Below, one piece after another: positions 1-64,000 of a stretch of 64,000 bases of DNA. Each line of letters opens with the position of its first letter. Within the stretch, counting starts at the first letter, position 1. This DNA comes from Psychrobacillus sp. FSL H8-0483 (lineage in GTDB: Bacteria > Bacillota > Bacilli > Bacillales_A > Planococcaceae), in the NCBI RefSeq assembly GCF_038637725.1, contig NZ_CP152052.1, positions 789,501 through 853,500 of the forward strand, in the 5' to 3' direction. Under the pieces are notes generated by a model, which saw nothing but the letters and a program-made list of their open reading frames with translations, was not told where the DNA came from and made no database searches. The position numbers and the translations under genes are program-made.

Positions 1-3000
1 AAAGATGTCATTCAAAACTATGACAAAGTAAAAGCAAACGTCGAAAACATCAATGGCAAATCAAATCCTGATGCAAAACCAGTGACACCACCTTCTAATG
101 GTGATGGAAATAGTGGTAACGATGATAACGATAACGAAAATAATCCATCACCGAAACCTGACGATGAAAACTTTAATCTGTCTATCATGCACGTAAATGA
201 TATACATGCGAATACAGACAAAGCACCAAAGCTTGTTACAGCAGTAAAAGAAGTACGCTCAGTTAAACCGGATGCATTGCTATTAAATGCAGGGGATGTT
301 TTCTCTGGTACTTTGTATTTTAATGAATTCTTAGGCAAAGCAGACTTAGAGTTTATGAATTTAATGAAAGTAGACGCTATGACATTCGGTAACCATGAGT
401 TTGATCTTGGCTCATCTCCTGAAGGTCATCAAGCATTGGTTGATTTCATTAAAGCAGCAAAATTCCCGCTTGTTTCCGCAAACGTAGATTTTTCAAAAGA
501 TGACAAATTCACTGGTTTATTTAATACGAAAATACCTACAACACCTGAAAACGGGAATATTTACACAGGAATTGTAAAAGAAGTAAACGGAGAAAAAGTC
601 GGTATCTTTGGACTTACAACTGCTGAAACGAAAGACATTGCAAGTCCAGGAAAAATTACATTCTCAAATTATATTGAAGATGCCGAAAAGATGGTTGCTG
701 AATTTGAAGCAATGGGTATTAACAAAATTGTAGCACTTACACATATTGGTTTTGATGATAATGCCGCTATGGACAATGATCAAGAACTAGCTGCAAAAGT
801 CGATGGCATTGACGTTATTGTTGGCGGACATAGCCATACACAATTAAATGTTCCTGTAGTTATAGACAAAGATGAAACTGGTGCAACGAAAGACAAAACA
901 ATTATTGTACAAGCATATCAGTATGCAGATTATCTTGGTACTTTAGATGTTGAATTCGATAAAAATGGTGTCGTAGTAGGACATGCAGGAAAGTTAATTG
1001 AGACAAAAGCTAAAGCAGAAGATGCTGATGCAGTTAAGCTCTTAAAACCTTATAAGGATCAAATCGAAGCTGTAAATAAAAAAGAAATTGGAGTAACACT
1101 TGATAAAGCACTTTTAAGTCCAAGAACATCGGATAAAGATTATGTACCGGGAACAAGTGTAAGAGTTAGTGAAACTATTCTAGGGAATTTAATTACAGAT
1201 GGTATGCTTGCAAAAGCGCAAGAATATGTAAAAGGCAAAAATGTAATCATGGCATTCCAAAATGGTGGAGGAATTCGGGCTGCTATTGATGCCGGTCCAA
1301 TCACAGTAGGTGAAGTAATTACAGTACTTCCGTTTGGTAACACATTAGCAACAATGGAAGTAACAGGTGCAGAGCTTAAAGAAGCATTCGAAATTAGTGT
1401 GAGTCAATATCCAAAAGAAAATGGAGGCTTCTTACACGTTTCAGGTGCAAAAGTAGAATTCGATTCATCTAAAAAAGGAAGAATTGTAGATAACAAAGGT
1501 GTTGTCACACAAGAAGGAGAACGTGTCGTTTCAATTTCATATAAAAGCGGAAATGATTCGTACACTGAAATAGACTTAGAAGACGATGAAACGAAATACA
1601 CAATCGCAACAAACGCATTCACTGCAAAAGGTGGCGACGGTTATACAGTACTTGCAAAAGCATATACAGAAGGTCGTGTAACAGACCTCGGTTTATCAGA
1701 TTGGGAAAACCTTAAAGACCACTTAATTGCTGTGAAAAATGATATCCCGACCGAAATAGAAGGACGTATCGTAGACGTTAAAGCTCCAACAGAACCAGTA
1801 ATAGTGGAAGATCCAGGTACAACTCCAGCACCAGTTCCAACAACTGCACCACCACTTTATAACTCTAACCCAGAGAAATTAGGAGTTTCTCAAGTAGCTC
1901 GCTATGACAGTGGTCAAGGATCAACGGGAACAGAGATATTGGCATTTGATAAAAATTCTAAAAAAGCTTTTGTTACAAATGGAGCAATTGGTGGGTTTGA
2001 TATCCTAACTTTTGCAGATGTAAAATCTGGAGAGTTTAAACAAGTTGATTCTACTAAACGTGTTGTTATTGAGGATTACGGAATCCCAGGAGTTAAGAAC
2101 ATTACAAGTATCGCTTCTCATCCAACAGCAGATTTAATTGCCATTGCTGCATATGGAGAAAAAACAGACCCTGGTTATATCGTGTTTGCAACGAAAGACG
2201 GAAAATATGTGAAACATGTTAAAGTTGGAGCACTACCAGACATGGTGACATTCACTCCAGACGGAACAAAAGCAATTGTTGCAAATGAAGGTGAGCCAAA
2301 TATGGATACAACTATTGATCCAAAAGGTTCTATTTCAGTTATTGATGTAACATCATTAACTGCAACAACACTTAATTTTACAGAGGCTATGTTGGATGAA
2401 AACGTTCGTACTTCTTATAAAGGGGCTTCCATCCTAGAGCAACTAGAACCTGAATACGTAACGGTTTCAGAGGATAGCAAAACTGCTTATGTCACTTTAC
2501 AAGAAAACAATGCAATTGCGACAGTGGATCTCGTAAATAACGAAATTTTACATGTAAAAGGTCTTGGAGTTATTGACCATTCTATAGAAGGAAATGAAAT
2601 GGATGCAAATAAAGATGACAAAAAAGCTGACATCTTAAAACAACCAATTCTTACTTTCCATATGCCAGATGCGGTTGATACATTCACGGTGGCTGATAAA
2701 ACCTATATCATTACACCAAACGAAGGTGATTCTCGTGATTATGCTGATGACGGTGGATACTCAGAAGTAGAAGAATTAGGAAAGTTAGAATTGCCGATTA
2801 AATTAAAAGCTGCTAATTACAAAAACTACACGCAATCAGAATTAGACGCATTTGACTTAACAACTTTAGCTGGCTATAAAGTAACGATTGAAAATGGATT
2901 AAACGAAGAAGGCACAGAATATGACGCAATCTATGGTTATGGTGGCCGTAGCTTCTCTATTTTTGATGCAGCATCAATGAAGCAGGTATTCGACAGTGGT

Positions 3001-3642
3001 AGTGAGTTTGAACAAATTATTGCTGAAAAAACTCCACAATATTTCAACACTAGTCACGATGCGGTTAAAGTAGATAATCGAAGTGATGATAAAGGACCAG
3101 AGCCAGAAACAGCAGTTGTTGGTGAAGTCGATGGAAAAATGTATGCATTTATTGCTCTAGAGCGATACAGCGGAATTATGGTTTATGATTTAACAAATGT
3201 AGCAGCACCTGAATTTGTTACATTGATTTCAAGCCGCGACTTCTCTCTTGATGCTGCTGGCGATGTTTCTCCTGAAGGATTACAATTTATCCCGGCTTCT
3301 GAAAGCCCTACTGGTAAGGCTCTATTAGCTGCAACGCATGAAGTTTCTGGAACAGTTGCAGTTTATGAATTTGGAGTTGGTGCAGTTGATATTCCTGCTG
3401 AAAACTTCTCTGGTACAGTTGATGCACCAAAAGTCTATGAGGGGAACGTTACAGTATCTGTTACAGATGCTGAAAAACTTGAACATGCAGTTATTAAAGG
3501 AAACTTGATACTGACTGGTACCCAAAAAGATACGTTCTCAATTACAAACATTGTAGTTAAAGGAAATGTAGATCTTTCAGGACTTAACGGAAAAGATTTT
3601 AACTTTAATGGATTGAACGTAGATGGAGAAATAAATCTTTAA
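1..3642 (+). CDS. Cell-surface 5'-nucleotidase / beta-propeller protein (5' end outside window)
   Basis: The reading frame is open from base 1, so the gene begins upstream; the GTG at 82 is internal. The first 27 visible codons resemble the segment just before the glycine linker of the SLH protein at 8938 (DVIxNYxxVKANxxxI), so the missing N-terminus probably carries SLH repeats that hold the protein on the cell wall. A UshA/YfkN-type metallophosphoesterase follows, with MHVNDIHAN near nt 187, GNHEFDLG near 391 and GGHSHTQLN near 823. The 5'-nucleotidase C-terminal domain is at nt 1150-1790 (QNGGGIRAAI). A proline-rich linker leads to a 'choice-of-anchor I' type beta-propeller (nt 1870-3400) and a short beta-helix-like tail. 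The likely role is release of phosphate and nucleosides from extracellular nucleotides. The exact substrate is not shown by the sequence. Confidence 0.85.
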   Translation, partial: KDVIQNYDKVKANVENINGKSNPDAKPVTPPSNGDGNSGNDDNDNENNPSPKPDDENFNLSIMHVNDIHANTDKAPKLVTAVKEVRSVKPDALLLNAGDVFSGTLYFNEFLGKADLEFMNLMKVDAMTFGNHEFDLGSSPEGHQALVDFIKAAKFPLVSANVDFSKDDKFTGLFNTKIPTTPENGNIYTGIVKEVNGEKVGIFGLTTAETKDIASPGKITFSNYIEDAEKMVAEFEAMGINKIVALTHIGFDDNAAMDNDQELAAKVDGIDVIVGGHSHTQLNVPVVIDKDETGATKDKTIIVQAYQYADYLGTLDVEFDKNGVVVGHAGKLIETKAKAEDADAVKLLKPYKDQIEAVNKKEIGVTLDKALLSPRTSDKDYVPGTSVRVSETILGNLITDGMLAKAQEYVKGKNVIMAFQNGGGIRAAIDAGPITVGEVITVLPFGNTLATMEVTGAELKEAFEISVSQYPKENGGFLHVSGAKVEFDSSKKGRIVDNKGVVTQEGERVVSISYKSGNDSYTEIDLEDDETKYTIATNAFTAKGGDGYTVLAKAYTEGRVTDLGLSDWENLKDHLIAVKNDIPTEIEGRIVDVKAPTEPVIVEDPGTTPAPVPTTAPPLYNSNPEKLGVSQVARYDSGQGSTGTEILAFDKNSKKAFVTNGAIGGFDILTFADVKSGEFKQVDSTKRVVIEDYGIPGVKNITSIASHPTADLIAIAAYGEKTDPGYIVFATKDGKYVKHVKVGALPDMVTFTPDGTKAIVANEGEPNMDTTIDPKGSISVIDVTSLTATTLNFTEAMLDENVRTSYKGASILEQLEPEYVTVSEDSKTAYVTLQENNAIATVDLVNNEILHVKGLGVIDHSIEGNEMDANKDDKKADILKQPILTFHMPDAVDTFTVADKTYIITPNEGDSRDYADDGGYSEVEELGKLELPIKLKAANYKNYTQSELDAFDLTTLAGYKVTIENGLNEEGTEYDAIYGYGGRSFSIFDAASMKQVFDSGSEFEQIIAEKTPQYFNTSHDAVKVDNRSDDKGPEPETAVVGEVDGKMYAFIALERYSGIMVYDLTNVAAPEFVTLISSRDFSLDAAGDVSPEGLQFIPASESPTGKALLAATHEVSGTVAVYEFGVGAVDIPAENFSGTVDAPKVYEGNVTVSVTDAEKLEHAVIKGNLILTGTQKDTFSITNIVVKGNVDLSGLNGKDFNFNGLNVDGEINL

Positions 3643-3652
3643 TTATTTTATG

Positions 3653-3684
3653 CAAAGCCTTCTACCTAAGGTTTGAAGGCTTTG
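3653..3684 (+). terminator. Hairpin after the nucleotidase gene
   Basis: A ten-base perfect stem (CAAAGCCTTC with GAAGGCTTTG) and an 11-base loop lie just after the stop codon. The T-tract behind it is weak, so it may be only a partial terminator, leaving some read-through into the nuclease gene 53 bases on. Confidence 0.55.
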
Positions 3685-3736
3685 TTAAATCGTTTGTTTT
3701 GCTAAAAATCCCTAACTAAAAAGGAGAATTATTTAG

Positions 3737-6700
3737 ATGAGTAAAAGGAATTGGAAAAAGCCAATAAATGCTTTTCTATCTGCTAGTTTAATAGCAAGTC
3801 TAGTACTGCCAGCGATGCCAACAAAAGCTGTAGCTGCTACAAGTGCAACCGATTTGATTATTTCGGAGTATATTGAGGGTGGAAATTTTAATAAGGCTAT
3901 TGAACTTTACAACGGGACAGGAAAAGCTGTTGATTTAAGTGCCTACTCTTTAGAAGGTTATATGAATGGTAACGCTTCTTCACCATTAAAAGTAAATCTA
4001 ACAGGTTCATTAGATCACGGGAAAACCTATGTTATTAATCATAAAGATGCACATGCTGATATTAAAAGTAAAGGTAATCAAGTAGATTCAAACGTAATTA
4101 ATTTTAACGGCGATGATGCAATCGTTCTAAAAAAAGCAAATGAAGTCGTTGATTCCTTTGGACAAGTAGGTGTAGACCCTGGGACTTCATGGGGAACAAC
4201 TATAAAAACAGCCGACTTTACACTTGTTAGAAAAAGTTCTATTACATCTGGTGATACGAATCCTAATGATGCATTTGATCCAGCTACAGAATGGATTGGT
4301 TATCCAAAAGATACGTTAACTTATATTGGCTCCCACGATATGGACGGCTCAACAGATCCAGATCCAACTGATCCAGTAGCAGTAACTTCAGCTACAATCA
4401 CTGGAACGGCTAAAGTAGGAGAAACTTTAACTGCTTCAGCAAATGAAGGAGCAACAAATGTAAAGTATCAATGGCAAGTAGCTGATACAGCAGAAGGCAC
4501 TTACACAAATATTGATGGAGCTACAAATGCAACATTAGTATTAGCTGCAGAACAAGAAAGTAAATTTATCAAAGTTACCATTAGTGGTGACGAGGAGTCA
4601 TCTATTACAAGTGAAGCAACAGGACAAGTAGCTGCAGCAGATCCAGAAACACCTGTTGAAGTAATGTCAATCGCTGATGCACGTGCGCAGAAAACTGGTG
4701 AAGTAACGGTAAAAGGTATCGTAACAGCGAAATTAAAAAACACGATTCATATTCAAGATGAATCAGCAGCAATTGCAGTTCGTCCAACATCTCTCAATGT
4801 TCAACTTGGTGATGAAATTACGGTTGACGGTTCATTAGGTGAATATAATGGTTTATTGCAACTAACAGGAACACTGGTGGGTACCCCAGTATCAAAAACA
4901 GTGCCAAATCCAGAAGTACTTACTGGTGCACAACTTAACGAAACGAACGAATCAAAGTTAGCAACAGTAAATAATGTAACAATTTCAGGAGCATCTCAGA
5001 ACTATACAGGTACGGATGCAGCTGGTACTACATTTACTGTTCGTGATGAGAATAGTAACTTAGGATTAGTAGCTGGTTCAACATACGAGTCAATCACAGG
5101 TATCGTTCAAGAGTTTAATGGGACTTATCAAATCATTCCACGCTCTACTCAAGATATCGTGGAGGATAGCTCCGTAATAAAACCAGCAGTTGCAACTCCA
5201 GGTAGTGGAACATTTGTTGGAAGTACAACTGTAACATTATCTACAACTACAGCAGGTGCTGAGATTTATTTCACGCTAAATGGTTCGGAACCAACTGTAG
5301 AGAGTACTAAATACGTGAATCCAATTGAAATTAAAGAAAACACAACAGTTATGGCAATCGTGAAAACTCAAGAAGGTACATTAAGTGAAGTATCAACATT
5401 TGACTATACAATCACAGATAGCCTACAAATCCACGACATTCAAGGGGCTAACCACAAATCATCATTTGACGGTCAAACTGTAGAAAATATACAAGGTGTT
5501 GTAACATATTCTTTCAAACTAGGTACTGCAAATTACTACCATATACAAACACCAGACGCACTTGCTGATACTGATGCAAAAACGTCTGAAGCAATTTTAC
5601 TTTACAGTGGAAATAATGCTTGGCCTATTCAAGTAGGGGATTTAGTATCCGTTACTGGTAAAGTAAGTGAGTATGTTTATGATGGATATGCTGGTAACGA
5701 ACGTCAATTAACTGATATGAAAACAACGCAAATCAATGTTCGTAATGATCAAGGTGGAAAAGTGGAAGTCGTTCAAACAGGTGTTGAATTGCCAAAACCA
5801 ATCATTATTGACGAAACTAACCTACCTACTCAATCTATTGACAGTGATCAACTAGCACAATTTAACCCAGAGGTAGACGCACTTGATTTCTGGGAAAGTA
5901 TTGAAGGAATGCGTGTAGAAGTTGGAAATGTGAAAGCAGTTGCTCCACAAGAGCACGGAGATATAGTAACAGTTCTTGAAAGCAAACATACAAATTCTTT
6001 ACAAGGTGGAATTTTGCTAGAAAAAGATAACCAAAACGCAGATCGTATTCAATTCCGTTTAGAGCCAAACAATACAGCGCGTAATTTTGAAGTGGCGACT
6101 GGTGATAAATTTACAGGGACGATCAATGGAGTAGTTGGTTATTCATTCCAAAACTATAAAATTTACGTTTCTTTAGATGAGATGACCCAAAAGCATTCAA
6201 AAGGAACAGCAAAACCAGAACAAACAAAGATTGTTAAAGAAGATGACAAATTAACGATTGCTTCTTATAACTTAGAAAATTTCTCAAATAACACACAGTC
6301 AACGACAGTTGATAAAGCAAAAAAATTAGCAAGAGCTATTGCAAAAGATATGCAAGGTCCTGATATTGTTGGAGTGACTGAAGTTCAAGATAATAATGGT
6401 CAAGATGCTGGTGATTCAAAAGCAAACCAAAGTTATCAAAGGCTAATCACTGAGATTGAAAATGCAGGCGGGCCGAAATATGAGTATTTGAATATCGACC
6501 CAGTGAACAACCAAGACGGTGGTGCACCTAATGCTAATATCCGTGTGGGCTTCTTATACAATCCTGAACGTGTATCTTTACCAGAAGGAATTAATGCTGG
6601 AAATGCAACAGAAGCAGTTGGTTACGAAAATGGGAAGTTAACGTTAAACCCTGGCCGTATCGATCCAACAAATGCTGCATTCAATAGCAGTCGTAAACCA

Positions 6701-8521
6701 TTAGCAGCACAATTTGAATTCCAAGGTGAAAGCGTTGTTGTTATTGCGAACCATTGGAACTCAAAAAATGGAGACACTCCATTATTCGGTTCACAACAAC
6801 CTCCTGTCTATGGAAGTGAAACACAACGTAAAGAAATTGCAAACTTAGTGTCTAATTTTGTTAAGGACATTAAAACAAAAAATCCAGATGCGAACGTTGT
6901 ATCTCTTGGTGACTTTAATGACTTCCAATTCTCTGAAGCATTAAAAATCCACGAAGGCGATCACATGACAAATATGATCAACAAAGTAGAAACGTCTGAT
7001 CGTTACACATATGTATTCCAAGGTAATTCTCAAGTACTAGATCATATTTTAGTATCAAACAACTTAGCAGCTAAAACAAAAATTGATATTCTTCATGTCA
7101 ATGCTGACTTTACAGATATGGCAGGACGTGCAAGTGACCATGACCCAGTAATGGTTCAAATCGATTTACTTGCTGGCGATGTTGTTGCACCGATTGAAGC
7201 TGAAAAAGTATACAACTTAAAAGGCTTCGCAACAAAAAAATTAAACCTGGCATCTCCAAGTATTGCAGTATCTGTAGATGAAACTTCTATCATTTCAGAA
7301 GGAGTTTTCGTAAAAGGAGAATACGCTGAGCTTACAGGTGCTGGATTCAAAGACCTAACTGTGACGATTAATCCAAACAAAGCAGGTGCAATTGTCGACT
7401 TCAAAGGCACTGAAGTAAAAGAAGTTATTATTGATGGAACAAATGTAAAAGAAATCCGCGGTGCGGAAAATATCAAGAGCATTAAGTTCATCAACGGTGC
7501 AAGTGCAGAAACAATTAAAATTACAAATGTGGAAGGGGACCTCATTGAGGTTCCTTCTTTACCTAATGGCAACAAAGCACCTATAGTGAAAAAAGAGATA
7601 CCTAACGCAACGATTAAAGCTGGAGAATCCATTTCTATCATATTAACAGATCATTTCTCTGATCCTGAAAATGATAAGCTGACTTTTACTTCTACTAAAG
7701 GAACAATCAATTACGCAACTTCAACATTAACGCTGAATCTAGAAGCAGGTGACCACATCGTAGGTGTTACAGCAAACGATGGAAAAAACAGTGTAACTTC
7801 AAGGTTTACTGTTAAAGTTACAGCGGAATCAGGCTCAACGGATGCCTATTACCAAACAGCAATCGGCAAAGAAGGTTTAGCGTTAAAAGTTGCTTTACAT
7901 GAAATTATCGATGACCATAAACAACTTACATACGACGGAGCATGGGAAGCATTGAAAGAAACGGATGAAGATCCTAATAATAAGAGCAATGTTATTTTGT
8001 TCTATTCTGGAATTTCTCGTTCTAAAAGTTTAAATGGTGGAGATGTGGGAGATTGGAACCGTGAACACACTTGGGCTAAATCACACGGAAACTTCGGCAC
8101 GAGCATGGGGCCGGGAACCGATATTCATCACCTTCGTCCAACAGACGTTACAATCAATAGCACTCGAGGTAATTTAGACTTCGATAATGGTGGCAGCCCT
8201 GTGAAAAATTGTAATGGATGTTATAAAACATCGAATTCATTTGAACCACCAAATCGTGTAAAAGGCGATGTAGCACGTATCCTGTTCTACATGGCAACTC
8301 GCTATGAACAAGGTGATCGAGTAGATTTAGAATTAAACGAAAAGCTAAATAATGGAACAAACCCATACCATGGAAAGCTTTCAATTTTACTAAAATGGAA
8401 CGAACTGGACCCAGTGGATGATTTCGAAAGAAACAGAAACAACGTCATTCAAAAATGGCAAGGGAACCGCAACCCATTCATCGACCATCCAGAGTGGGCA
8501 AACGTTATTTGGAAGAAGTGA
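3737..8521 (+). CDS. Large secreted nuclease with EEP and endonuclease I domains
   Basis: Start ATG follows AAGGAG. A signal peptide covers about residues 1-34 (KAVAA cleavage region). Domains in order are a lamin-tail domain (35-155), an Ig-like domain (215-300), an OB-fold like those of YhcR/ExeM nucleases (310-425), a chitobiase-C-like domain (475-560), a second OB-like region (570-800), and an endonuclease/exonuclease/phosphatase domain (835-1145; SYNLENF, GDFNDF, SDHDPV). A beta-rich spacer and an Ig-like domain (1290-1365) come next. The C-terminal domain is endonuclease I (1370-1594), with NREHTWAKSHG near 1440 and DIHHLRPTD. The protein should cut extracellular DNA. ExeM-like proteins with the EEP domain are known; the added endonuclease I module makes this a double nuclease. 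No SLH repeat is present, so it is either released or held by another surface protein. Confidence 0.88.
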   Translation: MSKRNWKKPINAFLSASLIASLVLPAMPTKAVAATSATDLIISEYIEGGNFNKAIELYNGTGKAVDLSAYSLEGYMNGNASSPLKVNLTGSLDHGKTYVINHKDAHADIKSKGNQVDSNVINFNGDDAIVLKKANEVVDSFGQVGVDPGTSWGTTIKTADFTLVRKSSITSGDTNPNDAFDPATEWIGYPKDTLTYIGSHDMDGSTDPDPTDPVAVTSATITGTAKVGETLTASANEGATNVKYQWQVADTAEGTYTNIDGATNATLVLAAEQESKFIKVTISGDEESSITSEATGQVAAADPETPVEVMSIADARAQKTGEVTVKGIVTAKLKNTIHIQDESAAIAVRPTSLNVQLGDEITVDGSLGEYNGLLQLTGTLVGTPVSKTVPNPEVLTGAQLNETNESKLATVNNVTISGASQNYTGTDAAGTTFTVRDENSNLGLVAGSTYESITGIVQEFNGTYQIIPRSTQDIVEDSSVIKPAVATPGSGTFVGSTTVTLSTTTAGAEIYFTLNGSEPTVESTKYVNPIEIKENTTVMAIVKTQEGTLSEVSTFDYTITDSLQIHDIQGANHKSSFDGQTVENIQGVVTYSFKLGTANYYHIQTPDALADTDAKTSEAILLYSGNNAWPIQVGDLVSVTGKVSEYVYDGYAGNERQLTDMKTTQINVRNDQGGKVEVVQTGVELPKPIIIDETNLPTQSIDSDQLAQFNPEVDALDFWESIEGMRVEVGNVKAVAPQEHGDIVTVLESKHTNSLQGGILLEKDNQNADRIQFRLEPNNTARNFEVATGDKFTGTINGVVGYSFQNYKIYVSLDEMTQKHSKGTAKPEQTKIVKEDDKLTIASYNLENFSNNTQSTTVDKAKKLARAIAKDMQGPDIVGVTEVQDNNGQDAGDSKANQSYQRLITEIENAGGPKYEYLNIDPVNNQDGGAPNANIRVGFLYNPERVSLPEGINAGNATEAVGYENGKLTLNPGRIDPTNAAFNSSRKPLAAQFEFQGESVVVIANHWNSKNGDTPLFGSQQPPVYGSETQRKEIANLVSNFVKDIKTKNPDANVVSLGDFNDFQFSEALKIHEGDHMTNMINKVETSDRYTYVFQGNSQVLDHILVSNNLAAKTKIDILHVNADFTDMAGRASDHDPVMVQIDLLAGDVVAPIEAEKVYNLKGFATKKLNLASPSIAVSVDETSIISEGVFVKGEYAELTGAGFKDLTVTINPNKAGAIVDFKGTEVKEVIIDGTNVKEIRGAENIKSIKFINGASAETIKITNVEGDLIEVPSLPNGNKAPIVKKEIPNATIKAGESISIILTDHFSDPENDKLTFTSTKGTINYATSTLTLNLEAGDHIVGVTANDGKNSVTSRFTVKVTAESGSTDAYYQTAIGKEGLALKVALHEIIDDHKQLTYDGAWEALKETDEDPNNKSNVILFYSGISRSKSLNGGDVGDWNREHTWAKSHGNFGTSMGPGTDIHHLRPTDVTINSTRGNLDFDNGGSPVKNCNGCYKTSNSFEPPNRVKGDVARILFYMATRYEQGDRVDLELNEKLNNGTNPYHGKLSILLKWNELDPVDDFERNRNNVIQKWQGNRNPFIDHPEWANVIWKK

Positions 8522-8599
8522 TACACTCAACTGCGTGTTAGTCATCCATACTATTACTAAACTATTGATATTTAGAATTTCATGATCAATTTTGATAAT

Positions 8600-8620
8600 T
8601 TGTGTGGGTGACTGGTACCT
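8600..8620 (-). repeat. Copy of a short interspersed repeat (inverted copy)
   Basis: Read on the minus strand, this stretch (AGGTACCAGTCACCCACAC) closely matches two plus-strand copies near 10891 and 10962 (GTGCCAGTYACTCAYACAA). It sits exactly at the broken edge of the SLH remnant that follows. Confidence 0.5.
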
Positions 8621-8750
8621 TGGCTTAGCAGCAGAGCTAGGCATCATTAGCGGAAAAGACGAAAATGGCAAAACTGTTTTCGCACCGAAAGACAACGCAA
8701 CACGTGCACAAGCGGCAAAAATGCTTTATTTCTTAATAGAAACATTTTAA
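8610..8750 (+). pseudogene. Remnant of an SLH-domain gene (last 46 codons)
   Basis: Translation in the frame ending at the TAA at 8748-8750 starts DWYLGLAAELGIISG and continues FAPKDNATRAQAAKML. This is a recognisable final S-layer homology repeat: a WY.. alpha-helix, a GII.G turn and the TRAQAA motif. There is no start codon or upstream SLH sequence in frame, so only the 3' end of a former surface-protein gene remains. It lies between two working surface-protein genes, consistent with loss by recombination among SLH genes. Confidence 0.7.
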
Positions 8751-8783
8751 TAGGTAGATAGCTTGTGTAAATGAATAAATAGC

Positions 8784-8825
8784 AAAAAACCTCCTTCTGT
8801 CTCTTTAGACTCAAGGGGGTTTTTT
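8784..8825 (+). terminator. Rho-independent terminator
   Basis: AAAAAACCTCCTT pairs with AAGGGGGTTTTTT (including G-U pairs) around a loop, and the arm ends in a T-run. It closes the nuclease/SLH-remnant transcript. Confidence 0.75.
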
Positions 8826-8851
8826 CATATAGGCTAATTTAATGGAAAATT

Positions 8852-8882
8852 TTGCACAAAAATAGAGAATTATATGTTAATA
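8852..8882 (+). promoter_or_regulatory. Possible promoter of the SLH protein gene
   Basis: TTGCAC at 8852-8857 could be a -35 box, with the AT-rich TTAATA at 8877-8882 as a weak -10. The 19-base spacing is longer than ideal. The gene lies alone between two terminators, so it needs its own promoter in this interval. Confidence 0.35.
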
Positions 8883-8937
8883 TAAAATGGTATAGTCAAT
8901 TATCATCATATTATTGGGGAAATAAGGAGGAAGTTTA

Positions 8938-10887
8938 ATGAAAAAAAATACAAAAATGGCTCAAAAACTATTCAAAGCCGCTCTTGCTACTTCAGTTGCA
9001 ACTGGTGCTATGGTAGTGCTTGCTCCAGTAAATTCAGATGCAGCAACTACTAGTTTCAAAGACCTTAAGTCTACTAGCGATCACTATCAAACTGTACTAG
9101 ATTTAGCTGCAAAAGGAATCATTCAAGGATATGCAGATGGTACTTTCAAGCCAGACAATACAGTTACACGTGGACAAGCAGCTAAAATTATCGCGCTTGC
9201 TATTGGATTAGAAACAAAAGATGTCAAAAATCCCGGTTTCAAAGATATTAAAACAGATAACCAATATTATGGTCCAATCGCTGCACTTGTTCAGGCTGGT
9301 ATTATCACTGGATTTGAAGACAATACATATCGCCCTGGTGATACATTGACACGTGGTCAAATGGCGAAAATTATTGCTTTAGCGTTTGATCTTCCAGAAG
9401 AACAAACAATCAGTAACTCTTTCAAAGATGTAAAAGAAACACATTGGTTCAAAGGATATGTTCAAACACTAGTAACTCACAACATCACGAAAGGAACGAC
9501 TGCAACAACTTTCGATCCAGGCGCTGCGGTTAAACGTGGGCAATTAGCTTCTTTCGTTGTTCGTGCTGAAAAAGCAATAGACACTGGAGAGGTAGTTGTA
9601 AGTTTGAAAGAAGGTTCAATCGAGCTTGCTTCTGGCACATATACACTTTCTGCTGATCTACAAAAAGTATTAAATGTAGCAAATGCGGACGCTTTAGCTG
9701 GTGCAAAACTAAAATTCACAGCGAAAGATGGAGCAATCACTTCTATTGAATCATTAAATATTACAAAAGACAAAGTTACACTTGATGGTGCTGGTGCATC
9801 AGTAGCGGGCAATGTAGTAGTTAGTGGAGATTCAGTTATCCTTAAAAACCTTACAGTTACAGGTGACTTGAAACTTGGAAATGAAGTAAAAACTAGCTTT
9901 ACAGCTGAAAAAGTGACAGTTAAAGGAAAAACAACTGTATCTAATAAAAAAGCATTAGTAGCAAGCTTAGACAATCAATTCCTTGCTGCAGTAGCAAATG
10001 GTACAAGTATTACTTTCAATAACTCTACTTTAAATGATGTAGACATTGCACAATCAGGCGCGAAGCTTGAGCTTAAAGGTACAGGTACTGTGAAAAATGT
10101 AACCGTAACGACAGATGCTTCTGTGACAGCTGCTTCAGGAATTACAATTTCAAAACTTGCAATTGCTGCTGGAGTAAAAGATGTAAGTGTTAATGCGAAT
10201 GTTACAACATTAGACGTAAAAAATACTTCTACAAAAATAACACTTAGCGCAACAACTAAAATAACAAACCTTGTATTACCAGCTGGTGTAAAAGCTTCAG
10301 ATGTTATCACAAACTATGAAGCAGTAAAAGCTAACATCTCTCAAATCGGTGGAGTAAAAAATCCTGACTCATCAGCATTAACACCACCAGCAGGCGGCGG
10401 CGGTGGTGGTGGTTCAACTGGCGGCGGTGGTGGCGGTACAGTTACACCCCCTACTCAAACAGCTCAACAAAAATTAGATGCAGCAATTCTTGAAGGACTT
10501 ACTTCAGCTGATACTAAAGATGACACAATATCAATAGTGCCTAATGGGAATACTTTTAACGTCACAATTGATGTTAATAGTACTTTTGCAAACTTTACAG
10601 GGTTAGCGAGAAGTATCCATGGTAAGTATTCTCCAATTGCTACATTAAAAAGTATTACAATACCATACGAAGGTGTAGATATAGTAAAAACTTTCACTAC
10701 TAATGTTCCTTTTGATACTGCAGTAGAAGAAGCACTGGAAGATATTAATGCACTTACTACAAATACCGACATTACATTAGGATCACCACTAAGCCTGCTT
10801 AAAGGTAAAACTATTAGCTTTACTGTAGCTGGAACATTTGACAATGAACCTGTAAATGGTACTTACACATTTGTATTTGCGAAATAA
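8938..10887 (+). CDS. S-layer homology (SLH) surface protein with beta-helix and glycine linker
   Basis: ATG follows a strong AAGGAGG. A signal peptide covers residues 1-35. Three SLH repeats at about 36-215 share the pattern F.D......Y...I..L...GII.G and TRGQ, and would bind pyruvylated secondary cell-wall polymer. Residues 225-475 are repetitive and rich in V, T and N, and probably form a beta-solenoid. A poly-glycine linker (about 480-500) leads to a C-terminal domain of about 145 residues that I do not recognise. The gene stands alone between terminators. The first protein in the window shares its pre-linker segment, so the two belong to one surface-protein family. Confidence 0.85.
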   Translation: MKKNTKMAQKLFKAALATSVATGAMVVLAPVNSDAATTSFKDLKSTSDHYQTVLDLAAKGIIQGYADGTFKPDNTVTRGQAAKIIALAIGLETKDVKNPGFKDIKTDNQYYGPIAALVQAGIITGFEDNTYRPGDTLTRGQMAKIIALAFDLPEEQTISNSFKDVKETHWFKGYVQTLVTHNITKGTTATTFDPGAAVKRGQLASFVVRAEKAIDTGEVVVSLKEGSIELASGTYTLSADLQKVLNVANADALAGAKLKFTAKDGAITSIESLNITKDKVTLDGAGASVAGNVVVSGDSVILKNLTVTGDLKLGNEVKTSFTAEKVTVKGKTTVSNKKALVASLDNQFLAAVANGTSITFNNSTLNDVDIAQSGAKLELKGTGTVKNVTVTTDASVTAASGITISKLAIAAGVKDVSVNANVTTLDVKNTSTKITLSATTKITNLVLPAGVKASDVITNYEAVKANISQIGGVKNPDSSALTPPAGGGGGGGSTGGGGGGTVTPPTQTAQQKLDAAILEGLTSADTKDDTISIVPNGNTFNVTIDVNSTFANFTGLARSIHGKYSPIATLKSITIPYEGVDIVKTFTTNVPFDTAVEEALEDINALTTNTDITLGSPLSLLKGKTISFTVAGTFDNEPVNGTYTFVFAK

Positions 10888-10890
10888 GTA

Positions 10891-10909
10891 AGTGCCAGTT
10901 ACTCATACA
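10891..10909 (+). repeat. Interspersed repeat copy 1 (direct)
   Basis: GTGCCAGTTACTCATACAA differs at two positions from the copy at 10962-10980. The two copies bracket the terminator of the SLH gene. A third, inverted copy is at 8600-8620. Confidence 0.5.
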
Positions 10910-10912
10910 ATT

Positions 10913-10950
10913 AAAAAACTCTTATGTCCTTTGGGGCATAAGAGTTTTTT
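10913..10950 (+). terminator. Rho-independent terminator of the SLH gene
   Basis: CTCTTATG pairs perfectly with CATAAGAG, extended by A6/T6 on the flanks and a short loop. The symmetric A and T runs mean it could work in both directions. Confidence 0.9.
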
Positions 10951-10961
10951 GTGTTTCTTCG

Positions 10962-10980
10962 AGTGCCAGTCACTCACACA
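10962..10980 (+). repeat. Interspersed repeat copy 2 (direct)
   Basis: AGTGCCAGTCACTCACACAA is the second direct copy of the short repeat, just past the terminator. Confidence 0.5.
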
Positions 10981-10996
10981 ATACGCCCGAAGTAAG

Positions 10997-11120
10997 CATA
11001 ACCCCCAACGAACTAAGAATAAGTCACTGAATCCAACATAACCCTCAACGAACTAATCATAACCATCTTCGAATCCAACATAACTCTCAACGAACTCAGC
11101 ATAACCATCTCCGAACTTAG
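10997..11120 (+). repeat. Imperfect tandem repeat, 21-base unit
   Basis: About six units of 19-21 bases alternate between a CATAACCCTCAACGAACTAAT type and a CATAACCATCTTCGAATCCAA type, giving three 40-42-base double units. There is no open frame, stem-loop or promoter in it. It fills the gap between the SLH gene and the next gene. Confidence 0.75.
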
Positions 11121-11230
11121 CAAAATCACCCCACTCCCCACAAAACTAATACATAAGTACTAAAAACCAAATAACCAAACCAGTAAAATTTATTAACTAA
11201 TATCCTATTTTTCCAATTTTAGCTACTCAT

Positions 11231-11258
11231 TCGACATGCTTCATGCTAAACTTATGCT
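11231..11258 (+). promoter_or_regulatory. Likely sigma-A promoter
   Basis: TCGACA (11231-11236), a 16-base spacer and TATGCT (11253-11258). Transcription would begin near 11265, after the in-frame ATG at 11236, which supports 11284 as the true start of the next gene. Confidence 0.5.
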
Positions 11259-11283
11259 AAGATTAAGTAAAAAGGGGAATTCC

Positions 11284-11985
11284 ATGAAAAAGAGAAGAAG
11301 GCTAAAAATATTTTTGTTAACAGCTTTAATCATTATTATTGGGGCAGGAAGCTATTTACTATATGAATTTAAATTTAAAAAATATGACGTTGCCGATGAA
11401 GCGGTAACAGAGATTATGGCAGATCCTTACACAGTGGAGTTACCGGATGGAAGTAAGATTACAATCGATGAAAATGGAAAAGTTATAGAAGATAAAGCAA
11501 CGGATACTAAGACAGTATCTGCAGGCCATTCAATAACGGGTAGTGTTGGACAAGCTAACGATCAAACACAATCTTCCAGTCAAACAAGTTCAACTGGATC
11601 AACTGATTCAACAACAGCCAACTCATCCACGACACCAACTGTCGGTTCGATTAAAGAAAAATACATACCTGCCCTTCAAGGTTTAGAAGCCCAAGCAGAC
11701 TCGAAAATAAACGCACTTGTCGGCCGTGCAAAGGGCGAATATCAGGACAAGAAAGCAAACGGAGAAAGTATCAATTTCGGATACTTCTACAATAAGTACA
11801 TGGCTGCTGCAAAAGATTTAGAAACAAGCACGGATGCTGTATTTTATGGCGTACTAGCAGCAGTAGAAAAAGACCTAGTAGCAAACGGTTTTGATAAATC
11901 GTACGCAAAAAGCTTCAAAGAAGAATACGAAGCGACGAAAAAAGCAAGAAGAGATAGTTTATTAAACAAGGCCCTTGGCAAATAA
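11284..11985 (+). CDS. Membrane-anchored protein of unknown function
   Basis: This 233-residue product starts at the ATG after AAAAGGGG. The in-frame ATG at 11236 has no ribosome site and lies upstream of the predicted transcript start. The N-terminus is basic (KKRRRLK) and is followed by one membrane helix (about 9-27). Residues 90-125 form a Ser/Thr/Gln-rich low-complexity linker. The C-terminal 110 residues are charged and helical. The topology suggests an outward-facing spacer and helical domain at the cell surface. I do not recognise the family. It ends at a terminator shared with the convergent VanZ gene. Confidence 0.75.
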   Translation: MKKRRRLKIFLLTALIIIIGAGSYLLYEFKFKKYDVADEAVTEIMADPYTVELPDGSKITIDENGKVIEDKATDTKTVSAGHSITGSVGQANDQTQSSSQTSSTGSTDSTTANSSTTPTVGSIKEKYIPALQGLEAQADSKINALVGRAKGEYQDKKANGESINFGYFYNKYMAAAKDLETSTDAVFYGVLAAVEKDLVANGFDKSYAKSFKEEYEATKKARRDSLLNKALGK

Positions 11986-11990
11986 TTAAA

Positions 11991-12048
11991 ATACAAAAAA
12001 ATCCGCTAGGACTCACTTTACAGAGGGATCCCGACGGATTTTTTGTAT
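11991..12048. terminator. Bidirectional terminator between convergent genes
   Basis: ATACAAAAAAATCCG pairs with CGGATTTTTTGTAT around a loop of about 29 bases. A-run and T-run flanks serve both strands. The right arm lies inside the last codons of the minus-strand VanZ gene. Confidence 0.65.
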
Positions 12049-12492
12049 CCATTCCATAAAAACTAAAACACCTAAAAACGTAATAGCCCCGCACATATCA
12101 AGAAAAACATCATGCCACGTAGGAGTCCGGCCTCCCGTAAGCAACTGTCGATACTCATCCGTACAAGCAATGATAAAAGTGGACAAACCAGCAAGCAATA
12201 CTCGGAATCTCTTCTTTGGTAAAACGAAATAAACGGCAACTGCGACAAAACCAAAAAGAAAGAAATGTGCACCTTTCCGAATAATAAACTCCAAAAATCG
12301 ATAATATCCACGCTGCTCAATAGAAACTGTTTTTCCCCAATAAGGTATTTCCAGCTTCGCTAACTGCGTTTCCAATGGCTTATATGGTAGCATTTCCTGA
12401 AGTGTAGGTATAAGAGATTGTTGCTCGTACGTTTGACCGGAAGATAGGAATAAAATAGTCACAAGAAAGAGTAAAACAAGTAGTTTATTCAT
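12013..12492 (-). CDS. VanZ-family membrane protein
   Basis: This 159-residue protein has about four membrane helices. The family signature lies near the C-terminus: DEYRQLL, then GRTPTWHDVFLDMCGA. I chose the Met at 12492 (MNKLLVLL, directly starting a hydrophobic helix) over the upstream Met at 12561, which would add a polar 23-residue extension. VanZ-like proteins are linked to low-level teicoplanin resistance in enterococci, but most chromosomal homologues in Bacillales have no defined role. It is transcribed divergently from the exopolysaccharide operon and shares a 171-base promoter region with it. Confidence 0.8.
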   Translation of the reverse strand: MNKLLVLLFLVTILFLSSGQTYEQQSLIPTLQEMLPYKPLETQLAKLEIPYWGKTVSIEQRGYYRFLEFIIRKGAHFFLFGFVAVAVYFVLPKKRFRVLLAGLSTFIIACTDEYRQLLTGGRTPTWHDVFLDMCGAITFLGVLVFMEWIQKIRRDPSVK

Positions 12493-12605
12493 AACAAAAT
12501 AATACCACAATTTACAAATATAATTGGTACTAAATGAATTGTAGAAATGTCTCGTTTTCAATAGAAAATTGAGATTATTTGTAATAGAATAGGTAATATT
12601 TATGT

Positions 12606-12611
12606 TATACT
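12606..12611 (+). promoter_or_regulatory. Possible -10 box of the exopolysaccharide operon
   Basis: TATACT lies 52 bases before the co-polymerase gene, in the divergent intergenic region. No convincing -35 box sits at standard spacing, so an activator may be needed, or the box may be fortuitous. Confidence 0.35.
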
Positions 12612-12663
12612 AGAATTTGTTGGTAAAGAAGATATTTGAGATGTAAAGGGGTAGCAAATACAT

Positions 12664-13392
12664 ATGGAAGAAACAATTAGTTTACAAGAATTATTTAAGA
12701 CATTGAGGAAAAGGCTTATATTGATTATCAGTATGGTCGCAGTTGTAGTAATGATTGCTGGAGTTATTAGCTACTTCTTTTTGACGCCAATCTATCAAGC
12801 TTCTACACAAATCCTTGTCAATCAACAAAAAATCGAGCAGCAACAATTCAATTCCCAAGACATACAAACGAATCTTCAGTTGATTAACACATATAACGTA
12901 ATTATTAAAAGCCCTGCTATTCTATCAAAAGTAATCGAGAATCTAGATCTGGACACGACACCAGCAGCCCTAACAGATAAAATCACCGTAACGAATGCAC
13001 AAAATTCGCAAGTAGTGAACATTAGTGTAGAAGACCCTGAACCTTTTAAAGCGGTGGATATTGCTAATACAACTGCACAAGTGTTCCAAGAAGAAATCCA
13101 AAAATTAATGAAAGTCGACAACGTAAACATCCTGTCACCAGCAGTGCATGTAGAAAATCCATCGCCAATTAAACCGAATCCTGTTCTTAACATGGCTATT
13201 GCAGCGGTTATTGGATTAATGCTTGGAGTGGGGATTGCATTCTTACTAGAATACTTAGATACGTCGATAAAAAATGAGCAAGATATTGAAGATATTCTTC
13301 AATTACCAATACTAGGACTTATTAGCCCAATTCCAGAAATAAATGATGTAAGTGTTACGAGTCAGATTAAGTCCCGACGAAAGCGAGTGTAA
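12664..13392 (+). CDS. Polysaccharide co-polymerase / kinase activator (Wzz family, CapA/YveK-like)
   Basis: This 242-residue membrane protein has a Wzz-type layout: N-terminal membrane helix (about 18-38), an extracytoplasmic coiled domain (40-170), the NPSPIKPNP motif before the second helix (about 175-196), and a cytoplasmic tail. In Firmicutes such proteins set polysaccharide chain length, and the tail activates the partner tyrosine kinase. Only three bases separate it from the kinase gene. It is the first gene of the polysaccharide operon and corresponds in position to epsA/ywqC of Bacillus. Confidence 0.9.
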   Translation: MEETISLQELFKTLRKRLILIISMVAVVVMIAGVISYFFLTPIYQASTQILVNQQKIEQQQFNSQDIQTNLQLINTYNVIIKSPAILSKVIENLDLDTTPAALTDKITVTNAQNSQVVNISVEDPEPFKAVDIANTTAQVFQEEIQKLMKVDNVNILSPAVHVENPSPIKPNPVLNMAIAAVIGLMLGVGIAFLLEYLDTSIKNEQDIEDILQLPILGLISPIPEINDVSVTSQIKSRRKRV

Positions 13393-13395
13393 AGT

Positions 13396-14097
13396 ATGGC
13401 GAAAAAAACTAAAAGCTTAAAAGAAGTCGCCCGTAAATTAATCGTGAAAACCGATCCAAAATCTTTTGTTTCAGAACAATTTCGTATCGCTCGTACAAAC
13501 ATTAACTTCTCGAAACCAGATGGAGAGTTAACTACTTTACTATTTACATCTTCTGTACAAGCAGAAGGGAAGTCAACTTCTTCTGGTAATTTAGCTTGTT
13601 TGTTTGCACAAGAAGGAAAAAAAGTGATTCTAATTGATGCAGATATGCGAAAACCAACTGTCCAATATACATTTCATTTAACGAACACGATAGGTCTGTC
13701 CAATATACTAGCGCAAAGTACACCTGTGATGGATGCAGTGAAAGAGACGGATATTGAAAATCTACACATCATTACAAGTGGACCAATCCCTCCAAATCCG
13801 GCGGAATTGCTTAGTTCCAAGTCCATGGATGAAATGGTTGTGGAATTAAAAAAGCATTATGACCTCGTTATTTTTGATGCTCCTCCTGTATTATCCGTGA
13901 CAGATGCGCAAATTTTGGCGAATAAGTGTGAAGGAACTGTGCTTGTGATTAGTGCAGGTGCAACCGATAAAAATAGTGTGCTAAAAGCAAAAGAGTTGTT
14001 AGAAGCCTCAAAAGCGAAAATTATCGGAACTGTACTCAACAACTTCAAACTAGAAAAAGATCATTATTATTACCAATACTATGGAACGGAAGAGTAA
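13396..14097 (+). CDS. Bacterial tyrosine kinase (BY-kinase, CapB/YwqD/EpsB-like)
   Basis: This 233-residue P-loop kinase has a Walker A variant at 52-62 (SVQAEGKST, K59), Walker A' VILIDADMRKP and Walker B VIFDAPP. A C-terminal tyrosine cluster (HYYYQYYG) is the autophosphorylation site in this family. It has no membrane helix of its own and depends on the preceding co-polymerase. The kinase controls polymer assembly through cycles of phosphorylation with the phosphatase encoded next. Confidence 0.93.
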   Translation: MAKKTKSLKEVARKLIVKTDPKSFVSEQFRIARTNINFSKPDGELTTLLFTSSVQAEGKSTSSGNLACLFAQEGKKVILIDADMRKPTVQYTFHLTNTIGLSNILAQSTPVMDAVKETDIENLHIITSGPIPPNPAELLSSKSMDEMVVELKKHYDLVIFDAPPVLSVTDAQILANKCEGTVLVISAGATDKNSVLKAKELLEASKAKIIGTVLNNFKLEKDHYYYQYYGTEE

Positions 14098-14118
14098 AAA
14101 GGCACTTAGGTGTCTTTT
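14096..14118 (+). terminator. Hairpin between kinase and phosphatase genes
   Basis: AAAAGGCAC pairs with GTGTCTTTT around a four-base loop, and a second T-run follows. It overlaps the kinase stop codon. Because the phosphatase gene follows without an obvious new promoter, this is probably a partial terminator that lowers downstream expression. Confidence 0.5.
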
Positions 14119-14169
14119 ATACTCTCTTTTTATGTTAATTTAATTTTAAATAATAGGAGAATCTAGATA

Positions 14170-14937
14170 ATGATAGATATACATAGCCACATTTTATATG
14201 GAGTAGACGATGGACCAGGTGTAAAAGAAGTGACGATCCAAATGCTAGAGAAGGCAGTAAAAGAAGGAATAACGGAGATTATATCCACCTCTCATGCGTT
14301 CCATCCGCAATACCATGCAGAAGCACATGAAGTAAAAGAAAAACTGCTCACGCTACAACAAGAAATAGCAGAACAGCAACTACCTTTAAAATTACATATC
14401 GGACATGAAGCGAGACTAAGAGATGATTTAGTAGAGTTAATAAAAGAAGAGAAAATTCATACGCTTGCTGGATCTAAATACCTACTACTTGAACTCCCTT
14501 CGCAAGGTATTCCAAAGTACACGACAGATATTATTCATCAATTATTATCAGAAGACATACTGCCCATTATTGCACATCCGGAAAGAAACAAAGCAATTGC
14601 AGAAAATCCAAGTAGATTAAAGAAACTGATTAATCATGGAGCGATTGCACAAATTACATCAGGAAGCTTAGCAGGGCACTTTGGAAGAGGAATTCAAAAA
14701 CTATCCTTACAGTTAGTTGATGCAAACTTAGTGCATACATATGGTTCAGATGTACATAATTTAAAAACGAGACCATATAAATTTGACCGGGGATTAAGAT
14801 ACTTAGAAAAACATAAAAGATTAGATGCCGTAGACATTTTTCTCGAAAATAATGCAAGAATCGTAGAAAATAGCGAAGTCATCATATTAGAGCCAGAAGA
14901 CCTACAATTACCAAAATGGTGGAATATTTTCGCTTAA
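14170..14937 (+). CDS. Tyrosine-protein phosphatase, PHP family (CapC/YwqE/EpsC-phosphatase type)
   Basis: This 255-residue protein belongs to the PHP metal-dependent phosphatase family. Metal ligands are visible in the N-terminal MIDIHSHILYGVDDGP, in STSHAFHP, in the HPERN motif near 140 and in YGSDVHN near 197. It should dephosphorylate the tyrosine cluster of the kinase encoded just upstream and so reset the polymer-assembly cycle. Ribosome site is AGGAG. Confidence 0.93.
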   Translation: MIDIHSHILYGVDDGPGVKEVTIQMLEKAVKEGITEIISTSHAFHPQYHAEAHEVKEKLLTLQQEIAEQQLPLKLHIGHEARLRDDLVELIKEEKIHTLAGSKYLLLELPSQGIPKYTTDIIHQLLSEDILPIIAHPERNKAIAENPSRLKKLINHGAIAQITSGSLAGHFGRGIQKLSLQLVDANLVHTYGSDVHNLKTRPYKFDRGLRYLEKHKRLDAVDIFLENNARIVENSEVIILEPEDLQLPKWWNIFA

Positions 14938-15112
14938 CGATGTAACTATTTATCATAAATAGGAGAAAATTATTTGTCTTAATTATCTGAATAATGGAGG
15001 AGTCCCGCCGATGGAGTTTTTTTGTAATTAAAAATACCTAAAACTATAATATTTAGTAAGTATTATAGTTTAAGAAAATCCCTATAAAATCCCAAAAATG
15101 CTATAATAATTA
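14938..15112 (+). ncRNA. Candidate structured leader inside the eps operon (possible EAR/epsC RNA)
   Basis: A 177-base gap separates the phosphatase and dehydratase genes in an otherwise tight operon. It contains a perfect 11-base inverted repeat (15041-15051 with 15061-15071, AAACTATAATA/TATTATAGTTT, 9-base loop), a GC-rich segment (GGAGGAGTCCCGCCGATGG, 14996-15014) followed by a T-run, and a TATAAT box. In B. subtilis the EAR (epsC) antitermination RNA sits at the equivalent place between epsB and epsC. Position and structure suggest a relative, but I cannot confirm the conserved EAR motifs by eye. Confidence 0.35.
15102..15107 (+). promoter_or_regulatory. Perfect -10 box before the dehydratase gene
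   Basis: TATAAT with no good -35 partner at 17 bases. If used, transcription would start near 15114. That would exclude the GTG at 15115 and favour the GTG at 15148 as translation start. Confidence 0.4.
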
Positions 15113-15147
15113 GGGTGAAAGTATTATTTGGGAATGGGGTTGTAATA

Positions 15148-16983
15148 GTGTCATTAGGAAAAAGAATGTCGCTGTTAGTTTTTGTCGATTCTGTTATCGT
15201 ATTGTTTTCTATCTTCATCGGATACTTTTTACTGCATCCAATCGACAATCCTTTTACAGATTCATTTTTAGTAACAAGCTCTATTACTATTTTCATAGCA
15301 CATCATGTCTTAGCAATGTATTTTGGATTATATCGAAAGGTGTGGGAGTACGCTTCTATTAGAGAATTAGAATCCATCTTTAAAGCGGTAACGTTATCCA
15401 TTATTGTAGTAGCAATCGTTCAACAAATCATTCGAGGAGATATATTATATAGAGCATTATCCATTACGTGGATGCTACATATGTTACTCATTGGAGGATC
15501 AAGGCTTTCTTGGAGAGTGTTCCGAGATACATATATATCAGGAGAAAAAGTAAATAGCGCAAAAAAGCGAACGCTCATTATTGGGGCTGGATCAGCAGGC
15601 ACCATGATTGCTCGTCAATTGCTGAAGAACATGGATTCACCACTAGTTCCAGTAGCTTTTATAGACGATGATTATAAGAAAAAAGGTCTAGAAATCTTCA
15701 ATATTCGAGTAATGGGTGGAACAGACATTATACAAGATGCTGTGAAAGACTTGGACATCGAACACATCATCATTGCCATCCCATCACTCGACAAAACAAC
15801 GAGTGCCATGCTAATGCAACAGTGCTTAGACACTGGAGTACATACACAAATCATGCCGCTTATTGAAGACTTATTGACTGGTAAAGTATCAGTCAATGAA
15901 ATTAGAGATGTAAAATTAGAAGACCTACTCGGACGCGACGAAGTAGAACTAGACTTAGAATTGATCTCTACCAAATTGACAAATAAAAAGATTCTCATAA
16001 CCGGAGCGGGCGGCTCCATAGGTTCAGAAATTTGTCGTCAAGTAGCAAGATTCGATCCAAGCCAACTCATTCTACTCGGTCACGGAGAAAATTCTATCTA
16101 TACAATAGACATGGAATTGCGCCGAAAGGTTTCACCAAACACAGAAATAATTCCAATAATTGCAGATGTTCAAGATCGAAACCGTATCTTTGACATTATG
16201 TCTGAATATAAACCAGATGTTATTTACCATGCTGCAGCCCATAAACATGTTCCTTTAATGGAAGGAAACCCGATGGAAGCAGTCAAAAATAATATCTTTG
16301 GTACAAAAAATGTAGCAGAAGCAGCAGATATGTTTGGCGTCGGCTATTTCGTCATGATTTCAACCGATAAAGCGGTTAACCCACCGAATATCATGGGTGC
16401 AACCAAACGCTTTGCTGAAATGATTGTTCAGAATCTTGCAAAAGAAAGTGAGACGAAATTCGCAGCAGTCCGCTTCGGAAACGTGCTTGGTTCTCGCGGA
16501 AGCGTAGTACCACTATTTAAAAAACAAATAGCTGCTGGTGGACCGGTGACCGTAACCGATCCAGAGATGACACGATATTTCATGACCATACCAGAAGCAT
16601 CTCGACTAGTCATTCAAGCTGGAACACTTGCAAATGGCGGAGAAGTATTCGTCCTCGACATGGGAGAACCGGTTAAAATTGTGGACCTAGCTAAAAATCT
16701 CATCAAGCTTTCTGGTTACGCAGCAAACGAGATTGGCATCCAATTCTCAGGCATTCGGCCAGGCGAGAAGTTGTTTGAAGAACTTTTGAACGAAAATGAA
16801 ATTCAAAATGGCTATGTATTTCCAAAGATTCATATTGGACGCGCTACTCCAATTAGTCAGCTGGAGTTGGAGGATGTGCTGGATAACCTACTGGAGATGC
16901 CGGTTTTAGAAGTGAAAGAGACGCTAGTAGGGATTGCTAATAGGAAGAATGTCGAATTAATGAATAAGAGAATGATGGCATGA
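15148..16983 (+). CDS. Membrane UDP-sugar 4,6-dehydratase / epimerase (CapD/EpsC/PglF family)
   Basis: I chose the GTG at 15148 (611 residues), eight bases after GGGG; the GTG at 15115 has no ribosome site. Four N-terminal membrane helices (about 5-110) precede a first Rossmann domain (GAGSAGTM, about 143). The catalytic short-chain dehydrogenase domain starts near 280 (ITGAGGSIGSE) and contains MISTDKAVNP in place of the usual Tyr active site, as in PglF/CapD enzymes. They convert UDP-GlcNAc to a UDP-4-keto-6-deoxy sugar, the first step to FucNAc- or QuiNAc/bacillosamine-type residues. Confidence 0.9.
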   Translation: MSLGKRMSLLVFVDSVIVLFSIFIGYFLLHPIDNPFTDSFLVTSSITIFIAHHVLAMYFGLYRKVWEYASIRELESIFKAVTLSIIVVAIVQQIIRGDILYRALSITWMLHMLLIGGSRLSWRVFRDTYISGEKVNSAKKRTLIIGAGSAGTMIARQLLKNMDSPLVPVAFIDDDYKKKGLEIFNIRVMGGTDIIQDAVKDLDIEHIIIAIPSLDKTTSAMLMQQCLDTGVHTQIMPLIEDLLTGKVSVNEIRDVKLEDLLGRDEVELDLELISTKLTNKKILITGAGGSIGSEICRQVARFDPSQLILLGHGENSIYTIDMELRRKVSPNTEIIPIIADVQDRNRIFDIMSEYKPDVIYHAAAHKHVPLMEGNPMEAVKNNIFGTKNVAEAADMFGVGYFVMISTDKAVNPPNIMGATKRFAEMIVQNLAKESETKFAAVRFGNVLGSRGSVVPLFKKQIAAGGPVTVTDPEMTRYFMTIPEASRLVIQAGTLANGGEVFVLDMGEPVKIVDLAKNLIKLSGYAANEIGIQFSGIRPGEKLFEELLNENEIQNGYVFPKIHIGRATPISQLELEDVLDNLLEMPVLEVKETLVGIANRKNVELMNKRMMA

Positions 16984-17048
16984 AAATAGCTACTAAAAAT
17001 TTGCTAGAGTTAAAAACTTTTATAGAAGGATTTGGAACGGAGAATAAG

Positions 17049-17263
17049 ATGAGTACATTGAAACTACAAACAGGTTATTTAAAGTCATTTATTCAACCGG
17101 AAGAATTACTTCTATTAAAAGACTCTGTTCAACGTATTCACGAAAAAATGCATAAAAGAAGCTTAGAAGGAAACAAGTTTTTAGGATGGCTAGATTACCC
17201 GTTAGAAAATCATGACTCTCAAATAGAAGAGATGATAGCAATTGCCAAAGGAGACGCTATCAA
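17049..17263 (+). pseudogene. pgi: Truncated glucose-6-phosphate isomerase gene (N-terminal part)
   Basis: From the ATG at 17049 (after GGAACGGAG) the product resembles the Pgi N-terminus: YLKSFIQPEEL, LKDSVQRIHEKMHKR and NKFLGWLDYP match the Bacillus pattern ELTYLRDAV..AHHSLHEKTG.GNDFLGWIDLP. After about 70 residues the similarity stops and the frame ends at 17267. A working Pgi has about 450 residues. The open frame also extends back to an ATG at 16980 that overlaps the dehydratase stop. Confidence 0.75.
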
Positions 17264-17489
17264 GTAAGTAACTTTGCGGAAAAGCTAGGACAAGGTACAG
17301 CTCCTTCTAATTTGGCAATTATGGGACGTTATATTTTAACACCGGAGATTTTTGAGTTTTTGGAAACACAGGAAACTGGTGCTGGTGGAGAAATTCAGTT
17401 GACGGATGCGATCCAACAGTTAAACCAAATGCAGGAATGTGTATGCGTTTGATTTTGAGGGTACGCGATTTGTGAATGTGAATAGTTAG
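17264..17489 (+). pseudogene. Fragment of UTP-glucose-1-phosphate uridylyltransferase gene (C-terminal part, frameshifted)
   Basis: Translating from 17264 gives [10 protein letters not shown], then [18 protein letters not shown] and [13 protein letters not shown], which are hallmark GalU/GtaB segments. The frame breaks near 17448. The next frame gives FDFEGTRF, matching the GtaB segment YDFEGKRY. Both the N-terminal two-thirds and the true C-terminus are missing. It is joined directly to the pgi remnant, so a deletion fused two housekeeping sugar genes that often flank polysaccharide clusters. Confidence 0.8.
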
Positions 17490-17512
17490 TTAGGTGGAAA
17501 TATTTAAATATT

Positions 17513-17535
17513 GAAGCCCATACTAGGTGGGCTTC
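17513..17535 (+). terminator. Perfect hairpin after the galU remnant
   Basis: GAAGCCCA pairs with TGGGCTTC around a seven-base loop. No clear T-run follows, so termination may be weak. It may be the original galU terminator. Confidence 0.45.
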
Positions 17536-17654
17536 CAGTTTATAAATAGGTTTAGTTGATTAGTAGTTGGATAGAAAAAGCTAAAAATCTAATCAAGTAC
17601 TAGACAACTAAAAAACCACAAACAATAAATTTAAATTAAAGTGAGGGAATATAA

Positions 17655-18335
17655 TTGTCATATTTAATAGTTGTTGCGCATCCAGATGATGAGGTTTTAG
17701 GAGCGGGAGCCACAATGTACAAACTTGCTAAACAAGGATATTCAGTGAATGTTTGTATATTATCGGGAGAAGTGAATGCAAGAAATTTCCGCCCTTCTTC
17801 CAATGAACTTGATGAGGATGTGAATAACTCTATGGATATAATTGGCGTTGATAGAGTCATTAAAGGTCATTTTCCGAACATAGAGTTTAACAATACGGGA
17901 CATATAAAACTTGTTGAGTTTATAGAGAAAGCAATTCTTGAAACAAATGCGGATGTAGTATTTACTCATCATCCAGCAGATTTAAATAATGACCATCTAC
18001 ATACATCTCTTGCTTGCCAGGCCGCAGTGAGATTATTCCAAAGAAGAAGTGATGTAAAGCCGTTAAAAGAGCTTCTTTTCATGGAAGTTCCATCTTCAAC
18101 TGAGTGGGGATTAAATAAAGCGATGAACCAGTTTTCTCCAAATACCTTTATTGAAGTTGGTGAACTAAGTGTCGATAAAAAGATAGAAGCCCTTGCTCAA
18201 TATCGTGGAGTTATGAGAGATTATCCTCATCCGAGAAGTAACGAAGTTATTAAAGGTCTTTCCGCTTACCGTGGTGGACAAGCCGGTATGGTCTATGCCG
18301 AAGCATTTGAAAGTGTATTCAGACGGGGATTCTAA
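17655..18335 (+). CDS. PIG-L/LmbE-family deacetylase
   Basis: This 226-residue protein starts at TTG after GTGAGGG. The zinc-site motif AHPDDE is at residues 8-13, and a second metal-ligand region is HHPADLNNDH. The PIG-L family removes acetyl groups from N-acetylated sugars. It is the first gene of the variable segment after the pgi/galU scar, 21 bases before a formyltransferase gene. The two could act in series, freeing an amine on an N-acetylamino sugar and then formylating it. The coupling is inference. Confidence 0.88.
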   Translation: MSYLIVVAHPDDEVLGAGATMYKLAKQGYSVNVCILSGEVNARNFRPSSNELDEDVNNSMDIIGVDRVIKGHFPNIEFNNTGHIKLVEFIEKAILETNADVVFTHHPADLNNDHLHTSLACQAAVRLFQRRSDVKPLKELLFMEVPSSTEWGLNKAMNQFSPNTFIEVGELSVDKKIEALAQYRGVMRDYPHPRSNEVIKGLSAYRGGQAGMVYAEAFESVFRRGF

Positions 18336-18356
18336 TGTCAGAAAGGGAGATCTAGA

Positions 18357-19184
18357 TTGAAGAAAAAAATCGCTTTTGCAACTTGTGTTCAATTAGGATT
18401 AAGCTGCATTGAAGAGATATATCGTATTGGTGGTATCCCTGACTTGCTTATTACACTTAAGGATGAAAAGGCGAAGAATAAATCAGGAAGAATAAACCTT
18501 GATAAGATTGCTTACGAAAATAGTGCTCCGCTCTTAAAAGTTGATAATATCAATGATCAACAAGTTCTTAATGAATTGAAAGAACGTCAAATCGATTGGC
18601 TATTTATTATTGGTTGGTCACAAATTGCTAAGAAAGAACTTCTTGAAACACCTTCTTATGGTTGTATTGGAATGCACCCTACCTTATTACCAATTGGTAG
18701 GGGACGAGCAGCAATACCCTGGGCAATTATTAAAGGTATAAAAGAGACTGGTGTAACGATGTTTAAGTTAGATGAAGGTGTTGATACAGGTGATATTATT
18801 GGACAAGGCGTCATCGAACTAGATGAAAACACAACAGCAACGAAGCTTTATAAAGAAGTTGATGATATGCATATCTCCCTTATGTCAAAGTATTGGGATA
18901 GTATTGTAAATAACGATATTGTACTTACAAAACAAAATGAAGTTAATGCGACTGAATGGCCGGGAAGAAAGCCAGAAGACGGTGAGATTTTTAGTAGTTT
19001 GACAATGGATGAAGCTAGTAAATTAGTAAGAGCAGTAACATATCCATATCCAGGTGCTTTTTATAATAGAGGGAATAATACATACAGAATATGGTCAGCT
19101 AAAACGAGTAAAGATGAAGGTGTAATAGAACTTAGCGATGGATATTTGACACCCATGGATTATGAAGTAGAGGTAAAGCTATGA
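18357..19184 (+). CDS. Formyltransferase of the methionyl-tRNA/sugar N-formyltransferase family
   Basis: This 275-residue protein has a TTG start after AAAGGGAGA. The formyltransferase fold is shown by FIIGWSQIAKKELL, then GMHPTLLPIGRGRAAIPWAI and DEGVDTGDIIGQG. These match the conserved N..HPSLLP.+RG..P+.WAI and D.G.DTG motifs. It is shorter than Fmt and sits among sugar genes, so sugar-nucleotide N-formylation using N10-formyl-tetrahydrofolate is likely. The usual HP(S)LLP motif has Thr in place of Ser. It overlaps the next gene by four bases (ATGA), showing translational coupling. Confidence 0.85.
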   Translation: MKKKIAFATCVQLGLSCIEEIYRIGGIPDLLITLKDEKAKNKSGRINLDKIAYENSAPLLKVDNINDQQVLNELKERQIDWLFIIGWSQIAKKELLETPSYGCIGMHPTLLPIGRGRAAIPWAIIKGIKETGVTMFKLDEGVDTGDIIGQGVIELDENTTATKLYKEVDDMHISLMSKYWDSIVNNDIVLTKQNEVNATEWPGRKPEDGEIFSSLTMDEASKLVRAVTYPYPGAFYNRGNNTYRIWSAKTSKDEGVIELSDGYLTPMDYEVEVKL

Positions 19185-19834
19185 AAGAAAAGAAAGTTCA
19201 AAAACTAATAAAGCGTGTCTTTGATATTGTTGCTTCTTTACTAGTACTTGTATCTTTCCTTCCTGTTTGGGTAATAGTTGCTTTGTTTATAAAGATTACT
19301 TCTACCGGTCCTATATTTTTCTTGCAAGATCGCCCTGGTCTGAACAAAAAGATTTTTAAAGTATACAAATTTCGAACGATGAAACCCGGGTCAGAAAAAA
19401 TGGTTAAGGGTCATGAAGTAATGAAAGACGACAATCGGATTACTACAATTGGCAAGTTTCTAAGAAGAAGCAAATTGGATGAAATACCACAAGTGCTTAA
19501 CGTGTTGAAGGGTGAAATGAGTCTTGTTGGTCCAAGACCTGAGAGAGTAGAATCACTAAGTGATTATACAAATGAAATGTCTAAAAGACTTTATATGAAT
19601 CCAGGAATGTCTGGATTGGCGCAAGTAAGTGGTAATATATATCTATCATTAGAAGATCGTTATAAATTGGATGTTTATTATGTAGAACAATATAGTTTGT
19701 GGCTTGATTTGAGGATTATTATAAGGACCATCGGTGTTGTTTTATTTGGAGAAGAGAAGTATGTTGATAAGTGCTTAGTTGAGATTAATTTAGGATTTAC
19801 AGAAGTAGCAGGTACTAAAGAGGAGAATGCATAA
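19181..19834 (+). CDS. Initiating sugar-phosphate transferase (bacterial sugar transferase family, EpsL/WbaP/PglC type)
   Basis: This 217-residue protein has an N-terminal membrane segment (about 15-37) and the family motifs KRVFDIVAS, KVYKFRTM, KLDEIPQVLNVLKG, SLVGPRPE and PGMSGLAQVSG. It transfers a sugar phosphate from a UDP-sugar to undecaprenyl phosphate and so starts each repeat unit on the inner membrane face. Small size and lack of a long N-terminal region place it with the PglC/EpsL monotopic type, which fits a 6-deoxy diamino or N-acetylamino sugar as first residue. Confidence 0.93.
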   Translation: MKEKKVQKLIKRVFDIVASLLVLVSFLPVWVIVALFIKITSTGPIFFLQDRPGLNKKIFKVYKFRTMKPGSEKMVKGHEVMKDDNRITTIGKFLRRSKLDEIPQVLNVLKGEMSLVGPRPERVESLSDYTNEMSKRLYMNPGMSGLAQVSGNIYLSLEDRYKLDVYYVEQYSLWLDLRIIIRTIGVVLFGEEKYVDKCLVEINLGFTEVAGTKEENA

Positions 19835-20713
19835 ATGAAAAAGATACTTATAACAGGAGTTAATAGTTATATAGGTACTTCATTTCAAAAATGGGTTTTA
19901 CAATATCCTGATATGTATTCGGTAGATTTTATTAGTATAAGAGATGATCATTGGAAGGAAAGCTCATTCTCTGGATACGATATCATTTTTCATACAGCAG
20001 CAATTGTTCATGTTAAAGAAAACGATACACTTAAGTATTTTAAAGTTAATAGAGATATAACAATTGAGTTAGCTAATAAGGCGAAAGATGAAGGTGTGAA
20101 GCAATTCATATTTTTAAGTACTATGGGGATTTATGGTAATGAAACAGGTTATATTACTGAAGAAACAATACCAATACCAAAGACTCCATATGCCCAGTCA
20201 AAATATGAAGCTGAACAGCTTCTGTTAAATCTTAACACTACTGATTTTAACGTAGCTATTCTTCGACCACCGATTGTCTATGGAAAGGATTGTCCTGGGA
20301 ACTACGCTAGACTAGCAAATATGGTTATAAAGCTACCGATTTTTCCTAAAATAGAAAATAAGCGTAGTATGCTATATATTGATAATTTATCTGAATTTAT
20401 TAGGATATTAATAGATAATAACCAAGGTGGTATATATTTTCCGCAAAATAAGGATTATGTGAATACTGCTGATTTAGTAAGGCTTATTGCAATAGCCCAT
20501 GGCAAGGAAATTAGAGTATCTAGTATTTTTAACTGCGGGGTTGAAATAGGACTTAAACTGTCAGGAACTTTAAGGAAGGTATTCGGGACATTTGTTTATG
20601 ATAAAGGAATCTCGGGCGGACCGTTATATACGATAAATGGAAAAAAAGTAGATTATGAGACTGTGTCATTTGAAAAATCGATCATAGTTACTGAAAAGAA
20701 TATAGGTGGTTAA
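19835..20713 (+). CDS. NAD-dependent sugar-nucleotide epimerase/dehydratase (extended SDR)
   Basis: This 292-residue protein starts right after the previous stop, with GAGGAG as ribosome site. The Rossmann motif ITGVNSYIGTS (variant of GxxGxxG) is at the N-terminus, and the catalytic YAQSK (YxxxK) is near residue 115. It likely modifies the 4-keto sugar made by the upstream dehydratase or acts as a 4-epimerase/4-reductase. This is the usual partner of the initiating transferase in FucNAc or QuiNAc pathways. The precise reaction cannot be read from the sequence. Confidence 0.85.
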   Translation: MKKILITGVNSYIGTSFQKWVLQYPDMYSVDFISIRDDHWKESSFSGYDIIFHTAAIVHVKENDTLKYFKVNRDITIELANKAKDEGVKQFIFLSTMGIYGNETGYITEETIPIPKTPYAQSKYEAEQLLLNLNTTDFNVAILRPPIVYGKDCPGNYARLANMVIKLPIFPKIENKRSMLYIDNLSEFIRILIDNNQGGIYFPQNKDYVNTADLVRLIAIAHGKEIRVSSIFNCGVEIGLKLSGTLRKVFGTFVYDKGISGGPLYTINGKKVDYETVSFEKSIIVTEKNIGG

Positions 20714-20716
20714 ATT

Positions 20717-21994
20717 ATGGGGAAGAAGACAGATTTCAAGAATATATGGGTTTTTCATCACTATGCTACACCGCCAACAATGAATGGTTTTACAAGGCCT
20801 TATAACTTTGCAACAAATATGAACGATAAAAATTATAAGACTACAGTCTTTGCTGCGTCTTACCTTCATTTTTCAGACATAAATTTAATAAGTGATAAAA
20901 CTCCATATGTTGTAGAAAATCACTCAGAGGTTTCTTTTGTATTTGTAAATACACCTTCCTCAGGTAAAAATTCTTTGGCTAGAATAAAAAATATGGCTTC
21001 TTATTATAAAAAATTGTTTAGTGTAGCAAAAAATTACTCTGATAGTTATGGCAAACCTGATGTTATTATTGCCTCATCCCCGCACCCTTTAGCCATGGTT
21101 GCTGGAATTAAAATTGCAAAAAAACTCAATGTTCCTTGTATTTGTGAAATTCGAGACTTGTGGCCAGAAGCAATATTTGCCTTTGGAAAAACTAAAGAAA
21201 CAAGTATTTTAGGTAGACTTCTAATAGCTGGAGAACATTGGATTTACAAAAGAGCAGATGCATTAGTGTTTTTAAAAGAAGGAGATACGGACTATCTCAA
21301 AGATAGAAATTGGGCAACAGAACAAGGTGGGGAAATTGACTTAAATAAATGTCATTACATTAATAATGGTGTTGATATTGCTGCATTTAACAGGCAGATT
21401 GAAAATAATATTTTAAAAGATAAAGACTTACTTAGTGGTAAGTTTAATGCTGTTTATACAGGTGCAATACGTCCTATTAATAATGTAGAGAATATTCTCG
21501 ATGCGGCTAGGTTATTAAAAGAACACGAAAACATTCAATTTTTAATTTATGGTGACGGGAATCAATTAGAATCTTTGAAGAAGCGTGTAAAGGACGAAGG
21601 ATTAACTAATGTTAAGATGAAGGGATATATAGATAAGAAATATATCCCTTTTGTGTTGAGCAAATCATCAGTTAACATATTGAATTATTCTCAAACTAAA
21701 TATAATTGGTCGAGAGGGAATAGTTCAAACAAGTTGTTTGAATATATGGCATCTGGTAAGCCTATTATATCAACTGTTCAAATGGGGTATAGTCCATTAG
21801 AAAAATATAATTGCGGGTTATCATTAACTAGGGATACCCCAGAAGATTTAGCAAATGTTATTATGCGTATTTATGACATGTCTAAAGAAGTGTACAGTGA
21901 AATGAGTGAAAATGCTAAGAACGGGGCGCGAGAATTTGAATATAAAGTATTAACCCAAAAATTGATTTCAGTAATGGAGAATTTTAATTCATGA
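20717..21994 (+). CDS. Glycosyltransferase family 4 (WbuB-like)
   Basis: This 425-residue GT-B fold enzyme has an N-terminal HHYATPPTMNGFTRPYNFA and an acceptor-domain segment IIASSPHPLAMVAG, followed by CEIRDLWPEA, as in WbuB-type transferases. The donor-domain E..E motif region near 345-360 is SNKLFEYMASGKPIIST. It adds the second or later sugar to the lipid-linked repeat unit in the cytoplasm. WbuB-type enzymes often transfer N-acetyl-fucosamine, which would agree with the dehydratase and epimerase upstream. It overlaps the next gene by four bases. Confidence 0.9.
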   Translation: MGKKTDFKNIWVFHHYATPPTMNGFTRPYNFATNMNDKNYKTTVFAASYLHFSDINLISDKTPYVVENHSEVSFVFVNTPSSGKNSLARIKNMASYYKKLFSVAKNYSDSYGKPDVIIASSPHPLAMVAGIKIAKKLNVPCICEIRDLWPEAIFAFGKTKETSILGRLLIAGEHWIYKRADALVFLKEGDTDYLKDRNWATEQGGEIDLNKCHYINNGVDIAAFNRQIENNILKDKDLLSGKFNAVYTGAIRPINNVENILDAARLLKEHENIQFLIYGDGNQLESLKKRVKDEGLTNVKMKGYIDKKYIPFVLSKSSVNILNYSQTKYNWSRGNSSNKLFEYMASGKPIISTVQMGYSPLEKYNCGLSLTRDTPEDLANVIMRIYDMSKEVYSEMSENAKNGAREFEYKVLTQKLISVMENFNS

Positions 21995-23844
21995 AAAAAA
22001 TAGCTAAAACAGTATTAACTGAATATGGAGTAAAGTGGACAATCAATCGAGCGTTATATTCAGCTAAACTTAAAACGATGTCTGCAATTCCTGTTACGGA
22101 AAAGCTTTATGAAAGAAATGTAAAGGTGACGAGAATTGATATATTCGATTTTGATGTTTTTTCAATTATGGCCTTTTTATGGGGGTTATCGGAAGAAAAA
22201 AAAGCAGAAATAATTTCTGTTGCTGATAAAGCCATCGATGGGGTTGTTACTGGTTTTTCTTCAATTAATCTTGATTATGGAAAACCGATTAATTGGCACT
22301 TTAATCCGTTAACGGGATTGGAAAGCAAAAAACATGTTAAGTGGTATGAAATACCGGATTTTGATAGTGAATTAGGAGATATAAAAGTTGTTTGGGAAGC
22401 ATCACGATTTACACATTTCTTTTATTTTGTTAGAGCATATTTGTTGTCTGGTGATATGAAATATTATAGAGCATTTTCAGAACAGCTAAAGGATTGGCTG
22501 AAAAATAACCCCTATCCTTATGGTGCTAACTTTAAATGTGGGCAAGAATGTACTCTTCGTATGATAAATCTACTTATGGCTTATTCAGTTTTTAAGAGTT
22601 GCGAAGTAACTACTAAGGAAGACTCAGATAATGTAACGACACTAGTAGAGGTATGTTATAAGAAGGTGCTATCAAACTTTTTTTATGCACATAAATGTAT
22701 TAAAAACAATCATACCTTTTCAGAAATTTGTGGTTTAATTGTTGGGGCTTGGTGTTGTGAAGATGAGTTAGCAGTTAAAAAGGCCTATATATTTCTTGAT
22801 AAAGAAATTCGAAATCAGTTTCTCCCTGATGGAGGTTTTACACAATATTCATTTAACTATCATAGATTCACCCTTCAAATAATTGAGTGTGTTTATAAAC
22901 TAAGTGAAAAAACTCAGTTGTATATTACTGAACAAGAAAGAATAAAAAGTAGCGTGCTTTTATTGTATCAGGTTCAAAATGATAACGGAGACGTTCCAAA
23001 CTATGGATCAAATGACGGAGCACTAATATTCCCAGTAACATCTTGTGGTTATCGTGATTTTCGTCCAGTTTTAAATACGATGTACTCATTAATTGAGGGA
23101 AAAAGACTCTATGAATCTGGTGATTATGATGAAGAACTATTATGGTTTGGTAGTAGAAGAAAGTTACCATTTGAAAAAGTATTACGCAAAACTTCTTCCT
23201 ATGATGAATCTGGCTTTTATAAATTTCACCATGATAATGGCTTTTTGATGACTAGCCTACAAAATTTCAAATCCAGACCTGCTCACATGGATCAACTCCA
23301 TATTGATTTATGGCATAAAGGGGTAAATATCCTTTGCGACAGTGGTACTCATTCTTATGCTAGTAATCTAGGTAAAGAACTTACTTCTACATCAGGTCAT
23401 AATACCGTAAAAATTTCTGGTATTGAGCAGATGAATAAAATAGGTGCATTTTTAGTAATAGACTGGACAAAACGAAAAGATGTCCATTTTGATAATACCT
23501 CTTTTAAAGGGACTATGGTTTCAAAGAATGGCTATGAACATAGCAGATTTATTGAAAAATATGAACAGGGTTATTTGATTACTGATGATATATACGGTGC
23601 AGGGGAGTACAGTGATTTTTATTTTCACACCCCATGTGATGTCAAAATAAATAAATCTGGTTTTGAAATATACCATGAAAATCATCTCATGTGTAAGGTT
23701 TTAACTAATGGTCTTGTAGAAGTAGAAAAGGCTTTTAGAAGTTTGTATTATTTAAAAAAAGAAGAGATAAATTGCGTGACAATTAGAAGTGCTATAACCC
23801 AAAATAGATGTAATATGAAGTTTAATATAAAGCTAATTAACTAA
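21991..23844 (+). CDS. Heparinase II/III-family polysaccharide lyase in the capsule cluster
   Basis: This 617-residue protein has an alpha-helical (alpha/alpha toroid) N-terminal domain (about 70-360; NWHFNPLTG, W.ASRF.HF) and a heparinase II/III beta-sandwich domain (about 390-610; RPAHMDQLHIDLWHKG, then CDSGTHSY). No signal peptide is visible. Members inside exopolysaccharide clusters are thought to trim or release polymer chains. Others degrade uronate-containing glycans. Its presence beside a UDP-ManNAc-type dehydrogenase implies that the polymer contains a uronic acid. Translation is coupled to the preceding glycosyltransferase. Confidence 0.85.
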   Translation: MKKIAKTVLTEYGVKWTINRALYSAKLKTMSAIPVTEKLYERNVKVTRIDIFDFDVFSIMAFLWGLSEEKKAEIISVADKAIDGVVTGFSSINLDYGKPINWHFNPLTGLESKKHVKWYEIPDFDSELGDIKVVWEASRFTHFFYFVRAYLLSGDMKYYRAFSEQLKDWLKNNPYPYGANFKCGQECTLRMINLLMAYSVFKSCEVTTKEDSDNVTTLVEVCYKKVLSNFFYAHKCIKNNHTFSEICGLIVGAWCCEDELAVKKAYIFLDKEIRNQFLPDGGFTQYSFNYHRFTLQIIECVYKLSEKTQLYITEQERIKSSVLLLYQVQNDNGDVPNYGSNDGALIFPVTSCGYRDFRPVLNTMYSLIEGKRLYESGDYDEELLWFGSRRKLPFEKVLRKTSSYDESGFYKFHHDNGFLMTSLQNFKSRPAHMDQLHIDLWHKGVNILCDSGTHSYASNLGKELTSTSGHNTVKISGIEQMNKIGAFLVIDWTKRKDVHFDNTSFKGTMVSKNGYEHSRFIEKYEQGYLITDDIYGAGEYSDFYFHTPCDVKINKSGFEIYHENHLMCKVLTNGLVEVEKAFRSLYYLKKEEINCVTIRSAITQNRCNMKFNIKLIN

Positions 23845-23865
23845 GAAAAGAAAGGAAGTTTATTC

Positions 23866-25086
23866 ATGATTAATATTATTGGGCTTGGGTATATAGGTTT
23901 ACCAACAGCTCTTATGTTTGCAAAAAGTGGATTAAAAGTAGTAGGAACTGATTACAACGGTAATTTAGTAAGTTCATTAATAGAAGGTAGGCTTACATTT
24001 GAAGAAGAGGGACTAGAAGAACTATTCAATGAAGCTCTCGCTAAGGGAATTGAATTTACTACCGAATACCAGAAGACACATACTTATATTATTTCGGTTC
24101 CAACTCCTTATATAAAAGAAAGTAAGAAACTTGATCCAAAGTATGTTATCTCTGCAGTGAATAGTGTTCTTGATGTTTGTGAAAAGGGTGCAGCTTTAAT
24201 TGTTGAGTCTACTGTTTCACCAGGAACTATTGATAAATACGTACGTCCTGAAATTGAAAAAAGAGGTCTTGTTATTGGAGAAGACATTCATTTGTTACAT
24301 GCTCCGGAAAGAATTATACCTGGAAACATGATTTATGAACTTGAGTACAATTCAAGAACGATTGGCGCAGATAATTCAGAAATTGGAGAGAAGATTAAAG
24401 GGCTATATTTGAATTTCTGTAAAGCAGAAATTGTTGTGACTGATATAAGATCAGCGGAAATGTCTAAGGTAGTAGAAAATACTTATCGTGATATTAATAT
24501 TGCCTTTGCTAATGAGTTGGCAAAAATTTGTCATACAGACAATATGGATGTTTATGAGATTATTCGCATTGCAAATATGCATCCACGAGTTAATATCATG
24601 CAACCCGGACCTGGAGTTGGGGGGCATTGCATCTCAGTGGATCCGTGGTTCTTAGTTGGAGATTACCCAGATCTAACAAATCTTATTTTGACTGCGCGTA
24701 AAGTTAACGATTCGATGCCAAGGCATGTATTAGGACGAATCAGAGATATCATGAGAGAACATAACATTAAAGATATATCCAAAGTTGGTCTATACGGGTT
24801 GGCTTATAAAGAAAATGTTGATGACACAAGAGAAAGCCCTACACATCAATTATTAGAAAGAATGGATGAACACTTAGCTTTTGGTGTTAAAGTGTTTGAC
24901 CCATTTTTAAAGGAAAGAATTATAGATCATCAGTTTATGAACTTTGAAGACTTTCTAAATGAAATAGAAGTTCTCGTGATAATGGTAGGACACGATCATA
25001 TTAAAAACAATACGGATATCATAAAGGACAAGATTGTTCTGGATACTAAAAATATTTGTTTATTCGATGGTGTTTATAAGTTGTAG
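23866..25086 (+). CDS. UDP-N-acetyl-D-mannosamine dehydrogenase (WecC-like)
   Basis: This 406-residue member of the UDP-glucose/GDP-mannose dehydrogenase family has the N-terminal Rossmann motif GLGYIGLPTA and the catalytic cysteine C255 in GGHCISVDPWFL. The DPWFL ending and the segment PGPGVGGHC are characteristic of WecC/CapL, rather than of UDP-glucose dehydrogenase. It oxidises UDP-ManNAc to UDP-ManNAcA with two NAD. The partner 2-epimerase (WecB/MnaA) that supplies UDP-ManNAc is not in this window and must be encoded elsewhere. Confidence 0.9.
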   Translation: MINIIGLGYIGLPTALMFAKSGLKVVGTDYNGNLVSSLIEGRLTFEEEGLEELFNEALAKGIEFTTEYQKTHTYIISVPTPYIKESKKLDPKYVISAVNSVLDVCEKGAALIVESTVSPGTIDKYVRPEIEKRGLVIGEDIHLLHAPERIIPGNMIYELEYNSRTIGADNSEIGEKIKGLYLNFCKAEIVVTDIRSAEMSKVVENTYRDINIAFANELAKICHTDNMDVYEIIRIANMHPRVNIMQPGPGVGGHCISVDPWFLVGDYPDLTNLILTARKVNDSMPRHVLGRIRDIMREHNIKDISKVGLYGLAYKENVDDTRESPTHQLLERMDEHLAFGVKVFDPFLKERIIDHQFMNFEDFLNEIEVLVIMVGHDHIKNNTDIIKDKIVLDTKNICLFDGVYKL

Positions 25087-25230
25087 AGCAATGGTTGACT
25101 ATGAATTGCAATGAAAAACTATTATGTGCTTTCAATAAAGTTTAAATATAGAGGGGCAATGAGAATACCAAAATAAGGTGGAAGTGCAAGAATTTTAGCC
25201 AAAATTAATCAATATGGCAAGAAAGGAATT

Positions 25231-26367
25231 ATGAATTTGAGTATTGTATTTATTATTCCATATGTACCAATTCCTAGAATGGTTAAGCGGATAAAGACAT
25301 CATCTTCCATAGATAATACTTCAGTAATATTTTGGGACAGAGGCACTGATGAAATTACGAATTTAGATTTACCTTCCAATGCGGAGATTCACCATATTAA
25401 AGAGAAAGCAAATGAAGGCCAACCATTGAAAAGACTTGGTGCTACATTTCGTTTTAGTAGGAAAGCTTTTTCAATCTTAAAAACTGAAAATCCAACATGT
25501 ATCCATGTAACTAAAACTGATATGTTGCTTTTAGTCTGGTTGTTTTGTATTACAAGAAAAAAACGACCATCCGTAATATATGAGGTAAGTGATATTCATG
25601 TAATGGCTTTTAATAATTCTAAATCTTTATTTAAGAAAGTAATAAAATTGTGTTTATATATTTTAGAACGTATTGGCATGAGTGTAGTAGATCGATTAAT
25701 AATTACCTCTGAGTCCTTTTGGAATGCATATTATAAGCGTCTAATTCCAAAAAGAAATGTATTATTTTTACCTAATACCCCACGCGAGTCTATATTTAAA
25801 AGCTACAAGCCTAAAGAAGGAGGTAGATTCCGAATTGGTTTTATTGGGAAGGTTCGGTATAAGGAACAACTTAAATTATTGATAGATGCTTCAGAAAGAG
25901 CTGATATTGATATTTTAATTGCAGGAAATGGAGTTGATCTAAGTGAAATCACTGATTATTGTAGAGGTAAGCAAAATATAATTATCTATGGTCCTTACAA
26001 ATATGAAGAAGAGATAGCTACCCTATACAGTGAGGTAGATTGTATATATTCTATGTATGATACAAAGATTCAAAATGTCCGTATTGCATTGCCTAATCGA
26101 CTTTATGAGGCTGCAATATGTGGATTACCACTTATTGTATCTAAAGAAACTGAACTATCAAATATAGTTGAGAAAGAAGTACTGGGAGTATCTGTAGCTG
26201 ATGGTAACATTAATGAATTGACTAATGCTTTATTAAAACTAAAAAATGACTTTTTCTTGCGAAGAGAGATAAAAGAAAATTGTAGGTCTTTTTATCTTAA
26301 GTGGAAATATGATGTTGTAAATCAAAAACTTATTGATACATTTAAGGAACTTACTAAAAAAGTATAA
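25231..26367 (+). CDS. Glycosyltransferase (GT-B, family 4-like)
   Basis: This 378-residue protein starts at the ATG after AAGAAAGGAATT. The donor domain is recognisable: RIGFIGKVRYKEQL, then AGNGVDLSEI and LPNRLYEAAICGLPLIVSKETEL, the last matching the family-4 E..A.G.P.I motif. The N-terminal acceptor domain is poorly conserved. It probably adds a sugar to the lipid-linked repeat unit. With only one other glycosyltransferase plus the initiating enzyme, the repeat unit is probably a trisaccharide. A 144-base gap without a visible promoter precedes it. Confidence 0.82.
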   Translation: MNLSIVFIIPYVPIPRMVKRIKTSSSIDNTSVIFWDRGTDEITNLDLPSNAEIHHIKEKANEGQPLKRLGATFRFSRKAFSILKTENPTCIHVTKTDMLLLVWLFCITRKKRPSVIYEVSDIHVMAFNNSKSLFKKVIKLCLYILERIGMSVVDRLIITSESFWNAYYKRLIPKRNVLFLPNTPRESIFKSYKPKEGGRFRIGFIGKVRYKEQLKLLIDASERADIDILIAGNGVDLSEITDYCRGKQNIIIYGPYKYEEEIATLYSEVDCIYSMYDTKIQNVRIALPNRLYEAAICGLPLIVSKETELSNIVEKEVLGVSVADGNINELTNALLKLKNDFFLRREIKENCRSFYLKWKYDVVNQKLIDTFKELTKKV

Positions 26368-26466
26368 TTAAATAAATTTAAGCTTTAACTACAAAGAGTA
26401 GGTAGTATTCTTGATAATATAAGCTTTATAAATGGATTCAAGTGTTATTTTATTAGGAGCGATGAA

Positions 26467-27372
26467 ATGAGGCAAAAACTGCGAGAAATTATTAGGTACC
26501 TTATAAAAAGTAGAGAAAATGAAAAAATATCAGATGCAATCGATAGGCATAAAACGAGACTTCAAAAAAAAATAAATAGAAAAAAAATCTCTGAAGAAGA
26601 TTTTTTAAAAATAATAAAAAGTATGGGGATAAAAAGTGGAGACACTGTAATGCTGCATGCTTCTTGGAGAAAATTCTATAATTATTCAGGAACTCCTAAA
26701 AGTTTGATTGAAAATTTTATTGAGTTACTTGGTAATGAGGGAACGCTTTTAATGCCATGCTATGGTGATAATAGAAAATATTTTGATGTTAAAAATACTC
26801 GATCGACTGCAGGAGTTTTATCAGAAGAGTTCAGAAGATATCCAGGTGTTAAGAGAAGTGAATGTTCTCATTTCTCTGTTTGTGCTTTTGGTAAAGATGC
26901 TGACATCATAACTAAATATCACATCAAAAGTGAGTTTGGTTTTGATAATTTTTCTCCATATTATATTTTTTCACAAAAAGAAAATAGCAAAGTTGTAATG
27001 TTAGGTATGGGAAAATATCCTATTAAATTAACATTAATTCATTGTATTGAGTATATTTTTAAGGATGTTTATCCATATTTTAATCGTTATTTATCCAAAA
27101 AATACACAGCAACTGTAATAATTAATGATGGAACTATTACCAAAAGAGAAATGATTGAAGGTAATTATGCTAAATTATATAAAAAAAATATAAAAAAAGT
27201 ATACAAAAATTTGCCTAAAGATAAAAAATTTTACGGAAAAATTGGAAATATCCAAATTAGAATAATTTTTGCAAAAAAAGGGTTTGATGAAATTTCCAAA
27301 TTGGTTGTTAGCGGGAAGTCAATGCTTAATCCACCTAAAGTTGAAAAAAATTCATTTAAGCCATATCTTTAG
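26467..27372 (+). CDS. AAC(3)-family acyltransferase (probably acts on a sugar)
   Basis: This 301-residue protein resembles aminoglycoside 3-N-acetyltransferases of the YokD/AAC(3) fold: GIKSGDTVMLHASW, then LLGNEGTLLMPCYG, STAGVLSEEFRR and the catalytic-histidine segment SECSHFSVCAFG. Within polysaccharide clusters such proteins are believed to acylate amino sugars using acetyl-CoA or another acyl donor. I see no sign that it is a drug-resistance gene. The N-terminal 40 residues are an extra basic helix. Base composition is very AT-rich, like the two genes after it. Confidence 0.8.
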   Translation: MRQKLREIIRYLIKSRENEKISDAIDRHKTRLQKKINRKKISEEDFLKIIKSMGIKSGDTVMLHASWRKFYNYSGTPKSLIENFIELLGNEGTLLMPCYGDNRKYFDVKNTRSTAGVLSEEFRRYPGVKRSECSHFSVCAFGKDADIITKYHIKSEFGFDNFSPYYIFSQKENSKVVMLGMGKYPIKLTLIHCIEYIFKDVYPYFNRYLSKKYTATVIINDGTITKREMIEGNYAKLYKKNIKKVYKNLPKDKKFYGKIGNIQIRIIFAKKGFDEISKLVVSGKSMLNPPKVEKNSFKPYL

Positions 27373-27387
27373 AAATGAGGATTAAAT

Positions 27388-28710
27388 TTGGAAGTTAATA
27401 GTTTAATTACAAAGAATAAAAAAATATATCAGCCTAGTCTTATTTTAACAATAATAGGAATTTTTTTTTATAGAATATCGCTTGATTGGATATATGTTTA
27501 TCAAGTAAATCCAGTTTGGGCATATAGTGGGTTTACAATTAATTTTGATTTTATAAGATATTTTCTGACATGGTTGGTATTAATCGCATTAATACCCTTT
27601 ATTAGCAAAAATTATAAAAGTAATAAACCTTCTAGTGCTATTATTACTATTTTTTATCTTATTGCTTTTATTCCTGCTTCTGTCTTAATGGCTTTTAAGC
27701 CTATGGACAATGAGTTTATAATTTTGTTCTTGTTGTATTGGGTAATATTAAGTATATACCATAGAATAATTCCTTATTTTAATTTAAGAAAACCTATCGC
27801 TAAAGAAAGTCATTTTGTTACTAATAGCGTATTAATCATCTTTTCTCTAGTAGTTATATACATATCTTATAAATATACTAATTTTCGTATAAATCTAAAT
27901 ATTTTTAATGTTTATGAATTGAGGGAAGAAGCAAAAGAGTTTGATATGTTTATCATCCTAAAATACCTTTATTCTGCATCAAGGGTTGTTTTACCTACTC
28001 TTATTGTATACTTCCTAGTAAACAGTAAAAAACCAATTGCCTTTTGGCTAGCTTTAATACAGTTACTTATTTTTTCCGTTGATGGATCAAAATCAGTTTT
28101 ATTTTCTTTAATATTAGCTTTTAGTGGTTATTTCATTTATAGAAGTAATCGAATATCTTGGTTCGTATGGTTACTTTTATTTATTAATGTTTTGGCTATA
28201 TTGGAAGAAAGAATATTGGAAACAACGTATATAATGACTATTTTTATTAGAAGACTTATGTTCTTGCCACAATTATTAAATTATTTTTATTTTGATTTCT
28301 TTTCAAAAAATGAGTTTGATTACTTTAGACAAAGTATTATTGGGAATTTAGGCATAGATTCACCTTATATCGTAAGGATCCCAATTATTATAGGAGAAAA
28401 TTATTATGGGAGTTCAGCGAACAATGGATTATTTTCTGATGCATTTTATAACATTGGTATTATAGGTATATTGATTATGCCATTCCTAATTATTTTGGCG
28501 TTAAGATTGCTAGATGCTTGTACTATGGGCTTAGATTCCCGAATATTAATCGCAAGTATAATTACAACTAGTTTAAATTTAATAAGCTCATCATTTTTTA
28601 CTGTACTATTATCTCATGGTTTTTTAGCTTTATGTCTAATACTATACTATTTGCCTAGAAAAGAGCATTTAAATATAAGTTCTTCAAAACAAATTGCGGT
28701 GAAACAATGA
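27388..28710 (+). CDS. O-antigen/capsule polymerase (Wzy-like)
   Basis: This 440-residue integral membrane protein has about 11-12 predicted helices and a long extracytoplasmic loop near 285-345, the typical Wzy layout. It starts at TTG after GAGGATTAAA. Wzy proteins are too variable for a firm family match by motif, so the call rests on topology, size and place directly before the flippase. It would join lipid-linked repeat units on the outer membrane face. Confidence 0.8.
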   Translation: MEVNSLITKNKKIYQPSLILTIIGIFFYRISLDWIYVYQVNPVWAYSGFTINFDFIRYFLTWLVLIALIPFISKNYKSNKPSSAIITIFYLIAFIPASVLMAFKPMDNEFIILFLLYWVILSIYHRIIPYFNLRKPIAKESHFVTNSVLIIFSLVVIYISYKYTNFRINLNIFNVYELREEAKEFDMFIILKYLYSASRVVLPTLIVYFLVNSKKPIAFWLALIQLLIFSVDGSKSVLFSLILAFSGYFIYRSNRISWFVWLLLFINVLAILEERILETTYIMTIFIRRLMFLPQLLNYFYFDFFSKNEFDYFRQSIIGNLGIDSPYIVRIPIIIGENYYGSSANNGLFSDAFYNIGIIGILIMPFLIILALRLLDACTMGLDSRILIASIITTSLNLISSSFFTVLLSHGFLALCLILYYLPRKEHLNISSSKQIAVKQ

Positions 28711-28806
28711 TACTGTAGGTCAAAATATAATTGTGGTATTTCAACTTTCAAGCTATTACTTTTAATTATAATATCGATGATTTATTTTAAGAAAAAAGGT
28801 GAGAAA

Positions 28807-30102
28807 GTGAAGGAAATAAAAAAGTCTAAAAAAAATAGTTTTTTTAAAAATGTATTAATCATTACTGGTGGTACCGCCACAGCACAGTTAATAAATACAC
28901 TATTAACGCCAGTTATAACAAGAATATATTCTCCAGAAGAGTTTGGGATACTAACTGTTTACCTTGCAATTTTAGGGATTATTGCTATAACTGGTTCACT
29001 AAAATTTGACTTAGGTATTGCAATTGCTGAAGATGATGAAAAAGCAATTAATGTGGTAGCGTTAAGTATTATAGTTTTGGTGATGTATGTGAGTTCAATA
29101 ACTTTAATTTTATACTTTTGGGGAGATAATCTATTAGAACTTTTTTCAAGCACAGTAATTATTAAATATAAATTTTTAATACCTTTAGGAATATTATTTA
29201 CAGGCTTGTACAATATATTTACTCAATGGGCTTTAAGGAATAGAAATTACAATTCAATATCAAAGACAAAACTAAACCAAAGTTTAATACAAAATATATT
29301 TACAATTAGTTTTGGATTGTTTCATTTAGGACCAATAGGTCTAATCTTAGGAAATATATTTGGTCAAAGTTCTGGTATTGGGACATTATCAGCACCATTA
29401 ATAAAGGAAGATAAATATCTATTTAATAAAATTAATATTAAGTATATATTATGGTGTGCTAAGAGATATGTTAGATTTCCATTATACACAGCACCTAGCC
29501 AATTTTTAAATATAGCCGGTTTACAGTTACCTATTCTGTTTATGACATCTTTATTTGGCAGTTCAGTTGTTGGTTTCTATGGATTAGCAAACATAATTGT
29601 TAGCCTTCCCATAAACTTAATTGGTCGATCTGTATCTGATGTGTTTTATGGAGAAGCAGCCAGAATCGGAAGAACTAGTCCAAATGATTTAAAAAAAATA
29701 TCAAATAATTTATTTAAAAAATTAATATTGATTGGATTAATCCCATTAATAATTTTATTAATGTTTGGACCATCTTTATTTGCATTTGTATTTGGACAAG
29801 AATGGTATACATCAGGAGTTTATGCAAGAATAATAGCGTTTTTAATATTTGCGAGGTTAGCTTTTACACCAATTACTAGGGTATTTTCAATATATGAAAA
29901 ACAAAAAGATGAGCTATTCCTTGATATTTTTAGGATTATTATGGTTTTATTGGTATTTGCATTGTCAAAGATTTTTTTGTTAAACTCATATGGGTTTGTA
30001 GGTCTATATACAATAGCCATGTCTATTGTATATATTATAGGTTTTCTGTGGGCCAGAAAAGTTATTAATGATGAAGTTAAAAAGGTAGAATTAAAGTGTT
30101 GA
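28807..30102 (+). CDS. Polysaccharide flippase (Wzx-like, MATE/MOP superfamily)
   Basis: I chose the GTG at 28807 (431 residues), preceded by AAAGGTGAG; the ATG at 28777 has no ribosome site. About 12-14 membrane helices are predicted. The N-terminal FFKNVLIITGGTATAQLIN followed by PVITRIYSPEEFG is diagnostic of Wzx/RfbX-type exporters. It carries undecaprenyl-linked repeat units across the membrane for polymerisation. It is the last gene of the cluster. Confidence 0.92.
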   Translation: MKEIKKSKKNSFFKNVLIITGGTATAQLINTLLTPVITRIYSPEEFGILTVYLAILGIIAITGSLKFDLGIAIAEDDEKAINVVALSIIVLVMYVSSITLILYFWGDNLLELFSSTVIIKYKFLIPLGILFTGLYNIFTQWALRNRNYNSISKTKLNQSLIQNIFTISFGLFHLGPIGLILGNIFGQSSGIGTLSAPLIKEDKYLFNKINIKYILWCAKRYVRFPLYTAPSQFLNIAGLQLPILFMTSLFGSSVVGFYGLANIIVSLPINLIGRSVSDVFYGEAARIGRTSPNDLKKISNNLFKKLILIGLIPLIILLMFGPSLFAFVFGQEWYTSGVYARIIAFLIFARLAFTPITRVFSIYEKQKDELFLDIFRIIMVLLVFALSKIFLLNSYGFVGLYTIAMSIVYIIGFLWARKVINDEVKKVELKC

Positions 30103-30320
30103 TGCTTGAAAAACGCGTTACTGTAGTCTAGCCCCTATTTTATGTACAGTGTAAAATTGTGCATTAGCTAGCAGAATATTTTAAATTTTAGTAAGTTGCT
30201 GGACTTAAATAACCCATTCTTTTTTGACCTCGGTTTTCGTAAAAAAAGCGTCCCAGTGTTAGAAAGAATTCTACACTATTCTGACAATAGACTACAATTC
30301 ACTATTAATAACGCGCCAGT
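30103..30320. other. Non-coding stretch after the capsule cluster
   Basis: No open frame of note. A small hairpin (GTGTTAGAA with TTCTACAC) is at 30256-30276. The stretch may be decayed insertion-element DNA, since an IS66-like fragment follows, but I cannot identify element ends. Confidence 0.4.
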
Positions 30321-30443
30321 ATGTTTTTGGTTAGTGGAAGTACTAACTCACGAAATTCAATTGATGGATTAGCTGCATTGAAAGTTTCTGCAAGATCATT
30401 ATTTAAAAAGGAGTTCGGTGAGTTGTGCCGAATTCCTTTTTAG
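30321..30443 (+). pseudogene. Remnant of an IS66-family TnpB gene
   Basis: The 40-codon frame starts MFLVSGSTNSRNSIDGLAAL. This resembles the start of IS66 TnpB proteins, whose signature is V(Y/F)L..G.TD.RKSIDGLA. Similarity ends after about 20 residues; the rest is the hairpin sequence below. No other IS66 gene or terminal repeat is visible, so this is a scar at the end of the capsule cluster. Confidence 0.5.
30405..30441 (+). terminator. Rho-independent terminator
   Basis: AAAAAGGAGTTCGG pairs with CCGAATTCCTTTTT (one G-U pair) around a nine-base loop. It separates the capsule region from the glycosylase gene. Confidence 0.85.
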
Positions 30444-30552
30444 TATGGAAAGAAGTAAGGAAGTTCTAAAACAACTCCGATGTTAATAGGCTATTCTTAC
30501 TTTGCAATCGCAAACTTACTGACATAACGAGTTAAGACGAGGAGGACGTACA

Positions 30553-31485
30553 TTGGAAAGAGTCGTAGATCTTCATAATGATTTTTATAGCAAGAAGACA
30601 GCTGATCTAGAATTTTTGCAAGTGCTTGAAGCAGAGAATGTTATAATTTTAAATGGATTTCATAACAACATAGAACTCGTCCGCTCCTATTATAGAGAGA
30701 TGTATAAGGGTCAAGGAAATCGCATCGTGTTTTGCGGGATAAATCCTGGCAGAAATGGGGCGGGGAAGACGGGGGTTCCATTCATCGATTTTAAAGGGTT
30801 ATCCCAGCTGCTTCCGGGAATTACAAAACAAGACCATGAGTGCAGTGCACAGTTTATCATGTCTGTGACCAGTGAAATCGGAGCAGAGACATTTCATGAT
30901 TGTGTCTACATGACAAATCTCTCTTGGTTTGGCTTTACTCGGAACGGCAGTAATATTAATTATTACGAGCTACCCAAGCACTTGCAAGCAACATTCACCG
31001 ATTCCTTTATTGACGAGATGGACTTAGTCTGGCCTACGATCATTGTGCCGCTCAGTGAGGAAGTGGAAAAGACGTTAAAGCAGATGAGGGCAGAAGGAAG
31101 ACTGAAACACCCAATTGCAAAGCGTCTTCCGCATCCATATTATTGTTCAATCGGTAAGAATGTTGAGAAATACCGGAAGATCTATGTAGACCTCATTAAT
31201 GAATATAGCGTTCCACGCAAAGAGGTTTCTGAAATGAAATTCATCGATTACTTGAAGAAGAGACATACAATCAAACTCGGAGAAAGGCAAATCAAAGACC
31301 TATCAGCCGAGCAGTATAATAACAGACTAATCAATTTGCAGAAACGCAAGATTTATAATGGAGAACTTACTGTTACTGATGAGATGTTGAAAAGAATCAA
31401 TGAGCATTATAAAGATGCTTCCAATAACTATCCACGGGCTATTAAGTATTACATTGAGTTTGTGGAGTATTCAAAGCAGCGTTAA
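30553..31485 (+). CDS. SMUG-type uracil-DNA glycosylase family protein
   Basis: This 310-residue protein starts at TTG after GAGGAGG. Motif 1 at 62-77 is GINPGRNGAGKTGVPF, closely matching the SMUG1 pattern GMNPGPFGM.QTGVPFG. The second active-site motif appears as HPYYCSIGKN, with H194-P195. The N-terminal 220 residues form the glycosylase domain. The last 90 residues are basic and helical and may bind DNA. It should remove uracil or oxidised pyrimidines from DNA. The gene stands alone between a terminator and a convergent gene. Confidence 0.8.
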   Translation: MERVVDLHNDFYSKKTADLEFLQVLEAENVIILNGFHNNIELVRSYYREMYKGQGNRIVFCGINPGRNGAGKTGVPFIDFKGLSQLLPGITKQDHECSAQFIMSVTSEIGAETFHDCVYMTNLSWFGFTRNGSNINYYELPKHLQATFTDSFIDEMDLVWPTIIVPLSEEVEKTLKQMRAEGRLKHPIAKRLPHPYYCSIGKNVEKYRKIYVDLINEYSVPRKEVSEMKFIDYLKKRHTIKLGERQIKDLSAEQYNNRLINLQKRKIYNGELTVTDEMLKRINEHYKDASNNYPRAIKYYIEFVEYSKQR

Positions 31486-31522
31486 TCTATAAAACATAAA
31501 AATTGACTTTCTAGTAATCTGC

Positions 31523-32842
31523 TTATACTACACGATAAACTCTTTCATTAACAAAATTTTTACTTTCTAATTTTAGGATGTGTTCACTTACCAATATTTC
31601 AAGGTAGGTACAAACTTCTGGATAGATTTTATATCTTCCAGTTGAAAATGAGTCTTGAGAAGCACCGCATTTTAATACTAAAAATTCACATACTTCTGTT
31701 GCTGAAAAAACAGAGTTATGACGTATGAAACTATTTATCGCTGGTTTTATATCTTTCAATTGTTGTACTGATTTAAGAGGGGTTCTCTTCGGTTTTACTG
31801 TAGATGTAATAGAAAAATTAGATTTTAGAGAATCATTTACTGTAATAGCTGCAGCTGTTTGAAGAAATACCTCTTCCTCTTGTTGTTTTGCAATGTATTC
31901 AGTTTCTTTTTCCTTAACCTCTTGTATAAAATGTTGTCTTTGTTTATTTTCCATGACCTGATCGCTTAATTGTAAAGTTACAGTTGTCCGCAGAGCAGTA
32001 GAAAGACTCATTTGATAAGCCTCATTCAATGCAAAAGCACGAAAAGGATATTTATCTTGATCTTGGATAAAGCGTTGAACGCTAAAAACGATGTTAGTAT
32101 CTGTTGAACTGATGTAATATAAGCTGCGTACATTAATAGGTACTGGTGAATAATTATTGTGATAATCGAAGAGCTCAAATAATGGATATTTAGGAGATAA
32201 AGTATTTATACAATCTTCCCATTTTCTATCCTCAGCAGTTTTAGAAGCTATGTCTAACTCAGCTTCCCAAAGGTGGATAACATGATGAGCCATATCAATT
32301 GATTGTTCCGTATTTTCAACAAACCAAACAGTTTCTAAATTTTTCCTTTTAAAATATCGATTCCGATTTTTAATTCGTTTTACTAATTGTTCATCTTTAT
32401 TAGAGGTAACTTCTGATAGAATGGAAATTGCTGATTCTTTTCCTTTAAAATTAATAATGATATCAGGGTAGTATTTCCATTTTTCCTCAGCTTTTGACAT
32501 ATATCCATAGTTAACATGAAGGTCAGTATTAATTTTTTCTTGAGATTTTAATTCATCATGGATGATATCTTTCATTACAGAGTGCCGTTTGGATTCCCCT
32601 TTAAGCTGTTTTTGATATACTTCACTAGCGACAGACATCGCACAAGATTTAGAATGGCGATGTGCAAAATGAACTTCTCGAATTTCACCAGATCGAATAA
32701 TTAAAGTTTCATTGCAGTAAGGACACGAAAAAGCACCTTTATCCGCTCTTTTCTTTAATTTTTCAATTTCTTTCGTGTTTGATTTTGATTCCAAATAAAC
32801 TACTAAGTCAAAGTTCTTCCCTTCGTAATGTGCCTCCCTCAA
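31523..32842 (-). CDS. CoiA-like competence/nuclease protein
   Basis: This 439-residue protein starts at TTG preceded on its strand by AGGGGGAG. Residues 35-70 contain a zinc-binding CPYC..L..R.G..+..HFAH motif ending near a third Cys, the CoiA N-terminal signature. Residues 85-200 look like a restriction-endonuclease-fold domain (HSVMKDIIHDEL, then YYPDIIINFKG and SILSEVTS, a D...E.x.S arrangement). The C-terminal part is unlike CoiA and includes a predicted helical stretch. CoiA helps process incoming DNA during transformation. This longer relative may do so or act in defence. It is convergent with the glycosylase gene. Confidence 0.7.
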   Translation of the reverse strand: MREAHYEGKNFDLVVYLESKSNTKEIEKLKKRADKGAFSCPYCNETLIIRSGEIREVHFAHRHSKSCAMSVASEVYQKQLKGESKRHSVMKDIIHDELKSQEKINTDLHVNYGYMSKAEEKWKYYPDIIINFKGKESAISILSEVTSNKDEQLVKRIKNRNRYFKRKNLETVWFVENTEQSIDMAHHVIHLWEAELDIASKTAEDRKWEDCINTLSPKYPLFELFDYHNNYSPVPINVRSLYYISSTDTNIVFSVQRFIQDQDKYPFRAFALNEAYQMSLSTALRTTVTLQLSDQVMENKQRQHFIQEVKEKETEYIAKQQEEEVFLQTAAAITVNDSLKSNFSITSTVKPKRTPLKSVQQLKDIKPAINSFIRHNSVFSATEVCEFLVLKCGASQDSFSTGRYKIYPEVCTYLEILVSEHILKLESKNFVNERVYRVV

Positions 32843-33043
32843 CTTAACACTCCCCCTTTTTACAAATTTCCCTTACTTTTCTAATTATATCAAATATTAA
32901 ATTTAGAATGAAAAATATGTCACAGTGCTATTAAGGTTCTAAACTATTCATGCATAGAGGAATAGACTTAAATATTGCGAATAAAACATCACTATAATAT
33001 TATACAGTATTGTAAAATTTATCTATTATCATTATTGATTTTT
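32843..33043. other. Promoter region of the CoiA-like gene
   Basis: AT-rich sequence without an open frame. It should contain the minus-strand promoter of the CoiA-like gene, but no box pair stands out. Confidence 0.4.
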
Positions 33044-33186
33044 TTTGTCCATTCACATTCCAAGAGGGCGACGGACAAACATCCACCATAAGATTACCGA
33101 AAAAGGAGGAGCTTAATGTGACGCAGTCACATTAAGCTCCTCTAAAAATCCCACGGTAACGGATAGCTAACGTTTCGTCCAAAGCA
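33044..33186 (+). ncRNA. Long nested hairpin, possible structured RNA or small mobile element
   Basis: A perfect 17-base stem with a 3-base loop (33106-33122 with 33126-33142, GAGGAGCTTAATGTGAC) is enclosed by further pairings: TTACCG (33094-33099) with CGGTAA, ATCC with GGAT, and GGACAAAC (33073-33080) with GTTTCGTCC (bulged C). GGACAAA can instead pair with TTTGTCC just upstream (33045-33051), an alternative fold. No open frame crosses it. It is not a plain terminator because no T-run follows the main stem. Function is unknown. Confidence 0.55.
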
Positions 33187-33217
33187 CGCTGGAATTGGCA
33201 AAAGACATGCTGCACTT

Positions 33218-33242
33218 AAAGGGCGCATGCGCTTTTCTTTTT
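33218..33242 (+). terminator. Terminator-like hairpin
   Basis: AAAG(GG)CGC pairs with GCGCTTT around CATGC-type symmetry and is followed by TTCTTTTT. It lies 130 bases before the RpiR gene and ends any transcript of the structured element. Confidence 0.55.
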
Positions 33243-33369
33243 ATATTCACTCGATATAGAATATTCAGAAAAATATATTGCAGGTTTAAAATCATTATGT
33301 TATATTTGGAGGAAATCCTTCAAAGAAGATTTTTAAAAGACAAAAATAGTTTATTGGAGAAGATATGAA

Positions 33370-34215
33370 ATGGAAGAATTTATGAAAATTCTAAGAGAGA
33401 ACTTTGAAATTCTAAGTAAAAGTCAACAAAGGGTTGCTAAGTTAATTTTTGATAATCCTAGTATTATTACTTTTTCAACTGCTTTGGAAATTGGCGGGCT
33501 AGCTAATGTCAGTGAATCAACTGTCATCAGGTTTAGTCAAACATTAGGATACAAAGGTTTTACAGACCTCCAGGATACGATTAGACAATCTATACCTCAA
33601 GGTAGAATTTTAGTTCAATCTCAAGAAGTTACGAATTTTGAGCAAAGTTCCTTACTTAATGATTTGGTGATTGGGGATATCCATAATCTTCAGCAACTAA
33701 TTCAAAATATTGATGATATTAAACTGAGAAAAGTGGTTGCGGATATTGGAAAGGCAGAGAAAATTTACGTAGTTGGAAATTTATCTACTTATGGCTTGGC
33801 ACATTTTTTTTCTCAATGGTTACAAATGTTACTAGGAAATGCTGAATTACTTACTCTAGATTCTATAAACTATTACTCACAGATAAGTAAGATAGATAAA
33901 AATACAGTTGTAATTCCTATAATTTTCCCAAGGTATATAAATAGCACACTAAAAGTTGCACAGCAATCTAAGGAACATGGGGCAAAAATTATAGCAATTA
34001 CGGATTCAGAGCTATCCCCAATTGCTGCATATGCAGACGAGTTATTAACAGTCCCTATAAATTCAAAGATTGAAATTGACTCATATACAGCCGTAATGGC
34101 GTTAATAAATGCATTAACTAGGTATATTTCGATTCTGGAAAAAACTCGTGTAAGAGAGAACTTAGAAAATATAGAACAGCTATATTTAAGGAATAATATA
34201 TTTTTTAGCAAATAA
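33370..34215 (+). CDS. RpiR/MurR-family transcriptional regulator
   Basis: This 281-residue protein has an N-terminal RpiR helix-turn-helix (about 1-80; VSESTVIRFSQTLGYKGF is the recognition region) and a C-terminal SIS domain (about 110-250; VVGNLSTYGL). SIS domains usually bind phosphosugars. Here the regulator heads an amino-acid transport and D-amino-acid conversion operon, so its ligand may differ. It lies 53 bases before the solute-binding protein gene with no terminator between, and probably controls the operon, including itself. Confidence 0.88.
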   Translation: MEEFMKILRENFEILSKSQQRVAKLIFDNPSIITFSTALEIGGLANVSESTVIRFSQTLGYKGFTDLQDTIRQSIPQGRILVQSQEVTNFEQSSLLNDLVIGDIHNLQQLIQNIDDIKLRKVVADIGKAEKIYVVGNLSTYGLAHFFSQWLQMLLGNAELLTLDSINYYSQISKIDKNTVVIPIIFPRYINSTLKVAQQSKEHGAKIIAITDSELSPIAAYADELLTVPINSKIEIDSYTAVMALINALTRYISILEKTRVRENLENIEQLYLRNNIFFSK

Positions 34216-34268
34216 TTACTTTGGCTTCAATTATTTTAAATATAAAAAATAATCTAGGGGGTAATTGT

Positions 34269-35108
34269 ATGAAGAAGTTTTTCAGTTTAGGGGTTGTAGG
34301 GATATTGTTAGTAACACTATTTTTAGCAGCATGTGGTAGTGAGGGGGATTCAGGAAATGATGCCTCTGCAAAAGATAATACTAGTAATGGTTTAGATTTA
34401 TACAAGGAAGGAACACTAACGTTTGCCATGAGTGGAATGTATAAACCTTTCAATTATGTTGAATCTGGGAAACTTAAAGGTTTTGACGTTGAAATTGGTA
34501 AGGCGTTAGCTAAGGAAATGGGACTTAAACCAAATCCAGTAACAAATCCTTGGGAAAGTATTATCCAAGGACTCAAAGGTAAAAAGTTTGATGTTGTCAT
34601 TGGTAGTATGGCTATTACTGAAAAGAATAAAAAGGAAGTAAACTTTACAGAACCTTATTACTATTCAGGTGGTTCAATTTTTGTAGCTGAGGGAAATGAA
34701 GAAATTCAAGGTGCAGAAGATTTGAAAGGTAAAAGAATTGGTGTAGTGGCGCAAAGTACGTATGATGTGGCTGCTAAAGAGTATACAGATGATATTAAAT
34801 ATTACACCGGCGACGTAACAGCGTTAAATGATTTAACAATCAAAGGACGCTTAGATGCAGTAATAACGGCACCTGTTATTGGGCTAGAAGCAAAAGCAGC
34901 AGGTTTGGAAATTAAACAAGCTGGCGATCCAATATGGATTGAGTTAGCAGGAATTGCTGTAAGAAAGGAAGACGAAGAACTACTTAATGCTCTAAATAAA
35001 GCACTGAAAACTATTATTGAAAATGGTGAATATGAAAGAATTTCAAAGGAACTTTTCGGAGAAAACTTACTTGAATTGGAAACGGAAGGGATAAAAATTT
35101 TAGAATAG
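34269..35108 (+). CDS. Amino-acid ABC transporter, solute-binding lipoprotein
   Basis: This 279-residue protein starts at the ATG after AGGGGG; the in-frame TTG at 34221 has no ribosome site. The signal ends in the lipobox LAAC with C22 as lipid-carrying residue. The mature part is a family-3 solute-binding fold (GTLTFAMSGMYKPFNYVE, then GFDVEIGKALAKEMGL and ITEKNKKEVNFTEPYYYSG). It should deliver a polar amino acid to the permease and ATPase encoded next. The downstream enzymes suggest D-amino acids or modified amino acids as cargo. Confidence 0.92.
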   Translation: MKKFFSLGVVGILLVTLFLAACGSEGDSGNDASAKDNTSNGLDLYKEGTLTFAMSGMYKPFNYVESGKLKGFDVEIGKALAKEMGLKPNPVTNPWESIIQGLKGKKFDVVIGSMAITEKNKKEVNFTEPYYYSGGSIFVAEGNEEIQGAEDLKGKRIGVVAQSTYDVAAKEYTDDIKYYTGDVTALNDLTIKGRLDAVITAPVIGLEAKAAGLEIKQAGDPIWIELAGIAVRKEDEELLNALNKALKTIIENGEYERISKELFGENLLELETEGIKILE

Positions 35109-35140
35109 ATTCTGTTAAATAAAAAGAAAGGAAGATTTGG

Positions 35141-35812
35141 TTGATAGCAAATATAATTGATTTATTCTTGAGAACATTCACAGGCTTCCTTAGTGCTAGC
35201 GTTGTTACTCTCCAACTGACCGTTGTAGGTTTACTAGTAGGGGCGACTTTGGGAATAATTTTTGCCCTTTTCAAAGTTTCCAATAGTAAGGTGTTACAAA
35301 CAATTGCAGGCTTTTATATCACTATTGTTCGAGGTACACCGTTAATCGTGCAAATTTCTTTTTTATATTTTGGGATATCTTCATTCATCGTTTTGTCGGG
35401 GTTTTGGGCAGGAGCAATCGCATTAGGAGTCCATACTGGTGCTTATGTTGCAGAAACGTTCCGAGGAGCTATACAAAGTATCGATAAAGGTCAACTAGAG
35501 GCTAGCAAATCTCTAGGAATGACTACAAAGCAAAGTATGCAGCGCATCATATTTCCACAAGCATTTAAAATTTCCTTACCTGCTTTAGGAAATCAATTTA
35601 TTATTCTATTAAAAGATTCTTCATTAGTTTATGTAATTGGGGTAGCTGAGATTTATTCTTTAGCTAATATGGAGGCAGCGCAATCTTTTCAACAATTCGA
35701 ATCATTCTTTGTAGCTGGTTTATATTATTTAGTTTTAGTTATTCTATTTTCATATATCTTTAAAATGATGGAAAAAAGAATGGACGTTGATAAACGGACT
35801 GAGGTGAATTGA
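35141..35812 (+). CDS. Amino-acid ABC transporter permease (His/Glu/Gln type)
   Basis: This 223-residue membrane protein has five predicted helices. TTG start after AAAGGAAGATT. The family segments are IVRGTPLIVQISF and the EAA loop QLEASKSLGMTTKQSMQRI. One permease gene only, so the channel is probably a homodimer. The stop codon is directly followed by the ATPase gene. Confidence 0.92.
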   Translation: MIANIIDLFLRTFTGFLSASVVTLQLTVVGLLVGATLGIIFALFKVSNSKVLQTIAGFYITIVRGTPLIVQISFLYFGISSFIVLSGFWAGAIALGVHTGAYVAETFRGAIQSIDKGQLEASKSLGMTTKQSMQRIIFPQAFKISLPALGNQFIILLKDSSLVYVIGVAEIYSLANMEAAQSFQQFESFFVAGLYYLVLVILFSYIFKMMEKRMDVDKRTEVN

Positions 35813-36535
35813 ATGTTAATTGCAGAAAATATAAGTAAATCATTTGGAAATTTGAAGGTACTTGATGAAATTGATATTCATATCAAATCTCAAGAAGTAG
35901 TAGTGTTAGTAGGTTCGAGTGGTTCAGGTAAAAGTACACTACTTCGCTGTTTTAATTTTTTGGAGAAAATCGATTCGGGAAGAATAAGAATAGACGGTCA
36001 AGAAATTTTGTTAAATGAAAAAGATTTGCCAAAAATACGGGCTCAAGTAGGAATGGTTTTTCAACACTTTAACTTATTCCCCCATAAGAGTGTATTAGAA
36101 AATATTATTGAGGCGCCAATAATTGTCAAAAAGATGGAGAGAGAAGAAGCTATTTTGGAGGCTATGACATTATTAGATAAGGTAGGACTAAAGGATAAAG
36201 CACATACTTATCCAAATCAACTTTCTGGAGGTCAAAAACAACGTGTTGCTATCGCAAGGTCACTTGCTATGAAACCCAAAGCTTTATTGTTTGATGAGCC
36301 AACTTCTGCTCTCGATCCAGAACTTGTCAATGAGGTACTTCAAGTTATTAAAGAACTCGCTAAAGACGGTATGACGATGGCAATCGTTACACATGAAATG
36401 AATTTTGCTAGAGATGTAGCTGATAGAATTCTGATGTTACATAAAGGAAAGATTATTGAGGAGGCGCAACCATCTGCTTTCTTCAATAATCCTCAGCATG
36501 AAAGAACAAAACAATTCTTGCGATTAGTAACTTAA
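35813..36535 (+). CDS. Amino-acid ABC transporter ATP-binding protein (GlnQ type)
   Basis: This 240-residue ATPase has Walker A GSSGSGKST (about 34-42), Q-loop VGMVFQHFNLFPH, signature LSGGQKQRVAIARSLAM, Walker B ALLFDEPTSALDPE and the switch histidine in AIVTHEM. It drives the importer with the two preceding genes. Confidence 0.95.
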   Translation: MLIAENISKSFGNLKVLDEIDIHIKSQEVVVLVGSSGSGKSTLLRCFNFLEKIDSGRIRIDGQEILLNEKDLPKIRAQVGMVFQHFNLFPHKSVLENIIEAPIIVKKMEREEAILEAMTLLDKVGLKDKAHTYPNQLSGGQKQRVAIARSLAMKPKALLFDEPTSALDPELVNEVLQVIKELAKDGMTMAIVTHEMNFARDVADRILMLHKGKIIEEAQPSAFFNNPQHERTKQFLRLVT

Positions 36536-36605
36536 CTAATGAAATTTAGAATTGAAATGGGCTTAAATAATATGTTTAATTTTAATTGTAATTAAAGGAG
36601 AAAAA

Positions 36606-37436
36606 ATGCCAGAGAAATTTTCAATTAGAAGCATAGAGAGTTCAAACGATTTGAAATTTATTGCAGAGCTACAAGAACTTGTTTGGGGGGCAGAAGGTAG
36701 AATTCCTATACCCTTAATGCTTGCTATGATAAAAAATGGAGGTCTTATTGTAGCGGCAGTGGAAGAGATATCAGGTTTATATAGTGGGTTTTGTTTAGGT
36801 TTTTCTGGGCAAACAGAAGAAGGAGATAATTTCTTATATTCCCATATGCTTGCAATCCATCCTCAGTTTCGCAACAAAGGATTGGGAACTCTATTAAAAA
36901 TAAAACAAAGAGAAGTAGCCTCTGATAAAGGATATTCCGACATGAAATGGACTTTTGACCCTTTAGAGATTAGAAATGGTTATCTTAATATCTGTAAACT
37001 AGGTGGTAGCATAGAAGCTTATAAACCTAACTATTACGGATATATGGATGACAGAATAAATAAAGGCTTACCATCAGATCGATTTATTTTATCTTGGGAT
37101 TGTCAGACGGATTTAAAAACATTAATAGAATTAAAACAAGATCAACATGACCATTGGAAAAATTACTCTCCAGCTTTAACTTGGCATGAACAAGGAGAAT
37201 TCCCAATAGTTTCTAGTGCCTCGATTAATGAAAAAGCATTTGGACTATTAGTTCCTATACCTGTAGATATAGAAGAAATGAAGACGAAATGTATGGAAGA
37301 AGTAATTAAATGGCGTGAGTGTGTAAGGAATGTAATGCTGAAACTACTCCAAGCAAACTATAAAATTGTTGGAGTTCATCGCTCGGACACAATGGTGAAC
37401 TACTATGTTTTGGAAAAACTAATCAAGGTGGAGTGA
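36606..37436 (+). CDS. GNAT acyltransferase (putative D-amino-acid N-succinyltransferase)
   Basis: This 276-residue GNAT protein starts at ATG after AAAGGAG. The acyl-CoA site is HMLAIHPQFRNKGLGTLLK (about 80-98). It belongs to the long COG3375-type group. In Geobacillus such a GNAT protein succinylates D-amino acids next to N-succinylamino-acid racemase and a desuccinylase. The same three-gene set is present here, so I infer the same first step: acyl transfer to the amino group of the imported D-amino acid. The acyl group cannot be read from the sequence. Confidence 0.8.
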   Translation: MPEKFSIRSIESSNDLKFIAELQELVWGAEGRIPIPLMLAMIKNGGLIVAAVEEISGLYSGFCLGFSGQTEEGDNFLYSHMLAIHPQFRNKGLGTLLKIKQREVASDKGYSDMKWTFDPLEIRNGYLNICKLGGSIEAYKPNYYGYMDDRINKGLPSDRFILSWDCQTDLKTLIELKQDQHDHWKNYSPALTWHEQGEFPIVSSASINEKAFGLLVPIPVDIEEMKTKCMEEVIKWRECVRNVMLKLLQANYKIVGVHRSDTMVNYYVLEKLIKVE

Positions 37437-38594
37437 ATGATGGACAAACACGTATCTCTTGAACAGAGAGTTTTAAATTTCTATTCTTACTTTCATTTAC
37501 ATCCAGAAATTAGCTGGAATGAACATGGTACAACAGAATATTTAAAAAATATTCTTGAAGGGTCAGGATGCCGTGTAGAAACCTTTGAAGATTGTACTGG
37601 GGTCGTTGCTGAGATTGGTGACGGATACCCAATTGTAGCAATTAGGGCAGACATTGATGCCTTATGGCAAGAAGTAGACGGTGAATTCAAAGCGAACCAC
37701 TCTTGTGGCCACGATGCACATATGGCTATTGTTCTAGGTGTTATGCTTAAGTTTATACAAAAGAAATTCGTTGGTAAAATTCGTTTTATTTTCCAACCTG
37801 CTGAGGAATTTGGACAAGGCGGATTAAAAATGATTGAAAAAGGGGTTCTAGAAGACGTTGAGTATTTGTTTGGTTTACATTTAAGACCAATCGATGAACT
37901 CAAATATGGCAAGGCTGCCCCGTCAATACAGCATGGTTCTACAAGTTCAATAGTAGGGAAAATTATCGGTCCTGATCTACATGGGGCAAGACCACATTTA
38001 GGTAAAAATGCTATTGAAGTAGCAACATCATTAGTTAATATGTTAAATACCATTCACTTGGATCCCGCTGTTCCATATTCAGTTAAGATGACACGACTAT
38101 TGGCTGGAGGAATAAATTCAAACATAATCCCTGGTAAAGCAGAGTTTAGTTTAGATCTAAGAGCCCAAACAAATGAGGTAATGAAGTCGCTAACTGATAG
38201 TACTGTGCATATTTTAGAAAAAGTAAAAGAGATATATCAAATAGATATGGATTATAAAATCAATACTTATTTACCAGCAGCAACGGTAAATTTGACAGCT
38301 CAAGATTTTATGCAAAAAGCAATTATTAATATATTAGGTAGTGAAAATTTAGTTACTAGTGTAACAACAACTGGTGGAGATGATTTTCATTTTTATGCTC
38401 TTAATTCCCCTGGATTAAAATCAACCATGCTAGCATTAGGCTGTGATTTACAACCGGGATTACATCATGAAAAAATGACATTCAATTTAGAAGCACTGAA
38501 TAAGGGGGTACTGATACTAGAAAATTGCGTAGAACTAGCACTTAAGTCCATTGAACGGAGTGAAGGTATTGACAAATCAAAAAATAGATATTGA
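37437..38594 (+). CDS. M20-family amidohydrolase (putative N-acyl-L-amino-acid hydrolase)
   Basis: This 385-residue zinc peptidase-fold protein has ISWNEHGT near the N-terminus, the metal motif CGHDAHM (about 85-91) and the catalytic glutamates in PAEEFGQGG (about 120-128). The dimerisation domain is at about 175-290. The start ATG follows the upstream stop directly; a second ATG lies three bases on. It would hydrolyse the N-acyl-L-amino acid made by the racemase and release the free L-amino acid. It is related to YkuR/HipO enzymes. Confidence 0.88.
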   Translation: MMDKHVSLEQRVLNFYSYFHLHPEISWNEHGTTEYLKNILEGSGCRVETFEDCTGVVAEIGDGYPIVAIRADIDALWQEVDGEFKANHSCGHDAHMAIVLGVMLKFIQKKFVGKIRFIFQPAEEFGQGGLKMIEKGVLEDVEYLFGLHLRPIDELKYGKAAPSIQHGSTSSIVGKIIGPDLHGARPHLGKNAIEVATSLVNMLNTIHLDPAVPYSVKMTRLLAGGINSNIIPGKAEFSLDLRAQTNEVMKSLTDSTVHILEKVKEIYQIDMDYKINTYLPAATVNLTAQDFMQKAIINILGSENLVTSVTTTGGDDFHFYALNSPGLKSTMLALGCDLQPGLHHEKMTFNLEALNKGVLILENCVELALKSIERSEGIDKSKNRY

Positions 38595-39717
38595 GAAAAT
38601 AATTCTACGAAAACTTAAAGTACGTATGAAAAACCCATTTAAAACTAGTTTTGGATCTCAACAAGATCGACAGTTGTACATTGTGGAGGTTATAGATTCG
38701 AAACAGCGTAGTGGCTGGGGAGAAACGGTAGCAGGTACCTTTCCTTGGTATAGTGAAGAGACTGTAGAAACCAATAGGCATATTATAGAAGAGGTATTAA
38801 TCCCTTTGTTAAGACAAGCTCCTATTAGCCATCCAGATGAGTTGATGGAAAGATTTAGTAAGGTGAAAGGGAATAACATGGCTAAAGCAGCTTTAGAAGG
38901 AGCTATATGGGATTTATATGCTCGGCAAAATCATATGACTTTAGTAGAAGCAATCGGTGGTACTAAAGAAAAAATAGAAGTGGGAGTTAGTATAGGTTTA
39001 CAAGAGAGTGAAGAAAAGTTACTAGAACTAGTCGGTACTTACATTAAACTTGGCTATAAGAGAGTAAAGTTAAAAATAGAACCAGGTAATGATTTGGAGG
39101 TTGTAAAATCAGTGCGTAAAGCATACCCAGATATTAACCTCATGGTAGATGCAAATTCAGCGTATACGCTGGAAGATGCTGAGCATTTAGCCAAGTTAGA
39201 TGAGTTTAATTTGATGATGATTGAACAGCCACTAGCCCATAACGATATTATCGATCATTCCGAATTACAAGCCCGGATTAAAACACCAATTTGTTTAGAT
39301 GAAAGCTTACATTCTCTAGAAGATGTAAAGAAAGCGATAAAACTAAAAAGTTGTAAAATCGTGAATTTAAAAATCGGTAGAGTTGGTGGAATTTCTGAAT
39401 CTAAGAAGATTCATGACTACTGTTTAGAGAACGGAATTTCTTTATGGTGTGGTGGAATGCTTGAGCTAGGAATAGGTAGGGCACATAATATTGCGATAAC
39501 CAGTTTAGCTGGTTTTGACCTACCAGGAGATACTTCGGCATCCTCTAATTACTGGGATGAAGATATCATTTCCCCAGAAGTAACTGTAGAAAACGGTTTG
39601 ATTTCAATACCTTCTGGACATGGCATTGGATATGATATCAATCATGAGACATTACGTAAATTCACTATTGATGAAAAGATAATTGAGATGCAACCCAGTA
39701 ACGCATCCCTGAGTTGA
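38569..39717 (+). CDS. N-succinylamino-acid racemase / o-succinylbenzoate synthase-like enolase-superfamily enzyme
   Basis: I favour the TTG at 38569 (382 residues), nine bases after GGAG inside the end of the hydrolase gene; an alternative TTG is at 38551. The catalytic set is complete: KLK (K167 and K169), metal ligands D194 (MVDAN), E219 (IEQPL) and D244 (CLDES), and the second catalytic lysine K268 (NLKIGRVGG). It racemises N-acylamino acids. There are no other menaquinone genes nearby, so racemase activity is more likely than OSB synthesis. Confidence 0.88.
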   Translation: MTNQKIDIEKIILRKLKVRMKNPFKTSFGSQQDRQLYIVEVIDSKQRSGWGETVAGTFPWYSEETVETNRHIIEEVLIPLLRQAPISHPDELMERFSKVKGNNMAKAALEGAIWDLYARQNHMTLVEAIGGTKEKIEVGVSIGLQESEEKLLELVGTYIKLGYKRVKLKIEPGNDLEVVKSVRKAYPDINLMVDANSAYTLEDAEHLAKLDEFNLMMIEQPLAHNDIIDHSELQARIKTPICLDESLHSLEDVKKAIKLKSCKIVNLKIGRVGGISESKKIHDYCLENGISLWCGGMLELGIGRAHNIAITSLAGFDLPGDTSASSNYWDEDIISPEVTVENGLISIPSGHGIGYDINHETLRKFTIDEKIIEMQPSNASLS

Positions 39718-39834
39718 AGACAATTGTTTGATGGATATCTTCTGTCGAAAACAAGTTTCCACAATCTAAAAAAATCTTTGATTATATAGAGTTAAAAACA
39801 TCAGAATAGATAAATTAATAGGTTATTTCATTTA

Positions 39835-39867
39835 GCTCATCACCTCAATTGGTAGTGGGCTTTTATT
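39835..39867 (+). terminator. Probable terminator of the racemase operon
   Basis: GCTCATCACC pairs with GGTAGTGGGC (one mismatch, two or three G-U pairs) around a six-base loop, followed by TTTTATT. A second small hairpin (TAGGTC with GACCTA) follows at 39890-39908. The rest of 39718-40006 shows no feature. Confidence 0.55.
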
Positions 39868-40006
39868 GTGCAAAAATATGGAGAAGATTTAGGTCACTAA
39901 CCGACCTACCATAAGATTGTAGATAAAGACTAAAAGTTTATGTCATAAAACGTTGAAGGAAGCTTCTTTTTCTGGTTTACGGAGCTCTTTTGCCAAAATT
40001 TTTTAT

Positions 40007-40039
40007 AAAAAAAGCCGGCCAGAAAATTCCCAGGCCGAC
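40007..40039 (-). terminator. Terminator of the minus-strand secreted protein gene
   Basis: On the minus strand GTCGGCC pairs with GGCCGGC (one G-U) and is followed by seven T. It lies just past the stop codon of the gene at 40046-41137. Confidence 0.8.
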
Positions 40040-40045
40040 ATGTAT

Positions 40046-41137
40046 TCAATATTTCTCTTCAAAAAAAGCAGTCTTTACAAAGTAGCTAACTATACCGGTG
40101 TTGATATCAACCTTGACTTTTTTCGCGTCTGCAGAAAGTTTGATATTTTTTATAGTTGTACCATTCTTGTCTATTATCGTTATTGAATTTCCAATTGTAG
40201 CGCCTGTTTCGGAGTCATAATCTAATACAGCAAATTGATCAAGTTTTTTAGAGTGATCTACAATATTATAAAAACTGTTTTCTTTTCCTACAATTGTTTT
40301 TCCAGTTGCAAAGTCATAGACGGATGTTTGGAAGTCAGCGTGAAAGTATATACCTGAATCGGTGAACTTGTAATTTGGTCCATCACAAGGGAGCTCACCA
40401 TGTATATGGTCTTTAATAGATGTTAAGTGTGTCGATTTCTTTCCGTTAAGGTCCATTTTATAAAATTTATTGTCCTTTAAGTAATAAATTTCATTGGTAT
40501 CTGAAAGAATGTAATCATCTATAGACTTAGCTATTTCTACTTTATTATTACCATCAGCATCCATTTTGTACAGGGTATAATTTTCTAAAAAGTCTTTATT
40601 TACTTTCGTATAATAGATAGTGTTTTCCTTAACTTGTACTGCATCTCCAGTAGCATTTGCTATAGTATCCTTAGTTAGTAGTGTATCTTTTCCGTTAGCG
40701 GCTTTTTTATAAAGTAAAGTGAAGGCGGAGACAGCACCTCCACAGCCACCTTCATGTGTTGTTTCCCCTAAGTACTTCTGAAACAGTAGTTCTTTTCCAA
40801 TTTCAATAGGATCAGAGAACTGTGTATAATCCGGATAGTGCTCTTCTAATACTTGTTTCGATGTGGTGACTTCACCTAGTTTATAATGTTTATTATCTCC
40901 ATTTACATTTAATTCGACTACGGGTTTTTCTATTTCTACTAACTTATGAGTGTTATCTTTAATGATCAAAGTAGCTTTCTTTGTATTCGGTACTACTTGA
41001 TAAATTCCAGGTGCAGCTCCGTTTTCATAAGAAAGTGGAACATAAATTGCTTTTCCAGCAGCCAGTGATTGACTTGGCAATAAAAGCATAGACATTAAAG
41101 CGATCCACCCGAGGATTCGTTTCTTTTTAAATGACAT
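40046..41137 (-). CDS. Secreted protein of unknown function, predicted beta-propeller
   Basis: This 363-residue protein has a clear signal peptide (basic start SFKKKR, hydrophobic core, cleavage after SLAA near residue 27). The mature part has repeated short beta motifs such as IYYTKVN, LYKMDADGN, IYYLKDNKFYKMDLNG and GIYFHAD. This is the pattern of DUF5050-type propeller repeats. A conserved-looking GGCGGA pair of cysteines is near residue 135. No enzyme motif is visible. The gene stands alone with its own terminator. Confidence 0.7.
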   Translation of the reverse strand: MSFKKKRILGWIALMSMLLLPSQSLAAGKAIYVPLSYENGAAPGIYQVVPNTKKATLIIKDNTHKLVEIEKPVVELNVNGDNKHYKLGEVTTSKQVLEEHYPDYTQFSDPIEIGKELLFQKYLGETTHEGGCGGAVSAFTLLYKKAANGKDTLLTKDTIANATGDAVQVKENTIYYTKVNKDFLENYTLYKMDADGNNKVEIAKSIDDYILSDTNEIYYLKDNKFYKMDLNGKKSTHLTSIKDHIHGELPCDGPNYKFTDSGIYFHADFQTSVYDFATGKTIVGKENSFYNIVDHSKKLDQFAVLDYDSETGATIGNSITIIDKNGTTIKNIKLSADAKKVKVDINTGIVSYFVKTAFFEEKY

Positions 41138-41370
41138 TAATAATCCCCATTCCGACTGAGTATTTAGTTATATTATATGGTGAAATATAGACCGCGTAAA
41201 CGTAGTTTCGTTCCACAAATACCGACATATTTGGCATGGGTTTTTCTATATAAAAGGATTTAGCTCGGCGCCGCTAACCCAAGTAACAACTAATTTGAGA
41301 TACCAGGTTCTCATACTAGTAAAGGAACTAAGAATGAAAGGTCCCGTTTGTAGAGAATACAATTGAATGA
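41138..41370. other. Intergenic stretch, nothing recognised
   Basis: This holds the minus-strand promoter region of the secreted protein gene. No hairpin, repeat or open frame is evident. Confidence 0.4.
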
Positions 41371-41442
41371 TCCAGTGGTGAACTGCTAACTGGAACTTTC
41401 CCAGTATTTGAATCCAAATTTAGTACTGTCTTAGCTGAAGAA

Positions 41443-41808
41443 TTGTATTTAGAAAGCGACAACAACCATTTTCTAATAGCAAATGATACCCTCTTTCAAG
41501 CTATACAAGAATCTCTAATTGTAGCAACTGAATTAGGCTTTTCTAATTTAGAAATACAATTACTAACTTCTGCTAACATTCCAACTGTATTTGACTGGCA
41601 CCATAGCGAAAATCCGGTCGTTCTTCAATTAGTAAATGAAGAAACACATCAATACACTGGTCACACAGATGGACGGGAAATTTGGGGTGGTGGAAGTGGA
41701 TATAGAAAATTTGATGCGAAATATATTACATCTGAGTCTTTTATTTCTAATTTATTAAATCTTAGTAACATTGCCTGTTATCAACAATTTCTGTATTACA
41801 ATAAATAA
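41443..41808 (+). CDS. Small protein of unknown function, possibly 5'-truncated
   Basis: The frame is open from 41371 but has no ATG or GTG. TTG at 41443 is the first possible start and lacks a good ribosome site. The protein-like sequence continues upstream of it (LTGTFPVFESKFSTVLAEE), suggesting that the gene has lost its 5' end by frameshift or deletion. The 121 residues contain WHHSENPVVLQLVNE and a glycine-rich IWGGGSGYRKF. I recognise no family. A small gene follows at 35 bases. Confidence 0.45.
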   Translation: MYLESDNNHFLIANDTLFQAIQESLIVATELGFSNLEIQLLTSANIPTVFDWHHSENPVVLQLVNEETHQYTGHTDGREIWGGGSGYRKFDAKYITSESFISNLLNLSNIACYQQFLYYNK

Positions 41809-41842
41809 AATTGCAAACAGAAAGATAGTAGGAGGAAGTTTC

Positions 41843-41995
41843 GTGATCACGACAGAATTAAATGAAGAATTAAAAAAAATATTAGAATACGGTTATACAC
41901 TAGGAAACGAAAATAGAACAATCAAAGTAAGCGAGTTTATCGATGAGTTATCAGCTCAATTAAAAGTCTTGTTAGAAAATACTAAAATGCAATAG
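41843..41995 (+). CDS. Small protein of 50 residues, unknown function
   Basis: GTG start eight bases after a strong GGAGGAAG, which rules out the longer in-frame start at 41771. The product is acidic and helical with no membrane helix. It has a good ribosome site and its own terminator, so I believe it is expressed. It is possibly a partner of the preceding protein. Confidence 0.6.
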   Translation: MITTELNEELKKILEYGYTLGNENRTIKVSEFIDELSAQLKVLLENTKMQ

Positions 41996-42003
41996 ATCAA
42001 CCT

Positions 42004-42031
42004 ACCGCCGTTTAAAAAGGGCGGTTTTTTT
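42004..42031 (+). terminator. Rho-independent terminator
   Basis: ACCGCC pairs with GGCGGT around a ten-base loop, followed by seven T. It closes the two small genes. Confidence 0.9.
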
Positions 42032-42105
42032 ATTTTACAAATGGTGTATTGAATTTGTGGGGAAGGTGAAGGCTGCTTCACCTCACAATTGCTTGTCACT
42101 ATCGC

Positions 42106-42150
42106 TTTCCATGAGGCTCTGCTTCGCCCGCGGAAGCGTCCGCCTGGATC
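42106..42150 (-). repeat. Fragment of a GC-rich dispersed repeat (inverted)
   Basis: Read on the minus strand it contains CAGGCGGACGCTTCCGCGGG, nearly identical to the core of the longer copy at 59541-59641. It stands out as GC-rich in AT-rich intergenic DNA. Confidence 0.65.
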
Positions 42151-42221
42151 AGAAATCCAACTACTTATTAAACAAACTTATTTATAAAAAAGTTGATTTT
42201 TCTGTCAATTTGAATTACATT

Positions 42222-42250
42222 TATTATTAAATACATGTTATATACATGTA
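42222..42250 (+). promoter_or_regulatory. Promoter -10 region and operator 1 (two TACATGT-type boxes)
   Basis: TATTAT (42222-42227) is followed by TACATGTT-ATA-TACATGTA (42232-42250). About 30 bases around it match the site at 55808, including the -10 region. An operator placed at the transcript start fits repression. It controls the propeller gene at 42417. I infer the GntR protein encoded at 51330 as the binder. Confidence 0.65.
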
Positions 42251-42416
42251 TACATAGTAGGAAGTAATGGAGGAGGTTTGTATAATTCACTTGAAGAATA
42301 AATCAATATGTACTATTTCTAACGCCTAACCTCTACAGCGGACAGCTTCAATAAGAAACGCAACAGATTAATCTATCGGAAAAAGCTCTTCAATCTACTA
42401 CTCAAGGAGGAAGAAA

Positions 42417-45239
42417 ATGAAGATTGTATTAAATTTTGTTTTTCTATTAAGTATGATTTTATTGGTAACCTTCTCATTTCCTAGTATGCATTCAGTTTCA
42501 GCTGAAGATTTGGTAATACAAAACCCGGGCTTTGAGGATTCGTCAGGTAGTGGAGTTATCCCAGGCTGGACACAGAATTTTGGTACTACTAGCATAACGA
42601 CCGTAGAGAATGAGTTTTATTCAGGTACGAAAAGCTTAGAAATTAGAGATACAAGTAAGAATGAAAACCTTGGATTAATAAGTAATACAGTTTCTGTTAC
42701 ACCTGGTAGAGAATACACTGCATCTGCCAAAATCAAAACGGGTTCGAATGGATCTGGAGAAATATACATTCGTTTTTTTGACCAGCAAGGTGCATATATT
42801 ACTGGTTTTAATAAGTCGTTAAATGGGGCAATTGCATGGTCAGATATAAGCATTACAGCTGTTGCACCGGAAACAGCAGCATCGGCTGCTATTTTATTTT
42901 ATTCTGGTAAAGCAAATATAGGAACCTTCTATTTTGATGATGCTAGTTTAATGGAGGTAAAGCCTATCAACCCAATTGAAGAGGTAGCTGAGGATTTAGG
43001 TATCCAAGTTACGAAAACAACTGTCATGTTAGGGGATATTGGGAAAGACTCTCAGGAAAATGATGTCTTATATACAGTAGTGGCGGGAATTCCTTCTAAA
43101 TTTGCTATTGTGGATGTTGCTACTGAAGAGTTAATAAAAAGCTATACGTTAGAGGATACATCTGGGGCGTGGGGTGTAAAGGTTGCTTCAGATGGTTCTG
43201 TTTATCTAGGTGCATATAATAAGGGCTTTCTTTACCGTTATTTACCTCAGACCGATGAATTAATCAATCTTGGACATCCGGTTAAGGATACAGATGCTGT
43301 ACTTTATCCATTTACTACAGCAAGCGATGGGAAAATTTATGGAGGTACCTATGGTTCTGGAAGTGTTTATGAATATGATCCTACTACTGAAATGTTTACG
43401 GATTTTGGAAGGATGGCTGATGGACAGTCATGGGTTAGAAGTGTTGCTTTAGATGAAGGAAATCAAAAAGTCTATGCAGGAGTAGGTAGTAAAGCACATT
43501 TAATAGAATACGATATTGCTACTGGTGAAAAGAGAAATATTCTTCCCGCACAATATGAAGATATTATTTCTGTTTATGATTTAAATTTTGTTGATGGGAA
43601 ATTATTTGCACAAAAAGAATCCAAATTTGAAATGTTTATTTACGATACGGAAACTGGAAATTTGGTAGAGGCTACGAACGGTGACACAGGTGAGAAGACA
43701 TATGATATTCCTGAATCATCAAGAGGCGTTTCGGAAAAATCTCCTATTGCCAATAAAGTTTATTACACTCATTTTGGAATATTACATGAGTACAATTTGG
43801 ATACGAATACATTCCAATCGTTGAATGTGGATCTAAAAGGAAGTGCTATAAGTTATAAATTCATCCAATTAAATGAAGAAGAATTTCCAGGATATACACT
43901 GGTGGGTCTTTCCGGTAATGGTGGTCAGCTTTATAAATATAACTTGGTAAATGGAAACCTTAAGCTGACAAATTTAGATTTACCTTCTGAGTCTGTTTTA
44001 ATTCATGAGTTGGCGAAGGGACCAGATGGAAAAATATATAGTACCGGTTATCTACCTGGTAACATGAGTGCATTTATCCCTACTTCACAGGAAACTGTTC
44101 GATTTGATGGTATTGGGCAAAGTGAGGGAATGACTAACTTAAACAATAAAATGTATTTAGGAATTTATCCTAATGCCAAAATATATGAATATAACCCATT
44201 CAAAGCATGGGATCGGACGGACTCTAATAATTTAAATCCTGACCTCTTATTCAGCTTGGAAAAAAATGATAGCATACCAGGTTATACACTGCAAGACAGA
44301 CCATTCGCGATGCTTGGAGTAGATGATTATAACAAGTTGTTCATAGGAACTGTACCGAAAAACGGGAATTTAGGTGGTGCATTTACTATATATGAACCAG
44401 GAACAGAAAAAGATCTAGAAATTTATTGGAATTTAATGAAAGACCAAAGTATTGTTTCCTTAGCTTATGCGAATGGAAAGGTATACGGCGGAACTACTGT
44501 AGCTGGAGGGCAGGGTTCTACACCTACAACAACAGAAGCTAAATTATTTGTTTGGGATATAGAGAAGCAAGAGAAAACTTTTGAAGTGGTCCCTGTACCA
44601 GGTAAAAGAGCATTAACTGCATTAATCCTTGGCCCAGACGGAAATATTTGGGGGATGTCAGATGGAACATTATTTGCATTTGACCCTGCTACAAACAACG
44701 TAATTTATAGCAAGGAGATAGACCCTAAAGCTTCAAGTAACTGGAGAAATGCTTCTCTTGAGAATGGTACGGATGGGAACATCTATGGGGTAATTGGTAA
44801 TAAGTTTTTTAAATTTGATGTAGTTAGTAACGAACATGAATTTCTTGCTAGTGGTGTGGAGCATTTAGCCCAAGATGATTTTGGAGCCTTCTATTTATCA
44901 AAAGGTATCAACTTATATAAATACGAGGATAATAGTTTGATTCAAACTATTAAGAGCGCAGAGCTGTCAGTTGATGAACAACGTCTTACAGTTGGAGATA
45001 CTACGCAGCTTCATCTTAAAGCTATTTTAGAGAATAATAGAAGCACCTATGAATTGGCGGGGAGTACTATTGAATACACAGTTAGTAATCCAAAGATGGT
45101 ATCTATAAACAATGGGATCTTGACTGCCCAAAAAAGTGGAAGAGCTGATATTACAGTAAACGTTACATTAAATGGGGTTACTGTTGAAAGTAATACGGTC
45201 TCCGTCTGGATCGATAATAAAGGTGGAAACAATAAGTAA
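42417..45239 (+). CDS. Secreted carbohydrate-binding beta-propeller protein
   Basis: This 940-residue protein starts at ATG after AAGGAGG. A signal peptide covers about 1-29. Residues 30-185 form a CBM4/9-like carbohydrate-binding module (QNPGFEDSSG, FYFDDASL). Residues 200-850 are a long propeller with repeated GSVYLGAYNKGFLYRY- and GKIYGGTYGSG-like blades. Residues 855-940 form an Ig-like (Big2-type) domain (LSVDEQRLTVGDTTQLHL). No catalytic motif or anchor is visible. It probably binds or processes a polysaccharide outside the cell. The cytoplasmic protein at 48356 repeats the same blade pattern. An operator lies upstream. Confidence 0.8.
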   Translation: MKIVLNFVFLLSMILLVTFSFPSMHSVSAEDLVIQNPGFEDSSGSGVIPGWTQNFGTTSITTVENEFYSGTKSLEIRDTSKNENLGLISNTVSVTPGREYTASAKIKTGSNGSGEIYIRFFDQQGAYITGFNKSLNGAIAWSDISITAVAPETAASAAILFYSGKANIGTFYFDDASLMEVKPINPIEEVAEDLGIQVTKTTVMLGDIGKDSQENDVLYTVVAGIPSKFAIVDVATEELIKSYTLEDTSGAWGVKVASDGSVYLGAYNKGFLYRYLPQTDELINLGHPVKDTDAVLYPFTTASDGKIYGGTYGSGSVYEYDPTTEMFTDFGRMADGQSWVRSVALDEGNQKVYAGVGSKAHLIEYDIATGEKRNILPAQYEDIISVYDLNFVDGKLFAQKESKFEMFIYDTETGNLVEATNGDTGEKTYDIPESSRGVSEKSPIANKVYYTHFGILHEYNLDTNTFQSLNVDLKGSAISYKFIQLNEEEFPGYTLVGLSGNGGQLYKYNLVNGNLKLTNLDLPSESVLIHELAKGPDGKIYSTGYLPGNMSAFIPTSQETVRFDGIGQSEGMTNLNNKMYLGIYPNAKIYEYNPFKAWDRTDSNNLNPDLLFSLEKNDSIPGYTLQDRPFAMLGVDDYNKLFIGTVPKNGNLGGAFTIYEPGTEKDLEIYWNLMKDQSIVSLAYANGKVYGGTTVAGGQGSTPTTTEAKLFVWDIEKQEKTFEVVPVPGKRALTALILGPDGNIWGMSDGTLFAFDPATNNVIYSKEIDPKASSNWRNASLENGTDGNIYGVIGNKFFKFDVVSNEHEFLASGVEHLAQDDFGAFYLSKGINLYKYEDNSLIQTIKSAELSVDEQRLTVGDTTQLHLKAILENNRSTYELAGSTIEYTVSNPKMVSINNGILTAQKSGRADITVNVTLNGVTVESNTVSVWIDNKGGNNK

Positions 45240-45321
45240 AATACCATTAAAATTAAAAAATTTACTACAATTGTTTTTATTATTTAAAATTTCAAACAAT
45301 TTATTGCTTATTATATAAAAC

Positions 45322-45376
45322 TATAATATGATCTAAGAAAAGAGTATAGATACATGTAAAATACATGTATCTATAC
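45322..45376 (+). promoter_or_regulatory. Promoter -10 box and operator 2
   Basis: A perfect TATAAT at 45322-45327 is followed by a perfect 15-base inverted repeat (45344-45358 with 45362-45376, GTATAGATACATGTA) with a three-base centre. The core TACATGTA-AAA-TACATGTA has the same spacing as operators 1 and 3. It lies just before the deacetylase-like gene that starts the enzyme operon. Confidence 0.75.
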
Positions 45377-45399
45377 TACTTCATAGAGGTGCTGAGAAC

Positions 45400-47085
45400 A
45401 TGAAATTAGCGAATATTGGTATTCTTTTTGATGAAAAAGAAGCGGAGTTAACCTGGTTAGAAGGACAGAATATTTTTAGTAGCTATTTATTTGAAATTCT
45501 TGAACATGTAAGACTCCCGTATAAAAAAGTAAGTGAGAAGGATGAGTACGAATCGTTTGATGTACTTATTGTAAGCCATTTGCGTGATAGTGAAGAGGCA
45601 AGCTCCAAAATATTAGCATATGTACACGCTGGTGGGACAGTAATTTCCTACGGCGGATTGGACGCTATTCGAAGCAAATTAGGTTTTTCAAATAAGTATG
45701 CTCCTCAAAAGGGATATGCGGATTTATCTTCCTTCTTAAATCAACATACACCTTTACGTTTTCTCGATGCAGAGCCCTGGACACAGGAAACTAATTTAGG
45801 CGTAACGGAATTTGGTTCTGTAGCTGATGAGGCAAAAACATGGCAAGGAGCATCGGCATTACAACAGATTAAATATGGATCTGGAACTATTGAACGCTGG
45901 TCTATTGCGATTCCTCAAACGATTGTTGGACTGCAGCAGGGAACGAAGCCTGTTGTGGAGGATGGAACACCAGCTCCGGATGGTTCGGCAAATTTAGATG
46001 AGGAAATCTTAAAGGCAGAGGATGGCTTTGAACTAGATTGGGTTTTGGATAGAGCATTTACAGAAACAGGAATGCCTTATTTTCCACATCCATATGCCGA
46101 CTTATGGAAAGAAGTAATAATGGAACATCTTTTAAAAATAGTACTAGAAAAAGGCTTAACACTTCCGTTCCTCGATTATTGGCCAGCTGACGTGCAACAT
46201 GTTGCGATGATTTCCCATGACAGTGATTTAAATGTGGATGAATCAGCGCAAATCACATTAGATACTTTGAAGGCAGAAAATGTTCAATCTACCTGGTGCA
46301 TGATTGCACCAGGCTACAGTCCCTCAATATATGATCAAATAAAAAAAGATGGTCATGAAATTGCCCTCCATTATAATGCACTAGAACAGGATGAGGGCGT
46401 TTGGTCAGCGGAAGCTTTTCAAAAGCAATTAGCATGGGTAGAAAAAGCAACAAATACAGACCATACTGTCTCCAATAAAAATCACTATACTCGTTTTGAA
46501 GGCTGGGGAGAGTTATACGCTTGGTGTGAAAACAATGAGATACAAGTGGATCAATCGAGAGGTCCAAGTAAAAAAGGGAATATTGGTTTCTTATTTGGAA
46601 CATGTCACCCCTATTTTCCGATTGCTTGGGCGGATGAAAAAAATAGATTATATGACGTTTTAGAAATCGGATTTTTAACGCAGGATTTAAATCACAATAC
46701 ATTATCAGATGTTAGTGTCATTCAGCCTTTCTTAGATGGAGTGAAGCGTGTACATGGAGTAGCTCATTTTCTGTTCCATCAATACCATATCTACCATCAG
46801 CCAAAAGTAAGAGAAGCCATTGTTCAATTAATAACGACTGCTAAAGATCAGGGATTTACCTTCTGGACTAGTAAGCAAATCAATGATTGGGAACGTGCAC
46901 GTCGTAGAGTAACAATTGATGGAATTAGTCATTCTGGAGCTATAAAGGTAACTACACTGGATGAAGAAAATGATTTTGTGATTCTTATTCCTGTAGCCGA
47001 AAACCATGCAGATAATGTTGTAGTGAAACGATTTGGCATTAGCTGTAAGCAAGTTGAAGTTAAAGTTAAAGTGAACGGATCCTAA
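45400..47085 (+). CDS. Cytoplasmic NodB-type polysaccharide deacetylase-like protein
   Basis: This 561-residue protein has ATG after GAGGTGCTGAG. The N-terminal 240 residues look like a flavodoxin/glutamine-amidotransferase-like fold (DVLIVSHLRDS, AGGTVISYGG). The C-terminal half carries carbohydrate esterase 4 signatures: H273-D274-S275-D276 for the catalytic Asp and metal-Asp, and H319-E-I-A-L-H324 for the metal histidines. No signal peptide is present, so it should act on sugars inside the cell, perhaps removing acetyl groups from imported oligosaccharides. It is the first gene of the operon behind operator 2. Confidence 0.75.
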   Translation: MKLANIGILFDEKEAELTWLEGQNIFSSYLFEILEHVRLPYKKVSEKDEYESFDVLIVSHLRDSEEASSKILAYVHAGGTVISYGGLDAIRSKLGFSNKYAPQKGYADLSSFLNQHTPLRFLDAEPWTQETNLGVTEFGSVADEAKTWQGASALQQIKYGSGTIERWSIAIPQTIVGLQQGTKPVVEDGTPAPDGSANLDEEILKAEDGFELDWVLDRAFTETGMPYFPHPYADLWKEVIMEHLLKIVLEKGLTLPFLDYWPADVQHVAMISHDSDLNVDESAQITLDTLKAENVQSTWCMIAPGYSPSIYDQIKKDGHEIALHYNALEQDEGVWSAEAFQKQLAWVEKATNTDHTVSNKNHYTRFEGWGELYAWCENNEIQVDQSRGPSKKGNIGFLFGTCHPYFPIAWADEKNRLYDVLEIGFLTQDLNHNTLSDVSVIQPFLDGVKRVHGVAHFLFHQYHIYHQPKVREAIVQLITTAKDQGFTFWTSKQINDWERARRRVTIDGISHSGAIKVTTLDEENDFVILIPVAENHADNVVVKRFGISCKQVEVKVKVNGS

Positions 47086-47100
47086 TATGGGGGACTTATA

Positions 47101-48336
47101 ATGGGAGAAAATATACTAGCATTAAATGGCGGTACGAAGGTGAAAACGACCGACTTTGGTACAGGACAGCGTTTTGGGTTAGAGGAGGCAAAGGAATTAC
47201 TAGAAGCACTTGAGCAAAATACATTATTCTATCACTTTGGCAATAAAGTAAAGCAGTTTTTACAGGATTTTAACGATCTTTATAAAGTTAAATACAGTGT
47301 TGCTACTTCTTCTGGAACTGCTGCACTACATGTCGCACTTGGAGCAGCTGGAGTTACGGTTGGAGATGAAGTTATTACAAGCCCTATTACAGACCAAGGG
47401 ACAGTGGTAGGGATTCTCTATCAAAATGCTATCCCAGTTTTCGCTGATTTGGATCCCCATAGCTATACTTTGACTGCTAAATCAATCGAAGAAAAAATAA
47501 CAGCCAAGACGAAGGCGATAATTGTTGTGCATCTAGCAGGTAATCCTTGCGATATGGATCCTATTATGGAGCTTGCAAAAAAATATAGCCTTAAGGTTGT
47601 GGAGGATTGTGCTCAAAGTTATTTAACGACTTACAAAGGGCGACTAACGGGTACAATTGGGGATTATGGTTGTTTTAGTACAAATGATTTTAAGCATATT
47701 TCTACTGGTGACGGAGGAATGGTGACCGTAAACTCAGGGGAAGAATCAGATTATTTTACTACTCATGCATTTGCAGATAAAAATTATCGTAGACAAGAAG
47801 ACGCTGTGATGAAGGATTTAGAATACTTAGCGCCGAATTATCGTATGACAGAGCTACAAGGTGCGGTTGGAATTGCGCAGTTAAAAAAGCTTAACTGGAT
47901 CTGTACAAGACGCAACGAGCTAGGGAAAAGCTTAAACCAAGGACTCGGTACTATTAATGGGATCAATCCGATGAAAACTACCGACGAAGGCTGGTGTAGC
48001 TATTGGTTTTACATGCTCACCTTAAATCTGGAGCAGTTTTCCTGTTCAAGAGAGGGATTTTCGGAAGCTTTAGCAGCAGAAGGAATTCCAAACCAGCCTG
48101 GTTATATTCCGAAGGTGTTATATGCACAGCCTTTATTTCAAAAGGAACAGGCGTATTTGAATAGTCATTATCCATTTGATCTAGGATCCTATGATTATTC
48201 CATAGGTAGCTGCCCAAACGCCGAGAATATTTTAGAAACGGCGATTCGATTAAATATAAATGAATTCTATACAGACCAAGATATAGAAGAGATGATTATC
48301 GCAATCAATAAAGTTGCTTCCTATTATAGTAAATAG
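47101..48336 (+). CDS. DegT/DnrJ/EryC1/StrS-family aminotransferase
   Basis: This 411-residue PLP enzyme has SSGTAALHVAL (phosphate-binding), VEDCAQSY (cofactor Asp) and the Schiff-base lysine K198 in STNDFKHISTGDGGMV. Family members transfer an amino group from glutamate to keto sugars. Here it is surrounded by degradative genes, so it may work in the reverse direction, removing an amino group from a sugar, or have another substrate. The next gene starts 19 bases after it. Confidence 0.88.
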   Translation: MGENILALNGGTKVKTTDFGTGQRFGLEEAKELLEALEQNTLFYHFGNKVKQFLQDFNDLYKVKYSVATSSGTAALHVALGAAGVTVGDEVITSPITDQGTVVGILYQNAIPVFADLDPHSYTLTAKSIEEKITAKTKAIIVVHLAGNPCDMDPIMELAKKYSLKVVEDCAQSYLTTYKGRLTGTIGDYGCFSTNDFKHISTGDGGMVTVNSGEESDYFTTHAFADKNYRRQEDAVMKDLEYLAPNYRMTELQGAVGIAQLKKLNWICTRRNELGKSLNQGLGTINGINPMKTTDEGWCSYWFYMLTLNLEQFSCSREGFSEALAAEGIPNQPGYIPKVLYAQPLFQKEQAYLNSHYPFDLGSYDYSIGSCPNAENILETAIRLNINEFYTDQDIEEMIIAINKVASYYSK

Positions 48337-48355
48337 TTCTGGAAGGAGGGTCACT

Positions 48356-50173
48356 ATGCTCAAAAATATGTTTACAGACTATGGTATTCCAGTTTCAGCA
48401 GAGGAAGAAAGAACAGCTGCAATATGTATGAATTCGGAAGGTGACTATAGGTTCGTTATTGCTGCCAAAGGGTTTGTCATTATTGTCAATCTTGAAAATG
48501 ATCATATAAAACAAGTATTCTTTCCTGAAAATAACGAAGAATATCCTTATTCCTCGTTTAGTAGCAATGGATTATTTTATACCGGTGCTGCAAATATGGT
48601 TATGGTATTGGACCCTTTTTTAGAGCAATTTATTTATTATAAGGTGATTGAAAACGGGGAAGAAATTGTAGGTTTTAGCTTTGCGGAGGATATACCGGGT
48701 AATATTTATTTCACCTCGTATCCCCATTGTCATTTACTTTGTTATTCGCCTCGCTCAAAAGAGATCATGGACTATGGCAGGATGGACATTACCGAAAAGT
48801 ATCCAGGAACTGTAGCGGTGGATCACACAGGGTGGGCATATATAGGAATCGGAACGGAAAAGAAAAATATAGTTGCCTTTCATCTAGAAAAAGGTTTGAA
48901 GAAAGACCTTGTCGCAGAAACACAAAGGGAAAAGGGAACTGGATATATCTATTTAGGTGACGATGGATTTGTATACGGACATATGGGAGCTACTAGTTCT
49001 CCGCAATGGATGAAGTTTTCTAATGGAGAGTTCGAAACTATCGATGTAGAAAAACTATCCCCCTCTTTTTATACTGGTACAGCATTTCAAAGGATTCATC
49101 GGTATCAAGAGGGAATCTATAATATAGAGAGATATAGTCTGTCTGAAGGATTTATTGAACTTGTTCACAGAGAAACAGCACAGACAAAAAATATACATTT
49201 TAGCTATACCTCAGACGGAGCGAAATTATCTACTATTTACCTCGGACCTGATGATCGAATATACGGTACATCTATGCATCCGTTACAATTTTTTCAATTT
49301 GATAGCTCCACGGTCAAGACGACTAATTTTGGTGGAGAGGTGATTGAAAAAGGTGGCGGGGGAAATATTGCAGCCTATGCTTCCATAGGGAATTTACTTT
49401 TAGGAGCAGCATACGCAGGTGGAAAGCTATACGTCTTTGATACAACGAAGAAATTTAGGAAGAGTGAAAATCCAAAATTGGTACTGGGGGAAGAGAGTAT
49501 CCACCGACCTCGCTGCGCCATTGCTTTAAAGGATCATGAACATATTGTTTGGGGAGGATTTCCGGGATATGGAATGGTCGGAGGGGCATTAGGTATCTAT
49601 CATATTGAATCTAAGGAAAACCATCTGCTGACACATGAAATAGTAGTGGAAAACCAGAGTACGATTAGCCTTGGTGAATTGAGCTCTGGTGATATCGTTG
49701 GTGGAACGAGTATTGAGACACCTGGTGGAGCAGAATCACGAGAAAAAGAGGCTCGTTTATATGTATTAGACTGGAAGACCCAAAAAGTGAAAAATAGTTT
49801 TGTTCCAATAGAAGATGCTCGTGAAATTGCTCAAATCTTTGTTGACCAATTCAACCGTGTACATTGTCTTACGGAACAAAGTATTTACTTTGTGTGCAAT
49901 CCATATAACGAACAGATCCTTTTCCAACAAGATTTATCCAGCTGGGGACAAATTGTTCGAAATGGTTTTGCTTATGATTTGCCGACTAATACGCTCTATT
50001 GTCTTCTTAGTCATACATTGCTCAGTATAGAGATTCAGGAGGAACAGTGTGTAGAACCGAAAGTAGTTCACTCACTACCGATGATCGCTAGTAGTGGTAT
50101 TGTTCATAAGAATAGTCGAATCTACTATGGTAGCGGAAGTCATTTATGTAGTATTCAAATTGGTGAAAATTAG
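48356..50173 (+). CDS. Cytoplasmic beta-propeller protein, paralogue of the secreted one
   Basis: This 605-residue protein starts at the ATG six bases after GGAAGGAGGG; the longer frame from 48314 lacks such a site. There is no signal peptide or membrane helix. Repeated blades contain GWAYIGIGTEKKNIVAF, DDRIYGTSMHPLQFFQF and AYAGGKLYVFDTTKK, and a GGTSIETPGGAESREKEARL segment resembles GGTTVAGGQGSTPTTTEAKL of the secreted protein at 42417. I infer common ancestry. It may be an oligosaccharide-binding or lyase-type propeller. Confidence 0.75.
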   Translation: MLKNMFTDYGIPVSAEEERTAAICMNSEGDYRFVIAAKGFVIIVNLENDHIKQVFFPENNEEYPYSSFSSNGLFYTGAANMVMVLDPFLEQFIYYKVIENGEEIVGFSFAEDIPGNIYFTSYPHCHLLCYSPRSKEIMDYGRMDITEKYPGTVAVDHTGWAYIGIGTEKKNIVAFHLEKGLKKDLVAETQREKGTGYIYLGDDGFVYGHMGATSSPQWMKFSNGEFETIDVEKLSPSFYTGTAFQRIHRYQEGIYNIERYSLSEGFIELVHRETAQTKNIHFSYTSDGAKLSTIYLGPDDRIYGTSMHPLQFFQFDSSTVKTTNFGGEVIEKGGGGNIAAYASIGNLLLGAAYAGGKLYVFDTTKKFRKSENPKLVLGEESIHRPRCAIALKDHEHIVWGGFPGYGMVGGALGIYHIESKENHLLTHEIVVENQSTISLGELSSGDIVGGTSIETPGGAESREKEARLYVLDWKTQKVKNSFVPIEDAREIAQIFVDQFNRVHCLTEQSIYFVCNPYNEQILFQQDLSSWGQIVRNGFAYDLPTNTLYCLLSHTLLSIEIQEEQCVEPKVVHSLPMIASSGIVHKNSRIYYGSGSHLCSIQIGEN

Positions 50174-50188
50174 AGGAGGGATAAGACC

Positions 50189-51250
50189 ATGTATACATTA
50201 AAAGCGATTGAAAAGGATGGAGCCCCACCATTATTACATAATGTAAGTGATATAGTCGATTGGCATGAAAAAAGATCTATGATACACCGGAATTGGTTAG
50301 ATTGTATAGGAGGTCTTCCTCCTTTAGTTAAACCCAATATGAAGATTAACTCCTGGGAGCTCCATACCGATTATTACCTGATCAACATTTGCTATTCCAC
50401 GGTTTACGAGGACTGGGTACCTGCAAATCTTTTAGTTCCGAAAGTCCATGAAGAAGAAATTATAGCAACAAAAAGTGATGTGCTTCAATTATTGAACTCA
50501 GCTAATAGCGAGCAGTTTCGGGCAGTGATTGCCCTCCATCCAACGAGCGATAATGGGAAAGAGGACATAAGTACAATAGCGGGTAGGAAGAATAGACAGT
50601 ACGGACTGGAGCTCGTAAAAAGAGGATATGTGGTTTTAGCTCCAGATACCATAACTGCAGGAGAACGAGTATTAAAGAACGATCAGCCGTTTCAAACGGC
50701 TGCATTTTATAAAAGTCACCCGGAGTGGTCGGCAGTTGCTAAAATGATTGTGGATCATCAACAGGGTATAAGCTTATTAGAGGAACTAAGTATCGTAGAC
50801 AACTCCAAAATTGGTGCAATTGGGCACTCTTTAGGCGGTTATAATAGCTTCTTTCTAGCAGGAGTCGACAGGAGGGTTAAAGCAGTCGTTTGTAGCTGTG
50901 GGTTCTCACTTTTCGCACAAGACCCGGAGGTGCATCGCTGGGGCAGAAGAGAGTGGTTCAGCCATATCCCTAAGATTAGTGATTATATAAATGAAGGAAT
51001 CGTACCGTTTGAATTCACCGAAATAGCTGCACTAGTTGCTCCAACCCCCTTCTTCCTATGGATGGGGCAAAATGACGGTATCTTTCCTCATTGGGAACCT
51101 GCAGCAAAAGGATTAGTTGAACTTAACTCCTTATATGAATGGATGGCAGAAGGGAAACGATTTACATCATTGATAGGGAACTCAGGCCACGATTTCCCAC
51201 CAGAAATTCGCCAAATTGCCTATGCTTTTCTAGATAAATGGTTGAGCTAA
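50189..51250 (+). CDS. Alpha/beta-hydrolase (dienelactone hydrolase/acetyl esterase-like)
   Basis: This 353-residue protein has the nucleophile elbow GHSLGG with S214, and a C-terminal catalytic His region near GNSGHDFPPE. The likely Asp is in MGQNDGIFPHW. N-terminal residues 1-100 form a cap-like region. No signal peptide. In this locus it probably removes ester-linked groups from imported oligosaccharides. Ribosome site is GAGGAGGG. Confidence 0.85.
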   Translation: MYTLKAIEKDGAPPLLHNVSDIVDWHEKRSMIHRNWLDCIGGLPPLVKPNMKINSWELHTDYYLINICYSTVYEDWVPANLLVPKVHEEEIIATKSDVLQLLNSANSEQFRAVIALHPTSDNGKEDISTIAGRKNRQYGLELVKRGYVVLAPDTITAGERVLKNDQPFQTAAFYKSHPEWSAVAKMIVDHQQGISLLEELSIVDNSKIGAIGHSLGGYNSFFLAGVDRRVKAVVCSCGFSLFAQDPEVHRWGRREWFSHIPKISDYINEGIVPFEFTEIAALVAPTPFFLWMGQNDGIFPHWEPAAKGLVELNSLYEWMAEGKRFTSLIGNSGHDFPPEIRQIAYAFLDKWLS

Positions 51251-51329
51251 AATAGTCGTTCAAGTTTTCATTGCAAAATATGCTATCCTAATTAAAAGTA
51301 GGGCAATCATTAGTAGGGAGTTGTAGGAA

Positions 51330-52760
51330 TTGCTAAAAAGAAAAAGTGTATTTGAAAATCGCTACAATAAATTCATCCATGAATTAAAAGAAGAAATTAT
51401 TTCAGGAAAGATTAAGCCTGGTGAATTCATCCTCCCTGAAAATACATTAAGTAAAGTGTATGAATTAAGTAGAGTTTCCATTAGAAAGGCATTGGCAGAA
51501 CTTGTCGAGGAAGGCCTAATTGAGAAAATACCCGGAAAAGGAAACAGAGTAACAATTCCAAACGATACGCAAAAACAGACGATTACACTAGGTTGGTTTT
51601 CTAATTCATATGAGATAGAAATTATACGGAAAATTATAAAACGTTTCGAACAGCTCAACCCGTTCACAAAAGTAAATCTTCAAATACTGCCTAATAGCCA
51701 GTATATTTACAATCTGACACAATCCTTAAAGCATGATAACGGACCCGATGTATTTATCGTATCTGACTATCATTTTCGGGAACTAATGGAGTCGAACTCT
51801 TTAGATATGCTAGATCCTTTCTTGCCGGAGCATATTGACACAGAAAAGGATAGCTATAAGCAGGTGTTTGATATGTTTACGTATAATCAGACGGTTCCTG
51901 TAACGCCATTTGTATTTTCACCAGTGATGATCTGCTACAATCGACGAATGTTTGAAGAGGCAGGGATCTCAAAGGACTTCAAAATGGAAAACTGGAGTGA
52001 CCTGTTAGAGTTATCTACCCGTACAACGAAGGGAATGGATAGCGACAGTATGATTAACGAGTACGGTTTTTGTTTTTCATCTTCCACAAATCGCTGGCCA
52101 GTATTTCTATTACAAAACAAAGGTTCGTTCATGTCAGAGGACCGCTCTAAATCAGTTATGAACAGAAAAGAGAATATAGAAGCGCTCAATTACTGTGGTG
52201 ATTTAATGTATAAGCATCAAGTCTCTCCCATATTCTCTCACGGGAGTAATGAGTTAGCTGAAAATCTCTTTATGCGAGAAGGAGCAGCAATGATTTTGAC
52301 CACCTATTATTTTATGAATGAATTTAGAGACCATAAGATTAAATGGGACGTTCTTCCTCCTCCTCAAAATGATGCACCAGGAACACTTCTTTTAGGTGGT
52401 GCTTTAGGAATTAATGCAAATAGCAATATTAAAGAGGCAGCGCAAGCATTTGTTAGCTTTATGGTAAGTACTGAAGCACAAACATTGCTCAAGCAAAATG
52501 GATGTACGATTCCGATGCTTCGCATAGTTGCAGAGGATAACAATCTTCTACAGCCTGGTGTTCATCCTGAACAATATAATGCTTTTAAAGAAGTAATGGG
52601 ATCCTCCAAGACGATTAGAGACCTTCATTTAACGATCGAGGAATTTGAACTAATTGAACGAGAGATGCAATTTTTCTGGGCCAATATGGAAAAAGCAGAG
52701 GATACATGTAAACGAATTGAAGAGCTTCTAAATTTAAAACAAGCGACGTATAGCGGTTAA
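51330..52760 (+). CDS. GntR-type regulator fused to an extracellular-solute-binding-protein domain
   Basis: This 476-residue protein starts at TTG. Residues 10-75 are a GntR winged helix (LSKVYELSRVSIRKALAELV, then IEKIPGKGNRV). Residues 80-470 have the family-1 sugar-binding-protein fold (NPFTKVNLQILPNSQYI, GPDVFIVSDYHF). There is no signal peptide, so the sugar-binding domain works in the cytoplasm as ligand sensor. It is the only regulator in the locus and is the likely binder of the three TACATGTA operators. The ligand is probably the imported oligosaccharide or its lyase product. Confidence 0.85.
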   Translation: MLKRKSVFENRYNKFIHELKEEIISGKIKPGEFILPENTLSKVYELSRVSIRKALAELVEEGLIEKIPGKGNRVTIPNDTQKQTITLGWFSNSYEIEIIRKIIKRFEQLNPFTKVNLQILPNSQYIYNLTQSLKHDNGPDVFIVSDYHFRELMESNSLDMLDPFLPEHIDTEKDSYKQVFDMFTYNQTVPVTPFVFSPVMICYNRRMFEEAGISKDFKMENWSDLLELSTRTTKGMDSDSMINEYGFCFSSSTNRWPVFLLQNKGSFMSEDRSKSVMNRKENIEALNYCGDLMYKHQVSPIFSHGSNELAENLFMREGAAMILTTYYFMNEFRDHKIKWDVLPPPQNDAPGTLLLGGALGINANSNIKEAAQAFVSFMVSTEAQTLLKQNGCTIPMLRIVAEDNNLLQPGVHPEQYNAFKEVMGSSKTIRDLHLTIEEFELIEREMQFFWANMEKAEDTCKRIEELLNLKQATYSG

Positions 52761-52783
52761 ACCGTTATCTAAGGGGTGTACTT

Positions 52784-55057
52784 GTGATGAAATTTGCTCA
52801 ACATCTTAAGCAATTAAAGCCAAATCCTCGAATTTTATATAATGACGAGGAACTAATGGAAATGAAAGCAAGACTAGCAGATAACAAACTCGAAAGTGGG
52901 ATTGATTTTAACAATGCGTGGGATAAAACGCTTGAACTAGCAGAGTCATACGTAGATGAAAAAGAGTTTACGGTTCTCTATCCAAGCTGCTCGGTTCAAC
53001 TGACTATTCCTTTGCCATTAATACAATTAGAGCCTGTTGGGGATCCACCAGGGTATAAAGATTATCCTTTTTGGACGATGTATTCTCGAGCTATTGAGGA
53101 CAGAATTAGAATTTTAGCATTTGCCTATGGAATGACGAGGGAAAAAAGGTTTGCTGAAAAAGTAAAGGAGTATCTCATTGCTCTATCCTCGTTTACAAGA
53201 TGGTTTGAATTTCCGCTAAGAGGTGCGGAAGGGAATTTAAGTAATGCTCATTTCACTATAGGCGCAGCAATTGGCTACGATGCAATTTTGCATACCTTAT
53301 CCAACTCGGAGAAAAATACGATTAAACATGCTATTTTAACAAAAGGTTTACAGCCTTTCCGTATAGATTTTGCCAATCATGATAGCCATAATATTATTGC
53401 ATCAAAGCAAGTAGCGATGCTTATCGGATCACTTGCCATTTTAGATAGTGATTGTGAGGACGAAGTGGAACCCTTCATCTTCAATTCTTGTACTTATATA
53501 AGCGATTATCTAGATAGTAGGTTGAAGGATGCCGACATTGAGGGGCTATTGTATTTAAATGTTGCTGTAAGACATGTTTTATTGGCAGTGGATACGTACC
53601 ATCGTTCGACAGGAAATGTAGAATTTCTCCAGCATCCATACTTTAGTTTTCTTCCTGATATCTTCATATATTCACTTGGTACCGGTGGAGAGAAGAGCTT
53701 TGTAAACTTTTCAGATTCATTTTATAGCTTGGATATTTCTTATCTTATGGCAATTCTTGCATCGAAAAACCAAAATCGTATTGCAAGCTGGTATATAAAT
53801 AAATTCTCTGAAAGTCATTTGGAAACATTACTTCATGCGAATAATCTACCCGAGCCTTTAGAGCCGGAAAAATACTATGAAAATAAATGCTCCAATATAT
53901 TTTCTACGATAGGCTGGGCTTCACTTAGAAGTGGTTGGAAGGATCTTAATCATCTATTAGCCTTCAATTCAAGTCAATCAGCAAAGGATCATAATCATTT
54001 TGATCAAAACAATTTTATTTTACATGTTGCTGGAGAATGGCTAATATCCAATCCGGGTTACCAGGATTATGTGGAAGGTCCAAGGAGAGATTTTACGATT
54101 GGGACAATTGGACATAATAGTATGCTTGTAAATGGCAATGGACAATCTCGATTAGGAAAAAGTAAATTTGTAGACTGGTATACATCTGATAACTATTCTT
54201 TTGTAAGTGGAGAAGCAGCTGGTGCCTACGACAAGAGTATTTCGCAATGGGAACGAAAAATAGTACATATCGATAATAGCTATTATCTTATTGTAGATAA
54301 GGTAGTTAAAGAGGATCCGGATAGTGTTCTCAGCTTTCTTTTCCATACGCCAGCACAAATATACGCAGGGGATAAAAATTTACTGCCAGGGACGAAGACA
54401 GAAGAAAAGCATATCAGGTTCACTGGAGACAAAGCTTCCGTTTCCCTTTACGATTGCTATCCAGAAGATACAAAGAAAAGCATAGAACAGCATAAGGGAG
54501 CAGAAGAGTATGGCTCTTATCTACAGGTAGTGCCTCATGATAAGGAGCAGCTACAATATATGATAACGATGCTTGTTCCTGAATCTTCAGAAAACGAATT
54601 AGCGTATTCAGTAACGAGAGATGGATCACTATTTCAAATGGAGGTTAGTCGTCAAGGTATTACAGATCATATTCTTGTAAATGAGGAAAGAGAGTCTGTG
54701 TGGCAAACATCCTCTAATCGTGAAATTGGTCTTCAAGGAGAACAGGGGTGGATTTCATTTCAGAACGACGACAACAAGCTAAGTAAGTTATCTGTCGTAA
54801 AAGGTAGCTGTATGAAGCTACAGGAGGATACAATCTTTCAATCGACTGAAGATCTGAATGTTTCTGTTCATTTTAATAAAAAAGGAGCAAAAATACAGCT
54901 GGAGCTTCCAAAAACTACTCAGGTTTGGATAAAAACTCCCCAGCCTACTGGTCTATTAGTAAATAATGAGGAGCATTTGATAAACTATCAAAATGAACAG
55001 GGAATGCTTGAATTTCATCTGAAGTTTGGAAAATATGAAATCAAGCTATCCATTTGA
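52784..55057 (+). CDS. Cytoplasmic heparinase II/III-family lyase
   Basis: This 757-residue protein has GTG at 52784 or ATG at 52787. Residues 1-360 form an alpha/alpha toroid (catalytic-region SHNIIASKQ, YHRST). Residues 370-640 hold the heparinase II/III beta-sandwich domain (AKDHNHFDQNNFILHVAG, then TIGHNSMLVNG). It is not exported. It should cleave uronate-containing oligosaccharides by beta-elimination in the cytoplasm. It is not closely similar to the heparinase-fold protein of the capsule cluster at 21991. The regulator gene lies 23 bases upstream. Confidence 0.85.
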   Translation: MMKFAQHLKQLKPNPRILYNDEELMEMKARLADNKLESGIDFNNAWDKTLELAESYVDEKEFTVLYPSCSVQLTIPLPLIQLEPVGDPPGYKDYPFWTMYSRAIEDRIRILAFAYGMTREKRFAEKVKEYLIALSSFTRWFEFPLRGAEGNLSNAHFTIGAAIGYDAILHTLSNSEKNTIKHAILTKGLQPFRIDFANHDSHNIIASKQVAMLIGSLAILDSDCEDEVEPFIFNSCTYISDYLDSRLKDADIEGLLYLNVAVRHVLLAVDTYHRSTGNVEFLQHPYFSFLPDIFIYSLGTGGEKSFVNFSDSFYSLDISYLMAILASKNQNRIASWYINKFSESHLETLLHANNLPEPLEPEKYYENKCSNIFSTIGWASLRSGWKDLNHLLAFNSSQSAKDHNHFDQNNFILHVAGEWLISNPGYQDYVEGPRRDFTIGTIGHNSMLVNGNGQSRLGKSKFVDWYTSDNYSFVSGEAAGAYDKSISQWERKIVHIDNSYYLIVDKVVKEDPDSVLSFLFHTPAQIYAGDKNLLPGTKTEEKHIRFTGDKASVSLYDCYPEDTKKSIEQHKGAEEYGSYLQVVPHDKEQLQYMITMLVPESSENELAYSVTRDGSLFQMEVSRQGITDHILVNEERESVWQTSSNREIGLQGEQGWISFQNDDNKLSKLSVVKGSCMKLQEDTIFQSTEDLNVSVHFNKKGAKIQLELPKTTQVWIKTPQPTGLLVNNEEHLINYQNEQGMLEFHLKFGKYEIKLSI

Positions 55058-55117
55058 AATTGCATTAATAATTGACTGAATTTTCAATGATAATCTGTAT
55101 TTAAAGAGGTGATTTAC

Positions 55118-55762
55118 ATGGAACTTACTGGATGGAGAGGCTCGTTATATCATTATATGGATTGGGCTTTGAAGCTTGCGTATCTAAATATTCTTTGGTT
55201 AGTGGGGATAATCATTGGTGTGGGAATTGCAGGATTTTTTCCGTCAACCATGGCAATGTTCTCTGTACTTAGAAAGTGGACACAAGAGGAAGAAGAGGAA
55301 CTTAAGGTATTCGCTCATTTTAAAAATGAGTATAAAAAGGAATTCCTCCAATCCAACAAATATGGCTATTCATGGGCAGTACTTGGGTTAATAATATACG
55401 TGGATTTACAGTTTTTCCGTGGCATTCCTACTATTTGGGCATTAATTGTTTCTTTATTCTTTTTTATACTTGCTGCTATTTATATAGTAGCTTTGCTATA
55501 TGCATTCCCGGTTTACGTTCAATATAAGTTGACCTTAAAGCAATATTTTAGAAACTGCTTACTCATTGTACTTTCTAATCCATTGTTTTCTGTGCTAATG
55601 GTTTTAGGATTTTATTTCCCATATTATTTGATGATCAAAATTCCAGGATTACTTCCATTTTTCGGAGGTAGCCTCATAAGCCTAGTATTAATGGTTATTT
55701 CTAACAAAATGTTTACGAACTTAGCGAAAAATAACAAGACAGTTACAGAAAAAGGAATATAA
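55118..55762 (+). CDS. YesL-family membrane protein (DUF624)
   Basis: I chose the ATG at 55118, eight bases after AGAGGTG, over the GTG at 55109. The 214-residue protein has about five membrane helices. An N-terminal motif W.L.LAYLN.LW and the GFFPSTMAMFSVLRKW segment define the DUF624/YesL family. Members occur beside CUT1 sugar importers of the Lpl/Yte group in polysaccharide loci, with no established role. Confidence 0.85.
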   Translation: MELTGWRGSLYHYMDWALKLAYLNILWLVGIIIGVGIAGFFPSTMAMFSVLRKWTQEEEEELKVFAHFKNEYKKEFLQSNKYGYSWAVLGLIIYVDLQFFRGIPTIWALIVSLFFFILAAIYIVALLYAFPVYVQYKLTLKQYFRNCLLIVLSNPLFSVLMVLGFYFPYYLMIKIPGLLPFFGGSLISLVLMVISNKMFTNLAKNNKTVTEKGI

Positions 55763-55776
55763 TTTTTTAAAAAACA

Positions 55777-55830
55777 TTGAATTATTGTAAAATTTAAATT
55801 ATTATTAAATACATGTAATATACATGTATT
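55777..55830 (+). promoter_or_regulatory. Promoter and operator 3 of the importer operon
   Basis: TTGAAT (55777-55782), a 17-base spacer and TATTAT (55800-55805) form a good sigma-A promoter. AATACATGTA-ATA-TACATGTATT (55808-55830) covers the transcript start. The core is TACATGTA twice with a 3-base gap, so centres are 11 bases apart, one helical turn. An operator over +1 implies repression relieved by ligand. Confidence 0.75.
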
Positions 55831-55858
55831 GAAAAGAGTTTAATAGAGTAACAAGTAC

Positions 55859-56863
55859 TTGGGAAAGGGGAAATTGGTTATTGAAACTAAAAACAAAAAA
55901 AATGATACGCTGGATTCAACATTAGCGGTATCAAATAATATCCCGACTAAAAGAAAAAAGAATTCATTAAAAAAGAAATTATGGCGAGATCGCTATTTAC
56001 TACTACTAATCTTACCTGGAATTCTATATTTCCTTATATATCGCTATATACCAATGGCCGGAATTCTTCTAGCATTTAAGGATTATAGCCCATTTCGTGG
56101 GTTTGCTGATAGTCCGTGGGTAGGGTTAAAATACTTTAAATTGATCTTTGAAGATGCGGAAGTTATTCAAGTTATTTGGAATACGCTACAAATTTCATTG
56201 TTACAAATCTTTTTTGCTTTTCCAATTTCCATAGTACTTGCCTTAATGCTGAATGAAATTAGAAACCAGGTATACAAGAGATTTCTTCAATCTATTGTGT
56301 ATTTACCACATTTCTTATCCTGGGTAGTCGTTGTTGGGATAACTGTTATTTTTCTTAGAAGTGAAGGTTTAATAAATAGTTTTCTAGTGAATTTTTTGGA
56401 AGTCAATCCGATCCCATTTTTAACAGATCCTTCTATGTTCAAGCCTATAGTCATTCTCCAGGTTATCTGGAAGGAATCAGGATGGGGTACTATTCTTTTC
56501 TTAGCGGCATTGTCTGGGATTAGTCCGCATTTGTATGAAGCGGCTGTAATAGACGGAGCTAGTCGTTTGAGACAGATGTGGCATATCACTTTACCAGCAC
56601 TTAAGAGTACGATTGTCATCTTATTGATACTCCGTTTAGGTAATGTCATGGATAGTGGTTTTGAGCAAATCTTTCTCATGTTGAATCCTTTCAATATGGA
56701 AACGGGAAACGTCTTGGATACTTATGTGTATTTTAAGGGGATTCAGCAGGCTAATTTCAGTTTCGCCACAGCTGTAGGGCTGTTTAAAGGAATTATTGGT
56801 TTAATACTTGTTGTTCTTGCCAATAGACTTGCGAAAAAGTTTGGAGAAGATGGTTTATATTAA
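55859..56863 (+). CDS. Sugar ABC transporter permease (LplB/YteP type)
   Basis: This protein of 334 residues (TTG at 55859) or 329 (TTG at 55874, three bases after GGGG) has six membrane helices. The N-terminal cytoplasmic part is basic. Family segments are RDRYLLLLILPGILYFLIY, AFKDYSPFRGF and the EAA loop EAAVIDGAS..RQMWHITLP. The LplB/YteP group imports complex oligosaccharides such as rhamnogalacturonan fragments. No ATPase gene accompanies it, so it probably uses a shared MsmX-type ATPase. Confidence 0.92.
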   Translation: MGKGKLVIETKNKKNDTLDSTLAVSNNIPTKRKKNSLKKKLWRDRYLLLLILPGILYFLIYRYIPMAGILLAFKDYSPFRGFADSPWVGLKYFKLIFEDAEVIQVIWNTLQISLLQIFFAFPISIVLALMLNEIRNQVYKRFLQSIVYLPHFLSWVVVVGITVIFLRSEGLINSFLVNFLEVNPIPFLTDPSMFKPIVILQVIWKESGWGTILFLAALSGISPHLYEAAVIDGASRLRQMWHITLPALKSTIVILLILRLGNVMDSGFEQIFLMLNPFNMETGNVLDTYVYFKGIQQANFSFATAVGLFKGIIGLILVVLANRLAKKFGEDGLY

Positions 56864-56901
56864 AACACCATCTTACAGGATTTACTTAAGGGGGTAAGGT
56901 T

Positions 56902-57777
56902 ATGTTTAAATCTTCTGGTGGCGAAAGGGTAATGGAAATTGTTAATAACATACTTTTGTTATTAATAACCGTAACGATGCTATTTCCCTTTTTATACATT
57001 TTTTCCGTTTCATTTTCAAGTATAAGTGATGTACTTAATAGTGATTTCCTTTTATGGCCAAAGGATTGGGTGACAGACGCTTATACGTATATTTTAGGGT
57101 CTGATCAGTTTATCCGTTCCTTATGGGTTACAGTTTATGTCACTGTGGTAGGAACATTTGTTAATCTAGTTTTCACTTCAACAATGGCCTATTCATTAAC
57201 AAGAAATATTATTGGGCAACGCTTAATCCTGTTTTTAGTATTATTCACTTTACTATTTTCTGCTGGAATGATTCCAACTTATATTATTGTAAAAGAAACT
57301 GGTTTGTTGAATTCGTTATGGGCTTTGATAATACCTGTAGCAATCAGTCCTTTTAACTTAATCATCATGACTCAATTTTTTAAAGGGATTCCTGAGGAAC
57401 TAACAGAGGCTGCGGTTATTGATGGAGCCAATGATATTCAAATTTTTTCTAAAATTATTTTACCGTTATCTAAGCCTGCTTTGGCAGCATTTGGTCTGTT
57501 TTATGCAGTGGGTCATTGGAATAGCTACTTCTCAGGAGTACTTTACTTGAACGACCCTGCAAAGTGGCCAATACAGGTTATTTTACGACAAATTGTAATT
57601 GTTAATGAACCAAATGCAGCGCTAGGTGGTCATGCGGCAATGGTTGAGGCATTACCTCCTCCAGAAACGGTTCAAATGGCAGCTATTTTGTTGGCAACCT
57701 TACCAATACTTATTGTTTATCCATTCTTACAAAAACATTTTGCAAAAGGAGTGATGCTTGGATCTGTAAAAGGTTAG
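56902..57777 (+). CDS. Sugar ABC transporter permease (LplC/YtcP type)
   Basis: This 291-residue membrane protein starts at ATG after AAGGGGGTAAGG. It has six helices and the EAA loop TEAAVIDGANDIQIFSKI; the C-terminal LGSVKG ending is typical of YtcP/LplC. It forms a heterodimer channel with the preceding permease. The two genes and the binding protein gene make one unit behind operator 3. Confidence 0.92.
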   Translation: MFKSSGGERVMEIVNNILLLLITVTMLFPFLYIFSVSFSSISDVLNSDFLLWPKDWVTDAYTYILGSDQFIRSLWVTVYVTVVGTFVNLVFTSTMAYSLTRNIIGQRLILFLVLFTLLFSAGMIPTYIIVKETGLLNSLWALIIPVAISPFNLIIMTQFFKGIPEELTEAAVIDGANDIQIFSKIILPLSKPALAAFGLFYAVGHWNSYFSGVLYLNDPAKWPIQVILRQIVIVNEPNAALGGHAAMVEALPPPETVQMAAILLATLPILIVYPFLQKHFAKGVMLGSVKG

Positions 57778-57842
57778 TAATTAAAAATGGTCTGTACTAC
57801 TGTTTAACGAAGCCTTACAAAAAGATAAATGGAGGGGTCATT

Positions 57843-59465
57843 GTGAAAAATAAGCACTTAATAATTAGCTTTCTGCTTCTTTTCCTCAGTTTTATGTTGG
57901 TAGCTTGTACGGATGAAAAGACAGGTGAAAAAGAGACCAATAAAGAAAATGAAACAGCAGGAGAAACTGAAAAAGCTCCAGATAAAGAGATATATCCATT
58001 TGATCATAGTGAGAAATATACAATCACGGGGATGACATTCCGTTTTGGTGATCCACCTCCGTTAAGCAGTCCTGGTCTTGATATGATAAATGAGCGCTTT
58101 AACGTAGATTATAAACCAGAGATCATACCACAGGGTGACTATGTGGAAAAATCGTCTGCCATTGTAGCTTCAGGTTCAATGCCAGATTTAGTTGGTTTCC
58201 AAGCTGGTGATACCCGTTTTTATCAGTGGGCTGAAGATGGAGCGTTCTTACCATTAGATGATTATCTATCACATTACGCAACATTAGGGAAAATTCCAGA
58301 CTATATTTACAATTCTTTTAAAGTAAATGGAAAAATATACGGGATTCCGCGTTATTCTCAACCATTTCCTTTAACACCGATTATTCGGAAGGATTGGCTA
58401 GACAAACTAGGGTTAGAAGTTCCAACGAATTACGAAGAGCTTGAGGAAATTGCCATTGCATTCACTAAAGAAGATCCAGATGGTAATGGTAAGGCCGATA
58501 CGTATGGTGTAGCTATTGGAGAAAATATCAATCCAAGCTTTAATATGGGAACTTATTGGGACTTCAACGCATGGTATCACCAAAATGATAACGGTGATTT
58601 TATCCCTGGTATCATTTCTAATGGAAGAAAAGATTTGATTCAATTTTTTGCTAATCTTTATAAAGAAGGCGCTATGACAAAGGATTTTGCGGTTTTAGAT
58701 TGGGCAAGTACAAATAATGAATTTTATTCTGGCAAAGCAGGAATTTTTGTAGGTGGTGTCTCTGGAATGTCTCAGGAATACTTTGAAGGATTATTATCCA
58801 TTAATCCGGATGCAGAGCTTGTAGCAATTCCACCATTTGAAGCGCCAGATAAATCTAAAGGATTCACAATGGGTTCAGGTAACTCAGGGATTCTTGCTTT
58901 AAATGCTAAACTTGCGGAAGATGAAGGAAAAATATATCGTGCATTAGAGTTAGTGGATTTCGGAAAAACATACTTTCCGGCTGAGAAAAAAAATCCTCAA
59001 AATGCAGATTTTGATTTTTATTTAGGTAAAGAAGGAACTGGTTATAATATGGAAAATGGATTGCCTGTCCAAGTTCCAACATTCTCTTCTGAAGGACTTT
59101 CACCATCAACCTATTTCTTGGATAACAGAGAACAGGTTCCAGAGGATGCAGCGATTAACTATGCTGATAGCTACACTTTACCAGAGTTGAAGGAAATGAC
59201 GGTTACCCTACAGGAAATGTTTGAATCCAACCAAATGTATATTGACCCATCTCATGGGGTTTTGTCACCGACAAATCAAGAAAAAGGCACAGACTTAATG
59301 CAATTCCTAATAAACGAACAATCTAAAATGATCGCAGGCCAAAGACCAGTATCTGATTGGGATGCGCTTGTTGAGGAATACTTGGCAAAAGGCGGCGAAG
59401 CGATTATTAAAGAAACAAATGAAGGAATCAAAGCAAAAGGTTACACAGAAAGAGAATGGAAGTAA
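57843..59465 (+). CDS. Sugar-binding lipoprotein of the LplA type
   Basis: This 540-residue protein starts at GTG after GGAGGGG. The signal peptide ends in the lipobox LVAC with C22. An acidic linker (residues 25-60) leads to a family-1 solute-binding fold typical of LplA: YGIPRYSQPFPLTPIIRKDW, then DPDGNGKADTYGV (calcium-type loop). Length of 500-560 residues is characteristic for this oligosaccharide group. It captures the degraded polysaccharide for the two permeases. Confidence 0.92.
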   Translation: MKNKHLIISFLLLFLSFMLVACTDEKTGEKETNKENETAGETEKAPDKEIYPFDHSEKYTITGMTFRFGDPPPLSSPGLDMINERFNVDYKPEIIPQGDYVEKSSAIVASGSMPDLVGFQAGDTRFYQWAEDGAFLPLDDYLSHYATLGKIPDYIYNSFKVNGKIYGIPRYSQPFPLTPIIRKDWLDKLGLEVPTNYEELEEIAIAFTKEDPDGNGKADTYGVAIGENINPSFNMGTYWDFNAWYHQNDNGDFIPGIISNGRKDLIQFFANLYKEGAMTKDFAVLDWASTNNEFYSGKAGIFVGGVSGMSQEYFEGLLSINPDAELVAIPPFEAPDKSKGFTMGSGNSGILALNAKLAEDEGKIYRALELVDFGKTYFPAEKKNPQNADFDFYLGKEGTGYNMENGLPVQVPTFSSEGLSPSTYFLDNREQVPEDAAINYADSYTLPELKEMTVTLQEMFESNQMYIDPSHGVLSPTNQEKGTDLMQFLINEQSKMIAGQRPVSDWDALVEEYLAKGGEAIIKETNEGIKAKGYTEREWK

Positions 59466-59472
59466 TAAGTAG

Positions 59473-59505
59473 ATGGCCTATTCGCTCATGCGAATGGGCC
59501 ATTTT
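59473..59505 (+). terminator. Rho-independent terminator of the importer operon
   Basis: ATGGCCTATTCGC pairs with GCGAATGGGCCAT (one G-U) around a four-base loop, followed by TTT. Confidence 0.85.
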
Positions 59506-59540
59506 CAAAATAGGCTTTGTTAAATGATACCGCTGATTTA

Positions 59541-59641
59541 CGTTACAGGCGGACGCTTTCCGCGGGCGAGGCCGAGCGTCCTCGCTTTGCTGCGAGGTCT
59601 CGACTTTCTAGCTTATCCCGCTGGAGTCGCCGCCTTCCACG
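59541..59641 (+). repeat. GC-rich dispersed repeat element
   Basis: About 100 GC-rich bases in an AT-rich gap. It contains CAGGCGGACGCTTTCCGCGG near the start and CTGGAGTCGCCGCCTTCC at the end, the ends of a repeat that I know from intergenic regions of many Bacillales. GGCGGAC and GTCGCCGCC near the ends can pair, and CGAGCGTCCTCGC / GCGAGGTCTCG form an inner hairpin. A fragment of the same element is at 42106-42150 in inverse orientation. Confidence 0.7.
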
Positions 59642-59716
59642 GTCGATGATTGTGAAGACATTTCTAAATGAAATATAGTCTTGCATGAAACATAAAATAG
59701 AATTCCTCCAACCAAA

Positions 59717-59738
59717 TTAAAGACATATTAAAGACATG
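59717..59738 (+). promoter_or_regulatory. Tandem 11-base direct repeat, possible operator
   Basis: TTAAAGACATA-TTAAAGACATG, two direct 11-base copies, lie upstream of a TATAAT box (59763-59768). The 11-base period equals the spacing in the TACATGTA operators, but the sequence differs. It probably binds a different regulator of the transporter/aldolase operon. Confidence 0.5.
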
Positions 59739-59762
59739 TCATTAATTCGATCAGTAAGTTAA

Positions 59763-59768
59763 TATAAT
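59763..59768 (+). promoter_or_regulatory. Perfect -10 box
   Basis: TATAAT 40 bases before the transporter start. No good -35 box is visible at 17 bases; the direct repeat lies at about -50 to -30, which would suit an activator. Confidence 0.45.
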
Positions 59769-59808
59769 CATAGATTATTCAGAATAATTAGTAATGGGAG
59801 GAATTAGT

Positions 59809-61053
59809 TTGGATGTCGAAGGGAAAACAGTTTCAGCAAAGGGTAGTGAGGGCATAAAAAAGAAAAATATTTTTAATTATCTTGGACCTGCTTTAATCAC
59901 TTCTGCATTAGTTTTAGGTCCAGGAAGTGTTACGCTTTCTTCTAAAATTGGAGCAATATATGGTACCCAATTAGTATGGGCCATTATTTTAGCCATTATT
60001 TTGATGATGGTATATACAGAAATGAGTACTCGAATTGGTTTAACTGCTAAGCACAGTTTCATCCAAACGATTAAGAAAAAGTGGGGGTTGTCGGCAGGGG
60101 TATTAATAGGTGTTGGTGCATTTTTGGTTACCGCATCATTTCAGGCTGGCAATGCAATTGGGACTGGGATCGCTATCTCTACAGTTACGAATATGGATCC
60201 AACAATTTGGATTATCATCTTTACACTCATTTCAATCGGATTGTTGTTTGCAAAACAATTTTATCAAGTTCTTGAAAAAATAATGCTTGTTTTAGTAGTG
60301 ATTATGCTACTAGCATTTCTAATCACTGTGATTGTAGTTCAACCATCAATAATAGATATTTTTAAAGGATTTATACCAGTATTGCCTGAGGGCAGTATGG
60401 GGTTAATCATAGCTCTTTTTGCTACAAGCTTTTCCATCGTAGGTGCCTTATATCAATCTTATTTAGTTAAAGAGAAGGGCTGGAAAATCACGGATGCTGC
60501 AAGTGGTCGAAAGGAATCATTTTTAGGAATCTTTCTTCTGGGTTTTATTTCTTTTTTAATAATGATCACAGCTGCAACTATTCTAAAGCCTCAGGGACTT
60601 GTTGTGAATGATGCAACTGAAATGGGCTTAGCTTTAGAACCACTTTTCGGTAGCTGGTCTACTTTTGTCTTTATGCTCGGCCTGTTCGGGGCGTCCTTTT
60701 CTTCACTAATGGGGAATGCCACGATTGGCGGATCTTTGCTAGCTGATGGTCTAGGGCTAGGAAGCAGCCTATCAAATATAAAAGTGAAACTACTCATTAT
60801 TTTAGTGATGCTCTTCGGTTCCATCATTGGGATTGTATTTGGTTCTGCTCCATTGAATCTAATTATTTTTGCACAAGCCATTACAATATTTGTTGTGCCT
60901 TTTATCGCTATTGCTATTTTAGTAGTAGCTAATGATAAAAACATTATGGGTGAGCTTAAAAACAAACTATTAAGTAATGTCCTAGGGGTTATCGGATTAC
61001 TCGTTTTAATTTATTTAGCATTCAATAATATAAAAAATATCTTTTTCTCATAA
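59809..61053 (+). CDS. Nramp-fold transporter lacking the metal-site motifs
   Basis: This 414-residue protein starts at TTG seven bases after GGGAGGAA; the ATG at 59794 overlaps that ribosome site. Eleven helices are predicted. The first helix reads GPALITSALVLGPGSVT where metal-transporting Nramp proteins have DPGN. The helix-6 region SIVGALYQSYLVKEKG lacks the MPHN motif. The two metal-binding signatures are therefore absent. With an epimerase and an aldolase downstream, I infer an organic substrate such as a sugar acid. Confidence 0.8.
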   Translation: MDVEGKTVSAKGSEGIKKKNIFNYLGPALITSALVLGPGSVTLSSKIGAIYGTQLVWAIILAIILMMVYTEMSTRIGLTAKHSFIQTIKKKWGLSAGVLIGVGAFLVTASFQAGNAIGTGIAISTVTNMDPTIWIIIFTLISIGLLFAKQFYQVLEKIMLVLVVIMLLAFLITVIVVQPSIIDIFKGFIPVLPEGSMGLIIALFATSFSIVGALYQSYLVKEKGWKITDAASGRKESFLGIFLLGFISFLIMITAATILKPQGLVVNDATEMGLALEPLFGSWSTFVFMLGLFGASFSSLMGNATIGGSLLADGLGLGSSLSNIKVKLLIILVMLFGSIIGIVFGSAPLNLIIFAQAITIFVVPFIAIAILVVANDKNIMGELKNKLLSNVLGVIGLLVLIYLAFNNIKNIFFS

Positions 61054-61071
61054 GAGATAGGAGGAATTTAT

Positions 61072-62088
61072 TTGAAAACAGTTGAAGAATTAGAGAATTT
61101 AATGACCGAGCCATCTGATGCACTAGTAGAGGATATGCGAAAAATAGAAGGGAATATTTTGATATTAGGCATTGGTGGTAAAATGGGACCTACTTTAGGG
61201 ATAATGGCAAAACGAGCTATTGATAAAGCAGGGTTAGATAAGAAAGTGATAGGGGTATCCCGCTTTTCAAATGGAACATTACAAGAGGATTTAGAAAAAG
61301 CAGGAATCGAAACAATTTCCACAGATTTGCTAAACGATGAACAATTGAAACTTCTTCCGAAAGAGAAAAATATCATTTATATGGCAGGGAATAAATTCGG
61401 TACAACTGGCAATGAACACTTCACCTGGGCAATGAATACATATCTTCCTGGTAGAGTTGCAGAGCACTTTAAAGGCTCCAACATTGTGGCTTTCTCAACG
61501 GGGAATGTATATCCATTAGTGCCTTTGACATTAGGTGGATGTGATGAAAAGCATGAGGTCGCTCCAGTTGGAGAGTATGGTCAATCCTCCCTTGGAAGAG
61601 AACGAGTGTTTACTTATTTCTCTCATAAAGATAACACGCCATTAACTGTTTTCAGGTTAAATTATGCGATCGATATGAGATATGGTGTATTACTTGAAAT
61701 TGCTCGTTCAGTATATAACGAGATTCCATTAGATTTATCCATGGGTCATGTAAATGTAATTTGGCAGGGAGATGCGAACGAATATGCAATTAGGTCGTTA
61801 TTAATCGCTAGCTCACCTCCAGCCATTCTAAATGTAACGGGACCAGAAACGTTACCAGTTCGATGGCTTGCAAATGAGTTCGGAAAATTGCTAGGGAAAA
61901 CTCCGGTATTTGAAGGGATAGAAAAGGAAAATGCATTACTAAATAATGCTAGTAAATCACATAAGCTATTTGGATATCCGCGTGTCTCCATACGTGAAAT
62001 GATTGAATGGACAGCAGACTGGGTAGCAAATGATGGAGAAACGATCAATAAACCAACTCACTTTCAGGAAAGGAAGGGGCAATTCTAA
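61072..62088 (+). CDS. NAD(P)-dependent epimerase/dehydrogenase family protein
   Basis: This 338-residue protein starts at TTG after AGGAGGAATT. The Rossmann motif is ILGIGGKMGPTLG (about 26-38). The SDR catalytic Tyr-Lys pair is not obvious: the expected region reads SFSTGNVYPLVPL then YGQSSLGRE, with Arg in place of the usual Lys of YxxxK. It may thus be a dehydrogenase-like protein with altered chemistry. The gene ends right at the start of the aldolase gene, so the products probably act on the same sugar acid. Confidence 0.78.
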   Translation: MKTVEELENLMTEPSDALVEDMRKIEGNILILGIGGKMGPTLGIMAKRAIDKAGLDKKVIGVSRFSNGTLQEDLEKAGIETISTDLLNDEQLKLLPKEKNIIYMAGNKFGTTGNEHFTWAMNTYLPGRVAEHFKGSNIVAFSTGNVYPLVPLTLGGCDEKHEVAPVGEYGQSSLGRERVFTYFSHKDNTPLTVFRLNYAIDMRYGVLLEIARSVYNEIPLDLSMGHVNVIWQGDANEYAIRSLLIASSPPAILNVTGPETLPVRWLANEFGKLLGKTPVFEGIEKENALLNNASKSHKLFGYPRVSIREMIEWTADWVANDGETINKPTHFQERKGQF

Positions 62089-63144
62089 ATGACTTTATCG
62101 CAAGAACTAGAGAAACATCTACATGAAGGAGCCTTTATCCCAGCTCATCCTTTAGCATTGACAAGTGATAAACAATTGGATGAATATTCCCAAAGAAGAT
62201 TGACTAGATACTATATAGAGGCTGGAGTAGGCGGGATTGCAGTTGGCGTTCATACAACTCAATTTGAAATAAGAGACCCAGCGTTTAATCTGTACGAAAT
62301 TGTTTTACGTTTGGCGATGGAGGAAGTTGAAAAAGCACAGTTACAGCGTCCGTTCATCAAAATAGCAGGTGTCTGCGGAGGTACCGAACAAGCATTAGAA
62401 GAAACGAAAATAGCTAAAAGACTAGGCTATGATCTGGTGCTTTTAAGTAACGGTGGGTTACATGATTATTCAGAAAAGGAACTTATTGAACGGACGAAAG
62501 TTGTTGCGGAGGAATTACCGGTATTTGGGTTTTATTTACAGCCAGCTGTTGGAGGACGAATTTTTAGCTACGAATTTTGGGAGGAATTTGCCAGTATCCA
62601 AAACGTAGTAGGTATTAAAATGGCGCCTTTTGATCGTTATTTAACATTGGATGTAATTCGAGCTGTTTGTGCCTCTCCAAGAAGAGATGAAATTGCACTC
62701 TACACTGGAAATGACGATAATATTGTTTTGGATTTATTTACAACATACGAATTTGAAGTGGATGGCCAAATGGAAAGTAAAAGCATAGTGGGTGGTCTTT
62801 TAGGTCATTGGTCGGTATGGACGCACGAGGCCGTAAACCTTTTTGAAAAAATAAAACAGGCTCGACTTCATAACGAACTAGATAATCGTTGGTTTTCCAT
62901 TGCTCAAAATGTAACAGATGCAAATTCTGCATTCTTTGATTCTAAAAATGCCTTCAAGGGAAGTATTGCTGGGATTAATGAAGTACTAACTAGACAAGGG
63001 CTACTGCAGGGGAATTGGTGTTTAACTGATCATGAAGTATTAAGTCCAGGTCAAGCAGAGGAAATCAATCGTGTTTATGCAACCTATCCACAGTTAAATG
63101 ATGATGCATTTGTACAGGATTTTCTTCGTCGTGATAAAGAATAA
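62089..63144 (+). CDS. Dihydrodipicolinate synthase (DapA)-family aldolase
   Basis: This 351-residue TIM-barrel protein has the Schiff-base lysine K177 in VVGIKMAPF. The usual N-terminal GGTS.E...L.  motif is modified (AGVGGIAVGVHTTQFE) and the barrel tyrosine region reads GFYLQPAVGG. It is longer than DapA (about 290). It likely cleaves a 2-keto-3-deoxy sugar acid or a related keto acid instead of making dihydrodipicolinate. ATG directly follows the upstream stop. Confidence 0.8.
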   Translation: MTLSQELEKHLHEGAFIPAHPLALTSDKQLDEYSQRRLTRYYIEAGVGGIAVGVHTTQFEIRDPAFNLYEIVLRLAMEEVEKAQLQRPFIKIAGVCGGTEQALEETKIAKRLGYDLVLLSNGGLHDYSEKELIERTKVVAEELPVFGFYLQPAVGGRIFSYEFWEEFASIQNVVGIKMAPFDRYLTLDVIRAVCASPRRDEIALYTGNDDNIVLDLFTTYEFEVDGQMESKSIVGGLLGHWSVWTHEAVNLFEKIKQARLHNELDNRWFSIAQNVTDANSAFFDSKNAFKGSIAGINEVLTRQGLLQGNWCLTDHEVLSPGQAEEINRVYATYPQLNDDAFVQDFLRRDKE

Positions 63145-63154
63145 TAAGTAGTAG

Positions 63155-63186
63155 GAAAAGACACATTAGCAGTCATGTGTCTTTTC
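63155..63186 (+). terminator. Rho-independent terminator
   Basis: A perfect 12-base stem, GAAAAGACACAT with ATGTGTCTTTTC, and an eight-base loop. It ends the transporter/aldolase operon only 21 bases before the next gene start, so that gene is read either through it or from a promoter placed before it. Confidence 0.85.
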
Positions 63187-63207
63187 GTGCTGGAAAGGAA
63201 GATTGGT

Positions 63208-64000
63208 TTGAAAACTCATATAAAGGTAGGAGTGATTGGACCACGATGGATTTATGACACGCTTGTCCGCTGTTTTAATCTTTTTCCTACCATTCAACCG
63301 ATATTTCGTTTGTCTGATGATATGGATAAAGCAAAAGAATTCACTGTGGAACTTAAGGATAAAGTGGATTGTTTATTTTATTCGGGAAGAATTCCATACT
63401 TGGTCGCTAAAGAAGAAGTGCCAATGGAAGTTCCTTCATTTTATATACCGTTAAAAGGAGCAGGCTTATACCAGGCACTATATAAAATGAAAAGTAAAAT
63501 GAATTTCACACATCTAAGCATTGATGGAATTCAAAATGATTATATTGAAATTGCAAAAAAAAATTTAGAAGAAACGTTTAGTTACGACAACTACAATGAT
63601 TTAGTTTCGTTTGAAAATGTGGATGATATAGTAAACTTTCATGTGGAGAATGTGGCAATAAATTCTAACTCAGTTGTAATTACAAGTTTAAAATTAGTAA
63701 GTGAATTATTGACAAGGAATAATATAGTGAATGAATGGCTGAAGCCTTCAGAAGAAGATATTATTGTTGCGATAGAACGAATGTTATTAGGAACTAATCA
63801 ACGAAAACAAAAAGAAATGCAAATTATAATAGGAAGAATCTTTATAGAAAATTCAACTACGCTAGCCACTGATTTTATGACAGAGCAGCAAATTCAAAAA
63901 AGAAATCATACTACATATCGATTTCTCCTCCATTTTGCTGAGCAAATGAGCGGTTATTTGACCGCATTGAGTAGTACTGAATACTTGTTTGTCACAAACC
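63208..64000 (+). CDS. Unknown protein, probably regulatory (3' end outside window)
   Basis: The frame is open from the TTG at 63208, after GGAAAGGAAG, to the end of the window (264 codons). The first 90 residues have an alternating beta/alpha pattern beginning HIKVGVIGPRWIYDTLVR, which resembles the receptor part of PrpR-N-type or response-regulator-like sensor domains. A central part with EDIIVAIERMLLG looks helical. No membrane helix or enzyme motif is visible. Its position after a catabolic operon suggests a transcription regulator with a C-terminal DNA-binding domain beyond the window. This is inference. Confidence 0.55.
   Translation, partial: MKTHIKVGVIGPRWIYDTLVRCFNLFPTIQPIFRLSDDMDKAKEFTVELKDKVDCLFYSGRIPYLVAKEEVPMEVPSFYIPLKGAGLYQALYKMKSKMNFTHLSIDGIQNDYIEIAKKNLEETFSYDNYNDLVSFENVDDIVNFHVENVAINSNSVVITSLKLVSELLTRNNIVNEWLKPSEEDIIVAIERMLLGTNQRKQKEMQIIIGRIFIENSTTLATDFMTEQQIQKRNHTTYRFLLHFAEQMSGYLTALSSTEYLFVTN

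Follow-up and report, generated by a model that had tools for sequence, protein, structure and literature searches.

Three intergenic regions of a 64,000-nt stretch from the soil bacterium Psychrobacillus sp. FSL H8-0483 (the window) carry the same paired palindrome, raising the question of whether these sites are operators of a single regulator and, if so, which protein binds them. Judging from sequence and distribution, the three sites very probably belong to one local regulator, and similar sites beside its relatives point to a regulator group that appears to be undescribed. In the favoured reading, given a probability of about 0.84, they are operators of a protein encoded within the locus (51330; Table 1), a GntR/solute-binding fusion that would bind without ligand, repressing the propeller, enzyme and importer units, and would be released from DNA by an imported oligosaccharide or breakdown product.

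Table 1 Features of the paired-palindrome locus, in window coordinates.
Feature	Position	Strand	Remarks
Operator 1	42232..42250	.	TACATGTTATATACATGTA, one mismatch; 5′ of secreted propeller gene
CBM4_9/propeller-repeat protein	42417..45239	+	hydrophobic N-terminus; regulon member 1
Putative promoter TTGCTT-N17-TATGAT	45304..45332	+	18 bases before operator 2; by eye
Perfect inverted repeat enclosing operator 2	45343..45377	.	16-base arms, 3-base centre
Operator 2	45351..45369	.	exact match; 5′ of enzyme operon
Enzyme operon gene 1	45400..47085	+	no Pfam family; weak polysaccharide-deacetylase-like match
DegT-type aminotransferase	47101..48336	+	enzyme operon
Unannotated protein	48314..50173	+	predicted all-beta, propeller-like
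Alpha/beta hydrolase	50189..51250	+	enzyme operon
Inferred regulator	51330..52760	+	GntR winged helix (residues 12-74) fused to family-1 solute-binding domain (about 95-390)
Heparinase II/III-like protein	52784..55057	+	nearest solved relatives include oligo-alginate lyase
DUF624 protein	55109..55762	+	
Putative promoter TTGAAT-N17-TATTAT	55777..55805	+	end 4 bases before operator 3
Operator 3	55810..55828	.	exact match; 5′ of importer operon
Importer permease 1	55859..56863	+	
Importer permease 2	56902..57777	+	
Importer solute-binding protein	57843..59465	+	lipoprotein-like N-terminus; nearest solved relative AlgQ2

Paired palindromes in the window and the host genome

The first-pass annotation had placed double palindromes at these three positions and in no other intergenic region of the window; both statements were borne out by pattern scans of window and genome, the window scan recovering exactly the three sites at up to 3 mismatches. 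Instead of many unrelated hits, the search of the whole 4.14 Mb genome with the 19-base motif (TACATGTA-NNN-TACATGTA) returned three places at ≤1 mismatch, all in the window. The description as a local regulon holds for this genome; in some Paenibacillus genomes single members lie on other contigs. Six further places, outside the window, match at exactly 2 mismatches, and a reversed control pattern matches at 3 places genome-wide at up to 2 mismatches. Shuffled versions of the window gave a mean of 0.49 matches and reached three in 4/100 cases, so that the excess in the window alone is modest; the probability of three random points falling within 13.6 kb of 4.14 Mb is ~3e-5. Lone TACATGTA-like 8-mers show no enrichment (43 against 37 expected, allowing up to 1 mismatch), and it is therefore the pairing that constitutes the signal. 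Read as a whole, the 19-mer forms a single palindrome (inner GT-N5-AC), and ‘one long palindrome’ and therefore ‘two palindromes’ describe the same letters.

The sites precede a propeller gene, an enzyme operon and an importer, as the annotation had it, and the same units follow them in Bacillus, Ornithinibacillus and Paenibacillus, even in loci with a different gene order. For the unannotated 48314 product, the structure model gave just generic propeller matches (TM-scores about 0.4 or less).

A GntR/solute-binding fusion as candidate regulator

Among the 11 main proteins encoded between 42417 and 59465, 51330 is the sole one with a DNA-binding domain in Pfam, in agreement with its earlier description as the only regulator in the locus. 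The N-terminal GntR winged helix is clearly recognised (PF00392, E 4e-12, 46 bits vs cut-off 27), and the structure model (pLDDT 89.5; best match Lmo0181) has behind it a C-terminal domain with a mixed alpha/beta solute-binding fold (about 390 residues) that best matches sugar-binding proteins. No hydrophobic signal or membrane stretch was found (maximum 19-residue hydropathy 0.82 vs 2.37 at the N-terminus of 57843, a comparison of hydropathy only), and by the same measure 51330 lacks the export signal or lipoprotein N-terminus of an importer component. Similarity between the sensor domain and the importer's own binding protein is only marginal and the two have different nearest solved relatives (AlgQ2-type for 57843, Lmo0181/AbnE-type for the regulator), for which reasons the sensor being a recent copy of the binding protein was rejected; because of the marginal similarity, a ligand common to sensor and importer is not supported either.

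Pfam finds neither a LacI-type sensor family in 51330 (SBP_bac_1 and SBP_bac_8 match), as in the AraR subfamily, nor an aminotransferase family, as in MocR, and the C-terminal domain is neither all-helical nor a short two-helix domain (FadR and YtrA subfamilies). The nearest curated models for the DNA-binding domain by sequence are of the HutC subfamily (NagR/YvoA, DasR, TreR), unlike which 51330 has no UTRA domain in Pfam, with SBP_bac_1 in its stead. The AraR subfamily, which regulates how Firmicutes take up and use sugars (PMC4494728), likewise joins a GntR winged helix to a periplasmic-binding-protein-like sugar sensor, but the AraR sensor is of LacI/GalR type whereas that of 51330 is a family-1 ABC solute-binding domain, and the 51330 operator differs in its four near-invariant AC/GT boxes. 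A solute-binding-protein type is absent from the GntR scheme in section 4 of PMC4494728. The fusion is best read as a novel variant within the GntR family, distinguished also by the geometry of its operator.

The helix SRVSIRK is conserved in most aligned orthologs, and helix residue R48 aligns with the G-contacting arginine of FadR, AraR and NagR. Position −4 relative to the operator centre is a G, which is what Arg48 of NagR reads, and both arginine and G are shared with that system (PMC4333415). It also has the general GntR form Ny-GT-Nx-AC-Ny through its inner GT-N5-AC, a partly circular agreement as the sites were picked by motif, with a GT-to-AC spacing of 5, compared with 4 in most HutC and 3 in most FadR sites (PMC4494728).

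Sites and regulator in orthologous loci

An ortholog of 51330 is present in 10/19 genomes of the genus, and none of the 17 pattern matches is more than about 10 kb away from it. The pattern, with up to 1 mismatch allowed, occurs in 7/10 genomes with the gene and 0/9 without it, the remaining 3/10 carrying a shifted version of the site at equivalent positions; the reversed control matched at 4 places in the genus genomes. All ten genus loci have sites at the enzyme and importer positions (0 to 3 mismatches for operator 2, 0 to 2 for operator 3), orthologs at 73-74% share a G-variant of the site, and counterparts of operator 1 were identified in L039, L040 and L042 and in Bacillus, Fredinandcohnia and Ornithinibacillus loci. 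Across 43 named related loci, the 17-base core at up to 1 mismatch gave 41 matches in 23, compared with 5 in total for five scrambled control patterns; of the other 20, with no such match, some have their promoter outside the retrieved flank and others a regulator apart from the cluster. Where genes have been reordered or unlinked, the sites follow them (L064, L066, L072, L121, L122, L123, L132).

In a family sample of 344 genomes, the pattern was found in 7/15 with the gene and 18/329 without it (Fisher p = 2e-5), and in 5 of these 7 site and regulator share a contig and are no more than about 16 kb apart; the strict pattern is absent from 8/15 genomes with an ortholog. Of the 25 genomes with the pattern, 18 have no ortholog at the chosen cut-off, a number close to the 16 strand matches in 16 genomes of the reversed control, so much of that count is background. 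A looser ACAKGTNNNNTACMKGT was rejected as a genome-wide regulon finder, being unspecific on that scale (match in 27/31 genomes; 55 strand matches vs 39 for the reversed control in the 31 genomes).

In 57 curated sites all four AC/GT boxes are nearly invariant (inner GT-N5-AC: G6, A13 and C14 in 57/57, T7 in 54/57), column counts that are partly circular because the set was assembled from motif matches at expected positions. Left out of this set were L047 (near-identical to L045), L048-L051 and L055 (on contigs shared with genus loci), L067 (whose site resembles that of L065), one match at L041:4247, the additional copy at L058:15598, second matches in L081-L083, scattered 3-mismatch places, and stray sites in L084, L122, L127, L131, L132 and L133.

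This conservation bears on the number of dimers per site. Binding of adjacent dimers to the two TACATGTA elements, in place of a single dimer on the 19-mer, would change only the stoichiometry of the favoured reading, and we put this tentatively at somewhat below an even chance. The 6-mer ACATGT is palindromic, all four boxes are nearly invariant, and an offset of 11 bases corresponds to roughly one turn of the helix; GntR regulators are described with additional half-sites 7-12 bases away from the site centre (PMC4494728). NanR of E. coli, also a GntR repressor, places several cooperating dimers on a repeated operator (PMC8012715), although it is a FadR subfamily member (PMC4494728) and its repeat and spacing differ. 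The inner GT-N5-AC palindrome, however, would fit one dimer as well, and in a left/right comparison of the 57 sites 7 were nearer inverted, 12 nearer direct and 38 tied.

Promoters and mode of action

The annotation had each site at or just after a −10 box. This is accurate for site 3 (4 bases) and roughly so for site 1, which begins 10 bases after the script-chosen TTGATT-N17-TACATT, but not for site 2, where the likely −10 read by eye (TATGAT, 45327-45332) lies 18 bases upstream; here the promoter script selected a different hexamer pair, 31 bases upstream, in the window, and in L039 and L042 it took the equivalent of the by-eye pair. Several Paenibacillus loci (L059-L061, L066 and L072) have TTGACA promoters whose −10 adjoins the operator or sits inside it, and repression by the fusion protein, rather than activation, is therefore likely.

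The protein might instead bind the sites as an activator or a roadblock and not as a promoter-occluding repressor. Operator 2, ~18 bases past its likely −10, suits a roadblock as well as occlusion, and the Psychrobacillus promoters are non-consensus, with varying script choices. Activators, though, usually bind upstream of −35, whereas these operators lie at or downstream of the −10; with the Paenibacillus arrangement also pointing the other way, we regard this alternative as unlikely. As a repressor, ligand-free 51330 would occupy the 19-base site overlapping or following the −10/start region of each promoter and hold down all three units and, its gene lying in the enzyme operon behind operator 2, should also repress itself. 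An imported oligosaccharide or breakdown product would then close the solute-binding domain and free the DNA; sugars are the presumed ligand class, and any particular inducer is a guess.

Paralogous fusions and the wider class

Paenibacillus-related genomes carry the fusion as a duplicated class, and regions 5′ of paralogs (<40% identical) contain paired half-sites at offset 11 in 18/34 clusters, against a mean of 1.84 and a maximum of 4 clusters at other offsets (threshold 14, 60% clustering). The corresponding figures are 13/34 (mean 1.09) at threshold 16, 8/34 (mean 0.44) at threshold 18 and 7/17 (mean 1.62, maximum 4) with 50% clustering. The paralog list has 75 rows, all but five of which were fetched; L133 is among the 73 upstream regions, and the L182 and L209 genes appear there twice, duplicates that clustering removes. 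In L127 and L133, sites stand directly before paralogs that are 27% identical.

Linkage alone would make any gene of the cluster co-occur with the sites, and binding by the fusion is a prediction; a different, unlinked regulator could thus be the binder and 51330 a mere passenger. That is very improbable given that the other 10 main proteins lack a Pfam DNA-binding domain and that paralogous fusions elsewhere, even those as distant as in L127 and L133, have the same paired half-sites before their own genes. The earlier proposal of 51330 as binder is supported by the way its presence tracks the sites across the genus, by the family-sample association and by the paralog geometry, from which we infer direct binding.

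A role of the palindromes in RNA, as leader hairpins, is a very improbable alternative: the arms of site 2 extend to 16 pairs with matched changes in close species (window, L040, L042; one mismatch in L039) and its leader folds at −22.8 kcal/mol (z −6.1), but beyond these species the 19-base core is kept and the flanks pair poorly, while at sites 1 and 3 the core is so close to the likely −10 that little of it would be transcribed, and hairpins at all sites were rejected as good pairing past the core is confined to site 2 in close species.

Taken with 51330, the paralogs probably represent an undescribed GntR subfamily, of which a single Paenibacillus-related genome may hold up to seven copies. 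Its sensors would be cytosolic ABC sugar-binding domains, and each member would be directed to its own regulon by a common operator code, two nearly palindromic 6-mers offset by 11 bases whose sequence differs between paralogs (ACATGT, for example, or the ACCGGT type of L186 and L189). Spread of the fusion through the phylum was rejected: 20/329 genomes match at E up to 1e-22, only 3 matches extend into the GntR domain, one being that of the window and two belonging to its class, and those in the other 17 start no earlier than residue 73 and resemble ordinary solute-binding proteins. Literature searches by title and abstract found neither a GntR/solute-binding fusion nor this operator, which is weak evidence of absence as most subscription papers were outside reach.

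Biosensor engineers build fusions of DNA-binding domains and periplasmic binding proteins, the latter acting as the regulator's sensor (PMC6079105). Those chimeras are synthetic, whereas the 51330 type is a natural counterpart, made and multiplied by evolution into a duplicated lineage, and could supply natural components for switches that respond to sugars. Knowledge of the operator allows the targets of individual members to be predicted from genomes in which the site is strict, and the sensor domain, being soluble, provides a handle for ligand finding that would make substrate assignment testable for orphan carbohydrate clusters. In a partial survey of paralog neighbours (12 paralogs, 19 proteins) no clear common theme was found; some are catabolic (enolase-like, class-III aminotransferase, heparinase-like) and some unrelated.

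Paired candidate operators in the window and the genome

All three paired-palindrome sites claimed by the first-pass annotation were found in the window as described, and the many unrelated genomic matches that would have spoken against a local regulon did not appear: across the 4,136,829-base genome, TACATGTA-NNN-TACATGTA at ≤1 mismatch occurs only at these three places. Two mismatches admit six more, while the reversed control pattern is found at three places at ≤2 mismatches. Because single 8-mers occur in the window at chance-level frequency and the paired pattern is unique at ≤1 mismatch, pairing at an 11-base offset is the signal.

Features of the locus in window coordinates, with Pfam assignments
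Feature	Coordinates	Content
Site 1	42232-42250	candidate operator before the propeller gene
Propeller protein	42417 (start)	CBM4_9/propeller-repeat protein, hydrophobic N-terminus
Inverted repeat	45343-45377	perfect, 16-base arms, contains site 2
Site 2	45351-45369	candidate operator before the enzyme operon
Enzyme operon	45400 (start of first gene)	in order: 45400 (no family), DegT aminotransferase, 48314 (no family), alpha/beta hydrolase, regulator 51330, heparinase II/III-like, DUF624
48314 protein	48314-50173	619 residues
Putative regulator 51330	51330-52760 (+)	GntR winged helix (residues 12-74), family-1 solute-binding domain (from ~residue 95)
Site 3	55810-55828	candidate operator before the importer operon
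Importer operon	57843 (start of binding protein)	two permeases and binding protein

Proposed regulator and gene content

The proposal that 51330 is the sole regulator of the locus was borne out by Pfam, which detects a DNA-binding domain in only this one of the 11 proteins. In contrast to the importer's binding protein, 51330 has no strongly hydrophobic stretch. Its AlphaFold model (pLDDT 89.5) best matches cycloalternan-binding Lmo0181 and arabino-oligosaccharide-binding AbnE. AlgQ2 is nearest to the importer binding protein, and the heparinase-like protein has an oligo-alginate lyase among its solved relatives. From these likenesses, a uronate-type oligosaccharide would be our guess for the substrate. 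The conserved 48314 protein is predicted to be all-beta and propeller-like, and tblastn found it in 29 of 43 named loci.

GntR regulators have been divided by sensor domain into FadR, HutC, MocR, YtrA, AraR and PlmA (PMC4494728); a count of six subfamilies is likewise given in PMC5320631. As outlined in the former scheme, none of the six has a family-1 solute-binding domain, whereas 51330 does. Membership tests placed 51330 in the GntR family and outside HutC, AraR, MocR, FadR and YtrA. No description of the GntR/solute-binding fusion or its operator was found in the literature searched.

Co-inheritance of site and regulator

An ortholog of 51330 is present in 10 of 19 Psychrobacillus genomes. 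Seven of these ten carry the pattern at ≤1 mismatch, at 17 places (four for the reversed control), each ~10 kb or less from the ortholog; the remaining three orthologs (73-74% identical) are accompanied by KACAKGTAWTATACMKGTM-type sites at equivalent positions. Not one match turned up in the nine genus genomes that lack the ortholog (for the strict pattern, Fisher p = 0.0024, indicative only, as the genomes are related).

A scan of named genomes yielded 43 related loci, of which five are contigs from the genus genomes analysed above. The 17-base core (≤1 mismatch) has 41 matches in 23 of the 43, against five altogether for five scrambled palindromic controls. Sites precede propeller, enzyme and importer genes in Bacillus, Fredinandcohnia and Ornithinibacillus loci. 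In Paenibacillus, where importer genes often lie ahead of the enzymes, they precede the importer, a propeller homolog or a 45400-type gene (L066, L072). Some genomes have a site at another location, yet there too it precedes a propeller homolog (in L123) or a gene of the 45400 type (in L131 and L132). In Bacillus niameyensis (L058; 13586 and 15598), the operator and both permease genes are duplicated in tandem.

Among 344 genomes of the family sample, 15 have the ortholog, 25 have TACAKGTNNNNTACAKGTA and seven have both (p = 2e-5); in five of the seven, site and regulator share a contig and lie ~16 kb or less apart. The pattern in the 18 genomes without ortholog may be mostly background, given the reversed control (16 strand matches in 16 genomes). 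All of the evidence, here and below, is comparative, and related genomes are not independent. An apparently decayed regulator ortholog (42%) with two internal stop codons lies at G504:C9:1972930-1974327. A TACATGTKNCTTACATGTA match recurs in seven genomes without ortholog (G340, G422, G430, G474, G507, G551, G626), in several of them near coordinate 500,000 of contig 1.

Paralogous fusions

In 31 genomes a looser pattern gave 55 strand matches versus 39 for its reversed control, which leaves the strict site as the only one of use in genome-wide scans. Two looser matches (L127, L133) directly precede further fusions of the GntR/solute-binding type, with 27% identity to 51330; other matches fall at places unconnected with the locus. 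Searching with one such fusion returned 75 matches in 29 of 104 genomes, with up to seven per genome; genome groups labelled Paenibacillus-related are so called by the named loci (L060, L070) on which they were centred. Upstream regions of ≤400 bases were taken for 73 of the genes, L133 included; 10 of the regions, from 5 clusters, contain ACNNGT-N5-ACNNGT, compared with 0-3 for each of the other spacings between 0 and 20.

With a half-site matrix built from 51330-group sites only, and 15 genes ≥40% identical to 51330 taken out, offset 11 was found in 18 of 34 paralog clusters (other offsets from 8 to 40: mean 1.84, maximum 4), about half having no such pair upstream. Looser clustering gave 7 of 17 (mean 1.62, maximum 4). 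In one cluster (L186, L189) ACCGGT replaces ACATGT, and both helix and wing are altered as well (SRTSVRAT, PSRG), a single case of what would be expected if the fusion protein itself reads the site.

Probable DNA recognition and mode of control

A common recognition-helix arginine contacts the G of GT in FadR, NagR and AraR (PMC4494728, PMC4333415); in NagR, the G at -4 relative to the centre is read by Arg48 and a second G at -5 by Arg38 (PMC4333415). NagR (YvoA) and 51330 align without offset over residues 12-81, so R48 of 51330, conserved at ≥90% in a 32-sequence alignment, is at the same position as NagR Arg48. All 57 curated sites, which were chosen by match, have G at -4. NagR Arg38 is replaced by Asn38 in 51330, and at position -5 the curated sites have T 36 times, G 18 times and A three times.

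In Paenibacillus L059-L061, L066 and L072 the -10 of TTGACA promoters touches or sits inside the operator, which argues for repression. Window site 3 starts 4 bases past a TATTAT, and site 2 is farther downstream of its likely -10. As its gene is in the operon behind site 2, 51330 would be expected to repress itself.

The repeat around site 2 lies in the presumed leader of 45400 (predicted fold -22.8 kcal/mol, z -6.1). Between close species its arms vary in concert, a change in one arm being matched in the other (window, L040, L042; L039 has one mismatch). The repeat may form an RNA hairpin in addition to serving as operator.
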